A stretch of DNA of 47,144 bases, from positions 1 to 47,144 of the forward strand of contig CALXLM010000015.1 of assembly GCA_944389195.1 (NCBI GenBank), written 5' to 3'. This DNA comes from an uncultured Opitutales bacterium (GTDB lineage Bacteria; Verrucomicrobiota; Verrucomicrobiia; Opitutales; Intestinicryptomonadaceae). The notes under the pieces were generated by a model, which had not been told where the DNA came from, did not search any database, and saw only the letters and a list, made by a program, of their open reading frames with translations. Shown piece by piece: positions 1-47,144 of the stretch. The translations under genes and the position numbers were made by a program. How positions within the stretch are numbered: the stretch's first letter is position 1; every line of letters starts with the position of its first letter.

Positions 1-190
1 CGAATTTGGGCTTTGCCTCGTAAACGTTTTGCCACTCGCCGTTCCCGTGCCCAAATATCCCAAGCTCCTTCCAGCGCGGCTCGGGATGGTATGCCGGCCA
101 CACTATCGCCGCCACGTCATAGCCAGACGCCCCTAATGCCGAAATGGCAAAAGCCGCCGAAGACAAAAACAACATCAACTTATTTCCCAT
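1..190 (-). CDS. GH99/WbsX-like exported glycosidase, 5' part only
   Basis: The reading frame starts at the ATG at 190 on the minus strand and runs off the left edge, so only about 63 N-terminal residues are visible. A GGAGG Shine-Dalgarno (complement of 198-202) sits 7 nt upstream. The first 23 or so residues form a signal peptide (MGNKLMLFLSSAAFAISALG). The mature start, with YDVAAIVWPAYHPEPRW and GEWQNVYEAKPKF, is nearly identical to the start of the complete GH99-like protein at 1140-2354, so the two are paralogues. That family is a TIM-barrel group related to endo-mannosidases (GH99) and WbsX proteins. It is the last visible member of a minus-strand run of three genes. Unlike its paralogue it has no cysteine for lipidation. 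Function beyond family is inferred. Confidence 0.85.
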   Translation of the reverse strand, partial: MGNKLMLFLSSAAFAISALGASGYDVAAIVWPAYHPEPRWKELGIFGHGNGEWQNVYEAKPKF

Positions 191-324
191 TTTTTAACCT
201 CCGTTTTTAATTAATTATTTTCGCTTAAATATAATTCGGCCAGCAAACCAGCCGATGCGGCGGCAAAATCCGCGCCGCATAAGAATATGGACGATTCGAA
301 ATTCAAATTCATTCAGAACCCAAT

Positions 325-1089
325 CTATTTTTCCGTAAGTGCCTTGTAATACGCGTCCGCCAAAGCCGCCATGCCGGCGTCGCTCGGATGGCTCGCAACG
401 CCCTTGTGTTTAAAGAGCCCCTCAGCCTTCATTCCTGGTTTCTTGGCGATTTCGCATATATCGACTATTGTAATGCCGTTTTCGGCGGCGAACTTTTTAA
501 GCGCTCCGTTTAACTTGGAGGGATACCAGCCTGTAGTGATGATGAGTTTGGACTCCCCGCGCGGATTCAAAAATTTTATGAGTTTGGCGTAGTATTTAAT
601 AAAATCGTGCTCGGCGGCCATTTTGGGTGGGACGTTGTCAACAAGCGACACCACTATCCACTTAGCCTTGAAATTGCGGAGTTGCCCGTAAAACTTCGGA
701 AGTATTTTGTCGGCATCCACAAAATTGCGCTCGAAATACGCCCCCTTTGCTATGCACAACCCCGCATTTGGATCGTCTTTTTTAAGTTTTTCCCAAAGCT
801 TGTGCACGTAGTCGTTTTCCTTTTTCGACGCCGCCATTCCCCAGTCAAAGTGCCAGTCTATCGACGGAAGCGGCGCGTGTTTTGTCAGGGAATGACCCAC
901 GCAAAGGAGCCCTTCGCGGCTGTCGCCCTCGAAAAACACTACATTGATTCCCTTCGTCTGCTCTGCGCCGGAAACCGTATTGCCATACTTTGCCGATATC
1001 GTGTCGCCGGCGCCCCGCGCTATCTGCAAAGCCGAAAACACCGCGCAAAAAAACGCGCATTTAAATAATGAGGCTGACATATTTTTCAT
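325..1089 (-). CDS. Exported SGNH/GDSL-type hydrolase
   Basis: 254 residues with an N-terminal signal peptide ending near GAG (residues 25-28). The rest fits the SGNH hydrolase fold. A block-I-like motif GHSLTKH (residues 64-70) carries the candidate nucleophile Ser66, LVDNVPP near residue 150 fits block III with its Asn, and SHPSDAGM (233-240) carries the candidate catalytic His234. The Asp normally three residues before that His is not visible. SGNH enzymes of this size often remove acetyl or other esters from glycans. It lies between two GH99-like genes on the same strand, 50 nt after one and 134 nt before the other, so de-esterification of the same glycan is a reasonable inference. Substrate is unknown. 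Confidence 0.75.
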   Translation of the reverse strand: MKNMSASLFKCAFFCAVFSALQIARGAGDTISAKYGNTVSGAEQTKGINVVFFEGDSREGLLCVGHSLTKHAPLPSIDWHFDWGMAASKKENDYVHKLWEKLKKDDPNAGLCIAKGAYFERNFVDADKILPKFYGQLRNFKAKWIVVSLVDNVPPKMAAEHDFIKYYAKLIKFLNPRGESKLIITTGWYPSKLNGALKKFAAENGITIVDICEIAKKPGMKAEGLFKHKGVASHPSDAGMAALADAYYKALTEK

Positions 1090-1139
1090 AACATATTTAA
1101 TTGAAGAATTTACATCCGTTTGGCAGCTTAAATATCCCG

Positions 1140-2354
1140 TTATTTACCGTCAATAAAGATTTTTTTAACGGCCTCGAGCATTTTGTATCCGTTTGTCCTA
1201 TCGGGTTCGAGATAGCTTCCCTCGGTCCATTCGTTCCATGAGTTTATAGTGATAAGCCTCGCGCCATCGCCGTGGTGTTTGTCGGTCCATTCGCGGGCGG
1301 CGCGGAGACATTTTTCAAACTTTTCCGGAGACGAACCCCCTATATAGCTTATCGGCTGCGGGAAACGCGGATTGTTGTCCCACCCGATGGATACGTGGCA
1401 ATAGTATGGAATTTTTCCCTCCGCAAGCTTTTCCCAATTTTTCACATTATATTCTGCCCAAGCGCCGTACTCCCCTTTCGGCGCCATATAATGCACCCAC
1501 TGATAGCTCGTATAACTGTCTATGCCGAGATATTCGGATATTTTTTCCGAAGACGGCTTCGGATCTCCGGGGACGCCTTGCAAACCTTTAGGCAGATTCC
1601 AGGCTATTGTCTGGATATGCACGCCCGAGCCGGCGGCGGCGGCTTTTTTGCGCATATAATCCAATGCCTTTTTTGCATTTTCGAGCCCACCGGCACCTTT
1701 TATAAACGTGTTCAGTTCGTATATGCAAAACACAGGCCTGCCGTTTATCCTGTAATAATTCGGCCTTGAAAAATATTTAGACACCATTCTGTCTGCGATA
1801 TCCTTAAACACGCCGAGCGGTACCCCGCCCCTCCAAAATATCTTCGAGCGTTTGTCGGCCACTTTGTTGTTCCAAGTCAAATCGACATCGTGGTTTGCCC
1901 ACATTATGTAAAACTTCATTTTCGCATTATTCGGAGCCTTCAAAAAGCCCTCGTTGAGTGCCGCTTCGAGAAAAGGCTTGCCCTCGTACCAATACCAGTC
2001 GAAAATCATCACATTGACGCCGTGCGATACGGCGAGATCGATTTTTTTAGCCATTACCCCGGGGTTTGACTCGTCTTCATACCCCAAAATGGGGATTTTC
2101 GGCTGGTCGTGGCCGGAATGTTTTGGTTTTGCTTCATAGACGTTCTGCCATTCCCCCTTGCCGTCGCTGAAAATGCCGAGTTGCCCCCAGCGCGGTTCCG
2201 GGTGGTATGCCGGCCAATAATACGCGGCAATGTCGTATTTTTGTCCGGAACCTGCGGAGCATTTATCGGAAGAGCAGCCCGACCCTAAAACGCATATCGC
2301 GCACAAGAAAACGGCGCAAAAATTGCCCAAGGCTACTGGTTTAAAAACCCCCAT
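1140..2354 (-). CDS. GH99/WbsX-like lipoprotein glycosidase
   Basis: 404 residues. The N-terminus is hydrophobic and ends in LGSGC (Cys27), which suggests a lipoprotein, although the -3 residue is Gly rather than the usual Leu. The mature protein has the GH99/WbsX-like pattern: AYYWPAYHPEPRW near residue 44, a buried strand VMIFDWYWYEG near 115, and a C-terminal NSWNEWTEGSYLEPD (371 onward) holding the family's WNEWxE glutamates Glu375 and Glu378. The family is a (beta/alpha)8 barrel. Characterised relatives cleave mannose-type linkages, but many family members are untested. It is probably the first gene of a minus-strand run with the SGNH hydrolase and a second GH99-like gene. A GGGGAG lies 15 nt before the ATG, further than usual. 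Confidence 0.82.
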   Translation of the reverse strand: MGVFKPVALGNFCAVFLCAICVLGSGCSSDKCSAGSGQKYDIAAYYWPAYHPEPRWGQLGIFSDGKGEWQNVYEAKPKHSGHDQPKIPILGYEDESNPGVMAKKIDLAVSHGVNVMIFDWYWYEGKPFLEAALNEGFLKAPNNAKMKFYIMWANHDVDLTWNNKVADKRSKIFWRGGVPLGVFKDIADRMVSKYFSRPNYYRINGRPVFCIYELNTFIKGAGGLENAKKALDYMRKKAAAAGSGVHIQTIAWNLPKGLQGVPGDPKPSSEKISEYLGIDSYTSYQWVHYMAPKGEYGAWAEYNVKNWEKLAEGKIPYYCHVSIGWDNNPRFPQPISYIGGSSPEKFEKCLRAAREWTDKHHGDGARLITINSWNEWTEGSYLEPDRTNGYKMLEAVKKIFIDGK

Positions 2355-2456
2355 AAAAACAGTTAGATACTCCCCTTTTGTTGAAATGTTTGACTTAGTT
2401 GAAAAGGTTGATTTTTTTTTGGAATATTTGCAAGCTTTTTTTTACATGCAAACATC

Positions 2457-2485
2457 ACAATAAATTTATATTTGCAAGATATCAA
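2457..2485 (-). promoter_or_regulatory. Candidate promoter of the GH99-like run
   Basis: On the minus strand TTGATA (complement of 2480-2485) is followed after 17 nt by TATTGT (complement of 2457-2462). This would give a leader of about 95 nt before the ATG at 2354. The surrounding DNA is very AT-rich, so a chance match is possible. Confidence 0.4.
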
Positions 2486-2513
2486 TTTTAAAAAAAATAC
2501 CCAAAAAAACATC

Positions 2514-2542
2514 TTGAAACATATCGGGCTAATTTGTAAAAT
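2514..2542 (+). promoter_or_regulatory. Sigma-70-type promoter of the PEP-CTERM gene
   Basis: TTGAAA (2514-2519), a 17-nt spacer and TAAAAT (2537-2542). The predicted start is near 2549, giving a leader of about 35 nt. The -35 box lies inside the left arm of the inverted repeat at 2514-2551. Confidence 0.6.
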
Positions 2543-2551
2543 TTGTTTCAA
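2514..2551. repeat. 8-bp inverted repeat bracketing a promoter
   Basis: TTGAAACA (2514-2521) and its exact complement TGTTTCAA (2544-2551) are separated by 22 nt. The left arm covers the -35 box and the right arm covers the expected transcription start of the PEP-CTERM gene, a placement expected for an operator. A 10-bp direct repeat AAACATCACA also occurs at 2450-2459 and 2557-2566. No protein binding is known. Confidence 0.45.
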
Positions 2552-2584
2552 ATAAGAAACATCACACATAGGAGTTATGTAAAA

Positions 2585-4282
2585 ATGAAACGCAACGACT
2601 TCAGAAAAATTGCTACCGGGACTTTGGCAATCGTATTGTCTCCGTTTATTGTAAATGCGGCGGATCTCTTTTTAAAGGGGTCGAGCGATGCAAGCAATCC
2701 CGCACCTTTTTCAACCGCAATTACGACAACTGATTGGAGTCCAGTCACCCCCACTTCGAGCGACAGGCTGCTTTGGCGCGGGTTAAACGACAGTGTTCCG
2801 GACCAGCAAGGATATGTGTCGGTTGACGGGTCATACGAAGCGTCAGGCATTGTCGTAAGCGGAACCGGCGGCCGCTTTGCCGATATGAATATACAGTTTG
2901 AAAACGGATCGGAACTGTCATTTTCAAGCAATGCGGCATTAGATTTTAATACTTATGATATCAACATAAACCTATACGCAGCCGAGGGCGCGACGGCTTC
3001 CATCAATACGAATGGATTGAGTGTCAATATGTCGTCATCGACCATCGCTTCAAAGAATCTCACAATCGGGAAAGGTCTGACCATCAACAGTTCCGCAAAC
3101 ATGGGCATAACCGGAAGTGAAGGCAATATTTTTACATTAAACGGCTCATTTAGTACAATAGGAACGGCAAGATTTACCGATGCAAACGTAAATATCGGCG
3201 GATCGTTTTCCGCAACCGGGGCTGCCAATATAAACGGTTCAAATTTCGACATAACCGGATCATTTTCGGTACAGAGCATAAATACCACAAACGCATGTTC
3301 GTTTTCTGTCGCCGAAGGCGCAACGCTCTCCACAAATGAGAATATGACATTAAGCGCAACTTCAACATTGACGCTAAACGGCACGCTCAATGTCGGCAAC
3401 ATCCTGCTATTTGAAAAAGACTCCAACACTGGAAGCAGCCCGAATGTCACAATAGGCTCAAATGCAAAAATCACCGCGCAATCCTTCCGAACAAGAGCCA
3501 CTGCGCTTATTTTGACGTCCGGCTCGCAAATGACGCTCAATAATTCCACAACAACAACTACGTTTATAAATGCGGGCGCAAGCGTTGTTGAGGAAGGCTC
3601 CACATTGACTATTATAACAAACAATTCCAATGTTTATGCCGCGACAAACCATAATTCCCTTACAGTTAACGGAAAAATAATAATTAACGGAGGGAAAGCC
3701 TTTGCGACTTCAATAAACGGCATTGTAATCAACTCGAGCGGAAACGAAATCACCACAAACATAGCGCTTGGGAACAACAGCGACATATTCCGCGGCAGGT
3801 TTACGGTAAACGCAGATAACGACTTTTCCGAATCTGCGCTAATTGTCAACAGTCTCAACGGCGGGAGCACTCCGTCCGAATTAACCTTAGGTGCAAATAC
3901 AACGCTCAAGATGAGGGGCATTGCATTTTACGAGTCTTCTGAATCCTTAGCATTAAGAATAAACCTCGGTGAAAACTCCGTGCTTATACTAAACGATTTT
4001 ATAGCAAGCGGCATTGACGGCTGCGGCGCTCTCGAAGACGGCGATTCAATCTCTATTTTCGGATTTGCCGAAAATTCGATAGGAATCAAAAACCATACCG
4101 CACTGGACGACGAAATGCTTTCAAAAATCTCGGTAAGCGGCGTGGACGAATTGTATTGGAAATACAATGCCCAAGATGGCATGTACTGGCTGTCAACCTC
4201 CGTTCCCGAACCTGCGGAATGGGCAGCGATTTTCGGCGCAGCGGCTCTGGCTGTGGCCATTTTGCGCCGCAGAAGGCGTTAA
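2585..4282 (+). CDS. PEP-CTERM-anchored beta-helix-like surface protein
   Basis: 565 residues from the ATG at 2585, chosen because GGAG (2571-2574) lies 10 nt upstream and a signal peptide follows (MKRNDFRKIATGTLAIVLS, cleaved near NAA). The frame is open further upstream, but that part has no SD. The middle is rich in Asn, Ser, Thr and Gly and consists of short repeats such as LTLNGTLNVG, MTLNNSTT and LTVNGKIIING, as in parallel beta-helix or autotransporter-type adhesins. The C-terminus has the PEP-CTERM sorting signal: VPEP, a hydrophobic stretch AAIFGAAALAVAIL and a final run of arginines. The family is processed by exosortase, which is not in this window. It faces the GH99-like run and is likely displayed on the surface or attached to exopolysaccharide. 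The role in adhesion is inferred. Confidence 0.85.
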   Translation: MKRNDFRKIATGTLAIVLSPFIVNAADLFLKGSSDASNPAPFSTAITTTDWSPVTPTSSDRLLWRGLNDSVPDQQGYVSVDGSYEASGIVVSGTGGRFADMNIQFENGSELSFSSNAALDFNTYDININLYAAEGATASINTNGLSVNMSSSTIASKNLTIGKGLTINSSANMGITGSEGNIFTLNGSFSTIGTARFTDANVNIGGSFSATGAANINGSNFDITGSFSVQSINTTNACSFSVAEGATLSTNENMTLSATSTLTLNGTLNVGNILLFEKDSNTGSSPNVTIGSNAKITAQSFRTRATALILTSGSQMTLNNSTTTTTFINAGASVVEEGSTLTIITNNSNVYAATNHNSLTVNGKIIINGGKAFATSINGIVINSSGNEITTNIALGNNSDIFRGRFTVNADNDFSESALIVNSLNGGSTPSELTLGANTTLKMRGIAFYESSESLALRINLGENSVLILNDFIASGIDGCGALEDGDSISIFGFAENSIGIKNHTALDDEMLSKISVSGVDELYWKYNAQDGMYWLSTSVPEPAEWAAIFGAAALAVAILRRRRR

Positions 4283-4310
4283 TTAGGGCCAAACCGCTTT
4301 TTAAAATTAA

Positions 4311-4339
4311 AACGCCGGAGTTCAATCCGGCGTTTTTTA
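4311..4339 (+). terminator. Rho-independent terminator of the PEP-CTERM gene
   Basis: AACGCCGGA (4311-4319), loop GTTCAA and TCCGGCGTT (4326-4334) form a perfect 9-bp stem followed by TTTTA, 28 nt after the stop codon. Confidence 0.9.
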
Positions 4340-4801
4340 TTTGAAAACAGCATTGAAAAACGCCAGTCGGCTGTGTTCAAGGCGCGCCTTGCCGCAAACG
4401 CCGGGCGCATGGACATACGCGCATTGGTTCTTTCCGCTTTGCAGATTGCGGCAAATCCATGCCTGCTACGGTTTATCGCTCCTACTGCGCGCATTCGCTG
4501 TTTAAAATTTTCGAATGGCTGCCCTGCGCCGCCGATATTCATTTTCCGCAAAACCCGTCGGTATGCCGGGCATAAGCCGCCCGTAAACCCGGCCTAAAAT
4601 TCCGGTGCCGCCGACTTGGCAACAAAAAGAAAAATTTTTCCGCCAGATTAATATTGAGCGCCGCGCTACCCGGACGGCGACGCCGCCCGCATGATAAATT
4701 GCTGCTTAAAATTTTTGCCGCAAATTTGAAGGCGCCAAACCGCCACCTTTGTTAAACCGCATTTTATTTTAGGCTTATATTCCGCTCCGACCAATACGCG
4801 C
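4340..4801. other. Gene-poor stretch with no supported gene
   Basis: About 460 nt between two terminators. Open frames exist on both strands over 4279-4597 (90 codons minus, 74 codons plus), but neither has a recognisable domain, SD or signal peptide, and the two overlap. It may be a decayed gene or a non-coding repeat. A small GC-rich palindrome (GGACGGCGACGCCGCCC) lies near 4672-4690. Confidence 0.4.
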
Positions 4802-4840
4802 AAAAAAAAACGCGCGCACAGCCATGCGCGCGCGTTTTTT
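4802..4840 (-). terminator. Terminator of the NifU-like/GGGtGRT operon
   Basis: On the minus strand a long stem (complement of 4805-4817 with 4828-4840; core GCGCGCG) is followed by a run of nine T (complement of 4802-4810). It lies about 22 nt past the stop at 4862. The plus strand also has a T run, so it could work in both directions. Confidence 0.85.
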
Positions 4841-4861
4841 AATTTTTTAAAACAGCGATAA

Positions 4862-5863
4862 TTATTTGGATGCCTCCTCAACGGCTACCGCAACCGCAAC
4901 GGTAGCTCCGACCATCGGATTGTTGCCCATGCCGATAAGCCCCATCATCTCCACATGCGCGGGAACCGACGACGAACCCGCGAACTGCGCGTCGCCGTGC
5001 ATTCTTCCCATAGTGTCGGTCATTCCGTACGAAGCCGGGCCAGCCGCCATATTGTCGGGATGGAGAGTTCTGCCGGTGCCGCCGCCTGAAGCCACCGAAA
5101 AATACTTCTTGCCGTGTTCTATGGCCCATTTCTTGTATGTGCCGGCTACGGGATGTTGGAAACGCGTCGGGTTCGTCGAATTTCCGGTTATGGAAACGTC
5201 AACTCCCTCTTTTATCATAATTGCCACGCCTTCGGAAACGTCGTCCGCGCCGTAAACGCGAACTTTCGCCTTGTCGCCTTTTGAGAACGGTGTTTCCTTT
5301 GTTATTTTCAACTCTCCCGTGTAATAGTCGTATTCCGTCTCCACATGGGTGAAACCGTTGATTCTCGATATAATGTATGCGGCGTCCTTGCCGAGGCCAT
5401 TAAGAATCACCCTTAAAGGCTCCTTGCGGACTTTGTTGGCGGTCTTTGCTATTCCTATTGCGCCCTCTGCCGCCGCAAACGATTCGTGGCCGGCAAGAAA
5501 ACAGAAGCATTTTGTCTCTTCGCGCAAGAGCATGGCCCCCAAGTTTCCGTGTCCCAAACCCACGTCGCGGCTGTCGGCCACGGAGCCAGGTATGCAAAAC
5601 GCCTGAAGTCCGATGCCGATATTTTCCGCGGCTTCTGCGGCGCTTTTGCTGTTTTTCTTAATAGCTATGGCCGCGCCGAGCGTGTACGCCCAGACAGCGT
5701 TTTCAAAAGCGATAGGCTGAATGCCTTTAACTATTGCGTCAACATTTATGCCCTTGGAATCGCAAAGCGACTTTGCCTCCTCAAGGCCTGACAATCCGTA
5801 TTCGGCGCACGTTTTATTAATCTTTGCTATGCGCCTTTCATAACTTTCAAATGTGATAGCCAT
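4862..5863 (-). CDS. GGGtGRT family protein of unknown function
   Basis: 333 residues. It contains the signature for which the family is named, GGGTGRT at about 260-266 in VASGGGTGRTLHPDN. Other strongly patterned stretches are DVGLGHGNLGAMLLREET (100-117), FLAGHESFAAAEGAIGIAK (122-140) and a Gly/Met-rich C-terminus, AHVEMMGLIGMGNNPMVGA (302-320). No signal peptide or membrane segment is seen, so it is probably cytoplasmic. The family is known from anaerobes, typically next to an IscU/NifU-like scaffold, exactly as here: the scaffold gene ends 12 nt upstream on the same strand. A role in iron-sulfur or other metallocluster chemistry is inferred from that pairing. No reaction is established. 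Confidence 0.85.
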   Translation of the reverse strand: MAITFESYERRIAKINKTCAEYGLSGLEEAKSLCDSKGINVDAIVKGIQPIAFENAVWAYTLGAAIAIKKNSKSAAEAAENIGIGLQAFCIPGSVADSRDVGLGHGNLGAMLLREETKCFCFLAGHESFAAAEGAIGIAKTANKVRKEPLRVILNGLGKDAAYIISRINGFTHVETEYDYYTGELKITKETPFSKGDKAKVRVYGADDVSEGVAIMIKEGVDVSITGNSTNPTRFQHPVAGTYKKWAIEHGKKYFSVASGGGTGRTLHPDNMAAGPASYGMTDTMGRMHGDAQFAGSSSVPAHVEMMGLIGMGNNPMVGATVAVAVAVEEASK

Positions 5864-5875
5864 TGCAGAAACTCC

Positions 5876-6583
5876 TTACTCTTTGCGGGGATCGATTGTT
5901 TTTGCGGCGTCCTCAAAACGTCCCTTTGTGGATGTGAACTTCTTAAACGCCTCGCCCGCATCCATTCCGTTGCGGATAGCTTCGAGCATTTTTCCCACAT
6001 GGACTGTTTTATAGCCGATTATCTCGTTGTTTTCGTCGAGAGCCTGCTCGAGAACATATCCTTCGGCAAGTTCGAGATACCGCGGACCTTTTTGCGACGT
6101 CGAAAACATGGTTCCGACCTGCGAGCGCAGCCCTTTTCCCAAATCTTCGAGACCTGCGCCTATGGGCAATCCGCCTTCTGAAAAAGCGGTCTGGGAGCGC
6201 CCGTAAACAATTTGGAGGAACAACTCGCGCATCGCAACATTGATTGCGTCGCAGACTAAGTCGGAATTAACGGCTTCAAGAACAGTTTTGCCGGGAAGGA
6301 TTTCCGAGGCCATTGCCGCCGAATGGGTCATTCCCGAGCAGCCAATAGTTTCCACCAGAGCTTCTTCTATTACGCCGTTTTTGACGTTAAGAGTAAGCTT
6401 GCATGCTCCCTGTTGCGGGGCGCACCAGCCTATGCCGTGCGTAAGACCGCTTATGTCAGTTATTTGTTTGGCCTTTACCCACTTGCCCTCTTCGGGAATG
6501 GGAGCCGGCCCGTGTTTTGCGCCTTTTGCCACACAGCACATTTGCTGTACTTCGTGCGAGCAGTTGTTGTTTGGACAGCTCAT
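5876..6583 (-). CDS. NifU/IscU-like iron-sulfur scaffold partner of GGGtGRT
   Basis: 235 residues, longer than the usual 130 or so of IscU. The scaffold core has candidate cluster ligands Cys54 (IGWCAPQQG), Cys82 in GCSGMTHSAAMAS, which parallels the IscU GC-x-A-x-AS motif, and Cys111 (LVCDAINVAM). The N-terminus is unusual, with four further cysteines (3, 8, 16 and 17). The C-terminal 100 residues extend past the usual scaffold fold with a motif SQKGPRYLELAEGY. An AGGAAA lies about 7 nt before the ATG at 6583. It is first in a two-gene operon with the GGGtGRT gene. No cysteine desulfurase is nearby, so sulfur supply would come from elsewhere. It is probably cytoplasmic. The family assignment is strong and the specific role is unknown. 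Confidence 0.82.
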   Translation of the reverse strand: MSCPNNNCSHEVQQMCCVAKGAKHGPAPIPEEGKWVKAKQITDISGLTHGIGWCAPQQGACKLTLNVKNGVIEEALVETIGCSGMTHSAAMASEILPGKTVLEAVNSDLVCDAINVAMRELFLQIVYGRSQTAFSEGGLPIGAGLEDLGKGLRSQVGTMFSTSQKGPRYLELAEGYVLEQALDENNEIIGYKTVHVGKMLEAIRNGMDAGEAFKKFTSTKGRFEDAAKTIDPRKE

Positions 6584-6873
6584 AATTGTTTCCTATGTAA
6601 TAATTGCGTTGTATTTCCTAAAAAAAACTTTGCCGACTTTCGCACACTTAAAAAATATTGTCAACGCAATCGTAAATTATTTTTACTACTGCCGCTCGCT
6701 TTATTAACGCCTCCAAAAGGCGCCAACAAAAATATGAAAGGCGCCCAAACGACGCTAAAACTGAATCCCCCCTCTGAATACGAATCAATTAGGGACGTAA
6801 AACATACCGCCGCCGATTTTCCGGCGGCGTGGCAACAAGCACCATTAATGCGCTGATGAAACGGAAGCAGGTG
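6584..6873. other. Intergenic region
   Basis: Holds the upstream region of the NifU-like gene, with a TTGACA on the minus strand (complement of about 6656-6661) but no good -10 partner, and the terminator-like hairpin of the upstream operon at 6808-6829. GGCGCC occurs twice, near 6719 and 6740. No gene is seen. Confidence 0.4.
6808..6829 (-). terminator. Possible terminator of the four-gene exported operon
   Basis: CGCCGCCG (6808-6815) pairs with CGGCGGCG (6822-6829) across a 6-nt loop. On the minus strand it is followed by GTATGTTTTA, only moderately T-rich. It lies 45 nt past the stop at 6874. Confidence 0.45.
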
Positions 6874-9800
6874 TCAATACGACTCCGCGTATATCTTTGA
6901 AAGCGCACTACGGGCAGACCCCGCAAAACGTTTGGCCGCCTTCAAATAAGCCTGCGCATCGTATCCGAAATCCTCCCCGCATATATCCGATAGGTCTCTT
7001 CTTGCAAAATCGCGAAAATCCGAATGAACGTCAGTCAGATAACCGGCCAGACGCTCGGCGCCCTTTAATGAGCCGCAACGCGCCGCCGCGGAAGACAAGA
7101 GCATTTCGAGAATGCCGCGATAGGCGTTCCAACGCGCTTTTGAATAGTCGCCAGTTCTCCCCCCCGCGATATTTTCGTCGTCCAAAAGCCTCTCGAAATC
7201 CCGGGCGAACCTTGCGTTCGGCCTACGTTCGGCGTAAAAGCACAGATTACCGATACGGTTGTAGTTGGGAATAAGGCTTAAATCTATCCTATTTGCCGTA
7301 TATGCATTCGGGCCCGATACGCGCGGACCGCCGGATTTTGCATGTTTTAATACAGACGCGACTGCTTCGTCCGACTTGTCGGAGCCGGAAAGCGCCAAAA
7401 AAGCTATGTCTCGGTTGATCTTCCAATAGGCCGAAGACAGATTCCCGCGCGTATAAAGCTCCAAAAAATCGGAAGGCTGCGGATTCTTCTTTTCGGCGGC
7501 AAAATTTTTGCTGAGGCTTCTCAATATTACAGGCACCCCGCGCGCATCTCCGAAAAACGACAATGCCTGCGCAATGGGCAGCGTAGGGGTCGCAGAAAAC
7601 GCCTCGGCAAGCCGCGGAAGCATAATATCCGGTGGGCGCAGGCACGCCTCAAACAGTGCGGTTTCATCGGCACGCCCGAGCCGCGCCACAAGCTCCTCGT
7701 CGGAAGGCAAAACCCTCTTTCCGAAATCCGCCGTATAATGCGCGCCTTTTTTCCACTCCTCCACAATGCCGGAAACGTCGAAGGAGCGCGTGCCTCCGCC
7801 TGATTTTGCGCAGTCGGCCGCTATTATGCCTTCGGCAATGCCGAGCAGCGAAACGTCGGCCGACATTCTCGTAAACTGGTAGGCGTCGTGCGTGGCCGAA
7901 ATTCCCCTTCCGCCGAAAAGAAGCCCGTCCATGCCCTTCGGAATTAGGCTGCCGTATGGAATGTTGACAACATGCCTGTTCGACCAATGCGGAAGCATCA
8001 TGGCGCACCTCGAAAATTTGCCCGTAGGATACGAATGGGGGTCGTAATCGCTGTAAGACTGCGCAACTGTATCGGGGAAAGCCCTGCTTTCCACAGCCTC
8101 TTTCAGGGTCAAAACGTGCGCTCCCTCCGGACGGCGCAATTCGCGCGGAGTAAGCATGGGATAAAAATCGTAGTAGCGAGCCTCGTAATGCGACAGGAAA
8201 AGGCTGCGCTGAAATTCCGATATTTTCGATATATCCGATAAACCGTAGTCTTTGTTTATAATGTCGGAACGTTTTTTGTCGGCCGACCGCGGTGCCACCC
8301 TATCCCATTGGCTGTGATTTATCGTCAATCCGGCGCGGGCGTCTCCCTTTGCGAAGGGAACGCCGGCAAATGCTGCGATATCAGCGTCTCCAGTACAGTC
8401 AACCGTCACTTTTGCCTTTACACGGAACAATTCGGAGTCGGCGCACGCCAAAACGCTTTCAAGCCTGTCCCCCGAAAGCGACGCCCCGCAAATTATCGCC
8501 CCGAACACCACTTCGGAATTATTTACGAGTCCGGCGCTGCTCAGAGTCCTTGCGCCCAGATGGAAAAAACCGTCGGCCATCATGCCAGATATTTCGCGCT
8601 CGTATTTTCTCAGGTACGGGTGGTTTTTCAGCCCCCAATAATATCCGCCGACGCCCCCAACAATCTTTGTTCCGCCGACCTCGTTGAAATATTCGATACC
8701 GAAGGTTTTCGCGCCGCGCCTTGCGGCGGAGTCAAGCGCGAACATTCCTGCCGTTCCCACTCCCGCCACAAGCACGTCCGTTTCAGCCTCGGGAAGCTTC
8801 ATGCCGGACGCGTCGAAATGAAACAGCGGCAGATGCATTCCGCTTTCGACCACCGGCGCGCCTACCGAAATCCCGGCGCGGCCGCCCGCAAAATGCAAGA
8901 CCGACGATTTCTGGCGCCCACCTTTTGGGGAAAGGCCTTCCGCAATTTTTACCGCCTCGGAGCGCGCCTCCGATATGTCGGCGCACGACTTTATGCGGTT
9001 GCAGTTTTCCAAAACGAAATAGTTTTCCAATTTTGGAGCCCCCACCGCGCCCTCCGCGTTAAACGAACATTCGCAAGCCCAATAGCGCATCGACAAACCG
9101 CCGAAACCCGCCGGAAGCGAAGACCTGTTCTTAACGAGTTCGCATGCGGACGAACGCGCCATGCGCTCTATTTTTGAAAGCTCAGGCGACTCCGGGAAAA
9201 TGTCGAAAGACGCAAAAAACTGGTCCTCGCCTATCTTGCCTTGAAAAGCCCTCAAATTCCCCACTCCGCACGCGTCGAACGGAGCGACGTTCAAAGGCGG
9301 AGTTTTAGAGCAACATTCGAACGTAAAACTTGCCGACGCTATTTTGTAGGGGCTGCCCGACAATTTGCGCGAGAAAAAATTGCAGTCGTCGGCATCTATG
9401 AACGAGGAGCACTTTACAAAAAACGTTCCCTGCTTCGAGGCGAGCGCAGCTCCCGTCACGGATCCGCTTTCGTCCGATGCGACCCCGAATACGTCGGTCA
9501 TAAAAAGCGCGTCCACGCCCCCGAGTGCGATGGCCCTCATAAAACTTTTCTTTACGCTGCCGGCCATGAAAAGCGCGTTCCCGCCGAATTCGGAAGAATA
9601 AAGGCCCCCGAGTTTCGGATTGTTTATCTCCTCCTTTTCGCCATTCGGGAAAAACATTTCGGCAAGCGCGGCGTCCCATTGCTTCAATCCTTCGGATTTA
9701 AGGGACAGATTGAACTTTGAAGCCATTTCAAATGCCGGATTGGGACGCTTGTCAACTATGAGCGCTTTTAACCCGCGCTTTGCCGCCGACAACGCCGCAA

Positions 9801-9972
9801 AAACGCCCAAAATTCCCGCGCCTTTAACCACGACATCATAACCTTCTTCCGCAGTTGTAGCTTGCAGATTGCCGGAAACCTCCCTTAATGCATCGGCGAA
9901 AAGGCAATTCCTCCCTATCATCAATCCTCCGGCGACAGTCGCCGACAAACCGATAAATTCCCTTCTTTTCAT
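6874..9972 (-). CDS. Tat-exported double-Rossmann FAD-dependent oxidoreductase
   Basis: 1032 residues. The N-terminus MKRREFIGLSATVAGG is a twin-arginine type signal, so export in folded form with bound cofactor is expected. Two dinucleotide-binding motifs are present: GAGILG at 51-56, with AAKRGLKALIVDKR following, and GVGTAG at about 397-403, with AARRGAKTFGIEYFNEVGG following. The second resembles the FAD_oxidored (PF12831) family. After about residue 700 the protein becomes helical and repetitive (for example QALSFFGDARGVPVILRSL), suggesting a HEAT-like tail. It is the last gene of a minus-strand operon with three exported glycan enzymes; the gap to the preceding gene is 47 nt. Oxidation of a sugar or a glycan-derived product is inferred from context. 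The substrate and electron acceptor are unknown. Confidence 0.8.
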   Translation of the reverse strand: MKRREFIGLSATVAGGLMIGRNCLFADALREVSGNLQATTAEEGYDVVVKGAGILGVFAALSAAKRGLKALIVDKRPNPAFEMASKFNLSLKSEGLKQWDAALAEMFFPNGEKEEINNPKLGGLYSSEFGGNALFMAGSVKKSFMRAIALGGVDALFMTDVFGVASDESGSVTGAALASKQGTFFVKCSSFIDADDCNFFSRKLSGSPYKIASASFTFECCSKTPPLNVAPFDACGVGNLRAFQGKIGEDQFFASFDIFPESPELSKIERMARSSACELVKNRSSLPAGFGGLSMRYWACECSFNAEGAVGAPKLENYFVLENCNRIKSCADISEARSEAVKIAEGLSPKGGRQKSSVLHFAGGRAGISVGAPVVESGMHLPLFHFDASGMKLPEAETDVLVAGVGTAGMFALDSAARRGAKTFGIEYFNEVGGTKIVGGVGGYYWGLKNHPYLRKYEREISGMMADGFFHLGARTLSSAGLVNNSEVVFGAIICGASLSGDRLESVLACADSELFRVKAKVTVDCTGDADIAAFAGVPFAKGDARAGLTINHSQWDRVAPRSADKKRSDIINKDYGLSDISKISEFQRSLFLSHYEARYYDFYPMLTPRELRRPEGAHVLTLKEAVESRAFPDTVAQSYSDYDPHSYPTGKFSRCAMMLPHWSNRHVVNIPYGSLIPKGMDGLLFGGRGISATHDAYQFTRMSADVSLLGIAEGIIAADCAKSGGGTRSFDVSGIVEEWKKGAHYTADFGKRVLPSDEELVARLGRADETALFEACLRPPDIMLPRLAEAFSATPTLPIAQALSFFGDARGVPVILRSLSKNFAAEKKNPQPSDFLELYTRGNLSSAYWKINRDIAFLALSGSDKSDEAVASVLKHAKSGGPRVSGPNAYTANRIDLSLIPNYNRIGNLCFYAERRPNARFARDFERLLDDENIAGGRTGDYSKARWNAYRGILEMLLSSAAARCGSLKGAERLAGYLTDVHSDFRDFARRDLSDICGEDFGYDAQAYLKAAKRFAGSARSALSKIYAESY

Positions 9973-10019
9973 GGCCTTCCGATTCTTTATTTTGCAGCAA
10001 ATTAGGTTAAAATAAAAGG

Positions 10020-11615
10020 CTATTTTTTCAAATCAACACGCAACGCCGATATTTTGCCGGAGCGCGCGGAGATTTTGCCGTCCACAAGGACGAAAAAACC
10101 CGCCCCCATGCCGTAGCGCGATCCGTCCCTGTCGAAAAACACGCCCAAAGTTCGCCCTTTGACAGGTATGTTGCCGACATAAAAATAATCCCAAGCGTCC
10201 GGCACGAGGGGGTTTATATCGACAGTGGAATCGATATTTGGACGAACGCCCGCAAGTTCTGATATTACATGGTTGCAGAATTGCGAATGGTTGTAGTCTT
10301 TTCCCCTTTCCCTGCCGCCTTTTCTTTCCGACCAAGTACCGTCTTTCCATTTTTCAAGGCGCGTTCTGGAAATCCAGTCGCCCGTGTACGGATTGATGTT
10401 CTCGTCTATCCACATCACTCTTTTCCCGGAGGGAAGAATGCGGTGGTGCGACATAGCGTATGTTTGCAGCGTGTCGAAATAAAGGTTTTTATCGGCCCAC
10501 GGGCTGTCTTTGTCGGAATTTATAAAGTTTGCAAGGGCGTTTAAAGTCACCGACGTCGCAAACGGCCATGACGGGCCGTTCCAAAGGCACTCGTGCCCCT
10601 CGTAGCTTATGGCAAACTTCGGATGGCTCTGCTCGGCGGTTGTCGGTCCGTACGGGGCCCTAAACGCCCCCGCATCAGACAAAAAACGCCACGCCGCCGC
10701 TCGATCCGAAGGCGGCATGCCATAGAGCCACGGCGTATAGCCGTGCAACTCCCGAACATCCGAAAGGCTTTCAGACTCCAAAGGCAACACCTTGTAAAAC
10801 CCGGCGGAATCGTCCCATAAGACGGAATTCATTTTTTTCTTCAATGTTTCCGCCTTTTCGGAATACAAGCGCGAATCCTCAGGGAAACCCAGCATTTCGG
10901 CGATTTTTGAAAGGGCGACGTACTCTCCGTACATGTGCGAGTTTATCGTCGCCCTATATCCGAGATAGCCCTTATGCAAAGCCCCCGATATGGAATATTC
11001 CATTCCGTCGCGCCCGTCTTTCTGCCAAAAAAGACCCACTTTGGAATCGAATTTAGACTTTTCCCATTCCGAAACATTGTCGCACATTTTGCCGTAAAGT
11101 TCGGACAACAAAACCTTGTCTCCGGTAGCCTTATAATATTCGAGAACCGAATGGGCCGCGGGAAAAGTGTACTTGCGGATATTCTTTCCGCAGGCAAACC
11201 AATAGCGCGCATATGCGTCGAGATAGCGTCGGTCTGCAATCCACCTTCCCTCGTAAAAGTGGTGCGACGCCGGGCACGATATCGCATTGTGAAGCCCCGA
11301 CCACGGAACTTTCGGCAGAAATTCGGTTATAACATAGCCGTCGGGGGTCTTTTTTATGTGTTTTCTGAAGGTCCACCAGCGGAAATAATATGTACGCTCT
11401 ATTTCCGCGTCGGGACATTCGAATATCGGAACGTTCGCCGAAAGAAAATCCGCAGCCTCCGAGTTGGGGAAAAGGTTGGAATACAATTCCTCGTCGTCAG
11501 CATTAAACTGCGCGACGTATTTTTTGAGCAATCCCGAATCTGGGAAAGCCGCAAAAGCCGCGCACGCCGCGGTAAAAGCCGCGCACGCCGCAACTATTCT
11601 TTTTACAGCCGACAT
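10020..11615 (-). CDS. Exported MGH1/GH63-like (alpha/alpha)6 glycoside hydrolase
   Basis: 531 residues with an Ala-rich signal peptide (MSAVKRIVAACAAFTAACAAFAAF). The mature protein has the aromatic-rich pattern of the MGH1-like/GH63-like (alpha/alpha)6 barrel, including WSGLHNAISCPASHHFYEGRW (about 104-124), GYTPWLYGMPP and the typical GHECLWNGPSWPFATS near residue 350, where the general acid region of GH63-type enzymes lies. The C-terminal part (NPLVPDAWDYFYVGNIPVKG) is the usual beta cap. It starts 2 nt after the stop of the beta-propeller gene, so the two are likely translationally coupled. Relatives hydrolyse alpha-linked glucosides, mannosides or glycerate conjugates; the substrate here is open. 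Confidence 0.8.
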   Translation of the reverse strand: MSAVKRIVAACAAFTAACAAFAAFPDSGLLKKYVAQFNADDEELYSNLFPNSEAADFLSANVPIFECPDAEIERTYYFRWWTFRKHIKKTPDGYVITEFLPKVPWSGLHNAISCPASHHFYEGRWIADRRYLDAYARYWFACGKNIRKYTFPAAHSVLEYYKATGDKVLLSELYGKMCDNVSEWEKSKFDSKVGLFWQKDGRDGMEYSISGALHKGYLGYRATINSHMYGEYVALSKIAEMLGFPEDSRLYSEKAETLKKKMNSVLWDDSAGFYKVLPLESESLSDVRELHGYTPWLYGMPPSDRAAAWRFLSDAGAFRAPYGPTTAEQSHPKFAISYEGHECLWNGPSWPFATSVTLNALANFINSDKDSPWADKNLYFDTLQTYAMSHHRILPSGKRVMWIDENINPYTGDWISRTRLEKWKDGTWSERKGGRERGKDYNHSQFCNHVISELAGVRPNIDSTVDINPLVPDAWDYFYVGNIPVKGRTLGVFFDRDGSRYGMGAGFFVLVDGKISARSGKISALRVDLKK

Positions 11616-11617
11616 GG

Positions 11618-12580
11618 TTAAAAGCCGAGATCCTCACCCTCATGTATTGCAACGCCTATGCGCTCAAGATGCTTGATTCTGCCGTTATACCAAAGCATCC
11701 ATTTTTTGCCGTCAAACAGCGCGTAGGGTTTGTATGTGGCGTCGCCGTCCCAGGCGCCAGGCGTGGGTTCGATGATCGGATTTTTAGAGTACCGCTCCCA
11801 ATTTGTTATGCCGTCTTTTGAACGCGCCATGCATATCCTGGCGGTGTGAATGTCTTCGAATCCGATATAGAACATAAGATAGTCGTTCTCGCGCTTTATA
11901 ACCTGGCAAGCCGTCACCCTGTCCTTTTCCCAATTCAAATCCTTCCGCGGAGTGCATATGGGGTTGTCCTTGTGCTTCTTCCAATTTATTCCGTCCGGAC
12001 TTGTCGCATAACCGATCGCGTTAGGCTCGTAAGATTCGCCTCCGGAATACCACATTTTAAAAATCTTTTCTGATTCGTCCCATATCACGTGCGGGCACAT
12101 CAGAGTTATACCCTCCCATTGCTCCGTGGACTCCATGACAAAATTCGGATGGCGCTTGAAATCTACGCCGTTTGTGCTTGTAGCGTAAAATATTCTACCC
12201 TTGCTCATAGGCCGTTTTGTCTGCCCCGTATACCACATGTGGTAAACGCCGTCTTTCACAAGCACACAGGGGCGGTTTACCCTAAATTCGTTTTCGGAAT
12301 CCGTAAACGGAAGCACTATTTTCGGATATGTCCACTTCTTTCCGTCCTTGCTGTAATGCACAGCGATAGACTTTTGCGGCCGCCAAGACGAATACATCGT
12401 GTAGCCGTTCTTCGTTTTTAATACGCATATGTCGAATATAGTGCCCACATCGCCCCCGCCGAGAAGGGGGTTAATTTCGGGCTTTACCCACTCTCCGCCA
12501 TGCGAAGAAAGCGCCATAAGCGCCATAGCCGACATGGCAAACACAGTCTTTATTTTATTTTTTCCCATAATTTTTCCCAT
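11618..12580 (-). CDS. Exported five-bladed beta-propeller glycosidase-like protein (GH43/GH130-like)
   Basis: 320 residues. The ATG at 12580 is preceded by AAGGA at 6 nt; a second ATG four codons on lies in a 12-nt tandem duplication (ATGGGAAAAATT) and has no SD. A signal peptide follows (cleaved near SSHGG). Repeated blade motifs of the form W/F-Y-x-G are visible: MWYTG, MWYSGG, MFYIG and LWYNG. Repeated signatures YSKDGKKW, TSTNGVDF, TSPDGINW and SKDGITNW also occur, typical of the GH43/GH62/GH68/GH130-type five-bladed propellers. An Asp early in blade 1 (GTIFD) and Glu in later blades could be catalytic, but I cannot fix the family. The gene sits between a GH-A-like hydrolase and an MGH1-like enzyme. 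Confidence 0.78.
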   Translation of the reverse strand: MGKIMGKNKIKTVFAMSAMALMALSSHGGEWVKPEINPLLGGGDVGTIFDICVLKTKNGYTMYSSWRPQKSIAVHYSKDGKKWTYPKIVLPFTDSENEFRVNRPCVLVKDGVYHMWYTGQTKRPMSKGRIFYATSTNGVDFKRHPNFVMESTEQWEGITLMCPHVIWDESEKIFKMWYSGGESYEPNAIGYATSPDGINWKKHKDNPICTPRKDLNWEKDRVTACQVIKRENDYLMFYIGFEDIHTARICMARSKDGITNWERYSKNPIIEPTPGAWDGDATYKPYALFDGKKWMLWYNGRIKHLERIGVAIHEGEDLGF

Positions 12581-12615
12581 AATATATCCTTTGTAGTTTT
12601 GTAGTTTAATTCAGT

Positions 12616-15459
12616 TCAATCCGCCGACCTTACAATCTCGAAAAATACCGAAGGCTCCTTAACGAGTTTTGCCGTATCGATCTCTATCTTGGCGATACCG
12701 TCAATAATAGGCAAATACAGCTTTTCAAGGCGTTTTCCGGAAATATCAAGAGCGTATAAATCAAACTTGACACCGCTATCAACGGAAAGCTCCGCGGAAA
12801 GTTTACAAGTTCTCACACGCACCGGCAATTTGCCTTTGCTATATAAGATTTTGAGTTTCGGCGACAATTTGAAGTCAGAAGATATGTTGTCCGTATTTAG
12901 TATCAATACCATTTTCGAACTTGATGCAAGACTTTTCCCGTCAACTGAGCAAACCGCCACAGCTGCCGGAACGCTTACCGATTTTACAAACAGCCTTCCG
13001 ACGCGCTCCCCTTGTTTCAGCTGCTTTAAAACAACGGCCTCCGTCCTCGGAGTGCAAACCTTAATAAGCCCCTCTTTAAGCCGCATGGTTATTTCGCCCG
13101 TATCCGACTGGAACACCCCGTTTGCAGGATCCGAAATATTGCTCTCCGGAAGAATACCTTTTTCACGCAATAGTTTAACGTCGCCAGAAACCGTTTTAAG
13201 GCCCCCGCTTGCAGAATCGGCTACATTTCCCGAACTCGAAGCCTCAACATATCCTCCCGCCTCGAGCGACAAACGCGCCGGAGGGACATTTTTTAGCGCC
13301 CCTTTTTCGGAATCCGGGAAGGACAACGAAAAACCTGTCATAAACGCAATCTTCGACTGCTCGTATTCTATCTTCACGGCCTCTCGCCTGACGGCGTTCG
13401 AACCGTACCGCACCTCAACCCGATTTTTTGCCGGCGAAACGTCTCCCCTGTAAAACAGGCAGAAATTTAAAAATTCGTTGGCCCTGAAAACGGGCGAGTT
13501 TGCGACATTAAACGTGCTTAGCTCAGTTCTGGCCTTGTCACCTATGGCCTGGTCGTGAACGGTCAGCGCGTCGAAGTCCTGAAACGCGGCATAGGCGGGA
13601 AAAAACACGCCAGCCTCGTGTTTGTACGGATTCCAATGACGCTGTTGAAATTCAGTCACTATGAACGGCATTCCGGCCACCCGCTTTAACGCTCCGAACA
13701 AAAACCAATTTCCAAAGTACTTTTCTGAAATCCATTCTTCCTGATTGCACATTCCGCCGACATTCATCATTCCGCTTTGCGGAGCCGCATATGTGTTTAC
13801 GGCGATATATTCTCCCCATTCCAAACTCGCCTGCGTTATAAACGCCCTGGCATTGAAATTGTACTGGTGCATAGGAGCCTTAAAACCTATTTCGTCGCGG
13901 ACTACCTTTCGGCAAAATTCGCGTAGGTTGCGCGACCTTTCCAATATTATCTCGGAAAAATCCGCCGCCCCCATGTCGAAATGCGACTTGTTTGAAATGG
14001 GCCTTATTTCAGCGAAACTCGCGAAGGGTTTTTCGGGTTTCCAAGCCGCGTTTAGCGACTCTATGGATCCGTATTTTTTTTCGAGCCTGCCTCGCACGAA
14101 ATTTTCGGCATATTCCATCACGCCTTTCGAGAGCCCCTGCAAAGGATGGTATGTGAATATCATATCCAGCTCGTTAAAGCATTCTGCGGTGGCTATGGAC
14201 GGGTCGTCCTTCCACGCGAGCCCGGTGTACGGATTCACATGCAGCAGCATTTCGTGCGCAAACTTTCTCCAACTTTCGCGCGTGGCGGAGTCGCCGAATA
14301 GGAATTTTATTTTTATGTCAAACCTGTCGCCCCATTTCTGGTCCATTTCTCCGAGCAGGTGGCTTACAATCATAAGATGGGAATATACGCCCTCGCGGCC
14401 GCACGCATACAAAAAGTAGTCGTACTTGTCGATAATGTCGCTTTTGCATTTGAAGTCGGCTTCATATTCGAAAGAGCGCTCGGGCGTGCAGCGCCAACGC
14501 ACCATGTTGTATCCCTGCGCGCGGATGCGCGAAACCACGGCGTCTATTTTCTCCTTTGACGACAAAAAGTCACTAAAATTCCAAGATGGCCTCCAATTTG
14601 TGGATTTGAATTTTACGCGGACCCCCGGTTTGTTTTCAAACTCGAAGTGCCCGTACTTGGAAACAACCACCCTCCCGTATTTGCCCGCAGGCTTTTCTGT
14701 CATAAACTTCGAAACGTCAAGAGCCGATCCCTCGCGCACGAGAAGATTCGATGTGTCAACCGCTTTCCATTCGCTTTCCCTAAAATCAAAATACACTAAG
14801 GTATCTACAAACTTGGTTGAAAGCGTTATCCCGAAAATATTTATTACGCCGTTTCCGGACGGAACAATCGAAATGCTTGAAGGAATTACCCCCGACTTCC
14901 ACGGCGCAATTATGTTAAAGGAACACAAGTATAAATTTCCATTCAACAAATCCGAATTGGAAATTTTTTTGCATGAATCGAAAACACCACCGCCTACGAG
15001 CCCTATTTGACTTCCTATCTTTAGCGCGCCGCTTTTCATCGGTTTGCCATAATTATCGTAAACGACAACCTTTACCTCTCCGACATTTTCCCCGGCGGAT
15101 TTTCCGTCAATTTTTGCGTTGCATAAAAAATACACAGAAATTGCGCCTTCGTGGGTGAAATTATCGAGCGGAATCGATATCTTTTTGCCGGAATCCGCCG
15201 AACAGTCGAGCGACAACACCGATTTTCCCCCGTTTTCCGAAGGATTGACAATTTTAAAGTCGATGCCGCCGAACATTTCGACTCGCGAATTTATGCTATC
15301 CTTCCGCGCGCTCACGCCGGCATCTTTAAAAGACTTATTCGCGAATTTGGAAATATCTACATTGTAAGAATATTCTGCTTTTGCATTACAGTAAGCATAA
15401 AACAAGTTTTGACACGCAAATATAAGGAATACGGAAACAAAATATCTACATAATGACAT
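12616..15459 (-). CDS. Exported multidomain clan GH-A-like glycoside hydrolase (paralogue 1)
   Basis: 947 residues with a signal peptide (residues 1 to about 27). Residues 30-230 look like a carbohydrate-binding beta-sandwich. A TIM barrel follows (about 285-640) with the two glutamates expected of retaining clan GH-A enzymes: the acid/base Glu430 in ATAECFNELD and the nucleophile Glu603 in FIVTEFQQRHW. The C-terminal region has the FQSDTGEITM and TPRTEAV motifs found after the barrel in GH5- and beta-galactosidase-like proteins. Two longer paralogues lie at 18371-24924. It is the first gene of a four-gene operon. No SD precedes the ATG, and the promoter would start transcription at or next to it. 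The exact GH family is not clear to me; an untyped family is possible. Confidence 0.8.
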   Translation of the reverse strand: MSLCRYFVSVFLIFACQNLFYAYCNAKAEYSYNVDISKFANKSFKDAGVSARKDSINSRVEMFGGIDFKIVNPSENGGKSVLSLDCSADSGKKISIPLDNFTHEGAISVYFLCNAKIDGKSAGENVGEVKVVVYDNYGKPMKSGALKIGSQIGLVGGGVFDSCKKISNSDLLNGNLYLCSFNIIAPWKSGVIPSSISIVPSGNGVINIFGITLSTKFVDTLVYFDFRESEWKAVDTSNLLVREGSALDVSKFMTEKPAGKYGRVVVSKYGHFEFENKPGVRVKFKSTNWRPSWNFSDFLSSKEKIDAVVSRIRAQGYNMVRWRCTPERSFEYEADFKCKSDIIDKYDYFLYACGREGVYSHLMIVSHLLGEMDQKWGDRFDIKIKFLFGDSATRESWRKFAHEMLLHVNPYTGLAWKDDPSIATAECFNELDMIFTYHPLQGLSKGVMEYAENFVRGRLEKKYGSIESLNAAWKPEKPFASFAEIRPISNKSHFDMGAADFSEIILERSRNLREFCRKVVRDEIGFKAPMHQYNFNARAFITQASLEWGEYIAVNTYAAPQSGMMNVGGMCNQEEWISEKYFGNWFLFGALKRVAGMPFIVTEFQQRHWNPYKHEAGVFFPAYAAFQDFDALTVHDQAIGDKARTELSTFNVANSPVFRANEFLNFCLFYRGDVSPAKNRVEVRYGSNAVRREAVKIEYEQSKIAFMTGFSLSFPDSEKGALKNVPPARLSLEAGGYVEASSSGNVADSASGGLKTVSGDVKLLREKGILPESNISDPANGVFQSDTGEITMRLKEGLIKVCTPRTEAVVLKQLKQGERVGRLFVKSVSVPAAVAVCSVDGKSLASSSKMVLILNTDNISSDFKLSPKLKILYSKGKLPVRVRTCKLSAELSVDSGVKFDLYALDISGKRLEKLYLPIIDGIAKIEIDTAKLVKEPSVFFEIVRSAD

Positions 15460-15465
15460 ATTTAT

Positions 15466-15495
15466 ATTTTATCTATATGCAAAACATTCCGTCAA
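15466..15495 (-). promoter_or_regulatory. Promoter of the four-gene exported operon, probably leaderless
   Basis: On the minus strand TTGACG (complement of 15490-15495), an 18-nt spacer and TAAAAT (complement of 15466-15471). The -10 box ends 6 nt before the ATG at 15459, so the expected transcription start coincides with the start codon. Confidence 0.55.
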
Positions 15496-15511
15496 CAAGA
15501 AAATATATTGC

Positions 15512-15548
15512 GCGCGCCGGGTATTGCGCCGAAACGCGCCCGGCGCGC
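15512..15548 (-). terminator. Possible terminator of the lptF/G-purD operon
   Basis: GCGCGCCGGG (15512-15521) and CCCGGCGCGC (15539-15548) form a perfect 10-bp stem with a 17-nt loop. On the minus strand CAATATATTTTCTTG follows, which is only partly T-rich. It lies about 110 nt past the purD stop. Confidence 0.4.
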
Positions 15549-15658
15549 ACAGACAATACGCGAAACAAAACCCTTGAGCCAAAACCGAAAAACCAAGCTC
15601 GCCAAAACGCGCGCAGGACGGCATAGAACCTATATCGCGCCGTCAAACGAGAAAACGG

Positions 15659-16960
15659 TCAAGCCAAGCCCATTCTTTTCAACTCCCGGTGCGCAATGTC
15701 GCGTCTATAAAACGCGCCGTCAAACGAGACTTTTTTGCAAAGGGAATAGGCCTTGTCGAGAGCCTCCGTCAAGGTGTCGCCAGTTCCCGTAAGCCCGAGC
15801 ACCCTGCCTCCCGATGAAACGATATCGCTTCCGACAGACTTTGTACCCGCATGTATAACCCAAGCCCCGTCCGGAATCTCCGAATCCGAAGGAAGCGAAA
15901 TAGGTGCCCCCTTCTTATATTTTCCTGGATAGCCTTCCGAACACATGACTACGACCGCCGCAAACCCGTCTGAGATGCGAACCTTCGTGGCGTCGAGAAG
16001 CCCATTTGCTATGTCGTTAAAAATCTCCAGCGCGTCGCTTTTTATGAGCGGCAGCAAAACCTGGCATTCCGGATCGCCGAAGCGCACGTTAAATTCCACA
16101 ACTTTGGCACCGTCTTTTGTTATCATTATGCCGATATATAGCGTGCCCCTGTAATCTATTCCCTCTGCTTTTAATCCGGCAAGAGTAGGCCCGATTATAT
16201 TTTCTCGCACGTCGGACAAAACCCGCTCCGTGACGACCGCCGCCGGAGCGTACGCGCCCATTCCCCCCGTATTCAAGCCGGTGTCTCCATCGCCCACACG
16301 CTTGTGGTCCTGACTTGCGGGAAGCATTATGTATTTGTCGCCGCAAACCATGAGCATGATGCTCGCCTCTTCGCCCTCCATCTTTTCCTCTACGACAATT
16401 TCCCTGCCGCTGTCGCCAAAAACGCCGTATTCCAACATTTCACGGGCGGCTTTTACGGCCTCCTCTTTCGATTCCGGGATAACTACACCTTTTCCAGCTG
16501 CAAGGCCGCTCGCCTTTATCACGACCCCGCAAGGCGCGGCTTTAATGTATTCGGAAGCTTTTTCAAAGTCGGTAAAATTTTCGCCTCTTGCGGTGGGAAT
16601 GGAATATTTCTTTAAAAATGCCTTTGAAAACGCCTTGCTGGCCTCAAGGATGGCACCGTTTTTATTGGGCCCGTAAACGGCTATGCCCTCCCCCCTCAGC
16701 CTGTCAGCAAGCCCCATGGACAGCGGAACTTCGGGGCCGCTAATGACGAGGTCGAAACTTCCGTCCTTTGCGAAATTTACAATGCCCTCTATATCCTCAG
16801 CAGGAATACCCGCCACTTCGCAGTCGCGCGATATTCCGCCGTTTCCCGGGGCGCACACAAGGCGCCCCAACATAGGCGAATTTTTTATCGCCTTTACAAT
16901 AGCATGTTCCCTTCCGCCACCGCCGACAACAAGTACATTGAGTTTTCTTCCGTATTCCAT
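15659..16960 (-). CDS. purD: Phosphoribosylamine--glycine ligase
   Basis: 433 residues from the ATG at 16960. That start is chosen because it leaves 4 nt after the preceding stop, has AGGCGG upstream and begins the protein 12 residues before the nucleotide-binding motif. An upstream in-frame start at 16996 would overlap the permease gene. The enzyme makes glycinamide ribonucleotide from phosphoribosylamine, glycine and ATP in cytoplasmic purine synthesis. Signatures are GGGGREHAIV (13-22), PGNGG, SGPEVPLSMGLAD, the ATP-grasp loop KASGLAAGKGVV, and the region HKRVGDGDTGLNTGGMGAYAP, followed by EFNVRFGDPECQ. Length is normal for the family. It is downstream of an LptF/LptG-type permease in one transcription unit. 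Confidence 0.97.
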   Translation of the reverse strand: MEYGRKLNVLVVGGGGREHAIVKAIKNSPMLGRLVCAPGNGGISRDCEVAGIPAEDIEGIVNFAKDGSFDLVISGPEVPLSMGLADRLRGEGIAVYGPNKNGAILEASKAFSKAFLKKYSIPTARGENFTDFEKASEYIKAAPCGVVIKASGLAAGKGVVIPESKEEAVKAAREMLEYGVFGDSGREIVVEEKMEGEEASIMLMVCGDKYIMLPASQDHKRVGDGDTGLNTGGMGAYAPAAVVTERVLSDVRENIIGPTLAGLKAEGIDYRGTLYIGIMITKDGAKVVEFNVRFGDPECQVLLPLIKSDALEIFNDIANGLLDATKVRISDGFAAVVVMCSEGYPGKYKKGAPISLPSDSEIPDGAWVIHAGTKSVGSDIVSSGGRVLGLTGTGDTLTEALDKAYSLCKKVSFDGAFYRRDIAHRELKRMGLA

Positions 16961-16964
16961 AAAT

Positions 16965-18080
16965 TTAAACCGCCTTTCTGTAAAGGGAAAGCGCAAAGAC
17001 CAGCATCGCTATAATCGGCAGCGCCGCAGCCCAAAACGGAGGCAGAAACCCTCTCCCCCCAAGCGCAGCAAGAACGCTGTCCACCACAAAAAACAGGAAA
17101 AACAGGCCCACTGTTTTCGAAACCCCAACCATCGGATTCGTGCGCACCCCAGAAACCGAAAACGGAATGGCTATGGCAACCACTATAATGCACGCAAACG
17201 CGCTCGCCCAAATTGAATACCAGCGCACGATATACGGCTGGGCTTCAATCGCCGAGCTGTCGCCCAATGCGTCTATAAGAGTCTCGGTTTCGAACAGGGA
17301 CAAATCCTTCGGGCGCCGCATCGACAGTATCATGATATTCGGAAGTTCCGTAAAATCCCGGTAGTATTTTTTGTCGAAGCCTATTGCCTTTGTCGCCCTG
17401 TGCGTCTGAGGGTCGTACGTTATCTCCTGCCCGTCGGTAAAGAACCAGCAATTATCGACGTCGTCGTAAACTCCCTCGCGAGCCATAACCCTTGAAACTT
17501 CCCTTCCGGCGGAGTCGAGCACCGAAACCCTCACGCCGTTTGCCCGGCTCGCGGCGCGGCTGAAAGAGTTTGTAAACCACAAGCGGCCGTCTTTGCGGTT
17601 GTTGAAACACATGTTAACAACCTTGCCGACATCGGAGATTTTCATGCTTTCCATTTCGCGCTCGAAACGGGCGTTATCGTATATTGTGCGCGACATCTCC
17701 TTGCAATGCGGTATTAAGGAAGCGTTCAGCCAGAGCAGAAGCCCGGCTAAAACCGCGCCCGAAAACCACAGCGCTCGCGTTATTCTAAACACATTCATGC
17801 CCGCCGAACGCATGGCGGTAATTTCGTTGTTCCGGTGGAGTGCCCCTAAAACATATATGAGCGAAAGCAGCAGGCTTATTGGAAGCACAACAGGCACAAG
17901 AGTCGGAGTAAGATAGGCATAATACATAAGTATGTCGCGCGTATCTGCACCCCAATTAATAAGCGCGCCGAGATTGCCGTACATATCGTGCAGTATCAAT
18001 ATGCCGAGCGTCACACCTATGGCTATCGCAAAAATTTTCAGCCATTCAAAAAAAACATATCTGTCCAACAATTTCGGCAT
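16965..18080 (-). CDS. LptF/LptG-family lipopolysaccharide export permease
   Basis: 371 residues from the ATG at 18080, preferred over an in-frame GTG at 18092 because GGAG lies 11 nt before the ATG and directly abuts the GTG. Belongs to the YjgP/YjgQ family. The N-terminus LLDRYVFFEWLKIFAIAIG is the typical amphipathic start, followed by membrane segments near residues 15-35, 55-80 (VPVVLPISLLLSLIYVLG), 100-120 and a C-terminal trio (from about 285). Between them is a periplasmic beta-jellyroll domain. ALHRNNEITAMRSAGMNVFRI (about 83-103) is the conserved cytoplasmic loop that contacts LptB. The protein extracts LPS from the inner membrane with a partner permease not present here. It lies upstream of purD. 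Confidence 0.92.
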   Translation of the reverse strand: MPKLLDRYVFFEWLKIFAIAIGVTLGILILHDMYGNLGALINWGADTRDILMYYAYLTPTLVPVVLPISLLLSLIYVLGALHRNNEITAMRSAGMNVFRITRALWFSGAVLAGLLLWLNASLIPHCKEMSRTIYDNARFEREMESMKISDVGKVVNMCFNNRKDGRLWFTNSFSRAASRANGVRVSVLDSAGREVSRVMAREGVYDDVDNCWFFTDGQEITYDPQTHRATKAIGFDKKYYRDFTELPNIMILSMRRPKDLSLFETETLIDALGDSSAIEAQPYIVRWYSIWASAFACIIVVAIAIPFSVSGVRTNPMVGVSKTVGLFFLFFVVDSVLAALGGRGFLPPFWAAALPIIAMLVFALSLYRKAV

Positions 18081-18370
18081 ACAAAAATACACTCCGGTTA
18101 TTATTGAAAAATCCCTAAAAGAATATCAAAGAAAAAAGAAAATTTTTTATATTATACTGCGCCGCCAAAACCGCCCGGCGCCGGCAAGACTGCCCAAACC
18201 GTCCGCCGTACCGGCTTACCCCGCCATCCGGAACCCGTGAAATCCCGATGCCATCCCCCCACGTTCGCGGCGAATTTCCCGCACGGTTGTCCGAATCCAC
18301 GCAAAAGCTACTTTCGTTCAGCGGTTAAATTTTATTGCAATGCGCGCCAAGAAAAAATATGCACTGAGAA
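18081..18370. other. Divergent intergenic region
   Basis: 290 nt between the permease gene and the tandem hydrolases. A TATAAT hexamer for the minus strand lies at the complement of 18151-18156 but has no clear -35. The rest is GC-rich without a supported gene. Confidence 0.4.
18335..18363 (+). promoter_or_regulatory. Candidate promoter of the tandem hydrolases, probably leaderless
   Basis: TTGCAA (18335-18340), a 17-nt spacer and TATGCA (18358-18363). The expected start is at about 18370, next to the ATG at 18371, which has no SD. The boxes are weaker than in the other promoters listed. Confidence 0.38.
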
Positions 18371-21300
18371 ATGAAGAGGAGTATTACGATTTCATTGTTT
18401 CTTGCGTCCGTTTTTGCGACATGCGCGGGTGCGTCTGAAGTTATGCGCGCGGTAATCGCCATCACGGGAAGCAAGCCTTTTGAAATAACACGTTCAGAAA
18501 ACGCCGACGTTAAAATCGAGAGGAAAGACATAGGGAGGGGCGAACGCACATACGCTGTCTTTTCCATTCCGATAGAAAAGGACTCGTGGACAAAAGTAAG
18601 TCTTGGGGGCGTTTCAAAATCCGACCAGGAACTCTATATAACCATACAGCCAGAATACTCCGTATATAGGCGTGCCGCATATTTTGACGACATAGCCGTA
18701 AACGGCGAAAACATCAAAAACGGGGGCTTCGAAAACGGCATGGAGGGCTGGGCGCTTTACGGCGACCCGAACATATACCAAGCCGCGGCGGTTCCTAAAG
18801 CCGCGGCGGGGAAGCCGTTCCCGAACGGAAAATTTTGCGCGCGAATATCGCCGACAAATCCCGTGCAGACTAAATTTTCTGTCGAGGCCGGCAAAAATTT
18901 CGACCTTACCGCCATGTGCCGCGACGCCGGCGCCCTCGGAGAATGCCGCAATTTCTTTTTCCTCGACATTCCTGAAACGCCGGCCGATACGGACGTTGCA
19001 TTAACCGATAAGTTCTCATTCGCGCCTCCGCCGCGCGAAATTGCCGGCGTAAAATTAGCCCCTGCAAAAAAGCCGCTAATACTTTCTAAAAGCCGCTCGC
19101 GTTCCTTAAAGATTCCGGAAACGTCTTTCGGAAGATTTATCTACGTTCTGAGTTCCTCAAACAGAGGCGCAAATTCAAGCGCGGGAACGTTAGTCATAAG
19201 GTTCCCCGAGGGAAAGTCAACAACGTTTCCCATAGTATCCGGAACGTTCACCGGATTTGTCGGGGAAAAATCCCAAACGCGCTTTTGCCGCGCCGTTGAC
19301 TGCGGAGGAAAATTCTACTATCTGACGCGCTTCGACATCGCGGAAGGCTCGGAATATCCGGTAGAACTCGAATTCAAGGCGTCTCCAGGAAGCGCCTTGT
19401 CTATTGCGGCCGCCACGCTTTCCCCCGTAAAAATAGACCCGTCGCCCGATTTCGTTCCCGGCCCCCCCGAATGGCTGCCCGCCGATGTCGGAGACGCCGT
19501 CGTAAAAGAGGGAACAATTCTCGACCTCTCAAAAACGGTCAAACCCAACGCAGGCTCTAAAGGGCGCATAATAGTAAACAAACGCGGAAAATTCGCCTTT
19601 GAAGGGGAACCTGAAAAATCGCTGAGGTTTCACGCATGCATGACAACCTTTCCGGAATTGGCTGAAAACAATATCTCCGACCTCGACAAGGCTAAAAAAT
19701 CCATAAGAAAGCGCATCGCCGAACTGAAGCGCGGGGGATACAACCTGATGAGAGTATGGGGGCTTGGGCTTCCATTCAACCCGACTGACAAATACGGGGA
19801 AAAATCCCGCTTGGCCTTCGACTTCATGCTGGAGGAGTTCCGACGGCAAGGCATTTATATAGACCTTATGCTCCCGATACCGTTCCCCAAAAATAATAAG
19901 GGATATTCAATAGAGGGGTCCCACGTCCTAAAAACCAGGCTCCTGTTCGGAGACAAAGAGCTGCTCGACGAATGGGCGAGGGTCACGCTGAAAATTCTCA
20001 ACCACAAGAATTCAATATCAGGGATACGGATAAAAGACGACCCAGTCATTTTGACACTGGAATACATAAACGAAATAGGCCTGGGGCCTCAAATGGTTAT
20101 AAACCGCGGCGGGAAGGACGCGGAATCGGCTTTGGTACCCTGGCGCAAATGGCTGAAGGAAAAATTTAAAGACATAGGCGCACTTAACAGCGCATGGAAA
20201 ACGTCATTTAAAGACTTCTCTGAAATCTCTGAAAAGTACACCTTATACAAGCCGGAATGGCGCTCATTCATAATCGAAAACGGGCGCAGATTCCATAAAT
20301 TCTGCGAGAAAACCATGCGCGACGCGGGATATCGCGGCCTGGTAAACGAGTATAATTTCTCGCCCGAATTCGCCTTCTCCGCGCTGCGCGCCGACGGCTC
20401 CGACTATGTTGCGAAAAATACATATTTCGCACACCCGTTTTACGAGCGCGAAAGAGTGAAGGGGTGGAGCGACAACAACGGAGCATCAATGCAGCAGAAA
20501 AGTTCCCTGTCTGAGACGGTCCAGCATTTCCGGCGCATCGCGCAGACGAAAATGTCCGACCGCCCCATGATCATGACGGAATACAAGCACTGTTTCTGGA
20601 ACGTCCACCAATACGAGGACGGCCTGGCTTTCCCGGCCTACGCCGCCCTTCAGGATTTCTCTGCGATATGCACGTTCATAAGGAGCATGGAATCCGGGAA
20701 AAACCCTATCGGATCGTTTACCACCGGCAACAATCCGGTAGCCGTGGCCAACGAAATAATGGCTTATTGCTTTTTCGGCCGCGGCGACGTCAGCCCGGCA
20801 AAGGGCTCTGTGGAGCTCGTTCTGACGGACAATTTTCTGAAAAACGCCTCCGGATACCACCGCTCCATAAGCGGCCAGCAAAGCCGCATACCGCTGTTAA
20901 CCGGATTTTCCGTGTCATTTCCTGATATCCCGAAACGAGACTCCCTAAAAGGCGTCTCCCCATCAAAACCAGACATTAGAATAAATCCCGAAGGCTATTC
21001 CTCCATAAAGGCCAACGACTGGTTCGCCGAAACCATAGAGGGCGCCGACGGGAACTTCAAGCTGAAGGACTTTGCCGCTCTGCTTAAATCTAAAGGCATA
21101 TTCGACCGCGGCAACGCCACCGATACCGACCGCGAAATATACCAGAGCGACACCGGGCAAATAAAACTCGACGTCAAGCGCAAAAAGATGTCGGTTTCCA
21201 CGCCGAAAAGCCAAGCCGTGGCGCTTACGGCGGGCGACTCGGAAAGCCTCGAAAACATCGAGGTCAAATCCACAACCGCCAACGCTGCCGTAGCACTGTG

Positions 21301-21631
21301 CGCAATGGACGGCAAAAAGATATCCGAAAGCTCCTCGCTTATCCTCATATATTCAACCTCGGCTCTAAACAGCGGCATGAGGCTGTCGGAAGACATGACA
21401 TACGCAAAGCACATCGGGAAGGCGCCCGCCCTGATAAGGACGGGCCGCCTCAGCGCCTCTTTAAAGCTCAAGCCCGGCGCGAAATTCCGCATTTACCCGC
21501 TCTCGTTGACGGGCGAACGGCGCGCGCCGCTGGAGCTTATCCAAACCCAGTCTGGAAGCGCCGACATTGAAATAGACCTTTCGAAATTGCCAAACGGCCC
21601 GACAACCCTTTTCGAAATATCGGAAATCTAA
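18371..21631 (+). CDS. Exported multidomain clan GH-A-like glycoside hydrolase (paralogue 2)
   Basis: 1086 residues with a signal peptide (MKRSITISLFLASVFATCAGA). The N-terminal 350 residues include a carbohydrate-binding-like beta-sandwich with a GGFENGMEGWALYG motif (118-131), typical of discoidin/CBM modules. A TIM barrel (about 415-770) carries acid/base Glu568 in LTLEYINEIG and nucleophile Glu737 in MIMTEYKHCFW. The C-terminal part repeats the family pattern YQSDTGQIKLD, TPKSQAV and VALCAMDGK. It is the closest neighbour of paralogue 3, which starts 29 nt downstream on the same strand, and shares the whole layout with it. Paralogue 1 is shorter at the N-terminus. Probably periplasmic or secreted; the substrate is unknown. 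Confidence 0.8.
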   Translation: MKRSITISLFLASVFATCAGASEVMRAVIAITGSKPFEITRSENADVKIERKDIGRGERTYAVFSIPIEKDSWTKVSLGGVSKSDQELYITIQPEYSVYRRAAYFDDIAVNGENIKNGGFENGMEGWALYGDPNIYQAAAVPKAAAGKPFPNGKFCARISPTNPVQTKFSVEAGKNFDLTAMCRDAGALGECRNFFFLDIPETPADTDVALTDKFSFAPPPREIAGVKLAPAKKPLILSKSRSRSLKIPETSFGRFIYVLSSSNRGANSSAGTLVIRFPEGKSTTFPIVSGTFTGFVGEKSQTRFCRAVDCGGKFYYLTRFDIAEGSEYPVELEFKASPGSALSIAAATLSPVKIDPSPDFVPGPPEWLPADVGDAVVKEGTILDLSKTVKPNAGSKGRIIVNKRGKFAFEGEPEKSLRFHACMTTFPELAENNISDLDKAKKSIRKRIAELKRGGYNLMRVWGLGLPFNPTDKYGEKSRLAFDFMLEEFRRQGIYIDLMLPIPFPKNNKGYSIEGSHVLKTRLLFGDKELLDEWARVTLKILNHKNSISGIRIKDDPVILTLEYINEIGLGPQMVINRGGKDAESALVPWRKWLKEKFKDIGALNSAWKTSFKDFSEISEKYTLYKPEWRSFIIENGRRFHKFCEKTMRDAGYRGLVNEYNFSPEFAFSALRADGSDYVAKNTYFAHPFYERERVKGWSDNNGASMQQKSSLSETVQHFRRIAQTKMSDRPMIMTEYKHCFWNVHQYEDGLAFPAYAALQDFSAICTFIRSMESGKNPIGSFTTGNNPVAVANEIMAYCFFGRGDVSPAKGSVELVLTDNFLKNASGYHRSISGQQSRIPLLTGFSVSFPDIPKRDSLKGVSPSKPDIRINPEGYSSIKANDWFAETIEGADGNFKLKDFAALLKSKGIFDRGNATDTDREIYQSDTGQIKLDVKRKKMSVSTPKSQAVALTAGDSESLENIEVKSTTANAAVALCAMDGKKISESSSLILIYSTSALNSGMRLSEDMTYAKHIGKAPALIRTGRLSASLKLKPGAKFRIYPLSLTGERRAPLELIQTQSGSADIEIDLSKLPNGPTTLFEISEI

Positions 21632-21660
21632 ACAACCAACAGCATACATACACTGCCGAA

Positions 21661-24600
21661 ATGATCCCGTTGTCACCAATAAAAAAGGGTGCGGCAATAG
21701 CTGCAACACTGGTTGCCGCTGCGCAGATTTGCCTCGCGGCCGAAACGCCGTACAAAGCCGAAATCCTCATATCCGGCCCCGGAGAATTAAAGACCGAATC
21801 AGGCGACTCGGAACTTCAGCTCACAAAGCCGTCATGGAAGAAGAAGTCCGAATGGGGCAGATACGACCTTGTGATAGCCCCCGCTCCCGTCGGGGAATGG
21901 CGCCGCGTTGAGGTTTTCGTGACAAGCCCGTCGGAACAGACTATAATCCTTTCGCTCCAAGCGGAGCGGAAAAAAGGCGCCGGTGTCTTTTTCGACACGG
22001 TAGAAGTCGACGGAAAGCCCATATTGAACGGAGATTTTTCAAACGGGTTTCAATATTGGATACGCTATTCCGACAATAAAAACGACTATCCGTTCATAGT
22101 GGAGTCCGACAGATTGCCTCATACCGCCCCTGCCTGCGCGTACACGACCTACAAAAACGCCATCCAGACGCGCTTTAAGATTCCCGCAAACAAGCGCGTA
22201 AAAGTGGCGCTGTCATGCCGCTCCGTCGAGCACGGAAAGGACAAGCTTCCGCCGTTTTCGCTGGATATTTCAAGCGCGGCGGCGCAGGCCTCCGCAAAGG
22301 GCAAAAAAGCTGCCATAAAAGATTCGGACCTCCGACTTCCCGACGAGATAAGAGGCATAAAGCTCAAGTCTCCCGAAACCCCGCTTCTTCTTTCAAACGG
22401 AAAAAGCGCTGAAATAAAACTGGATGACGATACGTTCGGAAAATTTCTATATGTTTTGCATGCGTATGTGGGGAACTCGAAAGGAAGGGTGTATGCCGGC
22501 AAGGTAGTCGTCAGGTACGCAAACGGCACATTCCAGACATTCAACGCAATATCGGGCGATTCCATCGGAAAATTCTCGGAGGAAACCGCCTCGCAAACTG
22601 AAGTGGTCAAAGCAGCCGGAGGTTTTTTCTACCTTGCGCAATACAGGTTGAAGGAAAACAGGGGGCGCGTAAAAAGCGTCGAATTTTCAAGCAACAGGGG
22701 AAGGACGTACGCGGTTCTCGCCTCCACGCTCGACACGCAAAACGTCATATTGGGCAAAACCTTCTCGCCTTCAGAAAAAGAATGGAAACCGTACGACATC
22801 GGCGACATGCAAATCTCGAAGGGCTCGATACTCGACTTGTCAAGAGGCCGGAAACAATTCGACATTGAAAAAAACGGCAGGCTGACAATCAACAAAAACG
22901 GGGGCTTCGCCTTTGAAAATTTCCCCGGCGAAAACGTCGTGCTGCACTCCTCGATGACGACGATAAACGACATGCGCGGAGACTGGGGAAACGACGTCGA
23001 AAAAGCGAAGAGAAACATAGACGAATATGTGGAAAAATTCAAACGAGGAGGATATCAGATGATTCGTCTGGCGGGCGTGACAAATATACCGCTACTGCTG
23101 AACACCGACGAAAAAACGCGCGAAAAGCTCGCAGATACCGCCGATTACGCCATAGCCGCGTTAAAGAAGAACGGCATCTACATAAACCTTACAATGCCGT
23201 CGTACAACATAGGGCTCCCCAACTTTTACTGGGACGACCGCGACGCGGTAAAGTTTAAGCTTTTTACAATGTCGCCAGACGCCGCCGAGTCTTGGGGAAA
23301 AGTGGTTCGAAAAATCTTAAACCGCAAGAACCGGTATACCGGATTCAAGCTCAAGGACGAAAAGGCCATTGCGAGCCTCGAATACGTCAACGAAATAGAG
23401 CTCGGCCCCGAAAGGGCGTTCTGGAACACGCCGTGGAGCAGACCTTACGGAGAGAAAATCTTCAGAAAATGGCTGTCGGAGAAGTACACCGACATCGCCG
23501 CGCTGAACAAAGCATGGAAAAGCCGCTACAAGTCGTTCGGCGAAATAACATGGAAAGACTTCCCGGGAAAACTCGACTGGTCCCTGTTCTTGCGCGAATG
23601 CGGAAGAAAGTTCGGGTCATTCTGCGAAAACCTGTTTAAGGAGGAAGGCTACGGCGGGCTCGTAATGCAGTTCAACGTCATGGGGAATTACACATTCGGA
23701 AACCTGCGCGCCGAATATTCCGATTTTGTAGGCATGAACACGTATTTCTGCCACCCGAGCGATTTTTACAATATCGGTTCCAAATGCCTTCAAATCAGTT
23801 CCATACCCGGACTCGCCGCCTACTGGCGCGGCATATCCGCAACGCGCATAACCGGGCGCCCCATGATAATGACGGAATTTAAGCACGTATTCTGGAACAG
23901 GCACCAATACGAAGGCGGGCTCGTCTTTCCGGCGTATTCCGCGCTTCAAAATTTCTCCGCACTCGAATCTTTCGTAAGGCAAAAAGACGACAAAATAACA
24001 ATATTGGAACCTTTTTTGATTGGCAACAACCCGATATGCCGCGCATCGGAAATATTGTCGTACTGTTTCTTTGCCCGCAGGGACGTAAAAGAGTCGGAAC
24101 ACCTTGTAGAGCTGCGCATCGACGAAGACTTCATCTCCAAAAACCCGAACGCAGCTTACGCTCCCAACAGCGAACAGACAAAAATAGCGCTTCTTACAGG
24201 GTTTGCAGTGGACTATCCGGACGCGAAAAAACGCGCCGCTTTAAAAGATGTAAAGCCGCGAACCCCGGACATCGTCATCAGCCCGGTCGGCTATTCCTCG
24301 ATAGAAAGCCACGACTGGTTCACAAAGGTAAACGAGGGCAAAGACGCAAAATTCGATTTGAAAAAATTTACCGAAGAGCTGCGCGAAAAGAAAATACTCC
24401 CTCCCGGAAATATTACCGACGTCGATAAAGGCATATTCCAGAGCGACACGGGCCAGATAACCATGATGCGCGACAGATGCCTTATGAAGGTGGTCACGCC
24501 CAAAAGCGAGGCAGTGGCCATGCTGGCGGGGGACGCAGAAAAGCTCGGGGCGCTGGAAGTCGAATCGCTTTCTGAAAACGCAACCGTGGCCGTGTGCGCC

Positions 24601-24924
24601 ATGGATGGGAAGAACGTGGCGGACAGCTCGTCCATGGTTTTCATATTTTCGACGCGCGCAATAAACAGCGGCATGATGCTTTCATTCGACCAGACCACCC
24701 TATTCAACAAGGGCAAACTTCCAATATTGATGAAGCTCGGGAAGCTCAAAGCCTCGCTCAAGGTAGAAAAGGGCGCGAAATATTCCATATACCCCCTTTG
24801 CATAAACGGCATAAGGAGAGAAAAAATACCGTGCCAAAACAGGGACGGCGTTTTGGAAATATCAATAGACCTCGCGGCCCTTCCCAACGGCCCCACGCCT
24901 CTATTCGAAATTGCAAAAGAATAA
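21661..24924 (+). CDS. Exported multidomain clan GH-A-like glycoside hydrolase (paralogue 3)
   Basis: 1087 residues with a signal peptide (residues 1 to about 27, cleaved near LAAE). The layout matches paralogue 2: an N-terminal beta-sandwich with NGDFSNGFQYWIRY (123-136), then a TIM barrel with acid/base Glu578 in ASLEYVNEIE and nucleophile Glu739 in MIMTEFKHVFW. The C-terminal region contains FQSDTGQITMM and TPKSEAVAM. No SD is visible upstream of the ATG; the 29-nt gap to paralogue 2 suggests cotranscription. The two are probably an old tandem duplication that has diverged, since the barrels differ well outside the active-site motifs and may accept different linkages. The gene ends directly at a strong terminator. 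Confidence 0.8.
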   Translation: MIPLSPIKKGAAIAATLVAAAQICLAAETPYKAEILISGPGELKTESGDSELQLTKPSWKKKSEWGRYDLVIAPAPVGEWRRVEVFVTSPSEQTIILSLQAERKKGAGVFFDTVEVDGKPILNGDFSNGFQYWIRYSDNKNDYPFIVESDRLPHTAPACAYTTYKNAIQTRFKIPANKRVKVALSCRSVEHGKDKLPPFSLDISSAAAQASAKGKKAAIKDSDLRLPDEIRGIKLKSPETPLLLSNGKSAEIKLDDDTFGKFLYVLHAYVGNSKGRVYAGKVVVRYANGTFQTFNAISGDSIGKFSEETASQTEVVKAAGGFFYLAQYRLKENRGRVKSVEFSSNRGRTYAVLASTLDTQNVILGKTFSPSEKEWKPYDIGDMQISKGSILDLSRGRKQFDIEKNGRLTINKNGGFAFENFPGENVVLHSSMTTINDMRGDWGNDVEKAKRNIDEYVEKFKRGGYQMIRLAGVTNIPLLLNTDEKTREKLADTADYAIAALKKNGIYINLTMPSYNIGLPNFYWDDRDAVKFKLFTMSPDAAESWGKVVRKILNRKNRYTGFKLKDEKAIASLEYVNEIELGPERAFWNTPWSRPYGEKIFRKWLSEKYTDIAALNKAWKSRYKSFGEITWKDFPGKLDWSLFLRECGRKFGSFCENLFKEEGYGGLVMQFNVMGNYTFGNLRAEYSDFVGMNTYFCHPSDFYNIGSKCLQISSIPGLAAYWRGISATRITGRPMIMTEFKHVFWNRHQYEGGLVFPAYSALQNFSALESFVRQKDDKITILEPFLIGNNPICRASEILSYCFFARRDVKESEHLVELRIDEDFISKNPNAAYAPNSEQTKIALLTGFAVDYPDAKKRAALKDVKPRTPDIVISPVGYSSIESHDWFTKVNEGKDAKFDLKKFTEELREKKILPPGNITDVDKGIFQSDTGQITMMRDRCLMKVVTPKSEAVAMLAGDAEKLGALEVESLSENATVAVCAMDGKNVADSSSMVFIFSTRAINSGMMLSFDQTTLFNKGKLPILMKLGKLKASLKVEKGAKYSIYPLCINGIRREKIPCQNRDGVLEISIDLAALPNGPTPLFEIAKE

Positions 24925-24959
24925 AAAAAGGCGGACGCCCTTTAACGTCCGCCTTTTTT
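24924..24959. terminator. Bidirectional terminator between convergent operons
   Basis: GGCGGACG (24930-24937) and CGTCCGCC (24946-24953) form an 8-bp stem with A runs before and T runs after. It therefore serves the plus-strand hydrolases, whose stop codon abuts it, and the minus-strand gene ending at 24995. Confidence 0.92.
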
Positions 24960-24994
24960 AAGCTCTCCGTGCAAAAATTCCGGCGCGCAACAGG

Positions 24995-25831
24995 TCAATT
25001 TTGGCGCAGATATTTTATGCTCCTGCGCATGGTTTCCGTGGGATCATTCATCACGTTTTCGTTTTCCAAAACGAGATAGCCGTCGTATCCCATGTCGTCG
25101 AGAGTCTTCAGGGCGCTTTTAACGTCGAGGCTTCCCTCTCCTATGGCCATCGCGCGCTTTTCGGGCATGAGAATGTCCTTGAAGTGTATGGCGACGAACT
25201 TGCCCCGGAGAACCCGGTATCCCCAAGGGGTGTCGAGTCCAGAAACGGTCCAATGCCCGTTGTCCGCGCACGCATAGAGGCGCTTATTGTCCTTTATGAT
25301 ATTCCACACGTTTTCCGGGTTCCAATATATGTAATCGAACTTTGTTTTTGTGCCCTTTTTGTGGTTGTGTATCGCCACGATTATATCGTATTTTTCCGCG
25401 GCTTCAGCCCATTTGCCAATCCTTTCGGGATTGCCCTCCCATGTAAAGACGGGTATTCCCATCTCCTTGCAGAACGGCAAATACACATCGGGCGACTCGT
25501 TCTTCGAATCCCATATGCCGTATGAGACAAATTCGATTCCGTTGTCGGCAAATAGTTTTTTGACAAACTCCTTTTGCTCCGCCGTCATTTTCGGGGAGAA
25601 TTTCGCGTCGCCGAACCTCTTTGCTATTTTTTGCGTTCCGGAGCACACAACGCCGTCCGCACCGAGAGCCTTCGCTTCGACGACGGTTTCCTCGAGAGTC
25701 TTCACTTTCGAATATACATAGCCGTGCAGCGCTATCTTGCGGTACTTGCCTGCGCCGGCATTTTGCTGGTCTGAAACGCAACCTGATACGAGAACGCACG
25801 CGACCAATAACGACAATATTTCCCTTAACAT
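24995..25831 (-). CDS. Lipoprotein sugar isomerase/epimerase-like TIM barrel
   Basis: 278 residues. The N-terminus ends in a lipobox-like LVSGC (Cys18), so the protein is probably membrane-anchored outside the cytoplasm. The remainder fits the xylose-isomerase-like TIM barrel (PF01261), with candidate metal ligands and active-site residues in AIHNHKKGTK, CADNGHWTVSG, AIHFKD and the final strand YLVLENEN. AAGG lies upstream of the ATG. It follows the Gfo/Idh/MocA gene by 47 nt in the same operon. Most members of this fold act on cytosolic sugars, but exported versions are paired with oxidoreductases in glycoside elimination pathways. A role as epimerase or lyase on an oxidised sugar is inferred. 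Confidence 0.8.
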   Translation of the reverse strand: MLREILSLLVACVLVSGCVSDQQNAGAGKYRKIALHGYVYSKVKTLEETVVEAKALGADGVVCSGTQKIAKRFGDAKFSPKMTAEQKEFVKKLFADNGIEFVSYGIWDSKNESPDVYLPFCKEMGIPVFTWEGNPERIGKWAEAAEKYDIIVAIHNHKKGTKTKFDYIYWNPENVWNIIKDNKRLYACADNGHWTVSGLDTPWGYRVLRGKFVAIHFKDILMPEKRAMAIGEGSLDVKSALKTLDDMGYDGYLVLENENVMNDPTETMRRSIKYLRQN

Positions 25832-25878
25832 AATATGATACCTTTTTTGTGTTGACTGTTTTTTTAATCAAGTCCTGT

Positions 25879-27315
25879 TCAGTACCATCCGGGACGCATC
25901 GGGGAGGAAATGTACGAATTCATTTTCGCCGATCCACCCTCGGCCTTCATCGACTTGGCGTTCCAGACCACATTTTCTCCGGTGCGGAGCGTCAAATTGC
26001 CCAAAAGCACGACTTCGGTGAGCCTTGCGATGTCGGAAAAATTCGACACGCTTTTGGGAATGTCTCCGCGCACGGCCTCCACAAAATTAAGGCGGTGGTC
26101 GCCGTATTTCACGCGCGGAAGAGTCGCGGGAATCGCCTTGGCAACGGCGTTCTTATTTTTCGGAAGGACGATAGGCTTACCCATGAGGTGCATTTTCGGA
26201 GAGTACAGCACGCCCTCGTCGCCGATTATAAACATGCCGTCCGCGGTGGAAAGATCCTTATAGCTTCTTCCGGTGTCGGTATATTCTTTGGGAAGCGGAG
26301 GCAAAAATGACTTGTCGTATCCTGAAGGCCATTCGCCGCTTTTATCTGGCTTCAGGAAACCGCTAAACCAGTGTATTTCCACCTTTTCGCCTTGGTTGCT
26401 GTCATCAAAATAGTATGTGATATGGTCCTGCCTCGGAACGGATATCTCCGTCCCGCCCGTCTGCCTCGACGTTATCTTCGACGGATAATCGAGATTCAAC
26501 GCATATATAGGAACGTCCAACATATGCGTGCCTATATCGCCGAGAGCTCCCGTGCCGTATTTATAAACGCGCCTCCAATTAAGCGGGACAATCTCGCTCG
26601 AATAAGGCCCGTACTCGGCTACGTTAAGCCATTTATCCCAATCGAGAGTCGGAGGAACCGGTTCCGACGGCCATTCTTTGTATCCCATCGTGGGCCTGTT
26701 GCATCCGCCAAGGGGGCGAGTAGTCCAAATTACGACCTTTTTTACCTTGCCTATTAGTCCGGCGGCAATCCATTCCCTCGTTATTCTTATTCCGTCGCCC
26801 GAACGGACCATATTGCCCATTTGCGTCGCCAAACCCTTCTGTTCGGCAAACCTCGTAAGCTCCCTAATCTGACTGATGTTATGGCAAAGGGGCTTTTCAA
26901 GATAAATTGGATACCCGTGTTTTAGCGCGGCCATTGCCGGAGCGAAATGGCAATGGTCGGGAGTTGAAATCAGGACAGCGTCCAACTTGCCGCGCATTTT
27001 ATCGAACATCTCCCGATAGTCCACAAATGACGCAGCGCCGGTATCGACGTATTTTCGAGCGTTCCCAAAGCCGTAGGAGCCTGTATCTACATCGCAATAA
27101 GCCACAAGGCGTTGCCCAAGCCCCTTCATTATTTTCATGTTCGCCCCGCCCATAAGGCCGCACCCCACAAACCCTATGCGTATTGGATCCTTTTCATACG
27201 GCTCCAATCCTTTCGGCTTTTTACCCGGCTCCGCGCCGAAAGACATGTAGGGAACAGAAATGGACGCCAAACCGAGCTTTCCAATATCGCCCAAAAATTT
27301 TCTTCTCGAACTCAT
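25879..27315 (-). CDS. Tat-exported Gfo/Idh/MocA family oxidoreductase
   Basis: 478 residues from the ATG at 27315; an in-frame GTG at 27324 is possible but less likely. The N-terminus MSSRRKFLGDIGKLGLAS is a classic twin-arginine signal, so folded export with a tightly bound cofactor is expected. The NAD(P)-binding Rossmann motif is GFVGCGLMGG (near 45-54). The family motif EKPLCHN, with its conserved Lys, follows VLISTPDHCHFAPAMAAL. The C-terminal half forms the open beta-sheet domain that binds the sugar (HMLDVPIYALN, GTGALGDIGTH). Family members oxidise or reduce sugar hydroxyls; glucose-fructose oxidoreductase is the best known exported case. It heads an operon with a TIM-barrel lipoprotein. 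Confidence 0.88.
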   Translation of the reverse strand: MSSRRKFLGDIGKLGLASISVPYMSFGAEPGKKPKGLEPYEKDPIRIGFVGCGLMGGANMKIMKGLGQRLVAYCDVDTGSYGFGNARKYVDTGAASFVDYREMFDKMRGKLDAVLISTPDHCHFAPAMAALKHGYPIYLEKPLCHNISQIRELTRFAEQKGLATQMGNMVRSGDGIRITREWIAAGLIGKVKKVVIWTTRPLGGCNRPTMGYKEWPSEPVPPTLDWDKWLNVAEYGPYSSEIVPLNWRRVYKYGTGALGDIGTHMLDVPIYALNLDYPSKITSRQTGGTEISVPRQDHITYYFDDSNQGEKVEIHWFSGFLKPDKSGEWPSGYDKSFLPPLPKEYTDTGRSYKDLSTADGMFIIGDEGVLYSPKMHLMGKPIVLPKNKNAVAKAIPATLPRVKYGDHRLNFVEAVRGDIPKSVSNFSDIARLTEVVLLGNLTLRTGENVVWNAKSMKAEGGSAKMNSYISSPMRPGWY

Positions 27316-27360
27316 ATCCAACACTACAATATATTAACGAATGAAATACAATCTTTACGG

Positions 27361-27370
27361 ACAATATTGT
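27361..27370. repeat. Perfect palindrome in the leader of the oxidoreductase gene
   Basis: ACAATATTGT is a 10-bp perfect palindrome about 20-30 nt downstream of the predicted transcription start and 45 nt before the start codon. It could be an operator. AT-richness makes chance occurrence possible. Confidence 0.3.
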
Positions 27371-27395
27371 TATATCTCGTAAAATCGATTTGATT

Positions 27396-27424
27396 TATGT
27401 ATGACAAGGATTGGCCCATGTCAA
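27396..27424 (-). promoter_or_regulatory. Near-consensus promoter of the oxidoreductase/isomerase operon
   Basis: On the minus strand TTGACA (complement of 27419-27424), a 17-nt spacer and TACATA (complement of 27396-27401). The predicted leader is about 75 nt. Confidence 0.65.
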
Positions 27425-27474
27425 CAAAAATTGCGAACGGCAACTTTTGCAGCCATGGCAAGTGAAAATCCTAC

Positions 27475-27502
27475 AAAAACCGCCGTGAGAGAAACAGCGG
27501 CG
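27475..27502 (-). terminator. Likely terminator of the ECF sigma operon
   Basis: On the minus strand CGCCG and CGGCG (complement of 27498-27502 and 27481-27485) form a short stem followed by GTTTTTG. It is 50 nt past the stop of the anti-sigma-like gene. The stem is short. Confidence 0.45.
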
Positions 27503-27553
27503 CTAAAAAATACTGGCGAACAACCTGAAAAAATAAAATCCAATTAAACGCGC

Positions 27554-28012
27554 CTAAAACACGTTCCCTCCAAATCCACCTCCGATGCTACTGGAAACAT
27601 ACCTTACAGGATTTGAATCGGACGAATTTATATTGGCCGATACAAGAGTCTGTTCGTCGAACTCGGAAACAGGCAATTCGTTTATAGCAAAAGATTTTTC
27701 TATATTGGGCAGATGCGACGGCGCAAATTCCGCGTCTTGCCTTGAAAGATCCGTTTCGGAAGAAAACGAAGCAATAAATGTCGGAGCCACAGCTATTGCC
27801 AAAACGGCTCCGAGAATGCCCAAAGCCGAAGAGTACACGGCGAAAGTGCGCGAAAAAACGCCATCAAAAAACCGCTTGCTGTACGGTTCCCCGACGATTT
27901 CGCGCACGAGCCTTCTCTTCAACTCGGCGTCGAAACGTTCCCAATCAGAATTAGACGGACGCTCAGCCCGTTTGAGCTTCAGCAAGTCTTCAAGTTTAAT
28001 TTTCTGCGGCAT
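27554..28012 (-). CDS. Single-pass membrane protein, probable anti-sigma partner
   Basis: 152 residues. The N-terminal 55 or so residues are charged and soluble (LEDLLKLKRAERPSNSDWERFDAELKRRL). One membrane segment follows at about 61-84 (SSALGILGAVLAIAVAPTFIA), then an Asp/Ser/Asn-rich tail of about 65 residues that ends in a Gly-rich stretch (SSSIGGGFGGNVF). This cytoplasmic-TM-extracytoplasmic plan, and a start 3 nt after the stop of the ECF sigma gene, are those of an anti-sigma factor. No zinc-binding HxxxCxxC anti-sigma motif is seen, so the role is inferred from position and topology only. Confidence 0.65.
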   Translation of the reverse strand: MPQKIKLEDLLKLKRAERPSNSDWERFDAELKRRLVREIVGEPYSKRFFDGVFSRTFAVYSSALGILGAVLAIAVAPTFIASFSSETDLSRQDAEFAPSHLPNIEKSFAINELPVSEFDEQTLVSANINSSDSNPVRYVSSSIGGGFGGNVF

Positions 28013-28015
28013 TAC

Positions 28016-28666
28016 TTATTTCAAATAGTCTTTTAAATACGCCCTAAGCTGCTGCTTTGCATAGTGCAAACGCGTTCTTACGGTGGCTTCGCTGGCGTTT
28101 GTGATTTCAGCAATTTCCTGATGGCTCAAGCCTTCAATCTCGAACAAAACCACAACCGTCCTATGTTTTATAGACAAAGTTTGGAGGGCTTCGTTCAATT
28201 TTTCCTTCAATTCGTTCAAAATGAGTTTTCTTGGAGCTCCGCAATTTTCCGACAGCTTTTCTACGATGTCGGGCGCCGCAAGCTCCTCGTCGGAATTGTC
28301 GAGGCTGAAGAAGCGCCTAAACCTGGCGCGCTTTAAAAAGGTAATGGACTTGTTTACGGCTATCCTATAAAGCCACGTATAAAAGGCCGACTTGCCCTTA
28401 AACGACCCTATTGCAGAAAACGCCTTGATAAAAGAGTCCTGCACTACGTCCATTGCATCTTCCCGGTTTGAGAGCATGTTGTATACGACCCCGTACAGCC
28501 TTTCCCTGTACTTCTTTGTGAGCGCGTCGAACGCCGCCATGTCGCCAGCCTTGACGCGTTCGACCAAAGCGATGTCCACATCCGGCGAATCCGCCTTCCC
28601 TGCCGAAGCGGAAAAGCCCACGCCGACGCCTGTATTAATCGCAGCCACCAAATCCGATACTTTCAA
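28016..28666 (-). CDS. ECF-family RNA polymerase sigma factor
   Basis: 216 residues. Region 2 runs from about 37 (ALVERVKAGDMAAFDALTKKYRERLYGVVYNML) through DVVQDSFIKAFSAIGSF and FYTWLYRIAVNKSITFLKR. Region 4 covers about 150-210 (LNEALQTLSIKHRTVVVLFEIEGLSHQEIAEI, then SEATVRTRLHYAKQQLR). The sigma-70 regions 1 and 3 are absent, as in ECF factors. The start is uncertain: the longest frame begins at a TTG at 28666, whereas a GTG about 26 codons later has an AAGGCGG upstream. The anti-sigma-like gene is coupled downstream. What it controls is not visible; no autoregulatory promoter motif could be identified. Confidence 0.9.
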   Translation of the reverse strand: MKVSDLVAAINTGVGVGFSASAGKADSPDVDIALVERVKAGDMAAFDALTKKYRERLYGVVYNMLSNREDAMDVVQDSFIKAFSAIGSFKGKSAFYTWLYRIAVNKSITFLKRARFRRFFSLDNSDEELAAPDIVEKLSENCGAPRKLILNELKEKLNEALQTLSIKHRTVVVLFEIEGLSHQEIAEITNASEATVRTRLHYAKQQLRAYLKDYLK

Positions 28667-28719
28667 AAAAATACCGGAATTACAAGAAGAATTGCATAGA
28701 ATGTTTTATGTTCGAGCAA

Positions 28720-29739
28720 CTATGCGTCGCCGCCGCGGGCTATGAGTTCGGCTATTTGAACGGCGTTGAGTGCAGCGCCCTTCCAAAGTTGGTCGCCTAC
28801 CACCCAAAAAGCCAGCCCGTTTTCGAATGCTATATCCTTGCGTATTCTTCCAACGCCGCATTTTTCCTTATTTTGAAAATTCAACGGAACCGGATACCCG
28901 TTGTTTTCCACGTCGTCCACAAGAACAGCTCCGGGGAACGCCGCGATGGCCTCCCTCGCCCTGCCGACATCGACAGGCCTTTCAAATTCGGCGTTTATGG
29001 CAACGCTGTGGGCGCGCATCACCGGAACGCGCACGCATGTGGTGGAGTTCAGCACGCCGGGAAGCTCCATAATTTTACGCGTTTCGTTGAGCATTTTCAA
29101 CTCTTCCTTGGTATAACCGTTATCCATAAACACATCGACATGCGGTATGACATTGCAGGCTATCTGGTACGGATAAACCTCCACTTTCGGTTCAGCGCCA
29201 GAGGCTATTGCCGCCATCTGCGACTTCAGCTCCTTCATTGCTGCCACGCCCGTGCCTGAAACAGCCTGGTAGGTCGCGGCAAAAAAGCGCTTCAGCCCGA
29301 ACTCCTTATGAAGCGGATATAACGCCATCAGAGAAATCGCCGTGGTGCAATTAGGATTAGCTATGATGTTTTTGTGCCCCTTGAGAGCGTGCGGGTTTAT
29401 CTCCGGCACGATGAGGGGAACATTCGGATCCATTCTGAAAGCCGAACTGTTGTCTATGGCTATGCAGCCGCGTTTCGCGCATTCGGGAACGAGAAGTTTC
29501 GACGGAGTGCCGCCTGCCGAAAAGATTGCGATGTCGAACTTCGAAAAGCTTTCGGGAACGGCCTCCTCCACGATAAAAGTCTTATTTTCAAACTTTATTT
29601 CCTTGCCTGCAGAGCGCGATGATGCCAATAGTGTCAAAGACTCCATTGGAAAGCTTCTCTGAAACAGAAGCTTTATAAGTTCGCGGCCGACGGCTCCGGT
29701 CGCGCCTACAATGCCGATTCTGTACTTCCTATTATTCAT
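28720..29739 (-). CDS. asd: Aspartate-semialdehyde dehydrogenase
   Basis: 339 residues, normal length. It reduces aspartyl phosphate to aspartate semialdehyde with NADPH, feeding lysine/diaminopimelate, threonine and methionine synthesis. Signatures are the nucleotide-binding GIVGATGAVGRELI (9-22), the SAGG segment, IDNSSAFRMD (95-104), the catalytic Cys131 in NPNCTTA and the substrate-binding RVPVMRAHS. It belongs to the Gram-positive/archaeal-like Asd type by the NPNC context. The ATG at 29739 shares a CATG with the most upstream ATG of the divergent L,D-transpeptidase. No SD is visible and the promoter lies 17 nt upstream. Confidence 0.96.
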   Translation of the reverse strand: MNNRKYRIGIVGATGAVGRELIKLLFQRSFPMESLTLLASSRSAGKEIKFENKTFIVEEAVPESFSKFDIAIFSAGGTPSKLLVPECAKRGCIAIDNSSAFRMDPNVPLIVPEINPHALKGHKNIIANPNCTTAISLMALYPLHKEFGLKRFFAATYQAVSGTGVAAMKELKSQMAAIASGAEPKVEVYPYQIACNVIPHVDVFMDNGYTKEELKMLNETRKIMELPGVLNSTTCVRVPVMRAHSVAINAEFERPVDVGRAREAIAAFPGAVLVDDVENNGYPVPLNFQNKEKCGVGRIRKDIAFENGLAFWVVGDQLWKGAALNAVQIAELIARGGDA

Positions 29740-30271
29740 GAATGTTTTTTTAGATAAAATATTGAATGCCTGCCTGCGGTTAAATATAAAACCCTCGAAA
29801 TATCTTATATATGTGTCGATTTGCGAGCAAAAACTTTATCTTTTTTGCGAAAGATCACTGATTAAGGAGCTACCCGTATCCACATCGAAAGCCCCTCCGT
29901 GCTGCATAAAAGACTCGCTCGGAACCCCCACCGGGCTTCACAAAATTGACGGCAAAATAGGTTTCGGAGCCGCGCTCGACACTGTTTTCAAGGGAAGAGT
30001 TCCATCCGGAAAAATATCCGACCAAGCGCCCGAAGATCGCGAAAAAAACCTGATAACCGCCCGCATAATGCGCCTGCGCGGGCTTGAAACCGGCGTAAAC
30101 TCCGGCGGAGACGTCGATACATACGACAGGTTTGTATATATACACGGCACGAACCAGGAGGATAAAATCGGAACACCCAACAGCCATGGGTGCGTCCTTT
30201 TAAAAAACGCCGACGCAGCCGAGCTTTTTGATGTTGTAAACGACGGAGACATCGTGCTAATCTCGGAGTAG
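29738..30271 (+). CDS. L,D-transpeptidase (YkuD domain)
   Basis: 177 residues from the ATG at 29738. The catalytic motif is complete: YIHGTNQEDKIGTPNSHGCVLLKNADAAELF, with the conserved His and the nucleophilic Cys of SHGC near residue 150. The domain starts at about residue 22 (IYVSICEQKLYLF). No signal peptide or membrane anchor is evident, which is odd for an enzyme that cross-links peptidoglycan or anchors lipoproteins in the periplasm. The start is uncertain: the ATG at 29738 overlaps the asd start codon and the asd promoter lies inside the first 15 codons, so a TTG at 29762 or a GTG at 29813 may be used instead. It is followed 11 nt later by an NtrC-type regulator. Confidence 0.88.
   Translation: MNVFLDKILNACLRLNIKPSKYLIYVSICEQKLYLFCERSLIKELPVSTSKAPPCCIKDSLGTPTGLHKIDGKIGFGAALDTVFKGRVPSGKISDQAPEDREKNLITARIMRLRGLETGVNSGGDVDTYDRFVYIHGTNQEDKIGTPNSHGCVLLKNADAAELFDVVNDGDIVLISE
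29756..29784 (-). promoter_or_regulatory. Candidate promoter of asd
   Basis: On the minus strand TTTAAC (complement of 29779-29784), a 17-nt spacer and TATTTT (complement of 29756-29761). The predicted leader is about 10 nt. It lies within the proposed N-terminal codons of the divergent L,D-transpeptidase. Confidence 0.42.
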
Positions 30272-30282
30272 TTAAATATAAT

Positions 30283-31662
30283 ATGCGAAGCATTCTCATT
30301 GTTGACGACGAAAAACACACGCGCGACGGATTGTCGGCAGTATTGGCCGACTCGTACGACGTATTCGCTGCCTCAAACGCCGACGAAGCGATTAAAATGC
30401 TCGAGGCCGAACCTTTCGACGCCGTTATAACCGACCTGCGAATGGCCGGCAAATCGGGCATAAGCGTAATAGACAAGGCAATTTCGTTGCCTGAAAAGCC
30501 CGTTTGCATAATGCTTACGGCGTACGGCAATATGGAGACGGCGGTGGAGGCCATGAAACACGGAGCCTCCGACTTTTTATCGAAACCCGTCGATGTTGAA
30601 AAGCTTGAAAAAGTGCTCGCCGAATCCCTTGAAAAACGCGACGACGCTCTGAAGGAGGCCGAAGCTAAAAAGCAAAAGCACGTGGAGTACGCGCGCAAAT
30701 CGCACGGCCCCAACGCCGTGGTAGAGGCAAAGCACATCGACACCGGATGCCTCATAGCCAACAGCCCGCAAATGCGCAGCGTCGTGGAAAAGGCAGTGCA
30801 GGTGGCGCACTCCAAGGCGACGGTGATGATAACCGGCGAAACAGGCACCGGGAAGGAGCTTATCGCCCGTCTAATACACTCGTCATCTCCGAGAAGGGAC
30901 ATGCCGTTTCTTCCCGTGCACTGCGCGGCCATTCCCGCCAATCTGCTTGAAAGCGAGCTTTTCGGATATGAAAAAGGAGCTTTTACCGGCGCAAACCAGC
31001 GGCGCATCGGGCGCTTCGAGGCAGCCGACAAGGGGACCATCTTCCTCGACGAAATAGGCGAAATCGACGCGCAAACGCAGGTCAAGCTTCTCAGGTTTCT
31101 CGAAACTAAAAGCTTCGAAAGGCTGGGCAGTTCGCAAAGCATAACCGTGGACGTGCGGGTCATTTGCGCCACCAACAGAAACTTGAAGGAAATGAGCGAA
31201 CGCGGAGAATATAGGGAGGATCTTTATTACCGCCTTAACGTAGTTGAAATAAAAATCCCCCCATTGCGCGAGCACAGGGCAGACATCGGCCCGCTGATAA
31301 AGTCCTACATAGCATACTACGCGAGGGAAAACGACGTCGAGCCAGTCGGGATAGAGCCCGACGCGCTCGCCGCTCTCTCAAATTACGACTGGCCGGGAAA
31401 CATTAGGGAACTCCGCAATTTCTGCGAAAACGCCGTCGTAATGAGCCAGACAAAATCCGTCGGCGCAAAGGACCTCGACCCGAAGTTCACGCTTCCGCAG
31501 CGGCGCGACGAAAAATCGCACAATCTATCAAAAAAAGACAACGAGCTCGATTTGATACGCAGGGCTCTCGACGCCGCCGAAGGCAACAAAAGCAAAGCCG
31601 CCGAAATGCTCGGGATCAGCCGGCGCACCCTGCACAGGAAGCTTGGCGACATAAAGAGCTGA
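30283..31662 (+). CDS. NtrC-family sigma-54-dependent response regulator
   Basis: 459 residues in three domains. The receiver (1-120) has acidic residues Asp8 and Asp9, phospho-acceptor Asp51 in VITDLRMAG and a conserved Lys in FLSKPVD. The AAA+ domain (about 155-385) has Walker A GETGTGKE (near 184), the sigma-54 contact loop GAFTGA (near 232), Walker B GTIFLDEIGE (near 250) and the arginine-finger region REDLYYRLNV. The C-terminal Fis-type helix-turn-helix is NKSKAAEMLGISRRTLHRKL. A charged linker (DALKEAEAKKQKH) joins receiver and AAA+. It activates sigma-54 promoters when phosphorylated. No histidine kinase is adjacent, so the partner is encoded elsewhere or in the missing flank. Confidence 0.95.
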   Translation: MRSILIVDDEKHTRDGLSAVLADSYDVFAASNADEAIKMLEAEPFDAVITDLRMAGKSGISVIDKAISLPEKPVCIMLTAYGNMETAVEAMKHGASDFLSKPVDVEKLEKVLAESLEKRDDALKEAEAKKQKHVEYARKSHGPNAVVEAKHIDTGCLIANSPQMRSVVEKAVQVAHSKATVMITGETGTGKELIARLIHSSSPRRDMPFLPVHCAAIPANLLESELFGYEKGAFTGANQRRIGRFEAADKGTIFLDEIGEIDAQTQVKLLRFLETKSFERLGSSQSITVDVRVICATNRNLKEMSERGEYREDLYYRLNVVEIKIPPLREHRADIGPLIKSYIAYYARENDVEPVGIEPDALAALSNYDWPGNIRELRNFCENAVVMSQTKSVGAKDLDPKFTLPQRRDEKSHNLSKKDNELDLIRRALDAAEGNKSKAAEMLGISRRTLHRKLGDIKS

Positions 31663-31735
31663 AAAAAATCTCAAGGGCGGATTTTCCGGCCGGACCGACT
31701 CCAGACGCGCCCGGGGAAAAATCGCAGAGACACCG

Positions 31736-33283
31736 GTGAAAAAGGACGTAAAAAACATAGCCAAAGTATCGCTTGCGACGGTCGGATCGCGCATCATGGG
31801 GCTCGTGCGCGATGCGGCAACAATGGCCTATTTAAGCATAGGCGCAGTGAGCGCCGCTTACACGTTCGCATTCACCCTGCCGAATTTGTTCCGCAGGCTT
31901 CTCGGCGAGGGGGCCCTCACGTCGGCCATGATTCCCATATTTTCGCAGTCGCTAAAAAACGACGGCCGCGAAGGCGCCTTCGCATTTTTAAACAAAGTGC
32001 TAACCCGCGGGGGGATTCTGATGGTCGCCCTTTCGCTTGCGGGCATGGCAATATCCGCGCTTGCGGCCGCTTATATCGGCGACGGCGGGCAAGAGCGGTT
32101 TGTTCTGGGAGCGAAATTTTCAATAATCCTCATGCCGTATTTGGCGCTCGTATGCCTTGCTGCGGTTTTCTCGGCGGCGTTGAACGTTATGGATTCCTTT
32201 ACTGTTCCGTCGATAACGCCCGCGCTTTTGAACGTATCCATCATATGCGGCCTCGCGGCCGGCGTGGCGATTTTCGGCGCCGAAGACTCTGTGGGGCTTG
32301 GATACTCGATGTGCGTTGCGTGGATTGTGGGCGGCGCCATTCAAATGGGGCTTCCTGCATACTGGCTGGCAAAGAAAGGCTGGCGGTATTCTTTCGACAT
32401 CGGCCCCTCGCCGGCCCTTGCGGAACTCTACGCCCTGTTTATTCCGGCGCTAATAGGCGCGGCTGTCTACCAGATAAACATATTCGCATCGAAAATATTG
32501 GCGCTGTTTCTGAACGACTCCGCACTGCCCACGCTGTATCTTTCGAGCAGAATAATAGAATTTCCGCTCGGCGTGTTCACAATCGCCGTCGCCACCGTGT
32601 ATTTTCCAAAGCTTTCCAAAATCGGCGGCGAAAACGACCGATCCGAATACCGGCGGGAATATTCTAACGGAATCGTCATGACCATGGCCATCGCAATACC
32701 CGCCATGTTCGGGATACTCGCAACCTCGCGCGACATACTCACGCTCCTTTTTGAATGGGGGCTTTTCGGAGCCGGCGACGTGTCCGCATGCCTTCCGGTC
32801 CTGCTTGTGAGCGTGTTCGGCCTGCCGTTTTTTGCGATGTCCACGTTCGCCACACGAGGATTCCACTCCATGAAGGATACGCGCACGCCCGTCAGGGTTT
32901 CCTATTGGGCTTTTGCGGCAAACATAGTTCTTTCGCTGGCGCTCATGTTTCCGTTCGGCGCACCGGGGCTCGCCGGAGCCAACGTCGGGGCGGCGGCGCT
33001 GCAGGCGGCGATGTTAAACGCGAAGCTTGCGCGCAAGCACGGAAACATAAACGAATGGGCGGAGATTTTCAAAATAATCGCGGCGTCGGCGGCAATGGCC
33101 GCAGCGGCGTATCTTGCGAGGGGGGCTCTCGGGCAATATTTTTCGGGCAAGACTCTCGCGGCGGCCGTGTGCTGCGCCGTTATCCCGGTAGCGGCCGTAT
33201 TCTATTTCGCCATGCTAAAACTGATGCGCTTTAAGAGATTCTCGGGTCTCGCAAACCTAATATCTGGGAGAAAAACGCCATGA
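31736..33283 (+). CDS. murJ: Lipid II flippase
   Basis: 515 residues, polytopic inner-membrane protein of the MurJ/MviN family with about 14 membrane segments. It moves lipid-linked peptidoglycan precursors across the inner membrane. The N-terminal signature SLATVGSRIMGLVRDAATMAYL (13-34) with two Arg, and LPNLFRRLLGEGALTSAMIPIF (about 49-70), are the conserved cavity motifs of the family. The start codon is GTG (31736) with only a weak SD. The stop overlaps the next start by 4 nt (ATGA), so hemE is translationally coupled. Confidence 0.94.
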   Translation: MKKDVKNIAKVSLATVGSRIMGLVRDAATMAYLSIGAVSAAYTFAFTLPNLFRRLLGEGALTSAMIPIFSQSLKNDGREGAFAFLNKVLTRGGILMVALSLAGMAISALAAAYIGDGGQERFVLGAKFSIILMPYLALVCLAAVFSAALNVMDSFTVPSITPALLNVSIICGLAAGVAIFGAEDSVGLGYSMCVAWIVGGAIQMGLPAYWLAKKGWRYSFDIGPSPALAELYALFIPALIGAAVYQINIFASKILALFLNDSALPTLYLSSRIIEFPLGVFTIAVATVYFPKLSKIGGENDRSEYRREYSNGIVMTMAIAIPAMFGILATSRDILTLLFEWGLFGAGDVSACLPVLLVSVFGLPFFAMSTFATRGFHSMKDTRTPVRVSYWAFAANIVLSLALMFPFGAPGLAGANVGAAALQAAMLNAKLARKHGNINEWAEIFKIIAASAAMAAAAYLARGALGQYFSGKTLAAAVCCAVIPVAAVFYFAMLKLMRFKRFSGLANLISGRKTP

Positions 33284-34332
33284 CAGCGACGCAAAATTCT
33301 CGCGAACTTTTCCGCAGCGCCTTCGACGGAGGGAACTCCGGCCGTCCGCCGCTTTGGATGATGAGGCAAGCCGGAAGGTACCTTCCGGAATACAGAAGCC
33401 TTAAGGATAAATTTGGTTTTCTCGGAATCGTGAAAAACCCGGAGATCGCCGTGGAGGCCGCCCTTCAGCCCATGAGGCGTTTCGGCTTCGACTGCGCCAT
33501 AATTTTTTCCGACATACTGGTCGTGCCGGAAGCGCTCGGATTCCCCTATAAATTCAAAGACGCCGGCGGCATATTTCTCGAAAGAAGGGTGGAAAGCATG
33601 GGCGATGTCGAAAGATTGCGCGGAAATATCGGGGCCCTGCGGGAACGCCTTTCCTATGTTTCCGAAAACGCCAGGCTGCTAAGGCGCGAACTTCCCGAAA
33701 AGGCGGTATTGGGGTTTTGCGGCTCCCCCTTTACTCTTGCGGCCTACATGGTCGAGGGGGAAGGCTCAAAGGGCTTTCCGCGCTTTGCCGAATTTGCAAA
33801 AAGAGCCCCCCTCGCCTTCGGGGCGATGCTCGACGCACTTTCGGAGGCATTGTCCGACTACCTGAACATGCAGCTCGAATGCGGCTTGGACGGCGTTCAA
33901 ATTTTCGACTCCCACGCCGCGCTTGCCCCCGAAGGCTCCTATTTCGAACTTTCGGGTTCGCGCATAAAAAGCGTCATTGAATCCCTGCATGGGGACGCCC
34001 GCACGATACTTTTCGCCCCGCAGATGTCAGAAAGATTCGGGGAATTGTCGAAGTCCGGCGCCGGCGCGTATTCAGTTGACTCTTCAGTTCCGCTGTCGAA
34101 ACTGGCGCGGTTCGGCGGGGTTAGGCGCTGCCTTCAGGGAAACCTTCCGCCCGAAACGCTGTCGGAGGCTACACCCGAAGAAACGGCGGAGCTTTCGAAA
34201 AAAATAGTCGAAGACATGCTGCCGTTCGGAAGCCATATTTTCAACCTCGGGCACGGCATACGCCCCGACGCAAAAATCGAAAACGTTGAGGCCATGTGCG
34301 AAGCCATAAGGAGTTTTAAAACCCGCCGATGA
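33280..34332 (+). CDS. hemE: Uroporphyrinogen decarboxylase
   Basis: 350 residues, full length. It removes the four acetate carboxyls of uroporphyrinogen III to give coproporphyrinogen III in the cytoplasm. Signatures are PPLWMMRQAGRYLPEYR (19-35), the active-site Asp region IIFSDILVVPEALG (75-88), FCGSPFTLAAYM and the C-terminal FNLGHGIRPDA. It overlaps murJ by 4 nt and hemN by 4 nt. The three are probably one message with sixA. The packing of heme genes behind a cell-wall flippase is an operon arrangement rather than a pathway link. Confidence 0.97.
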   Translation: MTATQNSRELFRSAFDGGNSGRPPLWMMRQAGRYLPEYRSLKDKFGFLGIVKNPEIAVEAALQPMRRFGFDCAIIFSDILVVPEALGFPYKFKDAGGIFLERRVESMGDVERLRGNIGALRERLSYVSENARLLRRELPEKAVLGFCGSPFTLAAYMVEGEGSKGFPRFAEFAKRAPLAFGAMLDALSEALSDYLNMQLECGLDGVQIFDSHAALAPEGSYFELSGSRIKSVIESLHGDARTILFAPQMSERFGELSKSGAGAYSVDSSVPLSKLARFGGVRRCLQGNLPPETLSEATPEETAELSKKIVEDMLPFGSHIFNLGHGIRPDAKIENVEAMCEAIRSFKTRR

Positions 34333-35669
34333 AAGACATCAAGGAACTAATAGCAAAATACGAAACCCCCGGGCCGCGCTACACATCGTATCCGACGGCG
34401 CCGCATTTCTCTCCCGACACCGACAAGGAGCGCCTCAAAAGCCTGGCTCTCTCCAGTTCCGCGCCGATGTCGCTTTACATACACGTGCCCTTTTGCCGCG
34501 ACCTATGCTGGTTTTGCGGCTGCACGTCGAGCGTATGCCGCGACCAAAGCAAGGCCGACGAATATGTGGGCCTTCTCGACAGCGAACTTCTTCTGTGGTG
34601 CTCCGAAGGAATGCAAAGGCGCCAGCTGCGCCAAATACACATAGGCGGCGGAACGCCCAATTTTCTTTCGGCCGAACAGACGGAAAGGCTTGGCGAAATT
34701 ATACGCAGGCATTTTTCCATATCCCCTGACTGCGAGTTTTCGGTAGAATTCGACCCCAGGACCCTAAGCGAGGAGAAGGTCAAGGCTTTTGCAAAAATAG
34801 GTGTAAACCGCGCGTCGATAGGCGTGCAGGACACAAATCCCGAAGTACAAAAGGCGGTAAACAGAATACAGCCCCAGGAAAAAAACGAAGCCGCCGCCGC
34901 ATGGCTGCGCGCGGCGGGGATAAGAGAGATAAACATAGACCTTATTTACGGGCTTCCGCTTCAAAGCGCGCGCTCCTTTGCAAAAACCCTCGAAGACGCC
35001 GAAAAACTCGCGCCCACAAGGGTCGCCCTATTCGGGTACGCCCATGTGCCGTGGATGAAACCCACCCAAAAAAACCTCGAAAAGCACCCTCTGCCGGCCC
35101 CGGACGAAAAGGTCGAAATCTTCCTTTCCGCGAAGGAATTTTTCGAAAAAAACGGCTACGAGTACATAGGCTTGGACCATTTTGCAAAACCTTCAGACGC
35201 CCTCATAGCCGCGAGGAAAAACGGCACGCTCCACAGAAATTTCCAGGGCTACACAACGCACGCCGGCCTGGATAATTTCGCCGTCGGGCTTACGTCCATA
35301 TCGGAGACGAAAACATCGTACCGGCAGAATTTCAAATCGATGGAAAGCTATAAAAGCCTCATACTTTCCGGAACAATCCCGATAGAGCGCGGAATCATTT
35401 TAAACGGAGACGACATTCTCAGGCGCGGAATAATTATGGATATCATGTGCTCCTTGAGGGTGCGATACTCCGATTACGGCGTGGATTTTAAAAGCGTGTT
35501 TGCAAAACCCCTCGCACTGCTCGAAAAAATGCGAGAAGACGGCCTTGTGGAAATCTTCGACGACCGCTTTGAAGTGACGAACCTCGGCAGGCTTTTTCTG
35601 AGGAACATCGCCATGCTTTTCGACGGGCGCCTATCCGGCGGAGGCCATAGATATTCCAAAACCATATAG
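34329..35669 (+). CDS. hemN: Oxygen-independent coproporphyrinogen III dehydrogenase
   Basis: 446 residues. This radical-SAM enzyme converts coproporphyrinogen III to protoporphyrinogen IX without oxygen. The cluster motif is CRDLCWFCGC (Cys56, 60, 63 and 65), the HemN-type CxxxCxxCxC, distinguishing it from HemW-like proteins. IHIGGGTPNFLS, EFDPRTL, INIDLIYGLP and a C-terminal HemN region (DDILRRGIIMDIMCSL) follow. The next step after hemE in the same pathway is thus encoded by the overlapping downstream gene. Use of the oxygen-independent form suits an anaerobic or microaerobic organism. Confidence 0.96.
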   Translation: MKDIKELIAKYETPGPRYTSYPTAPHFSPDTDKERLKSLALSSSAPMSLYIHVPFCRDLCWFCGCTSSVCRDQSKADEYVGLLDSELLLWCSEGMQRRQLRQIHIGGGTPNFLSAEQTERLGEIIRRHFSISPDCEFSVEFDPRTLSEEKVKAFAKIGVNRASIGVQDTNPEVQKAVNRIQPQEKNEAAAAWLRAAGIREINIDLIYGLPLQSARSFAKTLEDAEKLAPTRVALFGYAHVPWMKPTQKNLEKHPLPAPDEKVEIFLSAKEFFEKNGYEYIGLDHFAKPSDALIAARKNGTLHRNFQGYTTHAGLDNFAVGLTSISETKTSYRQNFKSMESYKSLILSGTIPIERGIILNGDDILRRGIIMDIMCSLRVRYSDYGVDFKSVFAKPLALLEKMREDGLVEIFDDRFEVTNLGRLFLRNIAMLFDGRLSGGGHRYSKTI

Positions 35670-35673
35670 CCCA

Positions 35674-36177
35674 ATGATGAGACTGTTTTTACTTAGGCAC
35701 GCAAAGGCGCGCGACACTTGGCCCGACGCCGAGCGCGAGCTTTCCGAATCGGGAGTGGAGCAAATAAAAAAGCTTGCGGGCGTCGTAGAAAGGGAGCGCT
35801 TTTGCAATGTCGTCCAAATATGGCACAGCCCATATCTGCGCGCCGAACAGACCGCGCGCATGTTTAAAGATATCCTTTCAATCGGCGCGCCGCTCGTTTC
35901 CACCCCGACAATAACGCCAGAAGACAACCCCTACGAGACTGCCCGCATGATAGCATCGCTCGCCTGCTTCGACAAAGACCTAATGATTGTGTCCCACAAC
36001 CCGTTTCTCGAAAACCTCTCCGACATACTCATGTCGGGAAAGACACTCGGAGGAAGGACCGTCTTCAACAAGTGCTCGCTCGCATCGTTCACTCTCGAAG
36101 ACCCGCCGGCGCACGGAAGGGAATACGGCTTATGGTCGATAGATTTTCTCATATCGCCGAAAATCATAGCAGGTTAG
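35674..36177 (+). CDS. sixA: SixA-like phosphohistidine phosphatase
   Basis: 167 residues of the histidine-phosphatase superfamily. The catalytic motif LLRHAKARD (6-14) carries the phospho-accepting His9. The second conserved His is in IVSHNPFLENL, and WHSPYLRAEQTARM matches the SixA pattern. SixA removes phosphate from histidine phosphotransfer domains. It starts 4 nt after hemN and ends the run murJ-hemE-hemN-sixA. A regulatory target is not identifiable; the nearby NtrC-type regulator lacks a phosphotransfer domain. Confidence 0.85.
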   Translation: MMRLFLLRHAKARDTWPDAERELSESGVEQIKKLAGVVERERFCNVVQIWHSPYLRAEQTARMFKDILSIGAPLVSTPTITPEDNPYETARMIASLACFDKDLMIVSHNPFLENLSDILMSGKTLGGRTVFNKCSLASFTLEDPPAHGREYGLWSIDFLISPKIIAG

Positions 36178-36262
36178 GCAAAGGCCGCCCGCGCTTTCGG
36201 TTTCAAACGCCGAATTTTAACGCATAAGTTCGCCAATTACCGCGCAAAAACCGCAAAGTAGT

Positions 36263-37240
36263 TTAATGTTGCGCCGGTATTCTTGCGGTCAGCAGCAACG
36301 GGAAATGGTCCGACAGCCACACACCATCGATGTTTTCCGCAAAAACTGCAAATTTTTTTATCTCCACAGATTTTGAAACGAAAACCCAGTCAATCCATGA
36401 CATCCGTTTACCCGTATATCCGTAATTGTCAGTGAAGTCCGGACCGTACGGGGGTGTTTTGCATATTTGGCGGGCGTCCACCATAAAACCAGACGACTTT
36501 ATTTCGCGTATGGCCCTGCTTGAAGGGTCGGAATTGAGGTCTCCCGACGCAAAAAACGGAGACTCTCCGGCGATTTTGGCGACTTTTTTTACCAGCAGCT
36601 TTGCCGACTCCCACCTCACATTTTCTCCTATGTGGTGGAAATGCATGTTGAAATAGAAGAATACGGCGCCGGTTTTCCTATCGAGAAATTTTCCCCAGTT
36701 GCAGTTTCGCGCATATTTTGCGCCCCAGCCGAGAGACTCCTTTTCGGGAGTGTCGGAAAACCAAAACGTGCCGGAGTCGAGAAGTTTCAGCCTGCTTTTT
36801 TTGTAAAAAATAACATTGTTGTGGTTTCGAATTCCCGCAGCCTCCCTCGACGGCATCGAAGGAACTCCGAATATCCCGTATTCCGACATGTCGCGCATGC
36901 CGTCAATCTGGTTTTTATACAATTCCTGCGAACCGCAAATATCGACGCTATGGTATCTCAGGAAATTTTTTATGAGCGGCATGCGCTTGTCCCACGTCTG
37001 CGTGCCGTCGCGGACTTCCACGGCCTTCCCGCCGGAGTCCATCTTTCTTTCCACATGCCCGTCGTTCTTCATGTCGAAACGCATGTTAAACTGGCAAACT
37101 ACCAAGTCGGCGTCAGCGTTTCCCGCATCGGTGGCGCTTTCAACGCAACATGAACACGAAAAAACCGCGAAACAAACGCCTGCGGCGCAATATAACTTAT
37201 GCCATGAAAAAACGAAATACTTTGAAAAAAACGCTTCCAC
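36263..37240 (-). CDS. Exported endonuclease/exonuclease/phosphatase-fold protein
   Basis: 325 residues from a GTG at 37240, with an N-terminal hydrophobic segment and cysteines (FAVFSCSCC) that could be a signal or lipoprotein anchor. The EEP fold is clear: VCQFNMRFD (metal-site Asn), DICGSQE (Glu ligand), ASGDLNSDPSS (Asp and Asn), SWIDWVFVS and the catalytic His in WLSDHFPLLLTA. The fold covers nucleases, phosphoinositide phosphatases and sphingomyelinases; export suggests DNA, phosphodiester or lipid breakdown, not decided here. The gene is separated from the RND operon by that operon's terminator. A -10-like TATTTT lies 12 nt before the start, but with a poor -35. Confidence 0.82.
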   Translation of the reverse strand: MEAFFSKYFVFSWHKLYCAAGVCFAVFSCSCCVESATDAGNADADLVVCQFNMRFDMKNDGHVERKMDSGGKAVEVRDGTQTWDKRMPLIKNFLRYHSVDICGSQELYKNQIDGMRDMSEYGIFGVPSMPSREAAGIRNHNNVIFYKKSRLKLLDSGTFWFSDTPEKESLGWGAKYARNCNWGKFLDRKTGAVFFYFNMHFHHIGENVRWESAKLLVKKVAKIAGESPFFASGDLNSDPSSRAIREIKSSGFMVDARQICKTPPYGPDFTDNYGYTGKRMSWIDWVFVSKSVEIKKFAVFAENIDGVWLSDHFPLLLTARIPAQH

Positions 37241-37280
37241 GAATTCCGTCTAAAATATTTTTTTACGCCGCCGGTCAAAC

Positions 37281-37315
37281 AAAAAAATAAACGCGGAGCC
37301 CTTCGGGTTCCGCGT
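37281..37315 (-). terminator. Terminator of the RND efflux operon
   Basis: On the minus strand ACGCGGAACCC pairs with GGGCTCCGCGT around a GAA loop (one G-T pair; positions 37291-37315), followed by TTATTTTTTT. It is about 28 nt past the stop of the outer-membrane factor gene. Confidence 0.88.
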
Positions 37316-37342
37316 CGCATATCGGATTTCGCGGCAAAAGCG

Positions 37343-38842
37343 TCAGTTTTCCACCGAGCCGAAATCTTTGCCCGCCTCGTACATGCCGGGCTTTATGCCG
37401 CTTCTTTTCTGCATTTCCTCCTCGTCGAGTTCCCAACCGCCGCCTATTGCGGCGATAAAATCGACGCACGCCCTGAACCTGTCGCCCCTCAAGCTTATCT
37501 GCGCGCGCTCGTTGATAAGCGCCAGGCGCGAGGCGTCGCTCACGGAAAAATAATCCACAAACCCGAGGTCATACTGCTTTCGGGTAAGCTCGTAAACGTT
37601 TTTCGACGCCTTTGTGACGTCGGCGCGCTTCGCATATTCGTCCTTAAGAAGGTTGATGGACGACATCGCGTTTTCGACTTCGCCTATCGCCGCAAGCACC
37701 GTCGCCTTGTAGTTCTCAAGTGTTTCCTTGTGCGCCGCAAGCGCGACCTGCTTTTGGGCGTAAATGCGCCCGGCTTGGAAAATCGGTATGTAAATCTGCG
37801 GACTTACGCCCCACGCAAAACTGCTCGAATTGATCAGCTTGTCGATTTTATTGGCAGACAGGTCTGTATTTGCGGATATTGATATAGTCGGGAAGAATCC
37901 GGCCTGCGCGGCGCCGATTCTGGCGTTTGCGGCGTAAACTTCGCGCTCGGCGGCGGCAATGTCAGGACGGCGCTCAAGAAGCTGCGACGGCACCGCCTCG
38001 GGAAGCTTGGGCAAAACGTTGCCAAGAGGGGCGTCGTCGAGGACGAGTTTCGAAGGCGTAGTCCCCAAAAGTATGGCGATGTTGTTGCGCGCCAAGGCTA
38101 TCGACCTTTTGACGGCAGACAGCTGGGCTGCTGCTTCGGCTTCCTGCTCTATGGCCCTCTGCAAGTCGAGATCGCTCGCGAAGTCGAGTTTTACGCGGTT
38201 TTCTATGAGTTCGGTCTGCTCCTTGCGGACTTTCAACGTGCGCACGAGAAGATCAACCTCGGAATAATACTGCCTTATGGAAAAATACGTTCTGGCAATT
38301 TGGGCCTGCATTGAAAGCATGAGGCTGTTATATGCGTCGAGCGTAGCCTGGGCAGTCGCCACGTCGGATTCGATAATGCTCATAACCCTTCCGAAAAGGT
38401 CGAGGTCCCACGTCATTCCGAAGCCTGTGGTCCATTTGTCATACTGGGGATAAGTGAGCGTGTCGTTTCTGGAACTCGCCACGCGGGTGAACGACGCGTT
38501 TCCGTTCATCTGCGGATAGAGCTGAGACTCGTCCATGCGGGCGTTCTGCCTCGCCTGCTCAACCCTGTAAAACGCAGCCGCAAGAGTCGGGTTGTTCTTC
38601 TTGCACTGTTCCAAAAGCGAATCGAGGACGGGGTCGTTAAAGACCTTCCACCAGTTTCCCTTCGGAAGCGATTCGAGGGGAGTTGCCTCCTTCCACAAAC
38701 CGTCGTCCCTGAAAAAGTGCTTTTCGCTCAAATCCTCCTTCGCGATTTCCGCCGTCGGCGGAACGTAGTCGGGACCGACCATGCATCCCCCCAACGCGAG
38801 CGCCGAAACTGCAAAAATAAAATTTCCTATTCCGTTTTTCAT
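37343..38842 (-). CDS. NodT-family RND outer-membrane efflux lipoprotein
   Basis: 499 residues. The lipobox is LGGC (Cys20) followed by MVGPDYVPP, the standard start of NodT/OprM proteins. Two TolC-type repeats follow, with long helices (YRVEQARQNARMDESQLYPQMNG and YAANARIGAAQAGFFPTISISAN) and the NIAILLG-TPS hinge typical of the family. It forms the trimeric outer-membrane channel for the RND pump. Its start is 1 nt after the pump gene's stop, so the two are coupled. The C-terminus is short and acidic. Confidence 0.95.
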   Translation of the reverse strand: MKNGIGNFIFAVSALALGGCMVGPDYVPPTAEIAKEDLSEKHFFRDDGLWKEATPLESLPKGNWWKVFNDPVLDSLLEQCKKNNPTLAAAFYRVEQARQNARMDESQLYPQMNGNASFTRVASSRNDTLTYPQYDKWTTGFGMTWDLDLFGRVMSIIESDVATAQATLDAYNSLMLSMQAQIARTYFSIRQYYSEVDLLVRTLKVRKEQTELIENRVKLDFASDLDLQRAIEQEAEAAAQLSAVKRSIALARNNIAILLGTTPSKLVLDDAPLGNVLPKLPEAVPSQLLERRPDIAAAEREVYAANARIGAAQAGFFPTISISANTDLSANKIDKLINSSSFAWGVSPQIYIPIFQAGRIYAQKQVALAAHKETLENYKATVLAAIGEVENAMSSINLLKDEYAKRADVTKASKNVYELTRKQYDLGFVDYFSVSDASRLALINERAQISLRGDRFRACVDFIAAIGGGWELDEEEMQKRSGIKPGMYEAGKDFGSVEN

Positions 38843-38843
38843 A

Positions 38844-41800
38844 TTATGCCTGTTTTTTGGAATATCTTTTACGTATCAGATAGAAGAACACCGGAGTGAA
38901 AACCAAGCCGAAGACCGTCACGCCAAGCATGCCGAAAAACACCGACGTTCCGAGCGCCTGGCGGAGCTCCGATCCCGAACCCTGCGCGAACGCGAGCGGG
39001 ACAACGCCCAAAATAAACGCAAAAGAAGTCATCAATATCGGCCTCAGCCTGTTTCTCGAGGCCATGCTCACGGCGTGGACAATCTCCTCGCCCTTTTCCT
39101 GGCGCTGTTTTGCAAATTCGACTATAAGAATCGCGTTTTTGCACGCCAAACCTATGAGCACGACAAAACCTATCTGCGTCATAATATTGTTGTCCATTCC
39201 CCTCAACTGAACTCCCGATATCGCGAACAAAAGAACGAGCGGGACTACAAGTATGACGGCTAACGGCAAGCTCCAACTTTCGTAGAGGGCCGACAAAAGC
39301 AGAAATACGAACACCACGCATATCGCAAATATTATTATGGCCGTGTTGCCCACGCGCTTTTCCTGAAACGCCAAATCGGTCCAGTCTATGCCCATGCCGG
39401 CGGGGAGCACTTCGTCGGCCACCTGCTCTATCGCCGCCATCGCCTGCCCGGTGCTGTATCCCGGAGCCACGTTGCCCATAATCTCGGCCGCCGGATACAA
39501 GTTGTACCTACCCACGCGGTCGGGACCTATCGTGCGCGAAATTTTGGCGACGGAACCGAGCGGGACATTCACGCCGCGCACGTTCGGCACCTTCATGTTG
39601 TAAATGTCGGTAATATCGGTTCTCTGTGACCCTTCGGCCTGGGCCATAACCCTGTAAACGCGGTTGAGAATATTGAAGTCGTTGACATACACAGAACCCA
39701 TGTTGAACTGCATCGTATTGAAAATCGACGATATCGGCACGTTGAGTTTCTGCGCCCTTTCGCGGTCAATGTCTATATAAAGCTGCGGAGACGATATGCG
39801 GTACGTGGTAAACGCCAAAGACACTTCAGGGCGCTCCATAGCCTTCATTCCTATGAGCCGGGTGTATTTCTCGACCGCGGAAATGCCGAGCCCCACCTTG
39901 TCTTGAACCATGGCCTTGTAGTCTCCCCCCGCCCCGATTCCGTTGACGGCCGGCGGAGTCAGGACAAACGTCGATGCTTCAGGCACCTGTTTTTGCAAAA
40001 TGTCCGAAACCCTTGCTATGATTCTGTCGAGGGTAATTCCCTGCTTTATCCTCGAGTTCTTGGGCGTCAGCTTGACGAATATCGCGCCAGCGTTCGACGA
40101 CTTCGAAAAACTCGCTCCGTTTAAGCCCGCAACGCACATGAAATCCTGTACGCCGTCCACCTTCTGGATAAGTTTCTGGATCTTTTTCAAGACGTTTTCG
40201 GTGTGCACAAGCGACATGCCGTCGGGCAGCTGCACCGTCACGAAAATATACCCTGTGTCCTGTTTGGGAATAAATCCGCGCGGGGTGTTTTCAAAAAGAT
40301 AGCCCGTAAACACTAGCAACCCGCCATACACGACAAGAAACAAGAACGACAGCCTCACTATGCGCGCCACAAACGCCCCGTACTTGTCGGCCACCCATTC
40401 AAAAGCGACGTTAAAACCGCGGAAAAACCATCCGAACATTCCGTTCCAAATGCGGGTGAAAAAATCGGGCTTGTCATGGTGGCGCATCATTATCGCGCAC
40501 AGGGCCGGCGAAAGCGTCAGCGAAACCACTCCGGACAATATCGTTGAAACGGCTATCGTCAGCGCGAACTGCCGGTAGAACTGCCCCGATATGCCCTCTA
40601 TGAACGCCGTCGGGATAAACACGCTGGCAAGCACCAGCACTATCGCGATGAGGGCGCCTTGCACCTGTGTCATAGCCTTTTTTGTGGCCTCTTTGGCCTC
40701 GAGGCCCTCGCGCATGTTTCTCTCCACGTTTTCCACCACGACGATTGCGTCGTCAACAACTATGCCGATTGCCAAAACCAAACCGAACAGCGAAAGGTTG
40801 TTGATCGAAAACCCGAAAAGATACATGAAAAAGAAGGTTCCTATAAGCGAAACCGGTATCGCAAACAGCGGGATTATCGCAGCCCTCCAATTCTGCAGGA
40901 ACAGCATCATGACGAATACCACGAGCAATACGGCCTCGAATATCGTATGATAAACCGCCGAAACGGAAGAACGGATATATTCGGTGTTGTCGAGGGTCAC
41001 CTTGTAGTCGACACCCGCCGGGAAGTCCTTTTTCATCTCCTCAAGGGCCTTGTAGATATTGTCCACAGTCTGTATGCCGTTGCTGCCAGGCAGCTGATAA
41101 ATGCCCATGCCGACGCAAGGCATGCCGTTCATGTACGACTCGTCGCTGTAAGTATATGAACCCAGCTCTATGCGCGCCACATCCTTTAGCAGAACCGTCT
41201 TGCCGTCCGGAGTGTATTTGATTATTATGTTCTCGAACTCCTCGGGAGAAGAAAGGCGCCCCTGCGTATTGATGATAAGCTCGTGCGCGACGTCGGGATT
41301 GGCGAGCGGCGGCTGGTTGAGCTTTCCTGCCGCGACCTGCTTATTCTGTTCGCGCAAGGCGTCCACAACCTGCGAGGCGTTCATGTTAAAGTGGGAAAGC
41401 CTGTCCGTATTGAGCCATACGCGCATGCTGTATTCGCGCGATCCGAAAACGTTTACGTCGCTGACGCCGTATATGCGCGACAACCTGTCTATCATTTGCG
41501 TTATCGCGTAGTTTGTAAGGTACAGCTTGTCGCGACTGCCGTCGGGCGAATAAAGATTGGCGACCACAAGCATGTCGGGAGACTTCTTCTTGACTACGAC
41601 CCCTATGTTGCGCACGTCCTCCGGAAGGCGGGGGGTAGCCATCGACACGCGGTTTTGAACGAGAACCTGCGCGGTGTCGATGTTTGTTCCAAGGTCGAAG
41701 GTCACGGTAATGGTGATGGAACCGTCGGCGTTGCACTGGCTCGACATGTAAAGCATGTTTTCTACGCCGTTTATTTCCTGCTCCAGCGGAGCCACGACCG

Positions 41801-41984
41801 TCTGCATGAGTATTTCAGGAGACGCCCCAGGGTAGCTTGTAGAAACTGAAATCTGGGGAGGAACGACGTCCGGATACTGCGTGACGGGCAGCCGGTAGTA
41901 GCCTACGAAGCCTATCAGCGTTATCAATATTGATATGACGGCCGCAAAAATGGGCCTGTCTATAAAGAAGTGTGAAAATTTCAT
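38844..41984 (-). CDS. RND (HAE-1 type) multidrug efflux pump
   Basis: 1046 residues, full length for AcrB-type pumps. Twelve membrane segments and two large periplasmic loops are present. Proton-relay residues are visible: the Asp pair in GIVVDDAIVVVENVER (near 404-408, TM4) and the Lys in GLACKNAILIVEFAKQ (near 945, TM10). Porter-domain motifs such as VTQYPDVVPPQISVSTSYPG (34 onward) are those of HAE-1 proteins, which export drugs, bile salts or lipids by proton exchange. It sits between its adaptor gene, 32 nt upstream, and its channel gene. The physiological substrate cannot be read from sequence. Confidence 0.96.
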   Translation of the reverse strand: MKFSHFFIDRPIFAAVISILITLIGFVGYYRLPVTQYPDVVPPQISVSTSYPGASPEILMQTVVAPLEQEINGVENMLYMSSQCNADGSITITVTFDLGTNIDTAQVLVQNRVSMATPRLPEDVRNIGVVVKKKSPDMLVVANLYSPDGSRDKLYLTNYAITQMIDRLSRIYGVSDVNVFGSREYSMRVWLNTDRLSHFNMNASQVVDALREQNKQVAAGKLNQPPLANPDVAHELIINTQGRLSSPEEFENIIIKYTPDGKTVLLKDVARIELGSYTYSDESYMNGMPCVGMGIYQLPGSNGIQTVDNIYKALEEMKKDFPAGVDYKVTLDNTEYIRSSVSAVYHTIFEAVLLVVFVMMLFLQNWRAAIIPLFAIPVSLIGTFFFMYLFGFSINNLSLFGLVLAIGIVVDDAIVVVENVERNMREGLEAKEATKKAMTQVQGALIAIVLVLASVFIPTAFIEGISGQFYRQFALTIAVSTILSGVVSLTLSPALCAIMMRHHDKPDFFTRIWNGMFGWFFRGFNVAFEWVADKYGAFVARIVRLSFLFLVVYGGLLVFTGYLFENTPRGFIPKQDTGYIFVTVQLPDGMSLVHTENVLKKIQKLIQKVDGVQDFMCVAGLNGASFSKSSNAGAIFVKLTPKNSRIKQGITLDRIIARVSDILQKQVPEASTFVLTPPAVNGIGAGGDYKAMVQDKVGLGISAVEKYTRLIGMKAMERPEVSLAFTTYRISSPQLYIDIDRERAQKLNVPISSIFNTMQFNMGSVYVNDFNILNRVYRVMAQAEGSQRTDITDIYNMKVPNVRGVNVPLGSVAKISRTIGPDRVGRYNLYPAAEIMGNVAPGYSTGQAMAAIEQVADEVLPAGMGIDWTDLAFQEKRVGNTAIIIFAICVVFVFLLLSALYESWSLPLAVILVVPLVLLFAISGVQLRGMDNNIMTQIGFVVLIGLACKNAILIVEFAKQRQEKGEEIVHAVSMASRNRLRPILMTSFAFILGVVPLAFAQGSGSELRQALGTSVFFGMLGVTVFGLVFTPVFFYLIRKRYSKKQA

Positions 41985-42016
41985 TTTTTATTTCCCCGTC
42001 CGCCGGAACAGACCGG

Positions 42017-43174
42017 CTATTTTTCCTCAAATTTAATCTCCGTCGGCGAAACCTTCGATCCAGGCGCCGCCCGCTGGAGGCCCACCGCAACGACCAAATC
42101 GTCGGGGGAAAGGCCGTCGTCTATCACGCGGTATTTCCCTATGAGCCTTCCGACTTTCACAGCGCGGTATTGCGCGACGTTGTCTTTGTCAACAACAACG
42201 ACATACCTGTTGACCAGGTCGGTGCCGATAACGTCCTCCGGAACCATCACTACCGGATGCGCCTTTTCGCCGAGAACGCTTATTTTTGCGAACATTCCCG
42301 GAGAGAGAACATGGTCGGAATTGTCGAAATCCGCGCGCATTGTAAGGCTCGAAGTCTCCACGCCTATGCGGTTGTCGAAATACGTCAGTTTGCCCTCGCG
42401 TGATATGGAACTGTCCAGAAGCGTTATTTTCACCTTTGGCCCCGTTTTCTTATCTACGTCTATTTCGTTGAAAAGCCCCGTGCTTTTATAGCGTATGTGG
42501 TCGCGCTCGCTGATTTCAAAATAAGCCTGAATGACATCGCTTTTCACAATCGTCGTCAAGAGCGTAGAATTCGCCGTGATGAGGTTTCCGACGTCAACCA
42601 AGACTTCCCCTACCTTCCCCGACATAGGTGCGTAAATATGCGTAAATTCGAGGTTCAACTCGGCGTCGCGAAGGCGCGCCTGCGCGTTAAGCAGCGCCGC
42701 CTCCGCGGACAAAAGCTCGCTGCCGCGCGTCTCGTAGGTCTCTTTTGAAATGGCTTTGGCCGCCAAAAGCTCCTTCGCGCGGTTCGCATTGCTTTTCGCC
42801 AGCTTTAACCGCGCCTCCACCTCTTTGACCTGCGCCTTGGCCGAAGCCAGCGCAGCCTCGTAGGGCCTCGGGTCTATCACAAACAAAAGTTCCCCCTCTT
42901 TTACAAGCTGCCCCTCGCTAAAGCACACCTTTTGCAGGTAGCCCCCAACGCGCGCCCTCAATTCTACAAATGCGTGCGCATCAAGCCTGGCAGTGTAGTC
43001 GTCCCAAAATTCCACTGTCTTGTGAATCGGCTTGGCCACTTTAACGGCGGGAACCTCCCGCACACCCGCCTGGCCGGACGCGTCCTTCTTACACCCCCCC
43101 ATAAACGCGGCAAAAGCAAAAAACAGCGCCGCCGCCAACTTAACATTATAGATACTTGTGTTTTTCATATTCAT
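42017..43174 (-). CDS. RND periplasmic adaptor (membrane fusion protein)
   Basis: 385 residues from the ATG at 43174 (a second ATG two codons later is equally possible; a start further upstream would overlap tetR). The lipoprotein signal ends in FMGGC. The adaptor domains are lipoyl halves (LRARVGGYLQKVCFSEGQLVKEGELLFVIDP, then YAPMSGKVGEVLVDVGN), a coiled-coil hairpin between them (LASAKAQVKEVEARLKLAKSNANRAKELL), a beta-barrel (RADFDNSDHVLSPGMFAKI) and a membrane-proximal end. It links the pump to the outer-membrane channel. Confidence 0.94.
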   Translation of the reverse strand: MNMKNTSIYNVKLAAALFFAFAAFMGGCKKDASGQAGVREVPAVKVAKPIHKTVEFWDDYTARLDAHAFVELRARVGGYLQKVCFSEGQLVKEGELLFVIDPRPYEAALASAKAQVKEVEARLKLAKSNANRAKELLAAKAISKETYETRGSELLSAEAALLNAQARLRDAELNLEFTHIYAPMSGKVGEVLVDVGNLITANSTLLTTIVKSDVIQAYFEISERDHIRYKSTGLFNEIDVDKKTGPKVKITLLDSSISREGKLTYFDNRIGVETSSLTMRADFDNSDHVLSPGMFAKISVLGEKAHPVVMVPEDVIGTDLVNRYVVVVDKDNVAQYRAVKVGRLIGKYRVIDDGLSPDDLVVAVGLQRAAPGSKVSPTEIKFEEK

Positions 43175-43202
43175 CTTATTGCAATTAAAAATCAAGTTTT
43201 GA

Positions 43203-43871
43203 CTACGATAAAATCCTCTCAAGCACGCGCGAAAACACTTCCTCCACCTTCCGGTACTCGGCGCTCCCAAAAGTAGTCCAACTATTCGCCCTTTTAAAAC
43301 CCACGCGCGCCGAATTAAACATCATGGTCTGGCCCAACAGCATTTGCGCAATTATTCTTGCCCGCTCACCGGCATATCTACCACATGTGGCTATCGCCAG
43401 CAGCTTCTCGAGAAGCACTATCGACGGATATATTATCTTTTCGTAAATCAAGTCGAAAGCTTCGGTCGGATACATCTCCTCGCGAGTAGTTATGAGAATT
43501 ATACTGCGCATGACAGAATCCGTTTTTGCATCGATACACACCCTGCTCATTATAAAGTCGAATATCAGGCGTTTCGCCTCGTCTATGGATTTTGACTTCT
43601 CGATTTCGACTCCGCGGGCGAAATACACGGCTATGTATGCATGGACATATTCGGACAACTGGCGAATGGTTTCCATATACAACTCGCTTTTCCCTCCGAA
43701 ATAATAGCTTATAGCAGCATGGTTTACCCCAGCTTTCGCCGCAATTTGGCGCGTGCGCACGGCCGCAAACGGAAATATTGCAAACTCGTCTATTGCCGCC
43801 CTGATTATCCGAGATTTCGCATCGTCGCAAATGCCCTCGAATAATCTCGCCACATAATTCTTCTTAATCAT
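43203..43871 (-). CDS. TetR-family repressor, likely regulator of the RND operon
   Basis: 222 residues. The N-terminal helix-turn-helix is AVRTRQIAAKAGVNHAAISYYFGGKSELY (about 37-65), with the YYF hallmark. The ligand-binding half is not characteristic of a named subfamily. It is the first gene of the minus-strand operon, 28 nt before the adaptor gene, and has an operator-like palindrome 6 nt before its own ATG, so autoregulation is likely. No SD is visible; the predicted transcription start lies 1-2 nt from the start codon, consistent with a leaderless message. Confidence 0.92.
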   Translation of the reverse strand: MIKKNYVARLFEGICDDAKSRIIRAAIDEFAIFPFAAVRTRQIAAKAGVNHAAISYYFGGKSELYMETIRQLSEYVHAYIAVYFARGVEIEKSKSIDEAKRLIFDFIMSRVCIDAKTDSVMRSIILITTREEMYPTEAFDLIYEKIIYPSIVLLEKLLAIATCGRYAGERARIIAQMLLGQTMMFNSARVGFKRANSWTTFGSAEYRKVEEVFSRVLERILS

Positions 43872-43877
43872 TGGGTT

Positions 43878-43900
43878 TAACCAAATGATTGAAACGGTTA
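43878..43900. promoter_or_regulatory. Operator-like palindrome of the tetR-RND operon
   Basis: TAACC (43878-43882) and GGTTA (43896-43900) are exact complements separated by 13 nt. The palindrome lies between the -35 and the start codon and covers the -10 box, the usual place for a TetR operator. Binding is not shown. Confidence 0.5.
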
Positions 43901-43908
43901 GCTGTCAA
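43880..43908 (-). promoter_or_regulatory. Promoter of the tetR-RND operon
   Basis: On the minus strand TTGACA (complement of 43903-43908), a 17-nt spacer and TTTGGT (complement of 43880-43885). The -10 is weak. It places the transcription start next to the ATG at 43871. Confidence 0.45.
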
Positions 43909-43957
43909 ATTTTTTTTTTAACTTTTTTTGCCGCGCGCCCAAAACCTTTTTGCCTAC

Positions 43958-45118
43958 TCAATTTTCGACATGCGAACGCAGAGCGGGCGTTATGAAAGTG
44001 ACCAAAATTCCCACCATACCCATCAGCGCAAAAGAAAAACGCAAGCTCGACAACTGCGCAATATGGCCTATTAGAGGCGGAAATATCAGGAAGCCAAAAA
44101 AACCCACCGTCGAAACAACCGCAATCGCGATGCCAGCCGACATTCTGCGCGAACGCCCCGCAAGGCTATAACACGTTGGAACGACCGATGAAACTCCAAA
44201 ACCCACAATTAAGAACCCCAGCACGCCCGTCGCTATTTCCGGGTGGAACACCGCAACAAACATTCCAGAAGCAATAAATGCGCCGCTAATTCTCAGAACC
44301 GTAATGTGGCCGAATCTGTTTATGAGGGAGTCTCCAATAAACCTTCCCGTTGCCATGGCAGACATAAACGCGATAAATCCGGCTCTGCTTACGTCCGGAG
44401 CAGTTCCTACTACGTCGCGGAAAAATATGACACTCCAATCGAACATAGCACCCTCGCAACTCATGCATGCAAAAGCCGTGGCGCCAAGGCAGAGTATGTA
44501 GGGGGTCGGGCGCCAAAATCCGCGCGAGGCCCCTGTGCGACCGTCGGGTTCCGGGGGAAAATCCCCGCGCACAAGATGCGTTCTTGCAAGAGACAAAACC
44601 GAAAGCGTAAAAATGTTAACTCCCAAAAAGTGCTCAAAAACCCCCACATGCAATCCGACAAGAAACGCGCTTAAAACCCCTCCGCAAAAGCCGGCCAAAC
44701 TCCAGACGCCGTGGAACGACGCCATCACCGAACGCCCGTAAATTCTTTCCACGTCAACGGCCTGGGTGTTGATGGATATATTCGTAAGATTGGCGGAAAC
44801 CCCAAATAAAAAAAGAGCGCAAAACAACTGTCCTGCCGAATCCGCAAGCATAAGCGGAAAAAGCATAAGCGGATAAACAAACCCTGCAATACCCGCAACG
44901 CGGGCGCTCGTAAATTTCGATACAAGCCACCCCGACAACAACATAACCGACATCTGTCCGAGCGGAATAGCAAAAAGAACAGAACCCAAAGCCGCGTCGC
45001 CGAGACCCAAAGCCGACTTAAAATCGGGTATTCTCGTGGCCCATGCCGAAAACACAATTCCCTGGTTAAAAAACAGCGTTCCAACCGCAATTCTGTGTTC
45101 TAAAGGTTTTGTTTCCAT
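43958..45118 (-). CDS. MFS transporter of the YbjJ-like type
   Basis: 386 residues with about 12 membrane segments. The N-terminus RIAVGTLFFNQGIVFSAWATRIPDFKSALGL (9-39) and FHGVWSLAGFCGGVLSAFLVG match YbjJ-like MFS proteins, which are poorly understood. Candidate roles include sugar or drug export, and I would not choose between them. Membrane segments are visible at, for example, 45-60, 78-98, 100-118, 135-155, 165-180, 210-225 and in the C-terminal six. It has the same orientation as the RND operon and lies directly upstream of it (86 nt), but the tetR promoter separates them. No regulatory gene is adjacent. Confidence 0.85.
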   Translation of the reverse strand: METKPLEHRIAVGTLFFNQGIVFSAWATRIPDFKSALGLGDAALGSVLFAIPLGQMSVMLLSGWLVSKFTSARVAGIAGFVYPLMLFPLMLADSAGQLFCALFLFGVSANLTNISINTQAVDVERIYGRSVMASFHGVWSLAGFCGGVLSAFLVGLHVGVFEHFLGVNIFTLSVLSLARTHLVRGDFPPEPDGRTGASRGFWRPTPYILCLGATAFACMSCEGAMFDWSVIFFRDVVGTAPDVSRAGFIAFMSAMATGRFIGDSLINRFGHITVLRISGAFIASGMFVAVFHPEIATGVLGFLIVGFGVSSVVPTCYSLAGRSRRMSAGIAIAVVSTVGFFGFLIFPPLIGHIAQLSSLRFSFALMGMVGILVTFITPALRSHVEN

Positions 45119-45245
45119 CGTCTTTATGCCGCGTAAAACCGGCGGACAATTCGGTATTATGAAATTAAGGGTTTGGGAATTTACGCCGGACCCCTGCGTT
45201 GTCGATAAAAAAACGGAATAAAAAACTCAAAAAAAACGCGAGAGC

Positions 45246-46859
45246 CTATTTTTTCTTTTTTGCCGCCAAAGCAGCGTCCTTCTCAGCAAAAATCCGACGC
45301 AGTACCACTAAGTTTTCTGGCATGGAAATCTTGTGTTTTGCCGAAAGGGCCAATGCTTTCGCAACAACAGCCCGCTTACCGGGCTCTGACAGCGCTTTTG
45401 AATCCGCCAATTTAGAGTAAACGCCCAACGCCTCCTCGAACTTCGATTCAGACTCCAAAAACCGCGCGAGCTCAAATGCAATTCCGCATAGGCCGGCCGA
45501 CGAATAGATGTCGCGCGAAAGCAAAAGCCCAGAATATTTTTCGGCTTTGCCGGGATCTTGGCGGCAGTCGAGAATCAAACGCAGCAATATCGCCTCATCG
45601 GGCATCGATCCGACATATTTTTCTGCAAACCCCACTGTATCCGGCACTTTCAAACCTTCGGCCAACATTCTGTTCATTTCCCGCAAAACAACATATTGCG
45701 AAAGCTCGTCCACCTCGCCCCTGCCTATCGCCTCCAACTGGCTTTTCAAATCCACCTTGAACGGCTCGTACAGCGGATCGCCCACCACTACCGACTGCCA
45801 GCTCAACACCGATATGGAAGCGTATGCGACCTCCCCGGCGCATAAACCGCGCGCGTATCCTGCCATTATTGCGCCTATGTTGTGCGTTCCCGAAAGATAC
45901 GGTTCGTAAACGTTTCCGAACGCCTGAGCAGCCCCGCACTGAAGCAGCCTTAAAGTCCAACCTTTCGACCAAAGCTGCTGGGCGCTGAACGAAAACAAGT
46001 GCAAAGCTATCGCCCCGTCCGCCATCTTCAGCGAATTTTCGGCAAAATAAAACTTCGGAACGGGCCAATACCATCCGAAATAAAATGCCGGCGCATCCAT
46101 GCGCTGAGTGTAGTCGAAAAGCGCTGGACGCTCATCGACGGAAATATCGTAGTGCAAGCCCCTTAAAATGGACGCTGCCACATCGAGCCACTTGTCTCCA
46201 AGCTTAAATTTCTTCGATTTGTCTATATAGGCGCGTCCGCGCAAACCCTTTTTTTCCGCCACGAGAGCCGAATCTATGCTTCTTTTGGCAGTTTCAAAAG
46301 TATCTCCGTCCAGCCTGGCAACCCTCAAAACTCCAAAAGTTTTATGCCCGTCAACAGACGAATAATTTCCGTACAACGGATTCGCGCACGGCCCCGCCAA
46401 AGACTTCATCGGAAGAAACGTAGCCGCCAATTCGGAATCGACCGACGCGCCGTCAAAATGCATTCCCGCCGAATTTTTAGACATTACCTTATAAGGAAGC
46501 TTGCACAGCACTATAAAATCCACGTCGTGGGAATTAAACACATAAATTTTGCGCGAATTCAATCGATCCTCTCCGGCTGCAAAGGCCGAAACCGCCTTGC
46601 GGCCGATTAGCTCCTTTATGACCGGTTCGGCTATGTCGCGCTCGTATTCATGTCTGGAAATACCCGAAGCATTTTTAACCGACACAAAAATTATATTTTT
46701 TCTGTCTATGCCTCTCGCCCCGCAATAATATTCAGCCAATTTCAACGAATCTGAATTATTTTTGTTAGCCACAACATAAACCTTGCTTTTGTCAACACCC
46801 GCAAACAAAGCGCAATTAAAAAACAAAAAAAGAAAAGCGGCCGGTAAAAAGACTTTCAT
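45246..46859 (-). CDS. TIGR03790-family exported protein of unknown function
   Basis: 537 residues from the ATG at 46859 (an in-frame GTG at 46895 would precede it, but the ATG gives the better signal peptide MKVFLPAAFLFLFFNCALFAG). The family pattern is visible: VYVVANKNNSDSLKLAEYYCGARGI near the start, HEYERDIAEPVIKEL, then DFIVLCKLPYKV and AGPCANPLYG. A central VARLDGDTF follows, and a C-terminal GTHNIGAIMAGYARGLCAGEVAYAS plus SVVVGDPLYEPF resembles the region after which these proteins end. The last 120 residues are helical (AEKYSGLLLSRDIYSSAGLCGIAFELARF) and end in a Lys run. The family is widespread in environmental bacteria, and no activity is known to me. Confidence 0.8.
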   Translation of the reverse strand: MKVFLPAAFLFLFFNCALFAGVDKSKVYVVANKNNSDSLKLAEYYCGARGIDRKNIIFVSVKNASGISRHEYERDIAEPVIKELIGRKAVSAFAAGEDRLNSRKIYVFNSHDVDFIVLCKLPYKVMSKNSAGMHFDGASVDSELAATFLPMKSLAGPCANPLYGNYSSVDGHKTFGVLRVARLDGDTFETAKRSIDSALVAEKKGLRGRAYIDKSKKFKLGDKWLDVAASILRGLHYDISVDERPALFDYTQRMDAPAFYFGWYWPVPKFYFAENSLKMADGAIALHLFSFSAQQLWSKGWTLRLLQCGAAQAFGNVYEPYLSGTHNIGAIMAGYARGLCAGEVAYASISVLSWQSVVVGDPLYEPFKVDLKSQLEAIGRGEVDELSQYVVLREMNRMLAEGLKVPDTVGFAEKYVGSMPDEAILLRLILDCRQDPGKAEKYSGLLLSRDIYSSAGLCGIAFELARFLESESKFEEALGVYSKLADSKALSEPGKRAVVAKALALSAKHKISMPENLVVLRRIFAEKDAALAAKKKK

Positions 46860-46995
46860 TTGACAAACTAATTTACATTTTAGACAGAGCTGCACAATAA
46901 AAAATAAAAGAAAAACTCAAACGTCCGATTCCCGCGATTTTTATCGCCGTACATGTGCCGGCAATTTTGAAACGCATTCCGCCGTATAAAAAAAT

Positions 46996-47144
46996 CTGCT
47001 CTTCGTCAAAATCAGGGCCAAGCTATACAGATGTTCGCAATGCGGACATCTATTTAGGGAACTCATCAGGAGATTAAAGCCGCACAAGCGCATGGCGGAA
47101 AACTTCAAGGGCAGCGTTGCCAAAAAGTATCCGGACGGCGCCAC
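46996..47144 (+). CDS. Zinc-ribbon-like reading frame running off the right edge (uncertain)
   Basis: The plus-strand frame after a TAA near 46986 reads without stops to the edge and contains LYRCSQCGHLFRELI, a CxxCGH motif like those of small zinc ribbons, followed by a basic stretch (RRLKPHKRMAEN). No ATG is present before the motif (a CTG at 46992 or a later ATG near 47090 are the only in-frame options), and there is no SD. The minus-strand frame over the same bases also shows CPHC by complementarity, so the strand is not settled. It may be a gene fragment. Confidence 0.3.
   Translation, partial: MLFVKIRAKLYRCSQCGHLFRELIRRLKPHKRMAENFKGSVAKKYPDGA

Follow-up and report, generated by a model that had tools for sequence, protein, structure and literature searches.

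A Tat-signal oxidoreductase and a lipoprotein TIM barrel as a candidate exported pair for oxidative glycoside cleavage in an Opitutales bacterium

Two adjacent genes of an uncultured Opitutales bacterium encode a Gfo/Idh/MocA oxidoreductase with a twin-arginine signal and a TIM-barrel lipoprotein, and we propose that the two proteins form an exported module that cleaves glycosides without a classical hydrolase, by oxidation followed by elimination, a reading to which we assign a probability of about 0.58. Oxidation and then elimination by exported enzymes, as suggested in the earlier note on this DNA, has the best support among the readings, because the nearest relatives of the oxidoreductase are glycoside 3-dehydrogenases and because the TIM barrel has the metal-binding and catalytic residues of AtOGE, a beta-eliminase of 3-keto-glycosides. 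The window, by which we mean the whole stretch of 47,144 nucleotides that was analyzed, makes up contig 15 in a genome of 2.37 Mb that is 96% complete; the habitat of assemblies such as this one is probably the gut.

The gene pair, its export signals and its flanking sites

The oxidoreductase is encoded by an open reading frame at positions 25879 to 27324 of the minus strand, with an ATG at 27315, and is followed after a gap of 47 bp by the TIM barrel gene on the same strand (Table 1). Both Pfam matches of the oxidoreductase, PF01408 (57.1 bits) and PF19051 (48.6 bits), are above their cut-offs, and the TIM barrel matches PF01261, the xylose-isomerase-like TIM barrel family, with 76.5 bits. 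The export signals of both proteins were read by eye from the sequence: the oxidoreductase begins with MSSRRKFLGD, in which SRRKFL conforms to the twin-arginine pattern SRRxFL, and the N terminus of the TIM barrel is a lipoprotein-type signal ending in LVSGC. TatC is encoded in the same genome. An RR signal is present in all nine oxidoreductase orthologues and Cys18 is invariant in all ten aligned TIM barrel sequences (the window proteins included in each case), which, together with the recurrent adjacency of the two genes described below, indicates that the signals and the pairing are more than chance. On all of these counts, the existence of a Tat-signal Gfo/Idh/MocA gene next to a lipoprotein TIM barrel gene, as first described from the sequence, is borne out.

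The near-consensus promoter that had been proposed for the pair was not recovered: a consensus scan for sigma-70 promoters found no minus-strand site upstream of the start. Across positions 24900 to 27560, 6 promoter-like sites were counted versus 3.4 (standard deviation, 1.8) in shuffled sequences. A perfect TTGACA is present at 27424 to 27419, but the hexamer 17 bp further on, TACATA, matches the consensus at three of six positions. Terminator-like sites lie on both sides of the pair and are no more common in the region than in shuffles (3 versus 3.7). The hairpin after the TIM barrel gene is palindromic and could act for the plus-strand gene that converges on the pair and ends at 24924 as well.

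Table 1. Features of the gene pair and of its neighbors in the window
Feature	Position	Strand	Remarks
Tat-signal Gfo/Idh/MocA oxidoreductase	25879..27315	-	478 aa; predicted exported glycoside 3-dehydrogenase, wider BT2158/AL3 family
Lipoprotein TIM barrel, AP_endonuc_2 fold	24995..25831	-	278 aa; predicted Mn enzyme, eliminase or hydratase of 3-keto-glycosides
Terminator-like hairpin after the TIM barrel gene	24924..24959	-	16-bp stem; consensus match only
Terminator-like site separating the pair from the upstream gene 27554-28012	27479..27501	-	8-bp stem, weak; consensus match only
GH42-like protein, marginal	18371-21631		Pfam 21.8 bits, cut-off 21
GH42-like protein, marginal	21661-24924		Pfam 24.3 bits, cut-off 21
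MGH1-like glycoside hydrolase	10020-11615		Pfam
GH130/GH32-like protein	11618-12580		Pfam
WbsX protein	1140-2354		GH99 match below Pfam cut-off

Relatives and active-site residues of the two proteins

The best NCBIfam match of the oxidoreductase is NF058561 (BT_2158_fam, glycoside 3-dehydrogenase), with 258.7 bits over profile positions 1 to 428 of 487, and the next family scores 58.2 bits. The equivalog cut-off of 750 bits is not reached, and by this sequence comparison the window protein is classed as a relative, not an equivalog, of the BT_2158 family. The genome yields 20 matches to NF058561, none of them over the cut-off, among which the window protein ranks eighth at 253.8 bits; eight of its proteins are of the BT_2158-like kind (254 to 371 bits), and that of the window is the lowest. 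The best PDB sequence matches are 8tdf and 8tdh, the glucoside-3-dehydrogenase AL3 of an Alistipes sp. (181 and 180 bits), and in a profile search AL3 scored 220 bits versus 55 bits for DgpA. An AlphaFold model built from nine orthologues (mean pLDDT, 77, with values below 50 at residues 221 to 256, near the active site) likewise matches the AL3 fold best, with a lead of 8 Z units (8tdh and 8tdf, Z of 36.1 and 36.0 over 386 to 388 residues; DgpA1, Z of 28.0). The NAD motif is formed by G51, G53 and G56. K141, D260 and H264, which we take to be the active-site residues with roles as in the Gfo family, are kept in all 25 sequences of an alignment of the nine orthologues, nine true BT_2158 members and seven paralogues from the same genome.

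To the nine true BT_2158 members, the window oxidoreductase is 31 to 37% identical. In a tree of 60 rows (35 of 71 distant loci were offered, 30 of which gave a row), the window clade lies on one side of a fully supported branch, apart from the BT_2158 clade, and has a long stem of 1.09 changes per column; this tree resolved no sister group for it. Given this low identity, a score far below the cut-off and a separate long-stemmed clade, the substrate or the regiochemistry may differ from that of the BT_2158 members.

It is conceivable that the oxidoreductase alone is a complete oxidoreductive glycosidase, in the manner of GH109 enzymes or sulfoquinovosidases, and that the TIM barrel acts on something else. 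Single-protein NAD-dependent glycoside hydrolases of the Gfo fold do exist, and 8qc8 and 8qc3 are among the fold matches of the model at a Z of about 27. However, these fall far below AL3, no chain named GH109 occurs among 49 PDB sequence matches at an E value of 0.001 (compared by name), and the conserved pairing with a TIM barrel would argue for two steps; we consider a self-sufficient oxidoreductase very improbable.

For the TIM barrel, a profile built from ten sequences best matched 3p6l (175 bits), 4kw2 (125 bits) and 3lmz (87 bits), which carry putative names only, with no tested function in their titles. Lower matches were 3wqo (45 bits), AtOGE (8BVK, 43 bits), an IolE protein (39 bits), DgpB (25 bits) and YcjR (22 bits). 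The structural model (mean pLDDT, 87.7) has 3p6l as its top fold match (Z of 33.0), with D-psicose and D-tagatose 3-epimerases at a Z of about 24 to 25 and DgpB-C at 23.8. Since AtOGE scores no better than the epimerase-like 3wqo, it is the residues of the sequence, not the overall similarity, that point to AtOGE. In an HMM alignment to 8BVK, H155, H157, D190, H216 and E256 of the window protein align with H132, H134, D163, H189 and E233 of AtOGE, and none of the five varies among the ten aligned TIM barrel sequences. According to PMC10628242, H132, D163, H189 and E233 of AtOGE are Mn ligands, E233 being a weak one, while H134 is catalytic and the H134A variant is devoid of activity. The window protein has the same pattern, with ligands H, D, H and E and the catalytic His two residues past the first ligand. 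The invariance of these AtOGE-type residues suggests that elimination or hydration is favored over epimerization.

Epimerization would fit a pair that interconverts sugars: the TIM barrel would epimerize a 3-keto sugar or keto-inositol made by the oxidoreductase, which would then reduce the product, so that the two proteins together would be an exported epimerase of sugars or cyclitols. Many proteins of the PF01261 fold are epimerases or isomerases, including the 3-epimerases among the fold matches above; the profile also matches YcjR, which is a 4-epimerase of 3-keto-glucosides; and 3wqo scores as high as AtOGE, which lowers our confidence in the preferred explanation. In our reading of the alignment, however, 3wqo has Glu-Asn where the window protein has His155-Asn. 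Glu occupies the position equivalent to His155 in D-tagatose 3-epimerase and YcjR and, in an alignment that is rough for such distant members, in 7 of the 14 other PF01261 matches of the genome, the remainder having H-x-H (four proteins, L028, L031, L032 and L033), Y-N-H (one) or H-P-D (two). The closest oxidoreductases, moreover, are named for glycosides, and an interconverting pair seems to us quite unlikely.

Somewhat less improbable, though still on the unlikely side, is that the TIM barrel acts as a hydratase rather than as an eliminase. In the pathways described in PMC7676230 and PMC10628242, there are two "sugar phosphate isomerase" proteins each, one of which (LgdB2 and AtHYD, respectively) is the likely hydratase, and LgdB2 appeared to perform both elimination and hydration; as the two reactions involve the same carbons, H-x-H may not separate them. 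The residue match obtained in the alignment to 8BVK is nevertheless to the eliminase AtOGE, and no separate eliminase candidate lies directly beside the pair in the window.

Conservation and surroundings of the pair

Nineteen genomes of the family were searched, 14 of them from the genus (that of the window included). An orthologue of the oxidoreductase is found in 9 of these 14, at 54 to 83% identity, with the orthologue line drawn at an identity gap below which the next matches are at most 42%; one genus genome, G009, has no match to either protein. A TIM barrel relative adjoins the oxidoreductase gene in six of the nine genomes, in the order Gfo-TIM in the genome of the window, G017, G007, G014 and G006 and in the order TIM-Gfo in G008, and no adjacent TIM barrel is present at the loci of the other three (G010, G011 and G013). 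A single-sequence search with the TIM barrel in the genome_contigs collection gave no match. Named records with the oxidoreductase, at 51 to 83% identity, are assigned to Opitutales in five of eight cases, and the rest to Puniceicoccaceae, Verrucomicrobiaceae and Verrucomicrobiota.

Eight orthologue stretches, 9 to 20 kb long (G014 is a 9.3-kb contig), were compared with the window. G017 keeps window neighbors on both sides of the pair, including one GH42-like gene and the orthologue of 12616-15459. Orthologues of 15659-16996 and 16965-18092 are kept in G011, where a DUF6528 protein and not a TIM barrel lies beside the Gfo protein, while G013 has, besides Gfo proteins, just a distant paralogue of one window regulator gene. 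The remaining five stretches (G007, G014, G006, G008 and G010) contain no match to a window neighbor at an E value of 1e-6. A fixed tie of the pair to the window hydrolases is rejected on this count, although a GH32-type protein directly after the TIM barrel gene of G006, different from the hydrolases of the window, speaks for a tie. The proposed link to glycan hydrolases comes out mixed: the GH42-like neighbor in G017 and the GH32-type protein in G006 are in its favor, and relatives of the window neighbors were absent from the stretches of G007, G014 and G008, whose other genes were scanned in part. The pair is mostly kept even where particular hydrolase neighbors differ, and, with adjacency in most of the orthologue-bearing genomes and mostly different surroundings, the pair itself looks like the unit. 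In G014 and G008, a third gene adjoins the pair on the same strand; the two products, of 442 and 437 amino acids, are 41% alike and have no Pfam match.

Within the window, the count of five glycan hydrolases beside the pair stands in part. Two marginal GH42-like proteins, an MGH1-like protein and a GH130/GH32-like protein are supported by Pfam, but the GH99 match of the WbsX protein is below the cut-off and 12616-15459 has no Pfam match (Table 1). No DUF1080 gene adjoins the pair, as 18371-24924 and 27554-28666 have other Pfam matches or none, and the six PF06439 (DUF1080) matches of the genome are all on other contigs.

A search of 395 genomes belonging to the same class as a Lewinella genome (G019, locus L146) yielded nine loci with true BT_2158 members over the cut-off, in seven genomes. 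All nine BT_2158-family members from these neighborhoods have an RR near the N terminus. A DUF1080-like protein, called by similarity to the DUF1080 proteins of the window genome and confirmed by Pfam for L203 only, is present in eight of the nine neighborhoods, adjacent in seven and a gene away in one. The window profile found a TIM barrel in only two of them: L196 (33 bits), whose gene order in our reading resembles BT2159-BT2156, and L203 (190.5 bits), where a DUF1080 gene, a BT_2158 member over the cut-off (850 bits) and an exported TIM barrel follow one another. Next to the L203 pair are presumably SusC- and SusD-like proteins, labeled from size and N terminus. L203, from Bacteroidota, thus parallels the window pair directly, but in a different phylum. 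The idea that Gfo relatives generally pair with such a TIM barrel is rejected: one was found in only 2 of 71 more distant named Gfo loci (L105 to L175, with up to 8 kb on each side; L097 to L104, which hold the orthologues, were left out), in one case at 16 bits and in the other, L155, in the same assembly as the orthologue L102. A DUF1080-like protein occurs in 11 of the 71 loci; of these, L172 and L173 seem to be one stretch, being equal in length and gene positions, and L175 has no Gfo protein over the threshold.

Proposed mechanism and relation to known systems

In the mechanism that we propose, the oxidoreductase would fold with NAD(H) in the cytoplasm and cross the membrane, loaded with this cofactor, by the Tat route. 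It would then oxidize a glycoside at C3 of its non-reducing-end sugar, making a 3-keto sugar. From this sugar the TIM barrel lipoprotein, with bound Mn and His157, would abstract the proton at C2, so that the aglycone or the next sugar is expelled and a 2-hydroxy-3-keto-glycal remains; alternatively, the TIM barrel would hydrate this glycal. Candidates for the hydration step are this TIM barrel itself and any of the six DUF1080 proteins encoded elsewhere in the genome, and the 3-keto sugar may be re-reduced by NADH still held on the oxidoreductase. The C3 regiochemistry, elimination over hydration or epimerization, the retention and recycling of the cofactor, the cleavage and the substrate are parts of the scheme that we infer. 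A bolder version, which we offer as speculative and rather doubtful, is a cofactor-closed, two-protein cleavage of glycosides outside the cytoplasm that evolved separately in Opitutales, with a Tat-exported oxidoreductase that keeps its NAD(H), a membrane-anchored, AtOGE-like TIM barrel that also hydrates, no need for DUF1080 and a substrate unlike that of the Bacteroides enzymes.

An exported 3-keto-glycoside route has precedents, the main paper on it reportedly being that of Nasseri et al. (2024). The earlier note regarded an exported redox route as unusual, a view that fails because BT2158 has been published as periplasmic: PMC11300592 calls it a periplasmic glycoside 3-dehydrogenase, and the RR in the nine family members compared here points the same way. 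Conversion of glucosinolates in vitro requires BT2158 plus BT2156 or BT2157 (a review, PMC12385236), and the BT2158 operon comprises genes for one sugar phosphate isomerase, one glycosyl hydrolase and a pair of oxidoreductases (PMC10734470). In one study, BT2157 and BT2158 were dispensable for growth of B. theta on raffinose-family sugars (PMC11501099), which speaks against carrying the function over too readily. A periplasmic DUF1080 hydrolase of 3-keto-lactose has also been proposed (PMC9007349). Like BT2158 and AL3, the window oxidoreductase has an RR-type signal, the Gfo fold over most of its length and the same K, D and H residues, and, as in the BT2158 operon, it is paired with a protein of the sugar phosphate isomerase type (PMC10734470). 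Unlike BT2158, it is a distant homologue below the equivalog cut-off, and in contrast to the BT2159-BT2156 operon type, no gene for DUF1080, the 3-keto-disaccharide hydrolase, lies beside it.

AtOGE, an Mn-dependent 3-keto-O-beta-glucoside eliminase from Agrobacterium, shares the fold of the window TIM barrel and the five matched residues, but the profile score between them is low and the window protein has a lipoprotein signal. The AtOGE pathway uses a flavoenzyme for C3 oxidation (PMC10628242), whereas the window TIM barrel has a Gfo partner. The Lgd pathway for levoglucosan (LgdA, LgdB1, LgdB2 and LgdC), which according to PMC7676230 proceeds by oxidation, elimination, hydration and reduction, likewise pairs oxidation with proteins annotated as sugar phosphate isomerases, two in number. 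Against the model for levoglucosan dehydrogenase, which has a cut-off of 650 bits, the window oxidoreductase reaches only 45 bits.

The folds of both window proteins are also shared with DgpA plus DgpB/C and with DfgA/B. DgpA systems, which are cytosolic, work by Gfo oxidation followed by TIM-barrel elimination. This is the comparison that had been drawn first, and its oxidize-then-eliminate logic is retained; the Dgp proteins are not the closest system, however, as sequence and fold favor AL3/BT2158 for the oxidoreductase and 3p6l for the TIM barrel. The DgpB/C and DfgA/B eliminases are heterodimers with Glu as the first metal ligand (PMC10628242). In the window TIM barrel, the first ligand would be a His, and no gene for a second subunit lies beside its gene in the window.

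Cleavage of glycosides by exported enzymes that oxidize first is thus already known from gut Bacteroides, and the window pair looks like a lineage-specific version of it. Its new features would be that the oxidoreductase scores under the family cut-off, that the TIM barrel has eliminase-type residues and that no DUF1080 gene is adjacent. With this pair, the exported route of oxidation and elimination published for Bacteroidota would reach Verrucomicrobiota of the Opitutales type. The pair also suggests which of the lineage's many uncharacterized proteins, Gfo proteins with an RR signal and lipoproteins labeled "sugar isomerases", may work together, and it offers a residue rule, H-x-H at strand 5, for separating candidate eliminases and hydratases from epimerases.

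Genes beside the oxidoreductase-TIM barrel pair

Immediately upstream of the window pair, which consists of the twin-arginine-signal Gfo/Idh/MocA (Gfo) oxidoreductase and the lipoprotein TIM barrel, and on the same strand as it, lie an ECF sigma factor gene and then a small gene (Table). The small-gene product had no match in Pfam and may be the anti-sigma factor of that sigma factor. A third gene adjoins the pair in two of the searched genomes (loci L079 and L081), with products that are 41% alike and were likewise without a Pfam match; in one of these genomes, G008, an AraC-type regulator is also encoded upstream. Elsewhere in the window, the gene for a protein with a twin-arginine-type N-terminus and an FAD-dependent oxidoreductase domain is in the same row as those for an MGH1-like hydrolase and a GH130/GH32-like protein.

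Features described in this section
Feature	Location	Strand	Length	Pfam
FAD-dependent oxidoreductase	window 6874-9972	minus	1032 aa	PF12831, 170 bits
ECF sigma factor gene, small gene	window 27554-28666	minus
Third gene	L079:6573-7901
Third gene	L081:7930-9243
AraC-type regulator	L081:11740-12669
TIM trio (own genome, contig 28)	L091:4039-7521	one strand
Acetyl xylan esterase-like gene	contig 28, 11039-12352
Four-TIM frame	G001:C21:1746-4853		1054 aa
Four-TIM frame	G002:C41:1736-4852		1056 aa
DUF1080-Gfo neighbours (own genome, contig 26)	L089:4324-7838
Gfo-DUF1080 ORF (Phycisphaerae, JAHDQI010000356.1)	L171:7848-10307		~819 codons

Clustered and apparently tandem TIM barrels

Three adjacent proteins of the same TIM type are encoded on another contig of the same assembly, and one or more of them carry a lipoprotein-like signal; that contig also carries the acetyl xylan esterase-like gene. 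In two genomes, G001 and G002, open frames that are each matched four times in succession by the window TIM protein apparently encode four tandem TIM barrels per protein.

Oxidoreductases beside, or possibly fused to, DUF1080

A 729-amino-acid protein with HEAT repeats and a DUF1080 (3-keto-disaccharide hydrolase) domain immediately adjoins a Gfo protein with a twin-arginine signal at L089, and the two are a candidate second oxidation-cleavage pair of this genome. At the more distant locus L171, a single ORF was matched by both the Gfo profile and the DUF1080 queries, and from these matches it appears to unite the oxidation step and the hydrolase step in one fused protein.
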